Of a stretch of DNA of 35,416 nt, positions 1 to 35,416 are shown one piece after another. The notes beneath the pieces were generated by a model. That model was not told where the DNA came from, did no database searches, and worked only from the letters and a program-made list of their open reading frames with translations. Origin of the DNA: Solirubrobacterales bacterium (lineage in GTDB: Bacteria; Actinomycetota; Thermoleophilia; Solirubrobacterales; Solirubrobacteraceae); assembly GCA_027315255.1 (NCBI GenBank), contig DAHUYL010000084.1, positions 1 to 35,416 of the forward strand, written 5' to 3'. A program made the position numbers and the translations under genes. The number at the start of each line of letters is the position of its first letter. The stretch's first letter is position 1.

Positions 1-103
1 CGTCGCCGTTGGCGGCGAGGTCGACGCCCATTCCCTGCTGGCGCAACCCCTCCCGGAGCAGCTCCGCGAGCTTCGCCTCGTCCTCTACGACAAGGACACG
101 CAC
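1..103 (-). CDS. Response regulator, N-terminal fragment (cut by window edge)
   Basis: From a GTG at 103 the minus strand reads VRVLVVEDEAKLAELLREGL and continues to the window edge. This is the classic start of a CheY-like receiver domain: a hydrophobic beta strand, the acidic V-E-D-E pocket that coordinates Mg2+ near the phospho-acceptor Asp, then helix alpha-1. The phospho-acceptor and the output domain lie outside the window, so the subfamily cannot be decided, although the sequence looks like OmpR-type receivers. It starts 20 bp after the hpnH stop on the same strand, so it may be the last gene of the hopanoid operon or simply follow it. The GTG was chosen because it begins directly at the first receiver beta strand. 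Confidence 0.8.
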   Translation of the reverse strand, partial: MRVLVVEDEAKLAELLREGLRQQGMGVDLAANGD

Positions 104-122
104 CCCGTTAGTGTGGCGCGCA

Positions 123-1127
123 TCAGCCTTGCGTGATCGCGCGCACCGCCTGGCGCAGCGAGCGCGTCGTCTGGAGCACCGCCGTCGGCTCGTAGCCGCA
201 GTGCGCCATGCAGTTCTCGCAGCGCGGGTCGCGGCCGCGCCCGTAGGCGTCCCAGTCGGTCGTCTCGAGCAGCTCCTTGTAGGTGCTCGCGTAGCCGTCG
301 GCCATCAGGTAGCACGGGCGCTGCCAGCCGTACAGCGAGTAGCTCGGGATCCCCCACGCCGTGCAGCCGAAGTCGGCCTTGCCCTCGAGGAAGTCGAGGA
401 ACAGCGGCGAGTGGTTGAGCCGCCAGCGCTTCCGCCGGCCGTCGGCGAAGGCGGCGCGGAACAGCTCGTGGGTCTGGCGGACGCCGAGGAAGTGCTCCTG
501 GTCGGGCGCCTTCTCGTACGCGTACGCCGGCGAGATCATCATCTGGTCGACGCCGAGCTCGTCGTTGAGGAAGTCGAGCACCTGGCGCACGGTGTCGGGC
601 GAGTCGTGCGTGAAGAAGGTCGTGTTGGTCGTCACGCGGAAGCCGCGCTCCTTCGCAACGCGCACCGCCGCGACCGCCTTGTCGAACACACCGTCACGGC
701 ACACCGACTCGTCGTGGCGCTCGCGCAGCCCGTCGATGTGAACCGCCCAGGCGAAGTACGGCGAGGGCTTGAACCTGTCGAGCTTGCGCTCCATCAGGAT
801 CGCGTTCGTGCACAGGTAGACGAACCGCTTGCGCGCGATCAGCTCGCGCACGATCACGTCGATCTCCGGGTGGATCAGCGGCTCGCCGCCGGCGATCGAG
901 ACCATCGGCGCGCCGCACTCCTCGATCGCCGCGACCGCCTGCTCGACCGGCATCCGCCGCTTCAGGACGTGGTCGGGCTGCTGGATCTTGCCGCAGCCGG
1001 CGCACTCGAGGTTGCACTGGAACAGCGGCTCGAGCTCGACCAGCAGCGGGAACTTCTCGCGCCTGTGCAGCCGCTGGCTGATCAGGTAGGAGGCCATCCG
1101 CGCGGACTGTCTCAACGGAACCGGCAT
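123..1127 (-). CDS. hpnH: HpnH, radical SAM adenosylhopane synthase
   Basis: This 334-residue radical SAM protein is predicted to join the 5'-deoxyadenosyl radical from S-adenosylmethionine to diploptene/hopene, giving adenosylhopane, the first step of side-chain extension in bacteriohopanepolyols. The N-terminus (MPVPLRQ, then LEPLFQCNLECAGCGKI at about 32-48) is the HpnH signature. The [4Fe-4S] cysteines are C38, C42 and C45 in a CxxxCxxC motif. Several further Cys near the C-terminus (CENCMAHCG) resemble the SPASM-like tail of the family. The ATG at 1127 lies 4 bp after the hpnG-ispH stop, and a strong GGAGGTGAG sits inside the end of that upstream gene, so translation is probably coupled. 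Length and motifs are normal for the family. Confidence 0.95.
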   Translation of the reverse strand: MPVPLRQSARMASYLISQRLHRREKFPLLVELEPLFQCNLECAGCGKIQQPDHVLKRRMPVEQAVAAIEECGAPMVSIAGGEPLIHPEIDVIVRELIARKRFVYLCTNAILMERKLDRFKPSPYFAWAVHIDGLRERHDESVCRDGVFDKAVAAVRVAKERGFRVTTNTTFFTHDSPDTVRQVLDFLNDELGVDQMMISPAYAYEKAPDQEHFLGVRQTHELFRAAFADGRRKRWRLNHSPLFLDFLEGKADFGCTAWGIPSYSLYGWQRPCYLMADGYASTYKELLETTDWDAYGRGRDPRCENCMAHCGYEPTAVLQTTRSLRQAVRAITQG

Positions 1128-1131
1128 TCGC

Positions 1132-2622
1132 TCATCTCACCTCCGGGGGGAGCTTGAAGTGGACGTCCTCGCGCGCGACGGTCCGCTCCTCGAGCGTGAC
1201 CCCACCGAGGCCGTCGATCGCGCGCACGACGCTCTCGACGAGCTCCTCCGGGGCGGAAGCTCCGGCGGTCAGGCCCACCCGGTGGCGGCCGATCAGCAGC
1301 CCAGGCGGGATCGAGCAGCCGTCCTCGATCAACGCAGCGGGCACCCCGGCACGCTCCGCGACCTCGACCAGCCTGCGTGAGTTCGACGAGTTCGAGGAGC
1401 CGACGACGAGCACGACGTCGCACTCGGCGGCGAGCGAGCGCACGGCGTCCTGGCGGTTCTGCGTCGCGTAGCAGATGTCGCTCGAGGCGGGACCGGCGAG
1501 CGCCGGGAAGCGCTCGCGCAGGGCGTCGACGACGCCCGCCGTCTCGTCGATCGCGAGCGTCGTCTGCGTCAGGTACGCGACCCGCTCGGGATCGGAGACC
1601 TCGAGCCCGTCCACCTCCTCGGCGGACGCGATCACGTGGGTCCGCTGCGGCGCCTCGCCGAACGTGCCCTCGACCTCCTCGTGGCCCTCGTGGCCGACGA
1701 GCACGATGTCGAAGCCCGACTTCGCGAACCGCCGCGCCTCGGCGTGGACCTTGGCGACCAGCGGGCAGGTCGCGTCGATCACGTCGAGCCCCCGGCGCTG
1801 CGCCGCGGCACGGACCTCGGGCGAGACGCCGTGCGCCGAGAAGATCGCGGTCGCGCCGTACGGCACCTCGTCGATCTCCTCGACGAAGATCGCCCCGCGC
1901 TCCTCGAGCTCGGCGACCACGTGCGAGTTGTGGACGATCTGCTTGCGCACGTAGATCGGCGCGCCGCGAGCCTCGAGCGCGCGCTCGACGATGTCGACCG
2001 CCCGCACGACGCCGGCGCACGACGCGCGCGGAGCGGCGAGCAGCACCTCGCGCGGACCGAGCGCGCGTGACCAGTCCTCGGCCAGCTCGCAGGCGCGGCG
2101 CAGCGTCCGGTACGCCACGGCGGCGCCGGCGAGCGTGCGCAGCGGGCGGTGAAGCTCCTGGCGGTGGGTGTCGAGCACGACGCGCAGCGTCACGAGCGGT
2201 TGCGCGGGCGTCGTCGGCGCAAGCCAGGCCGACTCCATGTCGACGGCCAGCGCGCCGCTGCGCTGGAGCTGGCGCCGCCGCTCGCGTACGACGAGCCGCT
2301 GGCTCGAGGCGATCGGGCCGACGCGAACGCGCAGCCCGCCGCGCCGCAGCACGCCGGCCAGCACCGACGGATCAGGGCACGGCGTCGTCCCGGTCGGCCC
2401 GCGCAGCTCGCTCGCGAGCACGACGTCGCCCGGCGCGAGCTCGTGGTGCAGGGCGCCGCAGAAGCCGGCGATCAGGACCGCGCCGCCGCCCTCGGCGAGA
2501 TGCGCGCTGCGCGCCGCCCGGCGCGGCCCCATCCCGATCTGGTGGACCTCCGCCCACGGGGCGCCGGCGCGCACGGCGCGCGCCTCGACCGACAGCGGTG
2601 CGAGCACGGTCAGCGTGCTCAT
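1132..2622 (-). CDS. HpnG-IspH fusion: hopanoid phosphorylase plus HMBPP reductase
   Basis: This single 496-residue frame joins two enzymes. Residues 1-187 are a nucleoside phosphorylase/MTAN-like domain with the typical VDMESA motif (about 127-132). They match hopanoid-associated HpnG, which removes adenine from adenosylhopane. Residues about 189-496 are a complete IspH (LytB) domain, which reduces HMBPP to IPP and DMAPP. The three iron-sulfur cysteines are present at C202 (PRASCAGV), C286 (DATCPLV) and C384 (DICYATQNRQ), with the catalytic HxEVEGT segment at 314-320 and the substrate-binding SSNSSNS loop near 409-415. No stop or plausible internal start with a ribosome site separates the halves. 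The ATG at 2622 overlaps the hpnE stop in an ATGA. The fusion is seen directly; coupling of precursor supply to hopanoid tailoring is inference. Confidence 0.9.
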   Translation of the reverse strand: MSTLTVLAPLSVEARAVRAGAPWAEVHQIGMGPRRAARSAHLAEGGGAVLIAGFCGALHHELAPGDVVLASELRGPTGTTPCPDPSVLAGVLRRGGLRVRVGPIASSQRLVVRERRRQLQRSGALAVDMESAWLAPTTPAQPLVTLRVVLDTHRQELHRPLRTLAGAAVAYRTLRRACELAEDWSRALGPREVLLAAPRASCAGVVRAVDIVERALEARGAPIYVRKQIVHNSHVVAELEERGAIFVEEIDEVPYGATAIFSAHGVSPEVRAAAQRRGLDVIDATCPLVAKVHAEARRFAKSGFDIVLVGHEGHEEVEGTFGEAPQRTHVIASAEEVDGLEVSDPERVAYLTQTTLAIDETAGVVDALRERFPALAGPASSDICYATQNRQDAVRSLAAECDVVLVVGSSNSSNSRRLVEVAERAGVPAALIEDGCSIPPGLLIGRHRVGLTAGASAPEELVESVVRAIDGLGGVTLEERTVAREDVHFKLPPEVR

Positions 2623-3983
2623 GCCGCGATCACCGCCGCGCTCGCCGCACCGGCCGGGACAGCTGCCGCCAGCGCGGCAAGTGCCTCCCGCGCCGCCGTC
2701 CGGCCGCTGCGCACCGCGCCCTCCATCGTCGCCGGCCATCCCGTCGCCGTCCATGCGCCCGCGATCACGAGCCCGGGAATCGCCGTCCGCGAGCCGGGCC
2801 GCAGTGCGCGCGCCCCCGGGGCCGCCCGGAACGTGGCCGCGTGCTCGCGGGTCACGAAGAAGTGCTCGACGGCCGCCTCGCGCGCCGCCGGGAACAGCTC
2901 GGCGAGCGCCGGCAGGAAGCGCGACCTCAGGTCCTCGACGGTCATCTCGAGCTCCGCCTCGGCGGCCGACAGCGACACCGCCAGGTACTGGCCGCGCTGG
3001 AGCCCTGCGCCCTGCGTCCGGTCGAACACCCACTGGACCGGCGATCGCACTCCGGCCGCGAACGGATACGACATCACGTGGCGGTCGTAGACGACGTGCA
3101 GGTTGACGATCGGCGAGGTGCCGAGCTGCGCGAGCCGTGCGAGGTCGACTCCGGCGCCGGGCGGCAGCAGTCGCGAGGCGCGGTCGTGCGGGACCGCCAG
3201 CACGACCGCGTCGACGTTCAGTGACGGGCACCCGTTGACGTCCACGCGGAAGCCGCCATCGTGGGGCACGATTGCGGTGGCCGCGCGGCGCAGGCGAACG
3301 TCGACGCCCTGGCCGGAGAGCGCGCGCCGTGCCGCCAGGTCGTGGATCTGCCCGAGCGGCACGTGCGCGTAGCCGACGTCGCCGGCGCTCGGATCGTTCA
3401 GCAGCCCCTGCTGGAACACGTACGCGGCCTGCGCGAGCGACGCGTCGCCGGCGCGCAGGTTGAGCGTCGGCCGTCCGATCAGCTCCCACATCGAGTCGAT
3501 CGCCTCGGCGCGCTGATCGTGCTCGGCCAGCCAGTCGCCGAACGAGCGCGCGTCCGCTGCGGGATCGTCGGAGTCGACCGAGCCCAGCCGGCGCATCGCG
3601 AGGGCGAGCGACAGCCGCTCCCGGGCGCCGAGGAAGCGATACCGCGCGAGCGCTCCCGCGAGGTGCAGCGGCGCCGGCAGGCCGCTGCGCCGCAGCCACG
3701 CCACCCGTCCGCCGGGCGCGACCACGGGGATCGAAAGTCGCTGCTGCACCGTCACGAGCCCGGTCGCGTCGATCTGCTCGAGCAGCTCCCGGTAGGCCGT
3801 GCAGCAGCGCAGGAACACGTGCTGGCCGTTGTCGACCACGAGCCCGTCGCGCGTGAACGAGTACGCCGCCCCGCCGAGCCGGCCGCGCGCTTCGAGCACG
3901 GTCACGGCCGCCCCGCCGCGCGCGCCGTCGAGCGCCGCCGCGATTCCGGCGAGCCCGCCGCCGACGACCGCGATCCGCTTCAC
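2619..3983 (-). CDS. hpnE: HpnE, squalene-forming FAD-dependent oxidoreductase
   Basis: This 454-residue flavoprotein belongs to the phytoene-desaturase-like HpnE family, which with HpnC and HpnD converts farnesyl diphosphate to squalene by reducing hydroxysqualene. A Rossmann FAD-binding motif (VVGGGLAGIAAA) begins at residue 6 and is followed by the second-strand EARGRLGGAAYS and the family-typical DNGQHVFL. The C-terminal FAD motif GLVIAGAWTATGWPATMEGA is also intact. Translation starts at GTG 3983, whose GTGA overlaps the hpnD stop by 4 bp. The gene ends in the ATGA shared with hpnG-ispH. A longer open frame extends upstream to 4799 but is antisense-like read-through over hpnD and was not used. 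Confidence 0.93.
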   Translation of the reverse strand: MKRIAVVGGGLAGIAAALDGARGGAAVTVLEARGRLGGAAYSFTRDGLVVDNGQHVFLRCCTAYRELLEQIDATGLVTVQQRLSIPVVAPGGRVAWLRRSGLPAPLHLAGALARYRFLGARERLSLALAMRRLGSVDSDDPAADARSFGDWLAEHDQRAEAIDSMWELIGRPTLNLRAGDASLAQAAYVFQQGLLNDPSAGDVGYAHVPLGQIHDLAARRALSGQGVDVRLRRAATAIVPHDGGFRVDVNGCPSLNVDAVVLAVPHDRASRLLPPGAGVDLARLAQLGTSPIVNLHVVYDRHVMSYPFAAGVRSPVQWVFDRTQGAGLQRGQYLAVSLSAAEAELEMTVEDLRSRFLPALAELFPAAREAAVEHFFVTREHAATFRAAPGARALRPGSRTAIPGLVIAGAWTATGWPATMEGAVRSGRTAAREALAALAAAVPAGAASAAVIAA

Positions 3984-4840
3984 GACCTCACCCCCGCGAG
4001 CGAGCGCGCCGCAAGCCACGCCTTCTCCCAGACGGGCAGCGAGATCCGCCGGCGGAGGATCTCGTCGGGCTCGAGCGCGATCCGGTCGAGGATCCGCCGG
4101 TAGATCCCGGTCATCGCGAGTACGCACGAGGCGCTGCGTGCATCGAGCACGTCGACGAGCGCAAGCCCGCGATCGAACCACTCGCGCGCCCGTGCAGCCT
4201 CGAATCTGATCAGCTCGCAGCTTGCCTCCGGCGGCGCCGCGCAGCCGAACCGGCGCAGATCCTCGGCCGGCAGATACACGCGTCCGTTCGCGTAGTCCTC
4301 GCGGACGTCGCGCAGGATGTTCGTCAGCTGCATCGCCACGCCGAGGTCGTCGGCGAGCGACTGGTGGTCGCCTGAGTGGCCGTCCGAGAAGATCGCCAGG
4401 CACAGGCGGCCGATCGAGCCCGCCACGTCGCGGCAGTAGACGACGAGCTCGTCGAACGTCTCGTAGCTCGTCTCGCGCACGTCGAGCTCGACGCCGTCGA
4501 TCAGCAGCTCGAGCGCGTCGAGCGGCAGCCCGAAGCGGTCGCGGGCGTGACCGAGCGCGATCATCACCGGGTCGGCGATGGGGTGGGAACGATCGTTCCC
4601 GCTGCTCAGCGAGGCGAGCATCGCGCGCTCGCCGTCGAGCCGCGCGAGCTTGCCCGCCGGCTCGCCGTCGCGGTCGCCGATGTCGTCGACGCGCCGCGCG
4701 AACGCGTACACGGCGCTCATCGCCTGTCGCTTGTCGCGCGGCAGCAGCCGGATCCCGTAGTAGAAGTTGGCCGCCTCGCGCCGCGTGATGTCCTCGCACG
4801 CGCGGTAGGCGAGCTCGACCTCGACCGCCGGGACCGTCAT
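3980..4840 (-). CDS. hpnD: HpnD, presqualene diphosphate synthase
   Basis: This 286-residue protein of the trans-isoprenyl diphosphate (squalene/phytoene) synthase family should condense two farnesyl diphosphates to presqualene diphosphate. The first Asp-rich motif is DDIGD (52-56) and the second is DVRED (178-182), followed by the HpnD-typical YANGRVYLP. These Asp residues bind the Mg2+-diphosphate. The N-terminal segment ANFYYGIRLLPRDKR is also characteristic of the family. The ATG at 4840 shares an ATGA with the hpnC stop, and the stop overlaps the hpnE GTG, so the three squalene genes are translationally chained. The longer open frame to 5290 runs back over hpnC and is not a real extension. 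Confidence 0.94.
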   Translation of the reverse strand: MTVPAVEVELAYRACEDITRREAANFYYGIRLLPRDKRQAMSAVYAFARRVDDIGDRDGEPAGKLARLDGERAMLASLSSGNDRSHPIADPVMIALGHARDRFGLPLDALELLIDGVELDVRETSYETFDELVVYCRDVAGSIGRLCLAIFSDGHSGDHQSLADDLGVAMQLTNILRDVREDYANGRVYLPAEDLRRFGCAAPPEASCELIRFEAARAREWFDRGLALVDVLDARSASCVLAMTGIYRRILDRIALEPDEILRRRISLPVWEKAWLAARSLAGVRS

Positions 4841-5610
4841 CGTCCGCTCACCGCTCTCGCGAGCTCGCGTGCCGGCCGCGCAGGCCGGCCCTCGACCACG
4901 TTCAGCGCCGCGCGGCCTCCGGCAAGGAAAGCCGCGACCGCGATTCGCGCCCGGCCGCGGAGCGTCCGGATCAGCGGCGCGCCCTGCGCGAACAGCGCCC
5001 GCGCCCCGCGCACGGCGTCGAACTCGCCGATGTAGACGCGCCCACGCGCCCGGTCCTCGTCGACGTCCTGGAGGTGCTCGACGATCTGGAGCGCGGCGCA
5101 GATCTTGTCCGACAAGGCGATCCGTTCCGGCGTCGCCGCGCCGAACACGTGCAGCACGAGCTCGCCGACGGGCGCCGCCGACAGCCGGCAGTAGTCGAGC
5201 AGCTGCTCGAGCGTGTCGTAGCGGGTCACGACCTGGTCGCGCCGGTTTGCCTCGATCAGCCGCACGAGCGGCTCGCGCGGGAGCCGGCACGCTCGAGCCG
5301 TGGCCGCGAGCGCGACCATCACCGGGTGCTGCGGGCGGTCGAGCTCGCGCTCGATCCGGTCGAGCAGTGCCGGCCGGTCGCCCGGCACCTCGTCGCCGAC
5401 GTCGTCCACCAGCCGCGCGAACCCGTAGATCGCGAGCAGGTGCCGGCGGGTGCGCGCGCCGAGCAGCCGCAGTGCGACCGGGAAGTTCTCGTCCCGGGCC
5501 TGGACGAGGATCGCTTCGGGTGACGGCAGGGACGCGCCGTGCCGTGGCAGTGGCTCACAGGCCACTGCCACGGGGGAACCGCCCTTCGAAACGGTTGCCC
5601 GTGCGCTCAC
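4837..5610 (-). CDS. hpnC: HpnC, squalene synthase partner (hydroxysqualene synthase)
   Basis: This second squalene/phytoene-synthase-fold protein (257 residues) is adjacent to HpnD. In the HpnCDE pathway HpnC converts presqualene diphosphate to hydroxysqualene. The segment ENFPVALRLL near residue 41, the first Asp motif LVDDVGDE (D69, D70, D73) and the second LQDVDEDRARGRVYI near residue 190 identify it. I chose GTG 5610 because its GTGA overlaps the cyclase stop by 4 bp, exactly as at the next junctions. A GTG 9 bp upstream (5619) is the alternative. The first 20 residues are poorly conserved, so the start is uncertain by a few codons. Confidence 0.92.
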   Translation of the reverse strand: MSARATVSKGGSPVAVACEPLPRHGASLPSPEAILVQARDENFPVALRLLGARTRRHLLAIYGFARLVDDVGDEVPGDRPALLDRIERELDRPQHPVMVALAATARACRLPREPLVRLIEANRRDQVVTRYDTLEQLLDYCRLSAAPVGELVLHVFGAATPERIALSDKICAALQIVEHLQDVDEDRARGRVYIGEFDAVRGARALFAQGAPLIRTLRGRARIAVAAFLAGGRAALNVVEGRPARPARELARAVSGR

Positions 5611-7475
5611 TCCGAGCACCTGCCCAGCGCCATGATCGGAAACACCAACCGGTACAGGTGGTAGTTGATGTAGAAGTCGGATGGGAAGCCGGTGCCGGTG
5701 AACTCGGGCTCGTCCCAGCCGCCGTCCGGCCGTTGAGCGTCGAGCAGCCAGCGTACGCCACCGTCGAGCGCCGGCGATCGCTCACCGGCCGCGTGCAGTG
5801 CGAGCAGCGCCCACGCCGTCTGAGAAGCGGTGCTCTCTCCCCGCCCGCTCCAGGCCGGGTCGTCGTAGGAGCGGCAATCCTCGCCCCAGCCTCCGTCGGG
5901 GTTCTGGTGACGCTCGAGCCAGCGGACAGCGCGGCGGACCCGCTCGTCGTGGGCGGGGATTCCGGCAGCGATCAGCGCCGGCACGGCCGCGCCGGTGCCG
6001 TACACGTAGTTGACGCCCCAGCGACCGAACCACGAGCCGTCCGCCTCCTGCGCCTCGAGCAGCCACTCGATGCCGCGGCGGGCGGGCTGCTCGCGGGCGC
6101 GTCCGAGCACCGCGAGCATCTCGATCGCGTGCGCGGTCACGTCGGCGCTGGGCGGATCGATCACCTCGCCGAAGTCGCAGAACGGCACTTCGCGGATCAG
6201 CGAGCGGCAGTTGTCGGCGTCGAACGCACCCCAGCCGCCGTCGCGGCTCTGCATTCCGACGGCCCATGCCGCGCCGCGCTCGATCGCGGTGCGCAGCCGG
6301 TCTGCGTCGGGATGCTCGACGCGCTTCAGCGCGAGCACGACCTCGGCGGTGTCGTCGACGTCGGGGTAGTTCGCGTTGGCGAACTCGAACGCCCAGCCGC
6401 CCGGCTCCAGCTGCGGGCGCCTGATCGCCCAGTCGCCGCGGGCGAGGATCTGCTGGTCGAGGAGCCAGTCGGCCGACTGGAGGATCGAGGGATGGTCGCC
6501 GGGAACGCCCGCGTCGGTCAGCGCGACGAGCGCCAGCGCCGTGTCCCAGACCGGCGACTGGCAGGCCTCGAGCCGGCGCACGCCGCTCTCCTGCACCGCG
6601 AACGATTCGAGCCCGTCGAGCCCGCGCCGCATCACCGGATGGTCGAGGCCGTAGCCCCGCAGGTGCAGCGCGATCAGCGAGTACACCCATGGCGGTTGGA
6701 TCCCGCCCCACGACCCGTCGGCCTCCTGGCGGTCGACGATCCAGCGCTCCGCGCGCGCCAGCGAAAGCTCGCGCAGCGGGCGGATCGGACGGCGTTCGTA
6801 CAGGCGAAGCACGTGGTCGAGCGCGACCAGCGCGTGCCCGACCGGGGTCGAGCCCCTCGGTCGCGAGAAGCTGCGCGGCCCGTGCAGCTCGTCGAGCGAG
6901 AACGGCAGCGGTCGCTGCGGGCGATACGCGAGCACGACCGCGATCGCGACGACCGTCTGGCGCGCCCAGCAGGCGAAGTCGTAGGGGTTGAGCGGGGCCC
7001 ATGGCGGCAGCAGCATCAGCTCCGGCAGCACCGCGGGCACCTGGTCCCACGGCCACGCGCCGAACAGCGCCAGCCAGATGTGGGTGAACACGCGCGCCTG
7101 TTCGATCCCGCCGTGCTCGCGAGCGAACGCGCTCGCCGCGCGCATGTGCTCCGCGGTCGGCTGATCGCCCGCGAGCCGCAGCGCGACGTACGCCTCGATC
7201 GTCGTCGACAGCTCGCCGGGGCCGCCGGCGAAGTTGCTCCACGAGCCATCGGGGTTCTGCTGAGAGCGGATCCAGCGCGCGGCCCGCTCCGTCAGGCCCG
7301 GCTCGCGGATCCCGAGGAACTCCCTGAGCAGCAGGTCCTCGGCGTCCATCGTCACGTTCGTCTGGAGCTCGCCCTTCCACCAGCCGTCGGGATGCTGGAG
7401 CGAGAGAAGATGCTCGCACGCCCGGTTCAGCGCACTCTGAAGCCCCGATTCGACCTCCTGGACCGAGCTCGACAC
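5607..7475 (-). CDS. shc: Squalene-hopene cyclase
   Basis: This 622-residue class II triterpene cyclase should cyclise squalene to hopene/hopanol at the inner face of the membrane. The catalytic DVDDTA motif is present, with D372, D374 and D375 corresponding to the protonating Asp cluster of bacterial cyclases. Several QW-type repeats (for example QNPDGSW near 73, QEADGSWGG near 250, QNPDGGWGED and QRPDGGWDE near the C-terminus) stack the alpha/alpha barrel. The C-terminal segment FPSDFYINYHLYR is typical. Length is normal for the family. It is the first gene of the operon. The GTG at 7475 is preceded by only a weak purine-rich site (CAGGTG), and the promoter should lie in the 78-bp divergent gap to ppc. 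Confidence 0.96.
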   Translation of the reverse strand: MSSSVQEVESGLQSALNRACEHLLSLQHPDGWWKGELQTNVTMDAEDLLLREFLGIREPGLTERAARWIRSQQNPDGSWSNFAGGPGELSTTIEAYVALRLAGDQPTAEHMRAASAFAREHGGIEQARVFTHIWLALFGAWPWDQVPAVLPELMLLPPWAPLNPYDFACWARQTVVAIAVVLAYRPQRPLPFSLDELHGPRSFSRPRGSTPVGHALVALDHVLRLYERRPIRPLRELSLARAERWIVDRQEADGSWGGIQPPWVYSLIALHLRGYGLDHPVMRRGLDGLESFAVQESGVRRLEACQSPVWDTALALVALTDAGVPGDHPSILQSADWLLDQQILARGDWAIRRPQLEPGGWAFEFANANYPDVDDTAEVVLALKRVEHPDADRLRTAIERGAAWAVGMQSRDGGWGAFDADNCRSLIREVPFCDFGEVIDPPSADVTAHAIEMLAVLGRAREQPARRGIEWLLEAQEADGSWFGRWGVNYVYGTGAAVPALIAAGIPAHDERVRRAVRWLERHQNPDGGWGEDCRSYDDPAWSGRGESTASQTAWALLALHAAGERSPALDGGVRWLLDAQRPDGGWDEPEFTGTGFPSDFYINYHLYRLVFPIMALGRCSE

Positions 7476-7553
7476 ACCTGAGTGTTAGCGGTCTCGACAT
7501 TAGAGGACGATGAGAGACGGTCGCGGATCAGGGCATGATGCAATGCGCGGTCG
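7476..7553. promoter_or_regulatory. Divergent intergenic region between shc operon and ppc
   Basis: This 78-bp gap separates two genes that diverge, so it must hold the promoter of the hopanoid operon on the minus strand and probably that of PEP carboxylase on the plus strand. I see no clear -35/-10 pair or palindrome and only weak ribosome-binding sites on either side. The assignment rests on gene arrangement alone. Confidence 0.5.
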
Positions 7554-10148
7554 ATGTCGAGCGCGATCGATCGTGATACCGCGCTGCTCGAGACGTTGCT
7601 CGGCGACGTGCTCGAGGAGCAGGAGGGCCGCGCCTTCCGCGACCGGGTGTTCTGGCTGCGCGACACCGCGGCCCGCGTGCGCGACGGCGAGCCCGCCGCA
7701 GTGGACAAGCTGGTCGCGTTCGTCGCGGGCAACAACGCGACCGCGCTCGAGCCGTTCGTCCGCGCCTGCTCGATGCAGTTGCAGCTGGCCAACATCGCCG
7801 AGGAGCTCGAGCGGCTGCGCCGGCGGCGGCACTACGACTCCGACGCCAGCGCACCGCAGCCGGAGTCGCTGGCGACGGCCGCGGTGGCCGCCGGCCAGTC
7901 CCCTCCGGCCGAGGTGGCGCGCACACTGGAGCGGCTCGACGTCCGCTTGACGATGACCGCCCACCCGACCGAGGCGACGCGGCGGTCGGTGTTCAACCAC
8001 CAGCAGGCGGTGTGGCGGGCGATGGAACGTCTCGACGACCCGCGACTCGGCCGCACCGGCCGCCGCGCGCTGCGGGACGAGCTGTGCGAGGTGCTGACGG
8101 TGTGGTGGCAGACCGAAGCGGTCCGAGGCGTACGGCCGCTGGTCGAGGACGAGGTGCGGCGGATCCTGTTCTTCTTCGAGGCCGTCCTGTTCGACGCCGC
8201 GCCCCTGCTCGAGGCCGAGATCGCGCGCTGCTTTGCGCGGCCGTGGCCGCCCGCGCAGCCGAGCGTGCGGTTCGGCAGCTGGGCCGGTGGCGACATGGAC
8301 GGGAACCCCGAGGTCACCCCCGATTCCGTTACCCGCACGCTGCGCCTGCACCGCCTGACCGCGCTGCGGCTGCTCCAGCGGCGGGTGCAGGCGCTGGCGG
8401 GCGCGTTCTCCCAGGCCGAGGAGCGACTGTTCGTCTCCCCGGGGCTCGAGTCCTCGCTCGAGGCCGACGAGGCCGAGCTGCCCGATGTCGCCGGACGGCG
8501 TCCCAACCAGCACGAGCCGTTCCGGCGCAAGCTCTCGTTCATCGCCGCTCGCCTCGATGGCACGACGCGCGGGCTGCGGCACGGCTACTCGTCGCCGGCC
8601 GAGCTCGAGGCCGACATCGAGCTGATCCGAGCGTCGGCCAGCTCGCGCCGGGTGGCGGACGGCGACCTGGCGCTGCTGCTGTGCCAGGTGCGAACGTTCG
8701 GCTTCCACCTCGCGACCCTGGACATACGGCTGTCCTCGCGCGACCTGCGCACGGCCATCGCACGGCTCGTTCCGGGGTTCGACACGATCGCCGAGGAGGA
8801 GCGGATCGCTGCGCTTCAGGGGATCCCGCCGGGCGAGGGGGCGCCGCCGCCCGAGGTGTTCGGTGCCGTCGCGGCCGGCATCCGCGAGTACGGCGCCCAG
8901 TCGCTCGGCAGCCTGATCATCTCGATGGTCGAGCGGCCCTCCGACGTGCTTGCCGCGGTCGCGCTGATGCGCCGGGCCGGGATCGGGATCGGGGAGGTGC
9001 CGACGATGCCGGTCGTCCCGCTGTTCGAGATGGTCGAGGACCTCGCCCGGGCACAGGACACGATGACCGTCCTCTACGACCATCGCCTGTACGCCGACCA
9101 ACTCGCTGCCGTCGAGCGCCGCCAGGAGATCATGCTCGGCTACTCCGACTCGGCCAAGGACGGCGGCTTCCTCTCGAGCCAGTGGGAGCTGTACTCCGCG
9201 CAGGAGCGCCTGCTCGCCGACGCGGACGCGCGCGGGGTCGCGCTGCGCTTCTTCCATGGCCGTGGCGGCTCCACCTCGCGCGGCGGCGCGCGCACCCACC
9301 GGGCGATTCTCGCGCAGCCGTCCGGATCGATCCGGGGGAGGATCCGGATCACCGAGCAGGGAGAGGTGATCTCGCAGCGCTATTCGCACCCGGAGCTCGC
9401 GCTGCGCTCGCTCGAGCAGACGACGTCGGCCGTGATCCTCGCCACCATCGCCGGCGATCGCGAGGTTCCGGGTCGCTACCGTCACGAGGCGCAGCGGCTG
9501 GCGGACCGCTCCCGCGAGGTGTACCGCGCGCTGATCTACGAGGACGAGCGATTCGAGCTGCTGCTGAACCTCGCCTCGCCGATCGACGCGCTGATCGAGC
9601 TCAACATCGGCTCGCGGCCCGCGTCGCGGCCCTCGCGCTCCTCGCGGCTGACGCCGGCGGGACTGCGGGCGATCCCGTGGGTGTTCGCGTGGATGCAGAA
9701 CCGGTTGCTGCTGCCGGCGTGGTACGGCGCCGGGACCGCGCTCCAGGAGGGAGACCGCGAGCTCCAGCGCGAGATGGTCGCCGGTTGGCCGTTCTTCGCG
9801 ATGCTCTGCTCGACGCTCGAGATGTCGCTGTTCAAGTCCGATCTCGGCGTCGCCGAGCGATACCTCGATCTGCTGAACGGCGCCGGCGCGGGAGAGCTGT
9901 GGGAACCCATCCGCGCGGAGCACGAGCGGGTGGTCGCCGCGGTGCTGGACATCGCGGGCACCGACCGGTTGCTCGCCAACGCCCCGGCGCTGCGGTCCCG
10001 TCTCACGCACCGCAATCCCTGGACGGACCCGCTCTCCTACATGCAGGTCGAGTTGCTGCGCCGCCACCGGGCCGGTGATGCGGCGGCGGAGCGGCCGCTG
10101 CTGCTGACGATCAACGGCATCGCAGCCGGAATGCGGAACACGGGCTGA
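7554..10148 (+). CDS. ppc: Phosphoenolpyruvate carboxylase
   Basis: This 864-residue cytosolic enzyme carboxylates PEP with bicarbonate to oxaloacetate, refilling the TCA cycle. Family hallmarks are intact: TAHPTEA with catalytic H137, GSWAGGDMDGNP near 240, GYSDSAKDGGF near 529, and the glycine/arginine loop FHGRGGSTSRGGA near 566. In many homologues the loop reads GRGGxxGRGG, so the Ser in the second half is a mild variation. The C-terminus MRNTG is the conserved end that reaches the active site. Length is close to the usual 870-930. The ATG at 7554 has no strong ribosome site; ATGs about 10-15 bp upstream are out of frame or lack homology. The long open frames on the opposite strand are codon-bias shadows. 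Confidence 0.96.
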   Translation: MSSAIDRDTALLETLLGDVLEEQEGRAFRDRVFWLRDTAARVRDGEPAAVDKLVAFVAGNNATALEPFVRACSMQLQLANIAEELERLRRRRHYDSDASAPQPESLATAAVAAGQSPPAEVARTLERLDVRLTMTAHPTEATRRSVFNHQQAVWRAMERLDDPRLGRTGRRALRDELCEVLTVWWQTEAVRGVRPLVEDEVRRILFFFEAVLFDAAPLLEAEIARCFARPWPPAQPSVRFGSWAGGDMDGNPEVTPDSVTRTLRLHRLTALRLLQRRVQALAGAFSQAEERLFVSPGLESSLEADEAELPDVAGRRPNQHEPFRRKLSFIAARLDGTTRGLRHGYSSPAELEADIELIRASASSRRVADGDLALLLCQVRTFGFHLATLDIRLSSRDLRTAIARLVPGFDTIAEEERIAALQGIPPGEGAPPPEVFGAVAAGIREYGAQSLGSLIISMVERPSDVLAAVALMRRAGIGIGEVPTMPVVPLFEMVEDLARAQDTMTVLYDHRLYADQLAAVERRQEIMLGYSDSAKDGGFLSSQWELYSAQERLLADADARGVALRFFHGRGGSTSRGGARTHRAILAQPSGSIRGRIRITEQGEVISQRYSHPELALRSLEQTTSAVILATIAGDREVPGRYRHEAQRLADRSREVYRALIYEDERFELLLNLASPIDALIELNIGSRPASRPSRSSRLTPAGLRAIPWVFAWMQNRLLLPAWYGAGTALQEGDRELQREMVAGWPFFAMLCSTLEMSLFKSDLGVAERYLDLLNGAGAGELWEPIRAEHERVVAAVLDIAGTDRLLANAPALRSRLTHRNPWTDPLSYMQVELLRRHRAGDAAAERPLLLTINGIAAGMRNTG

Positions 10149-10187
10149 CCGCCGGCAGGGCGTTCAGTCGAAAGGAGACTCGCCCCG

Positions 10188-11294
10188 ATGGGTTCCCCAA
10201 GGCAACAGATCTCCGCCACGGCTTGGCTCCTGACGCTGGCGCTGATCGCGGCCCTGCTGGCGCTCGACTGGCTGCTGCTCGGTCGCCGCCCGCACACGGT
10301 CTCGCTCGGTGAGGCGATTCGCTGGTCGACCTTCTACATCGCGGTGGCACTGCTGTTCGGCGTCGCGCTCGGCGTGATCGCCGGCTGGGGCCTCGGCACC
10401 CAGTACTTCGCCGGTTACCTGGTCGAGAAGAGCCTGTCGGTCGACAACCTGTTCGTGTTCGTGATCATCATCACGACGTTCGCCGTTCCCTCCGAACGGC
10501 AGGCGAAGGTGCTCACCTTCGGGATCACGGTCGCGCTCGCGCTGCGCGCCGTGTTCATCGCGCTCGGTGCCACGTTGCTGCAGACGTTCTCGTTCATGTT
10601 CCTGATCTTCGGGCTGACGCTGCTCGCGACCGCCGTCCAGCTCTACCGCCACCGCGATGCGGACCCGACGGTCGAGGACAATGCCCTGGTTCGAGCAGCG
10701 CGGCGCGCGCTACCGATCAGTGACACCTACGACGGCGGCCGACTCGTCAGCCGCGTAGACGGTCGCCGGGTGCTGACGCCGCTGTTCGTTGCCGTCCTGG
10801 CGCTCGGCTCGAGCGATCTCCTGTTCGCATTCGATTCGATCCCGGCCGTGTTCGGTGTGACCGAACATGCGTTCATCGTGTTCGCCGCCAACGCGTTCGC
10901 GTTGCTCGGGCTCCGCGCGCTCTACTTCCTCGTCTCGGAGCTGCTGGGCCGGCTCGTCTACCTGTCAGTCGGCCTCGCCGCGATCCTCGCATTCATCGGC
11001 GCAAAGCTGGTCCTCGAGTTCGCCCACGACCAGGCGCAGTCGATCCCAACGCTCCCGACCGGACTGTCGCTGGCGACGATCGCCCTGCTGCTCGCGGTCA
11101 CGATCGTCGCCAGCGCGATCAAGAACCGGCGCGATCCAGACGCCGTGGCGCATGCGGGCAGCCTCCGGGACCCGGATCGGCAGCGCCGCCGGCACGGGCC
11201 CGGCGGCCCGGGAACTCCACACGACCTCCACGCGATCTCCACGGCCGCACCACAGCCCGGAGCAACCATCCAGACGCATCGGAAATCGCAATGA
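10188..11294 (+). CDS. TerC-family integral membrane protein
   Basis: This 368-residue polytopic membrane protein belongs to the TerC/Alx family, whose characterised members export manganese or affect tellurite resistance. About seven to nine hydrophobic helices are visible. The family signatures are EKSLSVDNLFVF (about 84-95) and LGSSDLLFAFDSIPAVFGVT (about 205-224), both with the membrane-embedded acidic residues thought to bind the metal. The last 50 or so residues are hydrophilic and rich in Arg, Pro and His, and are not conserved. A good ribosome site (AAAGGAG) precedes the ATG. The stop overlaps the AGGAGG of the next small gene, so the two are likely co-transcribed. The leader is only 39 bp, too short for a yybP-ykoY Mn riboswitch. 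Confidence 0.92.
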   Translation: MGSPRQQISATAWLLTLALIAALLALDWLLLGRRPHTVSLGEAIRWSTFYIAVALLFGVALGVIAGWGLGTQYFAGYLVEKSLSVDNLFVFVIIITTFAVPSERQAKVLTFGITVALALRAVFIALGATLLQTFSFMFLIFGLTLLATAVQLYRHRDADPTVEDNALVRAARRALPISDTYDGGRLVSRVDGRRVLTPLFVAVLALGSSDLLFAFDSIPAVFGVTEHAFIVFAANAFALLGLRALYFLVSELLGRLVYLSVGLAAILAFIGAKLVLEFAHDQAQSIPTLPTGLSLATIALLLAVTIVASAIKNRRDPDAVAHAGSLRDPDRQRRRHGPGGPGTPHDLHAISTAAPQPGATIQTHRKSQ

Positions 11295-11306
11295 AGGAGG
11301 CGCAAG

Positions 11307-11618
11307 ATGCGCAAGCGAACCATTCAGATCGTTGCCGCCAGCGTGGCCGTCGTCGGGGTGCTCGCGATCGGTGTGGCGGTGGCTTCGGCCCAGCCGGGCT
11401 GGGCCGGCGCGGGACACCGAGCCGTCGCCACGGTGACGGCCACGCAGACAGCCGACCGCGACCAGCTGCGCGCCCGTGACGGCACAGGGGCCGGCCGACT
11501 CACGACCCGGATCGGCGACCGTGACCAGCTTCGGGCGCGCGACGGCACCGGCCCGCGGCACGCCCTGAACCAGCAGACGACGGCGGCCGCCAACCCGGAC
11601 TGCCCGTATCGCGGCTAG
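11307..11618 (+). CDS. Small secreted protein with DRDQLRARDGTG repeats
   Basis: This 103-residue protein has a strong AGGAGG site 8 bp before the ATG. Residues 1-28 form a signal peptide (MRKRT, hydrophobic core, then ASAQP). The mature part is short, charged and contains two copies of a 12-residue repeat, DRDQLRARDGTG, encoded at 11454-11489 and 11517-11552 with synonymous differences, so the peptide rather than the DNA appears conserved. A single Cys is near the C-terminus (NPDCPYRG). I do not recognise a family. Its position directly behind the TerC gene suggests an extracytoplasmic role linked to that transporter, possibly metal binding through the Asp-rich repeats, but this is inference. 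Confidence 0.75.
   Translation: MRKRTIQIVAASVAVVGVLAIGVAVASAQPGWAGAGHRAVATVTATQTADRDQLRARDGTGAGRLTTRIGDRDQLRARDGTGPRHALNQQTTAAANPDCPYRG
11454..11552 (+). repeat. Two 36-bp coding repeats (DRDQLRARDGTG)
   Basis: Units are at 11454-11489 and 11517-11552, separated by 27 bp. Both encode the identical 12 residues but differ at several third codon positions, which suggests selection on the peptide or an old duplication. Confidence 0.85.
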
Positions 11619-11635
11619 CCGTCCTGCTCTCACCT

Positions 11636-11669
11636 ACCGGCGAGCCAGCCCGTTGGCAGGCTCGCCGGT
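11636..11669. terminator. Hairpin terminator between convergent genes
   Basis: A perfect 11-bp stem, ACCGGCGAGCC (11636-11646) paired with GGCTCGCCGGT (11659-11669), surrounds a 12-nt loop. It lies between the stop codons of the plus-strand secreted-protein gene and the minus-strand cupin gene, so it can end transcription from both sides. There is no U-tract, as is common in high-GC actinobacteria. Confidence 0.65.
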
Positions 11670-11685
11670 GGCCGGGCCGGCAACC

Positions 11686-12072
11686 CTACACGGCAGACGG
11701 CAGTAACTCGGCGCCGTCATCGGGAGGGCAGCCGTACGCGTAGACGACCAGGTCCTCGTCACCCTCGTTGACGGTCTGAAGCGGGGTTCCAGCTGACACG
11801 TGCACGATCCCGCCGGCGGGTACCACGTGCCGCTGCGGTGGCTCTCCGAGGTGCATCGTGAGGTGGCCGGCGAGCACCACGAACGTCTCCTCCTGCTGCG
11901 CGTGCACGTGACGGCGCCCGCGTGCGCCCGGCTCGTAGCGCCACACATTCGCGCGTGTGCGCTCGAAGCCGATCGGTCCCTGCAGCTCGGCCACGTGCCG
12001 AGCGGGCTCGTCCGGTTCGTGCGGTCGGGTTGTCCACTCGAGCCCCCCGGGCACTACGATCGAGAACGTCAC
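11686..12072 (-). CDS. Cupin-domain protein
   Basis: This 128-residue single-domain cupin has the two metal-binding cupin motifs: G...H(V)HAQQEETFVVLAG near residues 50-67, with two His and a Glu, and PAGGIVHVSAGTPL near 83-96. It is likely a small metal-dependent binding protein or enzyme; the sequence does not allow a substrate to be named. The GTG at 12072 begins the conserved beta strand (TFSIVVPGG). It is divergent from the small gene at 12110 with only 37 bp between starts, which must hold both promoters. A much longer open frame to 13491 on this strand is antisense to the oxidase gene and was rejected. Confidence 0.85.
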   Translation of the reverse strand: MTFSIVVPGGLEWTTRPHEPDEPARHVAELQGPIGFERTRANVWRYEPGARGRRHVHAQQEETFVVLAGHLTMHLGEPPQRHVVPAGGIVHVSAGTPLQTVNEGDEDLVVYAYGCPPDDGAELLPSAV

Positions 12073-12109
12073 ACCGCCACGATACCGACAACACGCTCCG
12101 CAGAATGCG

Positions 12110-12415
12110 ATGGACGATCCCGAGGAGATCGCGCGCTTCCATGACCGCTGCAGCGACCTGATGCGCGAACTGCTGGACGTGCTCGCCCGGACCCCCGATC
12201 GGCCTCGCCCGTTCCCCGAGATCGAGGATGCGATCGGCTGGCCGCGCCGGCGGATCGCGAGCGTGCTCGGCGGCGTCTGGCGTCTGCGGACCGCCGAGTT
12301 CGGCGGCAGGCGCCCGTATCGCCTGCTCGACGAGCGCAATTCGGAGTCGGGACGCTGGGAGCTGTGGATGGATCGGGTCCAGGCAAGCGCCGTCGTCGCC
12401 GCCCGGAGCAGGTGA
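12110..12415 (+). CDS. Small winged-helix-like protein of unknown function
   Basis: This 101-residue protein begins MDDPEEIARFHDRC. It contains a helix-rich segment (MRELLDVLARTPDRPRPFPEIEDAIGW, then RRIASVLGGVWRL), which looks like a winged helix-turn-helix, followed by a short beta-rich end (RRPYRLLDERN...WELWMDRVQA). I do not recognise a named family. Its TGA overlaps the start of the alditol-oxidase-like gene (TGATG), so both are made from one message. It could be a regulator or an accessory protein of the oxidase; this is inference from coupling. The ATG at 12110 was preferred because earlier in-frame codons overlap the cupin gene on the other strand. Confidence 0.7.
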   Translation: MDDPEEIARFHDRCSDLMRELLDVLARTPDRPRPFPEIEDAIGWPRRRIASVLGGVWRLRTAEFGGRRPYRLLDERNSESGRWELWMDRVQASAVVAARSR

Positions 12416-13674
12416 TGCAGTCTCCGCGAACCAACTGGGCCGGGAACTACGCCTACGGCGCCCGTACGATCGTGCGGCCGGCGTCGCTCGAGGAGGCGCA
12501 GGAGGCGATCGCCGCCGCCGAGCGGATCGGGTTCCTCGGCTCCCGGCATTCGTTCAACGCGATCGCCGACTCGGACGTGCTGATGCTGTTCGACGGGCTG
12601 CCCGAGGTCGTCGAGGTCGATCGCCGCGCGCGGACCGTCACCGTCAGCGGTGGGATGACATACGGGGCGCTCGCGACCGCGCTCGCGCGCGAGCAGGTGG
12701 CCCTCGCCAACCTCGCGTCGCTGCCGCACATATCCGTCGCCGGCGCGATCGCGACCGGGACGCACGGGTCGGGCGTCGCCAACGGGAGCCTCGCGACCGG
12801 CGTCGCCGGCATCCAGCTGATCAGGGGCGACGGCGAGCTCGTGTGGCTCAGCCGAGGTGATCCGGGCTTCGACGGGTGCGTCGTCGGCTTGGGTGCGCTC
12901 GGCGCCGTCGTCCGTGTGTCGCTCGACATCGAGCCGGCGTACGAGGTGCGCCAGCGGGTGTGGGAGCACGTGCCGCTGGCGGACGTGCTCGCCGGCTTCG
13001 ACGAGGTGATGTCGCTCGGCTACAGCGTCAGCCTGTTCACCCGCTGGGCCGGCGACATCGGCCAGGTCTGGGTCAAGAGCCGGGTCTCGGCCGGACAGCC
13101 CGAGGCACCGGTGGATCTGCCGGGCGGCACGCCGGCGACGGGGAACGTGCACCCGTTGCCGGGGCTCGACCCGGTTCATTGCACGCCACAGATGGGGGTC
13201 CCCGGTCCGTGGTTCGACCGCCTGCCGCACTTCCGGCTCGGGTTCACTCCGAGCAACGGCGACGAGTTGCAGTCCGAGTTCATGGTCGACCGTCGCCATG
13301 CACCGGCCGCGATCGAAGCGCTGGCTCGGGTCGGTGAGGTGATCCATCCCGTCCTGCACATCTCGGAGATCCGCGCCGTCGCACGTGACGCGCTGTGGCT
13401 CAGTCCCGCCTACGAACGAGACACCGTCGCGTTTCACTTCACCTGGCAGCGTGACCAGCGCCGGGTCGAGGCGGCGCTTGCGTCGGTGCACGACGCGCTC
13501 GCTCCGTTCGAGTCACGTCCGCACTGGGGCAAGGTGTTCCTCGCCGACCGGGTGGCGGTCGGCTCGCTGTACCCGCGGCTCGGTGACTTCGTCGCGCTGA
13601 CCGAGCGATACGACCCGCGTCACGCATTCCGCAACGAGTGGCTCGACCGGATCGTGTTCGGCACGGACTCGTAG
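12415..13674 (+). CDS. Alditol oxidase-like FAD-binding oxidoreductase
   Basis: This 419-residue flavoenzyme of the VAO/PCMH family closely resembles Streptomyces AldO, which oxidises xylitol and sorbitol at C1 with O2. The N-terminal TNWAGNYAYGA is typical. GSRHSFN places H45 at the position of the His that carries covalent FAD in AldO. LASLPHISVAGAIATGTHGS is the FAD-binding PCMH segment, and RPHWGKVF near residue 380 matches the conserved substrate-side Lys/His region. It has no signal peptide, so it should be cytosolic. GGAG lies 8 bp before the ATG. The start is coupled to the upstream small gene by TGATG. The exact polyol substrate cannot be read from sequence. Confidence 0.9.
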   Translation: MQSPRTNWAGNYAYGARTIVRPASLEEAQEAIAAAERIGFLGSRHSFNAIADSDVLMLFDGLPEVVEVDRRARTVTVSGGMTYGALATALAREQVALANLASLPHISVAGAIATGTHGSGVANGSLATGVAGIQLIRGDGELVWLSRGDPGFDGCVVGLGALGAVVRVSLDIEPAYEVRQRVWEHVPLADVLAGFDEVMSLGYSVSLFTRWAGDIGQVWVKSRVSAGQPEAPVDLPGGTPATGNVHPLPGLDPVHCTPQMGVPGPWFDRLPHFRLGFTPSNGDELQSEFMVDRRHAPAAIEALARVGEVIHPVLHISEIRAVARDALWLSPAYERDTVAFHFTWQRDQRRVEAALASVHDALAPFESRPHWGKVFLADRVAVGSLYPRLGDFVALTERYDPRHAFRNEWLDRIVFGTDS

Positions 13675-13775
13675 GTGATGCACCTCGAGACCGGCGGCGA
13701 GGTCTGAGCTGAGCGTTGCCCGGTCGGGCGTTCGAGCTGCAGGCCGCGGCCGGTCAGGCGTAGGATGTCGTTCCT

Positions 13776-14720
13776 ATGCCGCTCTTCGGCAGAAACCGGA
13801 CGGCCCCACCGAGCGAGGAGGAACGCCGGAGTGCGGAGGTCGACCTCGAGCGGATCAGGCAGGGCGGCATCCCGCTCGGCGCCGAGGAGCGCCTGAAGCG
13901 GATCGCGACGGCCAGCACGCCGTTCTTCACCAGCGACCTCTCAGCGAAGGAGTACGCGCTCGCGCACGCATCCGGGCTCGAGCCGCTGGCGCAGATCATG
14001 GGCTCCTCGGTCGTCCAGCACGGCTGGAGCAACTACGGCTGGTCGAGCTACTACGGCGGGATCCGCGAGATGTCGAGCTTCGCCGAGCCGTGGAACCTGG
14101 CACGCCGGCGCGCGTTCGACCGGCTTCGCCAGGAAGCGCAGTTCGCCGGCGCCGACGGCGTGATCGGGATCGAGATCGAGACCAGGGGGACGATCGGCGA
14201 GGCCAACACCGTCGAATACGTCGTGTTCGGCACCGCCGTGCGCGAGTCCGCGCTGCCGGCGTCGCCAGGGCTTCGGATGTGTGCGCTGTCCGGTCAGGAC
14301 GTCGACAAGCTCCGGCGGATCGGTGCGGAGGTGCGCGACGTGATCGGCCACACGTCGGTCGTGTGCGTGGCGCTCGACCTCGGGTCGAACTACATCATGA
14401 ACTCCGGCTGGTGGGGTGGGGGCAGGGCGAACATCGAGATCGTGCAGATCACGGAGGGCGTGTACGCGGCGCGGCACCTCGCGATCGAGGAGGTTCGACG
14501 ACAGGCGAGCGCCGCCGGGGCGAACGACATGGTGATCTCCACGCTCGAGCACTCGATCCACCACCACGAGTACGAGCGCAACAACGTCACCCACCACTTC
14601 TTCATCGTCTCGATGCACGTGCTCGGAACCGCGATTCGCCTTGGGGCGCACGACCCGGTGCCGGCACCGCTGAAGGTGCCCGTCATGTCGATCAACCTCG
14701 GAAGCCAGGAGAGCCACTGA
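13776..14720 (+). CDS. Two-domain YbjQ-family protein (first of pair)
   Basis: This 314-residue protein has two tandem YbjQ/UPF0145-like domains of about 100 residues each. The first follows TPFFTSDLSAKEYALAHASGLEPLAQIMG, and the second follows LRMCALSGQDVDKLRRIGAEVRDVIGH. Each ends in a strand like EYVVFGTAV or FFIVSMHVLGTAI, and an ADGVIGIEI-type segment follows the central helix. YbjQ proteins form rings; their function is unknown although they are often labelled heavy-metal-binding. A polar 35-residue head (MPLFGRNRT...) precedes the first domain. The second domain here is the more diverged. The TGA overlaps the ATG of the next gene, also a two-domain member, so the pair is one operon and probably arose by duplication. 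Confidence 0.85.
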   Translation: MPLFGRNRTAPPSEEERRSAEVDLERIRQGGIPLGAEERLKRIATASTPFFTSDLSAKEYALAHASGLEPLAQIMGSSVVQHGWSNYGWSSYYGGIREMSSFAEPWNLARRRAFDRLRQEAQFAGADGVIGIEIETRGTIGEANTVEYVVFGTAVRESALPASPGLRMCALSGQDVDKLRRIGAEVRDVIGHTSVVCVALDLGSNYIMNSGWWGGGRANIEIVQITEGVYAARHLAIEEVRRQASAAGANDMVISTLEHSIHHHEYERNNVTHHFFIVSMHVLGTAIRLGAHDPVPAPLKVPVMSINLGSQESH

Positions 14721-15544
14721 TGTCAGCCTACGATCCGACGAGCACCGAGGGGCTTGCCGCACACGCGAGCGAGCGGTTGCAGATGAACGCGCGCGGTCTG
14801 TTCACCTCCGACCTGTCGGTGAACGAGTACCTGTGCGTCGAGAAGGCGGGCTTCGAACCGGTTGGACTGGTTGTCGGATCGAGCATCTACCACGTCGGCT
14901 ATCAGCAGGGCAACTGGAAGCAGAACCAGGAGATGAACGTCCTCACCCAGGCGATGTACGAGGCTCGCGAGCTGGCGATGACACGCATGGAGGAGGAGGC
15001 AGACCAGCTCGGTGCCGACGGCGTCGTCGGCGTCCGGCTCGACGTCGGGCGCTACGAGTGGGGCGCCGAGATGGCCGAGTTCATCGCGATCGGGACCGCG
15101 ATCAGGCACAAGGAGGGCAAGCTCCACCGCGCGCCGAACGGCCGGCCGTTCACGAGCGATCTGTCCGGTCAGGCGTTCTGGACGCTGATGCAGACGGGCA
15201 AGCGGCCGGTCGGTCTGGTGATGGGCAACTGCGTGTACCACGTCGCGCATCGGGGGATGATGCAGTCGCTCAAGCAGACGGGGCAGAACGTCGAGCTCGA
15301 GCAGTACACCCAGGCGCTGTACGACGCGCGCGAGCTGGCGATGGAGCGCATGCAGAAGGAGGCCGAGGCGATCGGCGACGGCGTGCTCGGGATCGTCGAG
15401 GTGAAGCTCCACGAGAACAGCCACGGGTGGGGGAGCCACGTGATCGAGTTCTTCGCGCTGGGGACCGCGGTCGTGCCGAACGAGCACGCCGCCGAGGGCC
15501 AGCAGCTGCCCGAGATCACGCCGGTGCTCGACATCAACGATTGA
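14720..15544 (+). CDS. Two-domain YbjQ-family protein (second of pair)
   Basis: This 274-residue protein has two tandem YbjQ-like domains: FTSDLSVNEYLCVEKAGFEPVGLVVG at about 27-52 and FTSDLSGQAFWTLMQTGKRPVGLVMG at about 145-170. Each is followed by a long helix with REL(A)M and a strand like EFIAIGTAI or EFFALGTAV. AGGAGA precedes the ATG, which overlaps the upstream stop (TGATG). The two proteins probably form hetero-oligomers like other YbjQ rings; that is inference. No signal peptide or membrane helix is visible. The function is unknown in the family. Confidence 0.87.
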   Translation: MSAYDPTSTEGLAAHASERLQMNARGLFTSDLSVNEYLCVEKAGFEPVGLVVGSSIYHVGYQQGNWKQNQEMNVLTQAMYEARELAMTRMEEEADQLGADGVVGVRLDVGRYEWGAEMAEFIAIGTAIRHKEGKLHRAPNGRPFTSDLSGQAFWTLMQTGKRPVGLVMGNCVYHVAHRGMMQSLKQTGQNVELEQYTQALYDARELAMERMQKEAEAIGDGVLGIVEVKLHENSHGWGSHVIEFFALGTAVVPNEHAAEGQQLPEITPVLDIND

Positions 15545-15559
15545 GCCAGGCCCGTCATC

Positions 15560-15830
15560 CGCCGCGCAGGGCATCGGTGGGTGAGAGGCCGGCGGCTCGG
15601 ATCGCCGAGTGGCAATCCGAGCGCCGAGACGCTGTGGGCGATCGCGGTGGCCCTCCGCGTCTCGTTCGCGCTCGGACGAGGCGCCAGGGTGGGCCGGTCG
15701 GCTGCTCGGCGCCGCCCACCGCCGCGGGACCTTCGTCCTACGAGGCGCTGGAAGGAGTGCGCGGGGTACTGCTGATGATGTCCTACCCGTCGTGCGCGCG
15801 GCCGCGGACTCAGCTGTCAGATCTCGCGTG
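15560..15830 (+). pseudogene. Probable decayed XRE-type HTH gene
   Basis: A short stretch on the plus strand (around 15600-15670) translates as GNPSAETLWAIAVALRVSFA. This is very like the end of an XRE helix-turn-helix domain (consensus GNPSLETL..IA.AL.VP...). No start codon, no upstream part of the HTH and no downstream domain can be read in a single frame; the following sequence makes sense only with frame changes. I take it as the remnant of a regulator gene. Similarity of one motif by eye is the only evidence, so this could be coincidence. Confidence 0.35.
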
Positions 15831-15868
15831 TCGGCCCCCCAGGGTCGCGGCCGGTGCCGGGCGAGCGC

Positions 15869-16735
15869 TCAGCGGCGGATCGCGAGCAGCACGGCTGCCG
15901 GGAGCAGCAACGCCGCTGCGCCGACGCTCAGCGCCACGGCGATGAACGCGTGGTGGTCGTGTGCGTATGCCGCCACGGCGCCGGGACGTAGCGCCGCGGC
16001 GATGGCGCCGAGCACGAGCACCGCGCCTGCGGCGAGCGCCGACGGAGCGAGCGCTCGGCCGGCGGACAGGGATCCTTCGGGAAGCTCGCTGCTGCTGCCG
16101 CGGCGTCGCGCATCGAGCACGCTGATGCCGGCGACGCCGAGCAGCGTCCAGATCGACGCGACGAGCAGCCCCGCAAGCGCGTCGCTCGGGTAGTGCCAGC
16201 CGAGCGCCAGGAACGAGTAGCAGACGGCGACCGCGAACCCGGCGCCGAGCGTCGCCACCAGCGGCCGCCGGCGCCTCGGCACCGCGAGCACGGCGCACAG
16301 CGCGAGCGTCATCGAGGCGGTCGCGTGACCACTCGGCCACGAGCCCGGGAGCAGGTGGCCGGCCGGTAGCCCGTCAGGTCGAACCGCCGCCAGCAGCGGT
16401 TTCAGCACCTCGGTCGTCAGGTTCGCTCCCGCCAGGATCACGACGATCGCCCCGGCGACGACCGCCCGCCGCCGCAGCAGGGCCAGCAGCACCGGGACGA
16501 TCGCGAGAAACACGTAGCGATCCGGATTGCACAGGCTGGCGATCCGCGTCGCCAGCGCACTGACGTGCGGGTGCGCCGCGAGCCCGAGGAAGCCCTGGTA
16601 CGCGGTTGCGTCGAGGTGCCCGACGGACGAGACGTGGAACACCAGGTACCACTCGAGCACGAGCAGTCCGAGCAGCACCGCGGCCACGATCAGCGCCTTG
16701 CGGGCGATCGTGGGGATCGTTCGGAGACCGTGCAT
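15869..16735 (-). CDS. PAP2-family membrane phosphatase
   Basis: This 288-residue polytopic membrane protein carries the three PAP2 phosphatase motifs: K112-LLAAV-R119-P120, PSGH at 134-137, and SFLALGWHYPSD at 174-185 with the nucleophile His181 and Asp185. In the third motif the usual Ser-Arg pair is Ser-Phe, so one phosphate-binding Arg is missing and activity may be altered. The protein probably removes phosphate from a lipid such as phosphatidate or undecaprenyl diphosphate on the outer membrane face. The ATG at 16735 starts just before the first membrane helix. A longer frame to 16816 adds 27 basic residues without support. It is convergent with the YbjQ pair. Confidence 0.87.
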   Translation of the reverse strand: MHGLRTIPTIARKALIVAAVLLGLLVLEWYLVFHVSSVGHLDATAYQGFLGLAAHPHVSALATRIASLCNPDRYVFLAIVPVLLALLRRRAVVAGAIVVILAGANLTTEVLKPLLAAVRPDGLPAGHLLPGSWPSGHATASMTLALCAVLAVPRRRRPLVATLGAGFAVAVCYSFLALGWHYPSDALAGLLVASIWTLLGVAGISVLDARRRGSSSELPEGSLSAGRALAPSALAAGAVLVLGAIAAALRPGAVAAYAHDHHAFIAVALSVGAAALLLPAAVLLAIRR

Positions 16736-17110
16736 CGACCGCAGCTTAGGCGGTCGAGCTAACGGAGATGTGAGGATCCGGGCCTGAAGCAACGCTCGTC
16801 GCTTTCGGCGAGTCACCGGCCTGCAAGCAAAGGCGCTCCGACTACAGCCAGCCAGCGATGAACAGAGAGGCGATTCTTCGCCGCGCTCACGGCGTCAGCG
16901 GGCAGCCTCCTACGTTATGTGGCCGGAACCCGCGCCTGCGCCAAGCCCAGCAACGGAAACACGCCAGCCGGCCACATAACCCAGGCGTCCACATAATGGC
17001 GGTGCATGTGACCGCTGACGACGTCGTCGACGAGCGCGAGTCCAGGCCGTGCTGCGGGCCGCAGTGACGACCGCGGACGGCTCGACGACCGTCCACTGGA
17101 CGATTGTGCC
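16736..17110. other. Non-coding gap with inverted repeat
   Basis: No convincing gene was found in this 375-bp interval. Short open frames on both strands lack homology, ribosome sites and codon bias. The main structure is the 13-bp inverted repeat described separately, plus a partial third copy. Confidence 0.6.
16914..16980. repeat. 13-bp perfect inverted repeat with third partial copy
   Basis: GTTATGTGGCCGG (16914-16926) is matched exactly by CCGGCCACATAAC (16968-16980) across a 41-bp spacer. An additional CCACATAA lies at 16989-16996 in the same orientation as the right arm. The spacer is too long for an ordinary terminator loop. The arrangement resembles paired recognition sites for a dimeric DNA-binding protein or a recombinase. 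The arms are AT-richer than the surroundings. Confidence 0.7.
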
Positions 17111-18520
17111 TCACCCTGGCAGGGAGCTGCTTGGTGACGGCACGGCGACCGCCGGCCAGGCGTGGGTCAGCGTCAGGTTCCCGCGGGTCGCGTCGATGAA
17201 CGGGTCGGCCGGGCCGGTCACAAGGTTGCGCGAACGGAACGCGGTGCAATCGGATGCGCGGCACCCGGCCGTGCCGTCAGGGAGGCTTCGGCCGACCGCG
17301 AACTCGTTGTCGTAGATCTGCAGGCCGGTGTCTGTGCGGACGGTCCCGAGACCTGAGCCGTCCTGTGACGCACCGGCGAACGGCCCCGGGAGATCGACCA
17401 GCTCATCCCCCTGCACGCGCGGATTCGCGATGACGTTTCCGGCGACGGTCACGTTCAGGTCGGGGATCCGCACTTCGTTGGAGCCGTTGTCGACACGCGT
17501 GGTCCCCCATGCCCCCTCGTCAAGGTAGCGCCGGCAGTACCCGCGGCCGGGATCGCCGGGCTTGCCGTCGCAGGAGCGTAAGCCGTAGTCGATCTCGACC
17601 GTGTGCGAGGTCGATCCCGTATCCCACAGACGGTTGTCGACGAGCGCTATGTCAGCGCCACCGTTGACGCCGATGCCCGCTCCGCGGGTATGCCAGATCC
17701 AGTTGCCCGCGATCACGATTCCGTACGCCTCGTAACGATCGAACGGCGGCACCATGAACTGCAGTCCCGTTCCCTGCCCGGCCAGCAAACCGCCGGTCAC
17801 GCAGTCGTGCACGCGGTTGTCGGCGATCAGCAGATCGGCCGAGCCGCCTTTGAAATACGCGCACCAGTCCCCGGCACCGTAGATGTCGTTGCCCGTCACA
17901 TCGCCGTGCTGGACCGCGACGAACTGGAGTGGATTCTCCGACGCGCCGTGGATCACGTCGTCGTGTAGGAAGATCCACGTCGACTGATTGAACTTGACCG
18001 TGTCGAGCAGCGCTTGGGAGCCGTCGAAGCGCGAGTCCTCGAGCAGCACGTGCCGGCATTGCTCGCAATGAAACAGATCGAACTGATCGCTGAAGCGGAC
18101 CCCGTCGACGATCAGCCAGCGCACGTCGAACATGTTCACATCGGGCAGAACCGCAGTCCCCGGCTCGGCCGCACGGAGGATGACCGGCGCGGCAGCGGTT
18201 CCCCAGCGCTGCTCCCAGTAGTTCGGCGTCTGAAGCCTCCCCCAGCGGCCCGGACGCAGCACGATCGTGTACGGCACGCGCAGCGTCCGGGACTGTGGGA
18301 TCCGGTTCCAGGCCGCGGTCACCGTTTGCAGCGGACGGGCGCTGGTTCCAGGCCAGGAGTCTCGGCCATGCGCCGCGTCGACATAGATCGTGACGCCACC
18401 GGCAACGACCCCCGGCTCCCCACCGACCGTCCCAACCCGGCCGGCGACGCCAGCAAACGCATCCGATACGACCAGGGTCATCGCCGCGATTACCAGCGCG
18501 ATCAGACCTAAACGGGACAT
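17111..18520 (-). CDS. Secreted right-handed beta-helix protein
   Basis: This 469-residue protein has an N-terminal signal peptide (MSRLGLIALVIAAMTLVV...DAFA, about 1-27). It then has a DUF1565-like opening (TIYVDAAHGRDSWPGTSARP) that usually precedes parallel beta-helix repeats. The centre has many short strand-turn units with N/D-rich turns (VIAGNWIWHT, LLIADNRVHDC, TVAGNVIANP), typical of pectate-lyase-like folds. Several Cys are present, suggesting disulfides outside the cell. Catalytic residues cannot be identified, so a polysaccharide-binding or degrading role is only a guess. The ATG at 18520 was chosen over the longer frame (18595) because it starts the signal peptide. Confidence 0.85.
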   Translation of the reverse strand: MSRLGLIALVIAAMTLVVSDAFAGVAGRVGTVGGEPGVVAGGVTIYVDAAHGRDSWPGTSARPLQTVTAAWNRIPQSRTLRVPYTIVLRPGRWGRLQTPNYWEQRWGTAAAPVILRAAEPGTAVLPDVNMFDVRWLIVDGVRFSDQFDLFHCEQCRHVLLEDSRFDGSQALLDTVKFNQSTWIFLHDDVIHGASENPLQFVAVQHGDVTGNDIYGAGDWCAYFKGGSADLLIADNRVHDCVTGGLLAGQGTGLQFMVPPFDRYEAYGIVIAGNWIWHTRGAGIGVNGGADIALVDNRLWDTGSTSHTVEIDYGLRSCDGKPGDPGRGYCRRYLDEGAWGTTRVDNGSNEVRIPDLNVTVAGNVIANPRVQGDELVDLPGPFAGASQDGSGLGTVRTDTGLQIYDNEFAVGRSLPDGTAGCRASDCTAFRSRNLVTGPADPFIDATRGNLTLTHAWPAVAVPSPSSSLPG

Positions 18521-18853
18521 TGACCCTCTAATCGGCCCCAACGGCGAGTCCTGCAATCGCCCGAGCTGGCTGGGGAGTCGTGACCAGATGCCCATACGGT
18601 TACGACCGTGCTACGTCGGCAGTCGCGAGCCAGCCAGTGCGGCTCCTCCACGCCTCGGCAAGGGCTTGCGATGCTCGGGCGATCGTGGCTGCGCGCCGGC
18701 GCCGCGGTCGGTGCTTGATGGGAGGGGGTCCGGGTGCGGGGCCGGTGTGAGCTACGGGGCCTCGCGAGGGCACGATCGACGGCCTCGATCCCACACACCC
18801 CCTGTCCCAGCTCGGGGGTGGTTGCGTTGGGGTCGTGTGAGCGCGCGAAGCCA

Positions 18854-18883
18854 ACACACCCCGTTCGCGCGAGGGGGGTGTGT
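18854..18883. repeat. Hairpin ACACACCCC...GGGGTGTGT
   Basis: ACACACCCC (18854-18862) pairs exactly with GGGGTGTGT (18875-18883) around a 12-nt loop. A weaker ACCCCC/GGGGGT pair lies just upstream (about 18798-18822). With the hairpins at 19118-19205 it forms a series sharing a C5/G5 core. Confidence 0.6.
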
Positions 18884-19117
18884 GGTACTGGTGTCGTTTG
18901 CAGCAGGTCGCGTCAGGGCGGGAGGACTCTCAGTTGGAACGAGGACTCAGCCGGTCCGCGTCGGCCTGCTCGCCCGCCGTCCGCGGGCATCGACCGACCC
19001 TCGCCCCGGACCGCCGCTGGACCCCACCAGCCGCGGTCTGCCGCTGACCCCCACCCCAGGCGTCCGGGGCCGCCCCGGAGCCGAACCGCCGGAACCACGA
19101 CGCGACGACCTCAAACG

Positions 19118-19219
19118 GTCAACCCCCTGCCGCGAGGAAGGGGGTTGACGAGTTGAGGGTGCCGAGATCGCCCCAAACCGGCAACCCCCGTCACCGGCAG
19201 GGGGTGCGCGGCGTTGAGG
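19118..19219. repeat. Two tandem hairpin units, period about 62 bp
   Basis: Unit one has GTCAACCCCCT (19118-19128) paired with AGGGGGTTGAC (19139-19149), a perfect 11-bp stem, followed by TTGAGG at 19153-19158. Unit two has ACCCCC (19184-19189) paired with GGGGGT (19200-19205), followed by TTGAGG at 19214-19219. The core and the trailing hexamer keep a spacing of 61-62 bp. Confidence 0.65.
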
Positions 19220-19870
19220 ACCTACCCGAGACCTGACGGAGCACTGCTAGCAGCGCTTTGTTACGTCGAGCGCTCGACTCCCCGGGGCCGCGGGCGCACC
19301 GCGGGTCGCGGCGGCACCGGGACAGCTCTGCCAACCCACCTCGCTTCGCCTCCAATCGGCGGGGCCGTCCCGTCACCGGCGGCCGTGGCACGCCGCTGCC
19401 CGGTCGACGGCAACCCCCGTCCGCATGACCTTCGACGGACCGACCCCGCCGCCGCCGACGGCCGCCGTCGCCGTCGTCGGGTAGGCGCATCCCGGCGACG
19501 GCGGCTCGGCGGTCCGCGGGACGGGCGTCGACGAGCCCGCCCCGGCCGCCGACCGGCACAACCTCAACAGCACCCGCCCCGCGACCACACCCAGCGCACC
19601 CACGCCCCCCATACGCAGCCGATCCGCACCACCCCAACCACAAACCTCGATGCTGTCGAGCTTACGCCGCTTCCACGGGAGCCTCCAGACCCGCCCGTGC
19701 TCTGCTCTGCGACACCGACACCGTGCGGCTCCCCCCAACGCCGCGGATCGCACGCGCCCCGCAGACCCGCACACCCGACCGTGACCTGCACCCAGGCCGG
19801 CGATCATGCACACGCCAACCGCGACGACCAGTATGGCCACGCGCTCGCCGCCGGCTCACCAGGCCGCACG

Positions 19871-19906
19871 ACGATCGCGATCAACCCGACGATCGCGATC
19901 AGCCCG
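19871..19906. repeat. 18-bp tandem repeat, two copies
   Basis: ACGATCGCGATCAACCCG (19871-19888) is followed directly by ACGATCGCGATCAGCCCG (19889-19906), with one mismatch. Each unit contains the palindromic core CGATCGCGATC. Confidence 0.8.
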
Positions 19907-20128
19907 ACAAAGCACCGGTAGAAGTCAGGCCAGATTGCGGTGGTTCTGGTTCCGGGCGACCCGCACCCGATCACCCAGTCGGTCTGGGTGCGGTGGGCTG
20001 GGCGGCCGGACCCGGCGCTCGTCGCCGTCGGCAAGCGGCACCGCGGAACCCGAACGCGACATCCCGCCCGACCGCGTATCCATCATCCGTCGGGCACGGC
20101 GACGGCGAACGTGGTCGCAGCCGCGACC

Positions 20129-20584
20129 TCAGCGCACCGCGAAGCTGACCAGCTCGTGGAAGCGCTCGGCCTCGGCCGCGCCGGTCAGCACCGCACCGCC
20201 GCAGCGAAGCCACGCGTGCGCGAGCAACTCGCCCGGTGCGCCCGCGTCCCGGGCGACGCCCAGGTAGAGCGTCGCCTCGAGCCCGCGCACCCGCAGCAGC
20301 GCCGCGGCGGCGAGCGCCTGCACCAGACAGGTGCTCGGCCATGGCGTGTGTGCCGCGACCGACCGCACCGCTCGCCCGATCTGCTCGGCCCGCAGCTCGC
20401 TGGCCGGATCGACCTGCTCTGACTGCTCGCCGCGTCGCAGCCCAAGCAGCGTCGCGATCACCCGGAAGGGGAGCACGAGCAACGCGAGCCGCATCGCCGC
20501 AAGCGCGAGTGCGGCACAGACCAGCAGCCAGCGCTCGTGCCACGAACGCTCGGCCAACCTAGCTCGCAGCGTCGCCCATGACAC
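20129..20584 (-). CDS. Lasso-peptide B2 protein (transglutaminase-like leader peptidase)
   Basis: This 151-residue protein belongs to the transglutaminase-like B2 family (PF13471 type), which cleaves the leader from lasso-peptide precursors. The catalytic Cys is C86 in STCLVQALAAAALLR and the His is H123 in LLAHAWLRCGG, the pattern ERF near the C-terminus also being typical. The third catalytic acidic residue is not obvious. The N-terminal 45 residues are helical and hydrophobic, as in other actinobacterial members. The GTG at 20584 overlaps the end of the upstream B1 remnant by 26 bp, the usual B1-B2 coupling. The precursor is 2.6 kb away at 23207-23386 and the cyclase is divergent. Confidence 0.85.
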   Translation of the reverse strand: MSWATLRARLAERSWHERWLLVCAALALAAMRLALLVLPFRVIATLLGLRRGEQSEQVDPASELRAEQIGRAVRSVAAHTPWPSTCLVQALAAAALLRVRGLEATLYLGVARDAGAPGELLAHAWLRCGGAVLTGAAEAERFHELVSFAVR

Positions 20585-20675
20585 GGCCAGTCCCCTCCCG
20601 CTGAAGCTCCTCGAGAAACGCCCTCACCATCGTGTCGAGATGATCGCGCACGCCGCCGGCAGAGCAGAGACCCAC
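20559..20675 (-). pseudogene. Remnant of lasso B1 (PqqD-like RRE) protein
   Basis: Immediately upstream of and overlapping B2, the minus strand reads VRDHLDTMVRAFLEELQREG before a TAG at 20559. This matches the last helix of PqqD-like RRE proteins (D..V..F...L...G). The 60 or so residues expected before it are absent: upstream the DNA is occupied by the oppositely oriented secreted-protein gene. B1 normally binds the precursor leader and delivers it to B2, so its loss would disable the pathway unless another RRE protein acts in trans. The assignment rests on position and one short segment. Confidence 0.4.
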
Positions 20676-20694
20676 GCGACATAGACTCCTGCCC

Positions 20695-21177
20695 GTGGCG
20701 GAGCTGCGACGCGACCGGCTGGTGAGACCGACCGGAACCGTTCTCGCGGTCGGCGCGGCGGCGGTCGCGGCGACGGCGGCACAGGCGGCGACGGCGAGGA
20801 TCCGCAAGGGCGCGGCGCGGGTCAGACCGCCCGCTTCCCGCAGGTACACGGGGCACGCAGGGCAGGGACACAAGCTGCTGCTCGTGGTCGCCGGCAACTC
20901 GGTGCAGCTGCTCTCGTTCCAGTTCGTCGGTTGCTCGCGACAGCTCGGTACAACGACGCTCGACGATATTCCGCTGACGTGGACGAACAGCGGCTACCGA
21001 TTCGCGATCACCGCCTACGGCGGCGTGTCCTACACCGACAGCCGGCTCGACGACAACGCCAGGATCACCCTCGCGGGCCAGTTCGACCCCGCCGGGAGGT
21101 CGGCTCGCGGTTCCGTTCGGGTCGAGTCCCCGGGCTGCGGCCACACCGGCCTGGTGCACTGGAGCGCCGGGCGCTGA
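20695..21177 (+). CDS. Small secreted protein, unknown function
   Basis: This 160-residue protein starts at GTG 20695. Basic residues (LRRDRLVR) and a hydrophobic Ala/Val stretch form a signal peptide ending near QAATA (about residue 33). The mature part has beta-rich character (HKLLLVVAGNSVQLLSFQF, then YRFAITAYGGVSYTDSRL) and two Cys (FVGCSRQ and SPGCGHTG) that could pair. Repeated patterns of hydrophobic and polar residues suggest a beta-sandwich. No family is recognised. Its TGA overlaps the proposed CTG start of the lasso cyclase, so it is the first gene of that transcript. Similar architecture occurs in the protein at 24467-25309, which has the same SGxxDxxARITLxG-like flavour, but I could not establish homology. 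Confidence 0.75.
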   Translation: MAELRRDRLVRPTGTVLAVGAAAVAATAAQAATARIRKGAARVRPPASRRYTGHAGQGHKLLLVVAGNSVQLLSFQFVGCSRQLGTTTLDDIPLTWTNSGYRFAITAYGGVSYTDSRLDDNARITLAGQFDPAGRSARGSVRVESPGCGHTGLVHWSAGR

Positions 21178-23150
21178 GCGCGATCTGCGGAGTCATCGGG
21201 ACCGACGGTCGCCCGTGGCGCGAGTCGGACCTGGGCGGCGTGCTCGAGTCTCTGGCTCCGCTCGGGCGAGACGGCGGCGGCGCCTGGGCCGGGATGGCTG
21301 GCCGCTGCGGCGTCGCGGTCGCCGCGCGGCTGCGACACGCGACGCCCGAGGACACGATCGACTCCCAGCCCGCCCGCAGCGCGAGCGGCAAGCTCATCCT
21401 GGTCGGGGACCTGCGCGTCGACAACCGCGCGGACCTGGCGCCCGCCCTCCGGCTGCGCGACTCGCCGTCGGTACCCGACAGCGCATTCGTGCTGGCCGCC
21501 TACGAGCGGTGGGGCGAGGCGCTGCCGGATCGGATCCTCGGGGAATTCGCGCTCGCGGTCGTCGACCAGGTCCGCGGGGGGGTGCTGCTCGCCCGCGACC
21601 ACGTCGGGTTCCGACCGCTGGTCGTGCACGAGCGGCGCGGGACGGTCGCGTTCGCCACGACGGCGTTGTCGCTCACCGGGCTCGAGGGCATCGGCCACGA
21701 CCTCGACGTCGAACGCGCCGCCGAGGTGCTCGCGCTCGTCTACGAGTCCGAGCGCACGTTTGTCCAAGGCGTCCGGTGGCTGACGTCCGGGGGCGCGATG
21801 TGGGTCAGCGCCGGCGGTGTCCGCCACTGGAACTGGTGGAAGCCCGACCCCCACGAGATCGTCGAGCTCGACTCCCAGTCCGCCTACGAGGATGAGCTTC
21901 GCGACGCGCTCGACAAGGCCGTCGCCGCCCGCCTGCGCAGCTCCGGTCGGGTCGGCGCAGGCGTCAGCGGCGGCCTCGACTCCACCTCGGTGGCGGCCAC
22001 GGCAGCGCTGATGCTGGCGCCTCGCGCGCTGCCCACCTACACCTCGGCGCCGCTGCCGGGTATCTCACTCGTCCTCGAGCCGCAGCGCGACGCCGACGAA
22101 TCCCCGCTGGTGCGGCGACTTGCAGAGAAGCACCAGAACATCAAGCCGAGCTTCATCCACCTCCGTCCGGGCATCGACCTGTTCGACGTGCACCGTCAGC
22201 TATTCGAGCTGGGGGCCGGCCCGATCCGTAACCCGTGCAACATGCTGTGGATCCACGCGATTCACGAGCGGGCGGCGCAGGACCGCGTCACCACGCTGCT
22301 CACCGGCGCTCGGGGAAATTTGGGCTTCAGCGCCGACGGTCCAGATTGGCTTTCCTGGCTCGTGCGTGCTGGCCGGCTCAAGCAGGCGTGGAGCGAGGCC
22401 GCAACCTGGAGCGCCGGCCACGGGGAGAGCCGTTTCAGGCTTGCGGTGCGTCAACTCGAGACGCTCGCTCCAGGCGGCGTGCAGCGCGCGGTCCGGGCGG
22501 CGTGCGGCTTGCCGCAGCCCTCCGCAGCATGGGAGGCGGCTTCCGCGCTGCGGCCGGATGTCGGCACCGAGTTCGGTCTTCTGACGCGCGCGAGCCGGCT
22601 CGGTGGCGGGCGCTGGGAAGAGGCGCGCGCCGCAGCGCTCGCCGCCTTGCAGGCGAGCGGGGCCCAGGCCGACACGATGGCGGCGCTCGCAGCGCTGACG
22701 GGCGTCGAGGAGCGCGATCCGACAGGCGATCGCCGCGTGCTCGAGGTAGCCGGACATCAACCCGAATGGGTTCGCCGGCGCGATGGCGTAGGAAGAGCGG
22801 TCGTTCGGGGCGCGATGTCGGACAGGCAGCCGGCTGAGATCGTGCTGCGGACAAGGCGCGGCGAGCAGCTGCCCGAGTGGCTCGCGCTGATGACCAGCGC
22901 ACGGGCGGAGGTGCAGGCCGAGCTCAGTGCGCTCGAGACACACGCCGTCTCGCGCGCGCTGATCGACACGGGCCGACTGCGAGCGCTCGTCGACCGCTGG
23001 CCGCCACAGACCGCCCGATGCGATCCGCAGGTGATCAACGAATACCGCTATGCGCTTTGGCGCGCGCTGAACGTCAGCCGGTATCTGCGGTGGTTCGATT
23101 CAGCGCGTGTGTCACACCTCGACGCTGCCGGATCCTGCCTGAGCTCCTGA
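21174..23150 (+). CDS. Lasso-peptide cyclase (asparagine synthetase-like, C protein)
   Basis: This 658-residue protein resembles asparagine synthetase B and lasso cyclases. The N-terminal class II glutamine-amidotransferase-like domain (SAICGVIGTDGRPW..., about 1-190) is followed by an ATP-pyrophosphatase domain with the SGGLDSTSVA loop at about 264. Lasso cyclases adenylate the ring Asp/Glu side chain of the core peptide and close the macrolactam. No ATG, GTG or TTG in frame lies near the conserved N-terminus. The codon at the expected start is CTG (21174-21176), forming CTGA with the upstream stop, like the other 4-bp couplings in this window, so I propose a CTG start. An ATP-dependent amide-forming role fits the neighbouring precursor, B2 and kinase. 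A plain asparagine synthetase is less likely in this context. Confidence 0.85.
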   Translation: MSAICGVIGTDGRPWRESDLGGVLESLAPLGRDGGGAWAGMAGRCGVAVAARLRHATPEDTIDSQPARSASGKLILVGDLRVDNRADLAPALRLRDSPSVPDSAFVLAAYERWGEALPDRILGEFALAVVDQVRGGVLLARDHVGFRPLVVHERRGTVAFATTALSLTGLEGIGHDLDVERAAEVLALVYESERTFVQGVRWLTSGGAMWVSAGGVRHWNWWKPDPHEIVELDSQSAYEDELRDALDKAVAARLRSSGRVGAGVSGGLDSTSVAATAALMLAPRALPTYTSAPLPGISLVLEPQRDADESPLVRRLAEKHQNIKPSFIHLRPGIDLFDVHRQLFELGAGPIRNPCNMLWIHAIHERAAQDRVTTLLTGARGNLGFSADGPDWLSWLVRAGRLKQAWSEAATWSAGHGESRFRLAVRQLETLAPGGVQRAVRAACGLPQPSAAWEAASALRPDVGTEFGLLTRASRLGGGRWEEARAAALAALQASGAQADTMAALAALTGVEERDPTGDRRVLEVAGHQPEWVRRRDGVGRAVVRGAMSDRQPAEIVLRTRRGEQLPEWLALMTSARAEVQAELSALETHAVSRALIDTGRLRALVDRWPPQTARCDPQVINEYRYALWRALNVSRYLRWFDSARVSHLDAAGSCLSS

Positions 23151-23206
23151 CGCAAGCAAGCGTGAATTCGCAGAGGCGCCGCGGTAGCCGGCGTCGGAAG
23201 TGTCTA

Positions 23207-23386
23207 TCAGGAAGCGAACGTGCCGCCATCCGCAGATGGGGTGACGAAGCCGGCTTGGGTGAGCGACCGCAGGTCACCGAGTCGGGTCACAGCCGGAGGC
23301 GAGTACTCCTCGCAGTGGGACCCGTCTGCAGAGCGCAGATCCTCAACCGATGCACACTCGTCGCTTCGCCCGATGTGCTCATTCAT
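23207..23386 (-). CDS. Lasso-peptide precursor (A)
   Basis: This 59-residue ORF lies on the minus strand behind a GGAGG site 4 bp before the ATG. Residues 28-44 (YSPPAVTRLGDLRSLTQ) fit the lasso leader pattern YxxPxLxxxGxxxxxTx exactly, with Val in place of Leu. The conserved Thr (T43) is at the penultimate leader position, so the core is AGFVTPSADGGTFAS (45-59). Ala1 can form the ring amine and Asp9 the carboxylate, giving a nine-residue macrolactam with a six-residue tail. The core ends in Ser, the residue phosphorylated by HPr-kinase-like enzymes in related pathways, and such a kinase gene lies at 25125-25961. It is convergent with the cyclase gene (56 bp between stops). Leader fit is seen directly; the product is inference. 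Confidence 0.88.
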   Translation of the reverse strand: MNEHIGRSDECASVEDLRSADGSHCEEYSPPAVTRLGDLRSLTQAGFVTPSADGGTFAS

Positions 23387-23440
23387 CCTGCCTCCTAGAG
23401 TCCGGTCTGGCCGATGCGGCCGCGGTGGTCGCGAATCTCA

Positions 23441-24385
23441 TCAGCGGCTGGTGCGGAACATCGGACTGACCGTTGCCGTTGGGGCGCCGTTCGTCCCGTT
23501 AGCCATCACGTAATTGTTCGAGAATGACAAGATGTGACCCGAGTTGGTCGCCTGCAATCCGGTCGTGTTGAACACGACTCGGTCACCCGAGATGTCGTTT
23601 GAGGCAGTCACGCCGTTCGACAGCACCGCCGTCCCCACGGAGCCGCCGATCGTGGTGTCGAACGATGCGATCGCCGCTGGGCCGCCGCTGCCGGTCGCGT
23701 TGGTGCCGCACTGCGTCGTGAAGGTCGTGTTCTCGCCCAGGCTGCTCGTGCTGAGCCCGCACTGATTGGCGTCGATCTCATCGCCGGTCAAAGTCGCGAA
23801 CGCGCTGGCGCCGGTCGGTGGCGCCTCGAGCACGCCGTTGCCGCTGTTGTTGAACAGCTCCGAGTTGACGACGTACAGCCGTGAGTTCGCTCCCGACGGC
23901 TCGAAGTCGACCGCGTTGTCGGCGAAGTTGTAGATCCGCGTGTGCTCGATGCTCACCTGCTTGGCCGCCAGAACCTGGACTCCGTCGAGGCCTGAGCCGA
24001 GACCGTCGATGTTGAGGTCGCGCAGGACCACGCTGGCGCCGGGGGCGCTGATCGTGATCCCGTTGGTCCCCGCCACGAGGACGCCTCCGTTGAAGCCGTC
24101 CGCGTCGATCGTGATCGACTTGGTGATCGTGACCGCGCCGAACCCGCCCGGGTCCAGCATGTTTATCTCACCGCCAGTCGCGGTCTTGGAGATCGCGCCG
24201 GCGAGCGTCTTGCACGGGGCCGTCCGGCTGCATGGGTTGGCGTCGTCTCCGACCCCCGAGACCCACGTGCGCGTCGCCTGGGCGAACGCCCCAGGAGCGG
24301 CGATCAGCATCACGGTCGCCGCGACCACGGCACTTAGCGTCTTGCGAATTCTCGGGCCCAACGTCAGAATCAGAAGTCGGAACAT
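23441..24385 (-). CDS. Secreted right-handed beta-helix protein
   Basis: This 314-residue protein has a signal peptide (basic start, hydrophobic VVAATVMLIAAP, cleavage after AFAQA near 36). It then has the recurrent opening RTWVSGVGDDANPCSRTAPCKTLAGAI, found in a widespread family of bacterial parallel beta-helix proteins. Repeated short strands with Asn/Gly turns follow (ITIDADGFNGGVLVAG, VVLRDLNIDGLG, SIEHTRIYNFADNAVDF). Two Cys pairs are visible. The family function is unknown, probably cell-surface or polysaccharide related. It is less GC-biased and richer in Asn/Thr than its neighbours. It is followed 54 bp later, on the same strand, by the lasso precursor, with which it may be co-transcribed; whether they work together is unknown. 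Confidence 0.87.
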   Translation of the reverse strand: MFRLLILTLGPRIRKTLSAVVAATVMLIAAPGAFAQATRTWVSGVGDDANPCSRTAPCKTLAGAISKTATGGEINMLDPGGFGAVTITKSITIDADGFNGGVLVAGTNGITISAPGASVVLRDLNIDGLGSGLDGVQVLAAKQVSIEHTRIYNFADNAVDFEPSGANSRLYVVNSELFNNSGNGVLEAPPTGASAFATLTGDEIDANQCGLSTSSLGENTTFTTQCGTNATGSGGPAAIASFDTTIGGSVGTAVLSNGVTASNDISGDRVVFNTTGLQATNSGHILSFSNNYVMANGTNGAPTATVSPMFRTSR

Positions 24386-24466
24386 AGCTCGTTTCCGCCG
24401 GTGCCACCAGCGCCCGTCCGCAGTGGGCAGGAAGGACGTCGGGTCGCCGACGGTAGCTTTGAGGCG

Positions 24467-25309
24467 ATGCGCCGCGTTCTGATCGCCGTCCTCCTAGCGT
24501 CGGTTGGCACGCCCTTGGTCGTCGAGGTCGCTGCAGCCGCAGTCGCACGACCACGGCGTGGGGTCTTGATCCAGCCCGCGCGCTATCGACGGATCGTGCG
24601 ATTCCAGCTCAGCTACGCGGGCTCCGGCAGCTACGGGACCAGCTACCGGTCGACCCCGCCCAACCAAGGCGGCAATCCCGACCACGACACCGCCCACGAC
24701 TCCTCGACCCAGCACTGGTCGCTGACGTTCGCGACTCCGCTCAGGCTCCAGCCCTGCACCGCGAGCGGGCAGACCGAGCCATGCCAGTCAATCGGGTCGA
24801 TCACCGGCGCCCGCGGCACCACCGCGGTCACCGCCCGGATCTCGCACGTCCATGTCGATGGCCTGTTCGCCGACCAGAACGCCTCCGAGCGCTGCCGCCT
24901 GACCGCGTCGACCCCATCCGGCACCCTGCTCGCCGCCACGGTCGAGCTTCGATACGACCCGGCGCGACGGGTGATCATGGTGACCGCGCTCGATCCGGTC
25001 TCCGCCGCGCTTGCGCTGCTGCCGGCGCAGTGCCCGAATCAGGGCGACCCGCTGGACGGACTCGCCAGCAACTACTTCGGGCCCGGTTTCAGCTTCGATC
25101 CCGCCTACGGCCCGGACCGGTGGTTCACCTCAAGAACGGTGGCCATCCCGCTACGCGTGCTGCACCGGGCCGCCGAGATCCAGATCCGCCTGTCGCCGAC
25201 GGCTGCCGGCACCCCGCCTCGGACCTGCGACGTGCCCGATCCCGCGTACGAGCACTGCACCACCAGCGGCTCGTGGCATGGGGTGCTGACCCTGCGGCTC
25301 GAAACCTGA
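24467..25309 (+). CDS. Secreted protein of unknown function
   Basis: This 280-residue protein begins with a signal peptide (MRRVLIAVLLASVGTPLVVEVAAAAVA). The mature region is rich in beta-prone segments and Tyr/Ser/Gly (RFQLSYAGSGSYGTSY). Its Cys residues form apparent pairs (CTASGQTEPC, CDVPDPAYEHC), suggesting an extracellular disulfide-bonded fold. GAGG lies just before the ATG. No family is recognised. It is divergent from the beta-helix gene (81 bp between starts) and convergent with the lasso kinase, whose reading frame runs into this gene's 3' end. An upstream in-frame codon at 24401 would add 22 residues before the signal peptide and was rejected. Confidence 0.78.
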   Translation: MRRVLIAVLLASVGTPLVVEVAAAAVARPRRGVLIQPARYRRIVRFQLSYAGSGSYGTSYRSTPPNQGGNPDHDTAHDSSTQHWSLTFATPLRLQPCTASGQTEPCQSIGSITGARGTTAVTARISHVHVDGLFADQNASERCRLTASTPSGTLLAATVELRYDPARRVIMVTALDPVSAALALLPAQCPNQGDPLDGLASNYFGPGFSFDPAYGPDRWFTSRTVAIPLRVLHRAAEIQIRLSPTAAGTPPRTCDVPDPAYEHCTTSGSWHGVLTLRLET

Positions 25310-25961
25310 CCGGGCGCCGCGCATCATGCTCGGGCGGCACGGCTTCGGCGCCGCGCAGGCGCTCCAGCCGGAGCTCGTCAGCGTCGCGCGTCGGCACTGG
25401 TGTGAGGATCGCTGCAAGCGGTAGGCGTGGCGAGCTCGAAGTTGCGAGGCTGACCGCCGTTCGGCCGTCCATCGTCGTGTGCTGCCCGCAGGCTGCCAGC
25501 GGCCCGGCCAGCTCGGCTGCGGCCGGCCGCAGGCGCAGCACCGAGGAACCCCGAAAGCACGAGCAGCGCTCGCCGTCGCTCTCCACCCGCAGCACGTCGT
25601 CGGCCACCAGCTCGGCACCGGCGGCACAGCACCCTCCGGCCATCGTCGTCTTTCCGGTGCCGGACGCGCCGACGAACGCGATCACGCCGTCGCGTGCCTG
25701 GACGGCGCTCGCGTGCAGCACGCAGTGACCACGCAGCATCATCGCTGCCGCGATCGCGCCTCCGGCCAGCAGTGCCGGGAGCTGATCGTCCGCGTCGAGG
25801 GCGGGGTACGCGTCGAGCACACCCACCTCCGGTTCGAACTCGAACTCGCACAGCCGGTGCAGGCGCAGCGTGTAACCCGCCTCGGTGCGCACGAGCGAGC
25901 TGGCGGCGCCGGGCACCTCGAAACCCGCCAGCAGCAGACGATCGGAGTGAACCCGGCTCAA
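25125..25961 (-). CDS. HPr-kinase-like lasso tailoring kinase, 3' truncated
   Basis: The frame encodes an HPr kinase/phosphorylase C-domain-like protein. VLHASAV precedes the Walker A loop VGASGTGKTT, followed by ELVADDVLRVE, the conserved double-Asp motif of this fold. Such kinases in lasso loci phosphorylate the C-terminal Ser of the precursor core. Conservation stops after LRLERLRGAEA (about 25330). The last 61 or so codons are antisense to the secreted-protein gene and look random, so the normal C-terminal end has been lost or shifted out of frame. No ATG is near the N-terminus; TTG 25961 (SRVHSDRLLLAGFEV) is my choice and is uncertain. Activity is doubtful. Confidence 0.7.
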   Translation of the reverse strand: MSRVHSDRLLLAGFEVPGAASSLVRTEAGYTLRLHRLCEFEFEPEVGVLDAYPALDADDQLPALLAGGAIAAAMMLRGHCVLHASAVQARDGVIAFVGASGTGKTTMAGGCCAAGAELVADDVLRVESDGERCSCFRGSSVLRLRPAAAELAGPLAACGQHTTMDGRTAVSLATSSSPRLPLAAILTPVPTRDADELRLERLRGAEAVPPEHDARRPVRFRAAGSAPHATSRWWCSARTRDRARRRSEAGCRQPSATGGSGSRRPGAARVAGWPPFLR

Positions 25962-26076
25962 CGAGCTCGAGCGTACACATGGCGACCGGGCGCCTTGGTA
26001 TAAGGGATCTGAGCGCGCGCACAATTCGGGCACGTCCGTCGTTCGCCGCCGCCCACGAGAACGGAGCAGTGATTCG

Positions 26077-26439
26077 ATGACGCCCAAACGGCTCGGAGCT
26101 TCGCTCGCGACCGTCGTAGCGTTGATCACGGTGCCCGCCGTGGCCGCGGCGACTCACGACCGTGCTGAGACTGCCGGCGGTGTCGTTCACACCTGGAGCG
26201 ACTACCACCGCGCTGCGGGGACGGCGGGACCGCTGATCGCATCGCACAAGACGGTGCTGGTTGCGTGCCGCGTCCAGGGTTACAAGGTCGAGGACGGCAA
26301 CCGCTGGTGGTATCGCATCGCCTCGGCGCCGTGGCGCGGTCGCTTCTATGCGTCGGCCGACGCCTTCTACAACAATGGCCGCAAGTCGGGCAGCCTGGTG
26401 CACACGCCGTTCTTCGACCCGAAGGTGCCGGTGTGCTGA
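26077..26439 (+). CDS. Secreted SH3-like domain protein, paralogue of kinase ectodomain
   Basis: This 120-residue protein has a signal peptide (MTPKRLGASLATVVALITVPAVAAA) and one domain of about 90 residues with GNRWWYRIASAPWRGRFYAS, ADAFYNNG and a final DPKVPVC. The same domain is the extracellular end of the Ser/Thr kinase at 28122-29492; by direct comparison about 58 of 90 residues are identical. Two conserved Cys (ACR and the C-terminal Cys) probably form a disulfide. The small beta-rich domain with aromatic residues looks like a bacterial SH3-type binding module, perhaps for cell-wall or secreted ligands. The stop lies inside the next gene (GTG at 26433), so they are co-translated. Confidence 0.8.
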   Translation: MTPKRLGASLATVVALITVPAVAAATHDRAETAGGVVHTWSDYHRAAGTAGPLIASHKTVLVACRVQGYKVEDGNRWWYRIASAPWRGRFYASADAFYNNGRKSGSLVHTPFFDPKVPVC

Positions 26440-27074
26440 GCGCGGGCGCCTGCAGGCATGACACTGCGCTCCGGCCGTTCCTCGTGTGGCGGGACCGCGG
26501 CGGCGAACGGATCGTCTTCTCGCTCGGCGATCGCACCGCCGCGACCGTCGGCCGGCGCACCGCCAACGACATCGTCCTGAAAGGCGATCCGGACGCATCG
26601 CGGGCCCACGCCGAGCTCAAGCTCGTCGGCGGCGACTGGATGGTCATCGACGACGGCATGTCGACCAACGGAACGTTCGTCAACGGCCACCGTCTGCACG
26701 AGCGCAGGCGGCTGCACGACGGTGACGTGCTGCGCTTCGGGAGCACCCTCGTCGAGTTTCGGAACCCCGCCCAGGGCCAGAGCGAGGTCACCGCGATGGG
26801 ACCGATCCGGGTCACGCTCGACGACCTGAACACGTCGCAACGCAGGGTGCTGATCGCGCTCTGTCGCCCGTACAAGGAGGCGGACCCGTACGCAAAGCCG
26901 GCGACGAACAGGGAGATCGCCGGCGAGGTGTTCCTGACGGTCGAGGCGGTCAAGCAGAACCTCCGTGGGCTGTTCCGGAGGTTTGAGATCAACCACCTGC
27001 CGCACAACGAGAAGCGGGTGCGGCTGGTCGAGCTGACGCTGGAGTCGGGGCTGATCTCACGCGGCGAGCTCTGA
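26433..27074 (+). CDS. FHA-domain protein with C-terminal helix-turn-helix
   Basis: This 213-residue cytoplasmic protein has a phosphothreonine-binding FHA domain at about residues 15-105. The key residues are present: VGRRTAND, SRAHAEL and STNGTFVNG. The C-terminal half (about 125-213) is helical. It contains PATNREIAGEVFLTVEAVKQ, a probable helix-turn-helix like sigma region 4/LuxR domains, followed by ELTLESGLI. Such FHA-HTH proteins are expected to be DNA-binding targets or readers of Ser/Thr kinases, and a kinase gene is 1 kb away. The GTG at 26433 overlaps the preceding stop by 7 bp. An ATG at 26458 is out of frame. Confidence 0.85.
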   Translation: MLSAGACRHDTALRPFLVWRDRGGERIVFSLGDRTAATVGRRTANDIVLKGDPDASRAHAELKLVGGDWMVIDDGMSTNGTFVNGHRLHERRRLHDGDVLRFGSTLVEFRNPAQGQSEVTAMGPIRVTLDDLNTSQRRVLIALCRPYKEADPYAKPATNREIAGEVFLTVEAVKQNLRGLFRRFEINHLPHNEKRVRLVELTLESGLISRGEL

Positions 27075-27079
27075 CCGCA

Positions 27080-27931
27080 CTAGTCCAGCGGCGCGAGCCC
27101 TTCACGGAAGGCCACGGCGGCAAGCTCGGTCCGGGTCGTCGTCTCGCACTTGCGCATCGCGTGGGCCACGTGGCTCTGGACGGTCCGGCCCGACAGGAAC
27201 AGCTGCGTCGCGATCTGCCCGTTGGTCAATCCCTCGGCGAGGAGACGCACCACCTCCGCTTCGCGCGGCGTCAGCTGCTCGACGCAGTACCGTCGCTCGA
27301 CGCAGTACCGTCGCAGCGGTTGGGTCCGGGTGTCGCGGATCCCCTCGCTCGTGCTCGCGCGCGTCTCATGGCTCCCGACCCAGGCAATCCGCGCGACGAA
27401 CGCGAGTAGCGCAACCAGCGCCACGATGTCGACGACCACGTCCCCGGGGTGCGAGCGGGTGGCGGCGATCAGTCCGCTGTGGCGGAGTGGCACCGCCGGG
27501 ATCACCACGAGCGCTGCGGCCGCGGTCGTGGCGATCACACCCGAGCGACCGAGCAGCACCCCGCCGAGCAGGACCGCAACCGCGAACAGCAACACCCAGA
27601 TCGGCTGCCGGACCCCGTCCAGGTAGAGCAGCACGGTCGCCGCGGCTTCGAGTGACGCGATCAGCACGGCCGCGCTGAGCCGCGTCCGTCCGTCGCGCGC
27701 GAGCACGAGCAGCGCGAACGCGGCCCCGCCCGCCGCGAGGCTGAGCGCGCACCACGGGAGCATCCGCGGACCACCGTCGCTGACGGCGACGCCGAGCAGG
27801 ACGGCACCGGTCGCGCCCGATGCGACGACCGCAGTTGCGAGCATCTCGAATAGGAGCGGCTCGTCCTGCCGCGCGGGTTCCCCTGCGCTCGATGGCGCCG
27901 TCCAGCGTCGCCACAGCCCCGGACTCCGCAT
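27080..27931 (-). CDS. Membrane-anchored LuxR-type transcriptional regulator
   Basis: This 283-residue protein has about six hydrophobic helices in residues 25-190 and a C-terminal LuxR helix-turn-helix (LTPREAEVVRLLAEGLTNGQIA... SGRTVQSHVAHAMRK, about 218-275). The membrane part has no recognisable sensor domain. A linker of about 30 residues before the HTH contains the direct repeat RRYCVE-RRYCVE, from an 18-bp tandem duplication at 27279-27314. The protein may sense a membrane signal and bind DNA while anchored. It is convergent with the FHA-HTH gene (5 bp between stops) and divergent from the Ser/Thr kinase gene. Target genes cannot be told from sequence. Confidence 0.85.
   Translation of the reverse strand: MRSPGLWRRWTAPSSAGEPARQDEPLLFEMLATAVVASGATGAVLLGVAVSDGGPRMLPWCALSLAAGGAAFALLVLARDGRTRLSAAVLIASLEAAATVLLYLDGVRQPIWVLLFAVAVLLGGVLLGRSGVIATTAAAALVVIPAVPLRHSGLIAATRSHPGDVVVDIVALVALLAFVARIAWVGSHETRASTSEGIRDTRTQPLRRYCVERRYCVEQLTPREAEVVRLLAEGLTNGQIATQLFLSGRTVQSHVAHAMRKCETTTRTELAAVAFREGLAPLD
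27279..27314. repeat. 18-bp tandem duplication inside LuxR-type gene
   Basis: CTCGACGCAGTACCGTCG occurs at 27279-27296 and again at 27297-27314, identical. It adds six residues to the linker (RRYCVE twice). Identity at third codon positions points to a recent duplication. Confidence 0.9.
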
Positions 27932-28121
27932 GACCCGAGCAACGGTAGCCCGATCACATCGCCGACGGCCGGCTCACACGCTCCTGCAGCACGATCCGGC
28001 ACGAGACGGAGCGCCCCATGCGTAGAACTCCGGCGAGATTGCGGTGGTTCGGCCGCGACGGCAACGGAATCAGCCATTTGGCGGATGGAGCGGCACCGCC
28101 ACGGGACGAGAATCTCGCGCC

Positions 28122-29492
28122 GTGCGAGCCGCCGACCCTCCCGGGCAAGACCCCTCACTGATCAGGATCGACGGCTATTCGATCCACGACCTCCTCGGCC
28201 GAGGCGGGATGGCCTCGGTGTACCGCGCCACGCAGCTGTCGTTCAATCGACCGGTCGCGATCAAGCTGCTGGCGCCGTCACTGCGGTCGGACGAGAGCTT
28301 CGTCACCCGCTTCCGTCGCGAGGCCGGCGTCCAGGCGACGCTCCAGCACCCGCACATCGTGCCCGTGTTCGAGAGCGGCGAGGTGCACGGGATCCCGTTC
28401 ATCGTGATGCGACTGATCGACGGCCCGAGCCTCCGGGACCTGATTCGAACCGGCGACCTGACGACGGTTCGATCGGTCGAGCTGCTGACGGGCGTCGCGG
28501 ACGCACTCGACTGCGCTCATCGCGAAGGGATCCTTCACCGTGACGTGAAGCCCCACAACGTGCTCGTCGAGGGCGCCCAGCACGCCTGGCTCGCCGACTT
28601 CGGCCTGACGCGGCTGGTCGAGGACCGCGGCGGTCTGACGAGCGCGAGCGGGCTCGTCGGCACCTACGACTACCTCGCGCCAGAGGTCGCCCGGGGTGAG
28701 CCGGCCTCGCCCGCCAGCGACGTCTACTCACTCGCGGTCACGACGTTTCAGGTCTTGACCGGATCGCTGCCGTTCCCCGCCGCCCACCAACCGGCAGCCC
28801 TGCTCGCGCACGCGGCCGCGCCTCGCCCGCGCGCGTCAGAGGTCGAGCCCGAGCTTCCACGATCCGTCGACGAGGTCCTCCAGCGCGGGATGGCACCTGC
28901 CCCGGAGCGGCGACCGCAACGCGCGAGCGAGTTCCTCGACGACGTCCGAGCGGCAGTCGGCCTCGAGCGGACCGCCCCGCTCCGCACTCGGCTGCAACCG
29001 GCGGCAGGCACCCGATTGCCGCCCGAGGAAGTCGACAGCCGCGCGATGACCTCCGCCCCTGGACGCCAGGGCGGCCCGCGCGCGCGCCGCCGCGCCTCCC
29101 CCAGCTTCGGCCTGTGGGCGAGATTGCTCGGGACGAGCGCGATCATCGTCGCGGCAGTGCTCGCGATCGTGCTCGCCACCAGCGGCGCCGCGCGCAACAG
29201 CGGTCACGGCGGCCGCCTCGAGACGGTCGGCGGCGTGGCCCACAACTGGATCAACTACAAGCTGGCGATGGGACCCGCGGGGCCGCTGATTCCCGACCAC
29301 GCGACGATCCGGATCGCCTGCCGGCTCCACGGCTTCAGGGTGCAGGACGGCAACACCTGGTGGTACCGGATCGCGTCGAAGCCGTGGAACGGCCGCTACT
29401 ACGTGTCGGCCGATGCCTTCTACAACAACGGCCACAGGTCGGGCAGCCTGCTGCGCACGCCGTTCGTCGACCCGAGGGTGCCGCTCTGCTGA
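28122..29492 (+). CDS. PknB-like Ser/Thr kinase with single membrane helix and SH3-like ectodomain
   Basis: This 456-residue bacterial Hanks-type kinase has a glycine loop LGRGGMASVYRA (25-36), VAIK with K48, the catalytic loop HRDVKPHN (139-146), DFG (159-161) and APEV. A Pro/Arg-rich juxtamembrane stretch follows, then one membrane helix (about 336-354) and an extracellular domain (about 366-456) nearly the same as the secreted protein at 26077-26439. So the kinase likely senses an external ligand or cell-wall state and phosphorylates cytoplasmic Ser/Thr, with the nearby FHA-HTH protein a candidate partner. The GTG at 28122 was chosen because conservation starts just after it. A GTG at 28044 would add 26 Arg-rich residues that overlap a dispersed repeat. 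Confidence 0.88.
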   Translation: MRAADPPGQDPSLIRIDGYSIHDLLGRGGMASVYRATQLSFNRPVAIKLLAPSLRSDESFVTRFRREAGVQATLQHPHIVPVFESGEVHGIPFIVMRLIDGPSLRDLIRTGDLTTVRSVELLTGVADALDCAHREGILHRDVKPHNVLVEGAQHAWLADFGLTRLVEDRGGLTSASGLVGTYDYLAPEVARGEPASPASDVYSLAVTTFQVLTGSLPFPAAHQPAALLAHAAAPRPRASEVEPELPRSVDEVLQRGMAPAPERRPQRASEFLDDVRAAVGLERTAPLRTRLQPAAGTRLPPEEVDSRAMTSAPGRQGGPRARRRASPSFGLWARLLGTSAIIVAAVLAIVLATSGAARNSGHGGRLETVGGVAHNWINYKLAMGPAGPLIPDHATIRIACRLHGFRVQDGNTWWYRIASKPWNGRYYVSADAFYNNGHRSGSLLRTPFVDPRVPLC

Positions 29493-29534
29493 GCTCGACC
29501 GCGAGCACGGGCATCGAGCCAGGTGCTTGTCCCG

Positions 29535-29565
29535 CCGGCCACCCGCTTGTGGGCTGGGTGGCCGG
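29535..29565. repeat. Dispersed hairpin repeat, copy 1
   Basis: CCGGCCACCC (29535-29544) pairs with GGGTGGCCGG (29556-29565), with loop GCTTGTGGGCT. It lies 43 bp after the kinase stop and can act as terminator. Near-identical hairpins are at 31970-32002 and, in partial form, 33499-33522. Confidence 0.8.
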
Positions 29566-29603
29566 GCGTCGATCAGCTCGAGATCGAGATCGAGCAGCCG
29601 AGG

Positions 29604-29975
29604 TCAGGCCCAAAGGCCGCCGAGCGGCACCGCGGCGAGACGATCCCCGAATGGAACGGTGTTCGGTCCGGTGGAGAGGAGCACGCCGGCCTTGAAGCGG
29701 TCGCCGAGCCGGTCGCGGAGGTGTCGCAGTCCGCGGAAATCGCTCGGCGACGCCGACGCCGCGCTCTTGACCTCAACGCCGGCGATCGTTCCATCGCGAC
29801 GCTCCAGCACGATGTCGACCTCGCGGCCGTCACGGTCGCGGTAGTGGTACTGGCGCGGCGCGTTCACCTGCCATTCGACCTGTCGGGCGACCTCGTTCGC
29901 GACGAACGTCTCGAACGCCAGCCCAGCGACTGCACCCGTCCTCAGCGAGCCGCCGTTCGTCGGCTCCGATCAGGG
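29604..29975 (-). pseudogene. C-terminal remnant of a DUF4143 ATPase gene
   Basis: On the minus strand from an in-frame TGA near 29975 the DNA reads without interruption AGLAFETFVANEVARQ, then YHYRDRDGREVDIVLERRDG, VEVKSAASASPSDFRGLRHL and FGDRLAAVPLGGLWA to a stop at 29604. This is the nuclease-like C-terminal DUF4143 domain of a large family of AAA+ ATPase proteins. The preceding 270 or so residues with Walker motifs are missing, so only the last quarter remains. Residues of the D/E-x-K core (EVD...VEVK) are preserved. A 65-bp piece of the same 3' end recurs at about 32068-32130. The only possible start, GTG 29867, would give an 87-residue fragment. Confidence 0.75.
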
Positions 29976-30153
29976 TTCATGGTTCTTGTCAGCCGGTCCG
30001 ATTACATTCCCGTGCACGGCATACCGCATGAGTCCAAGGGGGGCACGGCGGCGCCATGGTGATGCCGGCGCAGCGCTTCAGTTCAGGAACTCCGATGGGC
30101 TGGCGGGCGCCGGGGGGAGGCCGTCATCGCGGCCCGGCGAGGTCGTGAGGGCG

Positions 30154-31214
30154 ATGCGGCCTCGGCGGGTCGCGCTCGCAGCCGCTGTCGCGCTCGCGCT
30201 GCTTGCGGGGATGCTCGCAGTGGCCGCCCCTGCACTGGCGGGGACCGCCAACGGCGGGATCGCCGGTGCGCCTCGCGGCAACCCGATCGCCGGTCTCGAT
30301 TGGGGGATCTACAGGGGTCCCAACGGCGGCCTGTACCCGGCCTACCAGACCGCGACCGGCGCCCGCAAGCGGATCCTCGGGAAGCTCGCCCTGGAGCCGA
30401 TCACGCAGTCGCTCGGATTCTGGGACTCGACCGCGCAGGTCGGGCCCGCCGCACGGCAGATCATCGCCGACACGACCGGCGGCAACCCCGAGGTCCTCTC
30501 CCAGCTGTCGACGTTCGAGCTGAACCCGTGGGAGGGCGGCGCCTGCCACGGCAGCTGGAACGTCGGCGCCGACCAAGCGTGGTATCGAAGCCTCGCCGCG
30601 GGCATCGGCAGCGCACGCGCGTTCGTAATCGTCCAGGTCGACCTGCCCTTCGCGCTCTGCACGCCAAGCTCCGCCCCCGACACGATCACCGCGTTCGGCG
30701 CGCAGACGCTGGCGGCGCTGCCGCACACGACCGTCTACCTCGACGCCGGCGCCGCCGAGTGGGAGCCCGCCGCGAAGATGGCGGCGCTGCTGATCCGTTG
30801 CGGGATCCGGTCCGCCCGCGGGTTCGCGCTCAACGACACGCAGTACGGCTCGACCGACCTCGAGCTCCAGTACGGGGCTCAGATCGTCGCCGCACTGAGC
30901 GCCGACGGCGTCCCCGGCAAGCACTTCATCCTCAACACCGACCAGAACGGCCAGCCCTACCTCGCAGGTCAGGTCAAATCCGAGTCCAACGACACCCCCC
31001 GCTGCACGAGCCGAAGCCAGACCCTGTGCCAGCGCACCGGCATCCCCCCACGACCGACGTCGCCAACCCGCGCTGGGACCTGACCGCGACCGACGCCGCG
31101 ACCGCCCGCGCCGACGCCGACGCGTACGTCTGGTCGGGCGCGCCGTGGGACGTCAACGGCGGCGGCCTCGACCTCGCCTACGCGCTCGCGCTCGGCGCCA
31201 ACGGCGAATTCTGA
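30154..31214 (+). pseudogene. GH6-like secreted glycoside hydrolase, frameshifted in a C6 tract
   Basis: A signal peptide (MRPRRVALAAAVALALLAGM...ALAG) is followed by a glycoside hydrolase family 6-like domain. It has NPIAGLDW near the start, ARAFVIVQVDLPFAL at the position of the catalytic-acid strand, TTVYLDAGAAEWEPAAKMA, ARGFALNDTQYGSTD and GKHFILNTDQNGQP, all in family order. The frame is broken at about 31042-31047. The first frame stops at 31083, while the expected end (TTDVANPRWDLT... WDVNGGGLDLAYALALG) continues in another frame to 31214. The tract has six C here and seven in the partial copy near 32369, where the frame is correct. Loss of one C, or slippage or sequencing error, is likely. 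The family normally hydrolyses beta-1,4-glucan; the substrate here is unproven. Confidence 0.75.
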
Positions 31215-31262
31215 ATTGGGGCGCCCGGACCCCGCGCACGCGACCGTAGATGGTGCTAGTGG

Positions 31263-31270
31263 TGGTACCA
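31263..31270. promoter_or_regulatory. Possible operator palindrome before the antitoxin gene
   Basis: TGGTACCA (31263-31270) is a perfect palindrome 9 bp before the RHH antitoxin ATG, preceded by more GGTGG/TGGTG half-site-like repeats. RHH antitoxins typically bind short palindromes in their own promoter. Assignment is by position only. Confidence 0.3.
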
Positions 31271-31279
31271 TACGTCGTC

Positions 31280-31501
31280 ATGACGAAGACGACCGTCTAT
31301 CTGCCCGACGATCTCAAGTCTGAGCTTGCCCGCATCGCCGCAGCATCGGGTCGCTCGGAGGCCGACCTGATCCGCGAGGCGATCCGCTCGCTCGTCCGCC
31401 GAGCCGCTCGGCCGCGACCGCGGGGCGCGTTGTTCGCAAGCGGCGATGCCCACCTGTCCGAGCACGCCGAGCAGGCCCTAGCCGGCTTCGGGGAGCGATG
31501 A
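31280..31501 (+). CDS. Ribbon-helix-helix antitoxin
   Basis: This 73-residue CopG-type RHH protein reads MTKTTVYLPDDLKSELARIA as strand plus helix A, then SGRSEADLIREAIRSLV as helix B, and an Arg/Pro-rich C-terminal tail that would wrap around and block the PIN toxin. It lies one base before the toxin GTG (TGA at 31499-31501, GTG at 31503), the standard VapBC-like arrangement. The ATG at 31280 was chosen because it starts the ribbon strand; an upstream frame to 31250 adds ten hydrophobic residues over the promoter. Confidence 0.88.
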   Translation: MTKTTVYLPDDLKSELARIAAASGRSEADLIREAIRSLVRRAARPRPRGALFASGDAHLSEHAEQALAGFGER

Positions 31502-31502
31502 G

Positions 31503-31914
31503 GTGCTGCTGTGCGACACCAGTGGCCTCGTTGCCTTCTTCGACGCAAGCGACGCTCACCACGCCCGGGTCGACGCCACGATCGCCGAGGATCCCGGCCC
31601 GTTCGTGATCTCGCCGTACCTGCTGGCCGAGCTCGACTACCTACTGGCCCCGCTGCGGAGTCGAGGCCGAGCTCGCTGCCCTTGGGGAGCTGTCAACCGG
31701 GGCATGGGAGCTGCCCGCCTTCACCGCGGCCGATCTGCGCTCAGCCCGGGACCTGATCGACCACTACCGTGACCAGGACATCGGGGTGGCCGACGCGTCC
31801 ATCGTCGTGCTTGCCGAGCGCTTCAAGAGCAATCGGGTGCTGACTCTCGACCACCGTCACTTCCGGGTTCTGCGGACGGTCGGCGGCAGGCCATTCCAGC
31901 TGCTGCCGGAGTAG
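31503..31914 (+). pseudogene. PIN-domain toxin (VapC-like), frameshifted
   Basis: The GTG at 31503 opens LLCDTSGLVAFFDASDAHH, the first acidic residue of the PIN active site. AELDYLLAPLR follows with the second. After about 31660 the frame is wrong; reading on one base later gives VEAELAALGELSTGAWELPAF, DIGVADASIVVLAERF and VLTLDHRHFRVLR, the third and fourth acidic sites, to TAG 31912-31914. Total length is 412 bp, one more than a multiple of three, so a single inserted base (or a two-base loss) breaks an otherwise complete toxin near 31655-31665. The intact antitoxin could remain as a solitary regulator. A sequencing error is possible. Confidence 0.8.
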
Positions 31915-31969
31915 CGAAGCGGTGCGGGCGCCGTAACACCGACGTAGGTCGGCCCGCCACCGGCCAGCG

Positions 31970-32002
31970 CCGGGCCACCCGCTTGAGGGCTGGGTGGCCC
32001 GG
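31970..32002. repeat. Dispersed hairpin repeat, copy 2
   Basis: CCGGGCCACCC (31970-31980) pairs with GGGTGGCCCGG (31992-32002), with loop GCTTGAGGGCT. This is an 11-bp stem 56 bp after the toxin stop. It differs from copy 1 by compensating changes in the stem ends, which keep the pairing. Confidence 0.8.
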
Positions 32003-32067
32003 GTCATGAGTCGTCGCCTGATGAGTTGTCAGCTCGTGAGGAAACGTCCGCTCAAGCGCCCGCCGCC

Positions 32068-32514
32068 GAGGTCAGGCCGATAGGCCGCCGAGCGGCACCG
32101 CGGCGAGAGGTCCCCGGATTGAACGGTGCTCGAGCATTCAAGGAGTGGTTCGCGCTCAACGACACGCAGTACGGCTCGACCGACCTCGAGCTCCAGTACG
32201 GCGCACAGATCCTCGCCGCACTCAGCGCCGACGGCGTCCCCGGCAAGCACTTCATCGTCAACACCGACCAGAACGGCCAGCCGTACCTCGCGGGTCAGGT
32301 CAAATCCGAGTCCAACGACACGCCCCGCTGCACGAGCCGAAGCCAGACCCTGTGCCAGCGCACCGGCATCCCCCCCACGACCGACATCGCCAACCCGCGC
32401 TGGGGCCTGACCGCGGCAGACGCCGCGATCGCCCGCGCCGAGGGACGTCAACGGCGGCGGCCTCGACCTCGCCCACGCGCTCGCCGTCCGGACCAACGGC
32501 GAGTACTGACCCTA
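32068..32514 (+). pseudogene. Second partial copy of the DUF4143 3' end joined to GH6 3' end
   Basis: About 65 bp (32068-32130) match the DUF4143 3' end at 29602-29664. The sequence then passes, from about 32148, straight into a copy of the GH6-like 3' part (WFALNDTQYGSTDLELQYGA... KHFIVNTDQNGQPYLAGQVK), matching 30823-31214 closely. This copy has seven C in the tract, so the frame continues (GIPPTTDIANPRWGLT). It then lacks about 32 bp present in the first copy (after ARAD) and ends out of frame. No signal peptide or promoter is present. It is a deletion derivative of a duplicated block. Confidence 0.75.
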
Positions 32515-32850
32515 CACCTGGGGTAGATGCAGACCAGCGGCCGATCCGGTTAGATCCGGGCCGAGCCGGCGAAGCCGACGGCTCCAGATGCGCCATACAG
32601 GTGGATCACGTCCGGGCCGTGAATCGTCTCAACGCAGCTCAATTATATTCAGACATGCTCACTTACCACGTCAGTGCGATCCCTCGGACGCTTGGTGATC
32701 GGACCCAGCTTTTTCGCAGCAGCGGGCGAGATTGGGTTACGATTTCAGCGCCGTTTCGCCGGAGGAGTCAGTACGTGGTTGAAGGACTTGAGACCGGGGG
32801 GTCGGACCAGATGAGTCGGACCAGATGAGGAGGCGCCAGGCCCCCGAGCG
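32515..32850. other. Non-coding gap, AT-richer
   Basis: No gene is supported. GC content drops noticeably at 32640-32750 relative to the rest of the window. A 14-bp unit, GTCGGACCAGATGA, is repeated exactly at 32801-32814 and 32815-32828, just before the LmbU-like gene. The promoter of that gene should be here. Confidence 0.55.
32801..32828. repeat. 14-bp tandem repeat upstream of LmbU-like gene
   Basis: GTCGGACCAGATGA occurs twice in direct succession (32801-32814 and 32815-32828), identical, 38 bp before the ATG at 32866. It could be a recent slippage product or a binding-site pair. Confidence 0.85.
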
Positions 32851-32865
32851 ATGGTTGGCGGACCG

Positions 32866-33462
32866 ATGAGCGTTGCCCTGCAGCGCATCGGCGAGCCGTA
32901 CGGGCAGGCGAGGATCACGGCGGTGGCGTGGGTCGCCGACGAGGAACTTGCCTATGAAGAGTGGTTGCGTCAGGGCTCGCGGCTCGGTCTGGCAAGCCGC
33001 AGCGCAGCCTGGTGGATCGGGGACTGGGTCCGCTACGGAACCGCCAAGTACGGCGACAAGTACAGCGCGGCCGTGCGCGTGACCGGCTACGACCGCCAGA
33101 CGCTGATGAACATGGTCTATGTCGCGACCAGGTTCGATGTCTCCCGACGTCGGGAGACCCTGTCGTGGAGCCACCACGCCGAGCTGGCCCCCCTCGAGCA
33201 AGACGACCAGGAGGCATGGCTCAATCGCGCCGTCAGCGACCGCCTCAGCGTGCGGGACCTGCGCGAGGCGCTCGCCCCCGTCAAGCAGCGGGCTGCACGC
33301 CCAGCGCCCAAGCCGTCCGAGACGGTCGCCCCGGGGACCGCGCGGGACGGCGCCAGCGCCGCGGTCAACAGCACAGCGATCGATTCCCGGTCGACGAGCG
33401 TTCACGATGAAACCGCGCGCGAGGTCGTCTGCCCGCACTGCGGCCACCATTTCGTTCCCTGA
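32866..33462 (+). CDS. LmbU-family transcriptional regulator
   Basis: This 198-residue protein matches the LmbU family of actinobacterial DNA-binding regulators, named for the lincomycin-cluster activator and found in many antibiotic loci. The features are LAYEEWLRQGSRLGLASRS, AAWWIGDWVRYGTAKYGDKY, TLMNMVYVATRF, SRRRETLSWSHHAELAPL and a WLNRAV...LSVRDLREAL segment, in the usual order. The C-terminal CPHCGHHF looks like half a zinc ribbon. ATG 32866 was chosen; ATG 32851 in the same frame adds five residues. Its location between the lasso locus and the nucleotidyltransferase makes it a candidate regulator of that locus, which is inference. Confidence 0.85.
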   Translation: MSVALQRIGEPYGQARITAVAWVADEELAYEEWLRQGSRLGLASRSAAWWIGDWVRYGTAKYGDKYSAAVRVTGYDRQTLMNMVYVATRFDVSRRRETLSWSHHAELAPLEQDDQEAWLNRAVSDRLSVRDLREALAPVKQRAARPAPKPSETVAPGTARDGASAAVNSTAIDSRSTSVHDETAREVVCPHCGHHFVP

Positions 33463-33498
33463 TCGCTCCCAGACAACGCGCCTGAGGTTTGTCCCGAG

Positions 33499-33522
33499 CC
33501 ACTTGTGGGCTGGGTGGCCCGG
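33499..33522. repeat. Dispersed hairpin repeat, partial copy 3
   Basis: CCACTTGTGGGCTGGGTGGCCCGG shares CTTGTGGGCTGGGTGGCC with copy 1, but the left arm is shortened, so only a weak stem forms. It lies 36 bp after the LmbU-like stop and could still mark the gene end. Confidence 0.65.
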
Positions 33523-33543
33523 CACGCACGGTGACGCCCCGCA

Positions 33544-34527
33544 TCAGCGGATCGCACGCTCGTCCGATCGAGCGGCCCGCAGCCACGCCCGCAGACCTGC
33601 GGGCAGCTTGGCGGCAAGCCACCAGGGACGCCAGAGGTAGGCGAGCGCCAGCCCCCAGCCGCCCCGCCGTGCGAGCGGCCGCCAGCCACGCATGACGGCG
33701 GCCGACGGTGCCAGCTCGTGGCCGACCAGGCGCAGCTTGCCGGCAAGGCCGCGCGTCGCCACGAGGCGCTCGATCCCGACCGCCGTATCCGGCGGAGTTC
33801 CGGCCAGCAGCCGGAGCACGCGCGAAGTCTCTGTCGGTAGCGACAGGCGCCCGGCCAGCTCCGCCCCGGAAGGCACCAGGCGCAGCCCGCTGGCGAAGGC
33901 AGCGTCGCTGCCGAGCTCGCGCGCCAGGCCCGCCGCGGTGCACCACGTCGGGAGCTCCACCTGCCCGAGCGCGCGACGGAGATCCTCCATCCGCTGGGGA
34001 TCGCCGGCGCCGTGCTGCGCTGCATGAAGGGCGACGATCAGCGCGTTCGCCGGCTCGGACGGCACGCGAACCTGGGCACGGCCAACGCTGATTCTCAACG
34101 CGTTCGGTGACAAGGACCCCCACACCGCCTGCGGCGTTGCGCTCAGCAGGTACAGGGTGTGGTGCAGCTCGACGCGTGCCGGCATCGCCCCGTCGCGAAC
34201 CCAGTTGTCGTGGTGAGTGGCTCGCTCGAGGGCGTGCGCACCCTCGTACTCCCGCCGGAAGCCCAGATCGGCCAGTACCTCCTCGGCTGCCGTGAAGTCA
34301 CCGGGCGCAGGCAGCAGATCGATGTCCCCGTAGGCCCGCGCGCCGACGTCGTCTCGATAGAGCCACTCGGCGAACGCCCGTCCCTTGAGCAGCAGGTAAT
34401 CGACACCGCCGACACCGAAAGCACCGGCGATCTCGGCGAGCGTATGATCGAGCGCCAGCTGTCGCGCGGCTCGCAGGCGGCGCGACGCCACAGCAGCCCC
34501 GGGCTTCACGACAGTGCTGGCCTTCAT
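33544..34527 (-). CDS. Nucleotidyltransferase-family protein (PF14907 type)
   Basis: This 327-residue protein has VDYLLLKGRAFAEWLY (about 42-57), then ARAYGDIDLLP (about 63-73) carrying the D-x-D of a nucleotidyltransferase fold, and a helical C-terminal half. Proteins of this family recur in lasso-peptide loci and some polysaccharide loci; their reaction is generally unknown. It is basic and Leu/Ala-rich toward the C-terminus (RPWWLAAKLPAGLRAWL), which may contact membrane. A GGGAG lies before the ATG at 34527. It diverges from the methyltransferase-like gene (81 bp between starts). The longer frame toward 35244 is antisense to that gene. A link to the lasso genes 7.5 kb away is inferred from family co-occurrence. 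Confidence 0.85.
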   Translation of the reverse strand: MKASTVVKPGAAVASRRLRAARQLALDHTLAEIAGAFGVGGVDYLLLKGRAFAEWLYRDDVGARAYGDIDLLPAPGDFTAAEEVLADLGFRREYEGAHALERATHHDNWVRDGAMPARVELHHTLYLLSATPQAVWGSLSPNALRISVGRAQVRVPSEPANALIVALHAAQHGAGDPQRMEDLRRALGQVELPTWCTAAGLARELGSDAAFASGLRLVPSGAELAGRLSLPTETSRVLRLLAGTPPDTAVGIERLVATRGLAGKLRLVGHELAPSAAVMRGWRPLARRGGWGLALAYLWRPWWLAAKLPAGLRAWLRAARSDERAIR

Positions 34528-34608
34528 GATCGACTCTCCCAGCCTCTTGCGTCTTGACCGGATGGTATGAGACGCCAACTCGCGGCTCTGTGAGATCGCG
34601 GTGAGCCG

Positions 34609-35205
34609 GTGAGCGTCTCGGGCGGCGAGCACTCGTACAGGTGGCTGGGCGAGATGCTCGAAGCGCTGCCCGACCCGGACGGCCTGCCCTTCGGCGAGAC
34701 GCCAACCTGGCGGGAGCTCGCCGACTGGATGGTCGGGCGACGGGTGCTCGTCGTCGGCGATGACGCCGAGCAGGCCGCGACCGCGTTCGCGGTTCGTGGA
34801 GCGGCATCCGTCCAGACATACGAGCGCTCGTGGAACGAGCTCGACCCGGAACGCCACGGCATCTTCGAGATCGTCTACTGCGACGGGCTGCTGGACCGCG
34901 CCGCCGAGCCGCTGGCGCTGCTGCGCACGCTGCGATCGATGATCACGTTGGGCGGGCTGCTGGCGATCGGCGCGACCGTGCTGGACGATCCGGAGCGATC
35001 GGAGTACCTGCGCTTCGTGCCCGACGGCCTCCCCGGCGATCCGGGCTGGCGGCTCATACCGGGTCGGCTCGCCTTCAGATGGATGCTCCAGGCCTCCGGG
35101 TTCGAGGTTCAGGCGGCACTCGGCGAGCGCCCAGGCCCCTCCGATCCGTTGCCGCTCGTCAGCGAGTACCTCAGCGCGACCGCTGTCAACGGACGCCCGG
35201 GCTGA
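34609..35205 (+). CDS. SAM-dependent methyltransferase-like protein
   Basis: This 198-residue protein has an N-terminal extension, then RVLVVGDDAEQAATAFAVRG, a degenerate motif I of class I methyltransferases. EIVYCDGLLDRAAEPLALLR follows at the position of motifs post-I to II, then GGLLAIGATVLDD. The FRWMLQASGFEVQ end is typical of CmoB/type 11-12 methyltransferases. The usual DxGxGxG is replaced by VGDDAEQ, so SAM binding is uncertain. The GTG at 34609 has no strong ribosome site. It may belong with the following glycosyltransferase as a sugar- or peptide-modifying enzyme; the substrate is unknown. Confidence 0.7.
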   Translation: MSVSGGEHSYRWLGEMLEALPDPDGLPFGETPTWRELADWMVGRRVLVVGDDAEQAATAFAVRGAASVQTYERSWNELDPERHGIFEIVYCDGLLDRAAEPLALLRTLRSMITLGGLLAIGATVLDDPERSEYLRFVPDGLPGDPGWRLIPGRLAFRWMLQASGFEVQAALGERPGPSDPLPLVSEYLSATAVNGRPG

Positions 35206-35244
35206 GCCTCGGCGGGTAGGCGGCGCGGCACGGTCGTCCCGCAC

Positions 35245-35266
35245 AAGCTCCCGACATCGGGAGCTT
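35245..35266. terminator. Hairpin after methyltransferase-like gene
   Basis: AAGCTCCCG (35245-35253) pairs perfectly with CGGGAGCTT (35258-35266) around the tetraloop ACAT. It lies 40 bp after the stop and 35 bp before the next ATG, fitting a rho-independent-type terminator without U-tract. Confidence 0.6.
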
Positions 35267-35300
35267 CCGTCGCGAAACCGCCGGGCCGTATGCTCGCGCC

Positions 35301-35416
35301 ATGAGAGGTCAACCGAGGGACCGATCTGATGGCGCCGCCGTCCCCGTCCTCTACCTGGCGCCGTGGGTCGACATCGGTGGGTCGGACACCTCGACGATCG
35401 ACTGGTTCCGGTTCCT
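35301..35416 (+). CDS. Probable glycosyltransferase, N-terminal fragment
   Basis: From ATG 35301 the frame is open to the window end. It reads VPVLYLAPWVDIGGSDTSTI then DWFRF, the typical N-terminal strand and glycine loop (VLYLAPW...GGSD) of GT-B glycosyltransferases that act on polysaccharide or glycolipid. Only 38 residues are visible, so the family is a guess from this motif. Confidence 0.6.
   Translation, partial: MRGQPRDRSDGAAVPVLYLAPWVDIGGSDTSTIDWFRF

What the first reader, a model, noticed from the sequence alone, without database searches (positions are those of the whole stretch)
23207..23386. A short unannotated ORF is a lasso-peptide precursor with Asp9 ring acceptor and C-terminal Ser
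The 59-residue minus-strand ORF has a leader YSPPAVTRLGDLRSLTQ that satisfies the lasso rule YxxPxLxxxGxxxxxTx, and a core AGFVTPSADGGTFAS with an Ala at position 1 and Asp at position 9. It sits beside a lasso cyclase and near B2 and a kinase of the family that phosphorylates C-terminal Ser, and the core ends in Ser. The core starts with Ala rather than the commonest Gly. By residue masses the cyclised core should be near 1365.62 Da, or about 1445.59 with one phosphate. Such a peptide, in this taxon and with this sequence, may be undescribed.
Basis: partly seen in the sequence, partly recalled or inferred. Interest (0 to 1): 0.9.

Follow-up and report, generated by a model that had tools for sequence, protein, structure and literature searches.

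The report
Lasso peptide precursor, split processing genes
A bacterium related to Solirubrobacteraceae encodes a small knotted ("lasso") peptide; the gene is convincing, but its locus lacks one of the two usual leader-cutting partners, which was found only at a second lasso-like locus of the same genome, so the two loci may share machinery.

Summary
The 59-codon ORF is very probably a lasso-peptide precursor: it passes NCBIfam's lasso-leader cut-off (24.6 against 19 bits), has a Shine-Dalgarno site, and lies by a lasso-type cyclase and the assembly's only B2. Predicted core AGFVTPSADGGTFAS, Ala1-Asp9 ring, cyclised mass 1365.620. Two points it missed matter more. (1) The window has no detectable B1 (RRE). 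The only PqqD over cut-off in this 92%-complete genome is on another contig, in a second lasso-like locus (cyclase, precursor, kinase, B1, transporter) that lacks B2. The loci may share one leader peptidase in trans. A single-contig relative also has B1, B2 and precursors far apart, but 12 of 15 genomes with both keep B1 and B2 within about 4 kb. (2) The window kinase has lost its last ~65 residues to a neighbouring gene, and its nearest relatives sit beside precursors ending in Leu or Val, so the phosphopeptide (1445.586) is doubtful, although C-terminal Ser recurs in the two closest short precursors. The peptide is a new member of a known class; the trans-shared peptidase is the interesting, untested part. 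A decaying locus is the main rival.

The parts
23207..23386 (-). lasso precursor gene (A), 59 aa, ATG start
   Evidence: translation; NF033521 24.6 bits > cut-off 19
23391..23396 (-). Shine-Dalgarno AGGAGG, 4 nt before the ATG
   Evidence: sequence printed
23255..23305 (-). conserved leader segment YSPPAVTRLGDLRSLTQ (-17 to -1), predicted B1-binding motif and Thr(-2)
23210..23254 (-). predicted core AGFVTPSADGGTFAS; ring Ala1-Asp9, tail GGTFAS
   Evidence: boundary inferred from Thr(-2) and from the related precursors
21174..23150 (+). lasso cyclase (C), Asn-synthase type, SGGLDST present; start uncertain, perhaps the CTG at 21174 overlapping the upstream stop (L086 has GTG at the same place); an in-frame TTG lies at 20931
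   Evidence: PF00733 94 bits; NF033535 269 bits, under its 525 cut-off; 51% identity to L164; alignment; starts
20129..20584 (-). leader peptidase B2, Cys and His of the transglutaminase fold present; the only Transglut_core3 match (E <= 0.01) in the assembly
   Evidence: PF13471 95.5 bits; NF033537 102 bits
25338..26129 (-). HprK-related kinase remnant (K): His, GASGTGKTT and DD kept; last ~65 aa missing; ORF runs on to 25125 antisense to the next gene
33544..34500 (-). NTP_transf_5 nucleotidyltransferase (N), 7.4 kb beyond K; same family occurs in several relatives' lasso loci
   Evidence: PF14907 89 bits
23441..24385 (-). intervening ORF, very weakly NosD-like, not a recognised lasso gene
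   Evidence: TIGR04247 17 bits, cut-off 300; no Pfam match
24401..25309 (+). intervening ORF with signal-peptide-like N-terminus (by eye), no family match; its 3' end occupies the place of the kinase C-terminus
   Evidence: GC3 0.85 in its own frame over 25127-25309

Best explanation
The ORF encodes the precursor of a short (15-residue) lasso peptide. Inferred route: an RRE (B1) binds the YSPPAV leader motif and presents the precursor to B2 (20129-20584), which cuts after Gln(-1). The cyclase (21174-23150) then activates Asp9 and joins it to the Ala1 amine, with the tail GGTFAS threaded through the 9-residue ring. B1 is not in the window. The most likely supplier is the single B1 of the genome's second lasso-like locus (contig C1), whose own pathway would use the window's B2 in return. 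The truncated kinase next door probably no longer works, so the product is most likely unphosphorylated. Shown: ORF, motifs, homologies, gene positions, copy numbers in the assembly. Inferred: ring, threading, B1 sharing, loss of phosphorylation.
For: Lasso-leader model over cut-off, genome-wide E 1.6e-4; SD site. B2 and C identified. The closest cyclases in other genomes (51% L164; 53.5% L103, a fragment; 44% L086) each have a lasso-type leader nearby: WVAPTLTDVGSFEEVTQ|TGLSGVADIEGQS (27.5 bits), WTTPTLTVHGDVAKLTA|QDILAIPDGGAGSS (19.2 bits), and a leader fused to an S74 domain in L164 (15.9 bits, below cut-off). One B2 in the assembly by two models; one PqqD over cut-off, on C1, best matched by lasso B1 NF033530 (57.8 bits, cut-off 70). 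C1 holds a cyclase, a precursor (NF033521 21.2 bits), a kinase, B1 and an ABC transporter but no B2; its cyclase is 44% identical to one in L099, a locus that also has A, K, B1, B2 and N. In paeninodin neither B1 nor B2 cuts alone (PMC5067487, section 7 read), so the window locus needs a B1 from somewhere. Single-contig relative G035 has its one B2 at 80 kb, C/K/B1 at 3.95 Mb and two precursors at 3.25 Mb of a 4.43-Mb contig; its C and B2 are closest, in the sets compared, to those of G078 (K ties between G078 and G073), and in G078 the genes are clustered.
Against: The assembly is a 92.2% complete draft of 231 contigs, so a second B1 or B2 could be missing. In 12 of the 15 genomes (of 101 searched) that have both a B2 over cut-off and a PqqD, the two lie within about 4 kb, so separation is not the rule. 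PadeB1/B2 could not cut a foreign precursor (PMC5067487), and RREs can discriminate between pathways (PMC13381572 passages), so one B1 serving two leaders is not guaranteed. The C1 cyclase scores poorly on the lasso cyclase model (29.8 bits, cut-off 525) and was not among the E <= 1e-20 hits; its lasso role rests on its neighbours and on L099. The window cyclase is also below that cut-off and has no ordinary start codon at the expected place. The missing B1 and broken kinase could equally mean a decaying locus. The precursor's GC3 is unremarkable. The composition test fits C1 to this genome but does not separate it from same-genus genomes.
Confidence: 0.6

Rival explanations
1. The locus is a decaying lasso cluster: B1 was lost, the kinase was cut off by rearrangement, and the precursor is a relic that is no longer matured.
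For: No B1 detected in the window; kinase C-terminus replaced by an unrelated gene; unrelated ORFs lie between A and K; GC3 of A only 0.70.
Against: Precursor, B2 and cyclase keep the elements checked: leader motif, SD, Asp9, Cys/His, SGGLDST, uninterrupted frames. A lasso-type B1 exists elsewhere in the genome.
Confidence: 0.27
2. A phosphorylated lasso of the paeninodin kind: the local kinase phosphorylates Ser15, then B1/B2/C mature the peptide (1445.586 Da).
For: Core ends in Ser; kinase catalytic His, Lys and Asp-Asp present; the two closest short precursors also end in Ser; C-terminal Ser phosphorylation is established for PadeK/ThcoK (PMC9266682, passages).
Against: The kinase lacks ~65 C-terminal residues that the other 18 kinases aligned appear to share (19 of the 25 kinase-like frames were aligned, six in L169, L171 and L178 were left out), and the tail is non-coding in its frame by composition. 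Its two nearest relatives serve precursors ending in Leu and Val. The sister kinase on C1 has Arg for the Walker-A Lys, the only one of the 19. Of 15 precursors in 13 loci with a kinase, 5 end in Ser (weak L102 hit and L164 fusion left out). No B1 in the locus.
Confidence: 0.08
3. The ORF is a precursor of another RRE-dependent class (PQQ-like, or a linear polyphosphorylated peptide, LPP), not a lasso.
For: The [Y/W]xxP leader motif is shared with PQQ and LPP precursors; LPP clusters carry HprK-like kinase, NTP transferase and transporter (PMC13381572 passages).
Against: A lasso-type cyclase and B2 are close by and Asp9 is at the right distance; LPP clusters are described there as having no macrolactam cyclase and an SpI-type leader peptidase.
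Confidence: 0.03

Closest known systems
Lasso peptides with split B1/B2 (NCBIfam NF033521 / NF033537 / NF033535 machinery)
   Same: Leader motif and Thr(-2), B2, Asn-synthase-type cyclase, acid at ring position 9
   Different: No B1 detected in the locus; the genome's only PqqD over cut-off is at a second lasso-like locus
Paeninodin-type phosphorylated lasso peptides (PadeK/ThcoK) and the bsf cluster (BsfK, BsfN)
   Same: HprK-related kinase and NTP_transf_5 in the region; core ends in Ser
   Different: Kinase truncated; NTP gene 7.4 kb away; kinase related to those beside Leu/Val-ended precursors
CADCVT010000176.1 and CADCVT010000365.1 (G053, uncultured Solirubrobacteraceae AVDCRST_MAG85) and JAHFUP010000011.1 (Acidimicrobiia MAG nzgw82)
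   Same: Same cyclase clade, 44-54% identity; cores with acid at 8-9; non-Gly residue 1 (T, Q, F; A in the window); C-terminal Ser in both short precursors
   Different: Each has a B1 within about 2 kb of the cyclase; the L164 precursor-like ORF carries an S74 domain; their kinases fall outside the window/C1/L099 kinase group

Membership tests
lasso peptide precursor | leader motif [Y/W]xxPx(hydrophobic) at -17 to -12 and Thr at -2 | tested here: met
   YSPPAV ... LTQ; NF033521 24.6 bits, cut-off 19
lasso peptide precursor | Asp or Glu at core position 7-9 | tested here: met
   Asp9
lasso peptide biosynthetic locus | macrolactam cyclase C nearby | tested here: met
   PF00733 over cut-off; NF033535 is the best NCBIfam hit though below its exception-type cut-off (269 of 525 bits)
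lasso peptide biosynthetic locus | leader peptidase B2 | tested here: met
   NF033537 102 bits, cut-off 33
lasso peptide biosynthetic locus | RRE/PqqD-type B1 in the same locus | tested here: not met
   PF05402 at E <= 1 finds none in the window; single match over cut-off on contig C1
lasso peptide | threaded macrolactam product | not testable with these tools
   needs mass spectrometry/NMR
paeninodin-type phosphorylated lasso | intact HprK-like tailoring kinase in the locus | tested here: not met
   catalytic motif kept, last ~65 aa missing
paeninodin-type phosphorylated lasso | C-terminal Ser acceptor | tested here: met
   core ends in Ser15
linear polyphosphorylated peptide (LPP) | no macrolactam cyclase; SpI-type leader peptidase instead of B2 | tested here: not met
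   cyclase and B2 present; SpI itself was not searched for

The most novel reading that the evidence does not exclude
Two lasso pathways in one bacterium depend on a single leader peptidase whose halves are encoded at two separate loci (B2 here, B1 on contig C1): a reciprocal, trans-complementing arrangement in which neither cluster is complete alone and one RRE must read two different leaders. The single-contig relative G035 would be an independently dispersed case, which cluster-based mining would miss.
Probability: 0.45. Interest if true: 0.55.

Novelty: new member of a known kind. Interest (0 to 1): 0.4.

Why it matters
Lasso peptides are stable scaffolds with antibiotic and receptor-binding activities (recalled). 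Searches of the paper library pairing 'lasso peptide' with Solirubrobacter and with Thermoleophil listed two papers each, holding each term once. A leader peptidase shared between loci would mean that mining which requires A, B1, B2 and C side by side undercounts lasso pathways, and would give a natural test of how one RRE copes with two leaders.

Tried and rejected
A B1 hidden in the window: the six-frame PF05402 search at E <= 1 found none there; the second, weak genome hit on C126 (20.3 bits, below cut-off) lies in a 543-aa frame that reads like a methyltransferase (by eye), not a B1. A frame-shifted kinase C-terminus: tblastn of the C1 kinase against the window gave one strong match ending at its residue 312 of 379 and no convincing match to the rest beside the remnant (low-threshold output, cut in the middle). 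Close homologues of the precursor: a protein search of 101 genomes gave itself and matches of E >= 0.005; the best of these (G035) overlaps a frame later scored as a lasso leader, so it is a distant relative. One-sequence cyclase scan of genome contigs: nothing; the alignment scan gave three loci, two of them already in hand under other ids. The cyclase clade looks rare: 1 of 399 class genomes at E <= 1e-60, 1 of 396 phylum genomes at E <= 1e-80, 2 of 146 family genomes at E <= 1e-60, the window's own genome counted in each; only the best 3 to 8 candidates per genome were scored in these searches, so some could be missed. Foreign origin of C1: GC 0.710 and tetranucleotide profile fit the window's genome, but same-genus genomes fit about as well, so the test is weak. 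Two other Asn-synthase-like hits in the genome (C188, C171): the loose leader scan printed no lasso leader in the stretches fetched; they were not annotated further. S74-fused precursors elsewhere: 5 of 396 genomes had matches at E <= 1e-8, in the S74 part only, and the leader pattern was not found in the stretches fetched. Literature on B1 or B2 supplied from another locus: three term searches listed nothing on it that I could see from titles and abstracts; most papers were not opened, so this is not proof of absence. Papers opened for passages but not used: PMC13352647, PMC8498205. No structure prediction was run.

Full report
Observation. The ORF 23207-23386(-) reads exactly as described. 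Its leader matches NCBIfam NF033521, the lasso-leader model, with 24.6 bits (cut-off 19). Over the 4.31-Mb genome this is E = 1.6e-4; the only other match listed over the cut-off is on contig C1. AGGAGG stands 4 nt before the ATG. The pattern leader plus acid at position 7-9 near an ORF end is found once in the window and in 3 of 400 first-order Markov copies of it. The quoted rule is met except that position -12 is Val; V belongs to the published RRE motif (PMC13381572, passages). The masses are right: 1365.6201 and 1445.5864. Against: GC3 of the ORF is only 0.70, where seven neighbouring genes show 0.82-0.88.

Surroundings. B2 lies at 20129-20584(-) (PF13471 95.5 bits, NF033537 102 bits) and the cyclase at 21174-23150(+) (PF00733 94 bits; NF033535 269 bits, under that model's 525). 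The cyclase may start at a CTG that overlaps the upstream stop, where L086 has GTG; an in-frame TTG lies far upstream at 20931. Between precursor and kinase lie two ORFs without a convincing family. An NTP_transf_5 gene, a family present in several relatives' lasso loci, lies 7.4 kb beyond the kinase.

Kinase. It reaches no family cut-off (HprK_rel_B 27.1 bits, cut-off 200; Pfam Hpr_kinase_C 16.9, cut-off 33.3) and is identified through its relatives. It aligns with the C1 kinase at 57% identity over 25931-25338 and stops there; the last 67 residues of the C1 ORF have no convincing counterpart beside it. In the kinase frame the tail 25125-25337 does not look coding (GC by codon position 0.69/0.83/0.63), while the opposite ORF's frame does (GC3 0.85). 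In an alignment of 19 kinases (of 25 kinase-like frames found) the window's is the one without the common C-terminus, and the C1 kinase the only one with Arg for the Walker-A Lys. In the tree the window and C1 kinases are sisters (100/98), with L099 next (97/97); the precursors there end in Leu (C1) and Val (L099). Among 15 precursors in 13 loci that also have a kinase, 5 end in Ser, the window's included (I left out the weak L102 hit and the S74 fusion in L164). Kinases of this kind phosphorylate a C-terminal Ser in paeninodin-like systems (PMC9266682, passages) but a ring Ser3 in bsf (PMC10368454, passages incl. abstract). The phosphopeptide is therefore a weak prediction.

B1 and the second locus. 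PF05402 finds one PqqD over cut-off in the genome, at C1:10040-10240, and one sub-threshold hit on C126 in an unrelated-looking 543-aa frame. The C1 protein is best matched by lasso B1 (NF033530 57.8 bits, cut-off 70). C1 (11,586 bp) carries an ABC transporter, an Asn-synthase-type cyclase, a precursor with predicted core GSTTHVTDTSGLGSLPGL (NF033521 21.2 bits), a kinase and B1, but no B2. That cyclase scores poorly on the lasso cyclase model (29.8 bits, cut-off 525); its assignment rests on its neighbours and on 44% identity to the cyclase of L099, a locus with A, K, B1, B2 and N. The assembly has one Transglut_core3/B2, in the window. B2, C, A and K lie 20 kb and 9 kb from the contig's ends (contig length 35,416), so the missing B1 is not a contig-edge effect there, but the genome is 92.2% complete in 231 contigs. 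C1 has the genome's GC and a compatible, though not discriminating, tetranucleotide profile. In the paeninodin system neither half cuts alone (PMC5067487, section 7), so the window locus needs a B1 from elsewhere.

Relatives. Of 101 genomes, 16 have a B2 over cut-off; 15 of these have a PqqD at E <= 1e-5, and in 12 of the 15 B1 and B2 lie within about 4 kb. The exceptions are the window's genome, G001 (its B2 contig is only 5.3 kb, so uninformative) and G035. G035 is a single 4.43-Mb contig: B2 at 80 kb, B1 with C and K at 3.95 Mb, two precursors at 3.25 Mb; the loose leader scan of about 39 kb around B1 and 20 kb around B2 printed no further lasso leader. Its C (49%) and B2 (48%) are closest, in the sets compared, to those of G078, and its K ties between G078 (38%) and G073 (34%); in G078 the genes sit together. 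G053 has one B2 but PqqD matches at four places, two of them near cyclases of the window's clade; G053 is a fragmented, 79% complete assembly. So dispersed lasso genes do occur in this family, but as a minority.

The cyclase clade. The window's cyclase is closest to L164 (51%, Acidimicrobiia MAG nzgw82), L103 (53.5%, fragment) and L086 (44%), the last two from Solirubrobacteraceae MAG AVDCRST_MAG85. Those contigs are G053's, ranked 'same family' as the window's genome, which places the window in or near Solirubrobacteraceae. Predicted cores are AGFVTPSADGGTFAS, TGLSGVADIEGQS, QDILAIPDGGAGSS and, in L164, FGGTVDAD... in front of an S74 domain. None starts with Gly and the three short ones end in Ser. 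Ala at position 1 is precedented and Asn1 was reported in metanodin (PMC12670498, outline and passages). The clade looks rare in the samples searched.

Mechanism. Most likely: B1 from the C1 locus binds the leader and delivers the precursor to the window's B2; the window's cyclase closes Ala1-Asp9 around the tail. Shown: genes, motifs, copy numbers in the assembly. Inferred: every chemical step, the sharing of B1, and the absence of phosphorylation. My own weights: lasso precursor about 0.93, A1-D9 ring about 0.85, B1 supplied from C1 about 0.5-0.6, C-terminal phosphorylation below 0.1. The main rival is a decaying locus.

Novelty. The peptide is a new member of a known class; its strings occur in no paper of the library searched. 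Searches pairing 'lasso peptide' with Solirubrobacter and Thermoleophil listed two papers each, with one mention of each term. The reciprocal split of the leader peptidase over two loci is the point that would interest a specialist, and it is directly testable by co-expression.

Noticed in passing
L164:7310-7750(+) (JAHFUP010000011.1): A lasso-type leader (YEPPSLVWLGPLVDLTR, 15.9 bits, below cut-off) and core-like FGGTVDAD segment are fused to a Peptidase_S74 (endosialidase chaperone) domain, between B2/kinase and B1/cyclase; a second S74 ORF lies just upstream (6961-7260). S74 domains can self-cleave (recalled), which could set the C-terminus of the core.
   Followed up: partly
G035:C1 80121, 3249503-3249751, 3949344-3951551: In a single-contig genome the only B2, two lasso precursors, and cyclase+kinase+B1 lie far apart.
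   Followed up: partly
L006:8788-9997: Second lasso-like locus of the same genome; its full-length kinase has Arg in place of the Walker-A Lys (GASGQGRTT).
   Followed up: partly
window 26167-26454 and 29220-29507: A 288-nt segment coding a WWYRI/YNNG domain is repeated (76%), once in a stand-alone ORF (26077-26439) and once at the C-terminus of an ORF that looks by eye like a Ser/Thr kinase (28044-29492).
   Followed up: no
window 30821-31214 and 32147-32509: Partial duplication in three blocks (86-97%) of part of a secreted, glucanase-like ORF (function guessed by eye); the second copy looks like a fragment.
   Followed up: no
window about 27277-27317: In the LuxR-type ORF 27080-27931(-) a short motif (RRYCVE) is tandemly repeated just before the HTH domain.
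   Followed up: no
window 18600-20100: About 1.5 kb of GC-rich sequence that looked gene-poor by eye, between ORF 17111-18595 and B2; its ORFs were not tested against any library.
   Followed up: no
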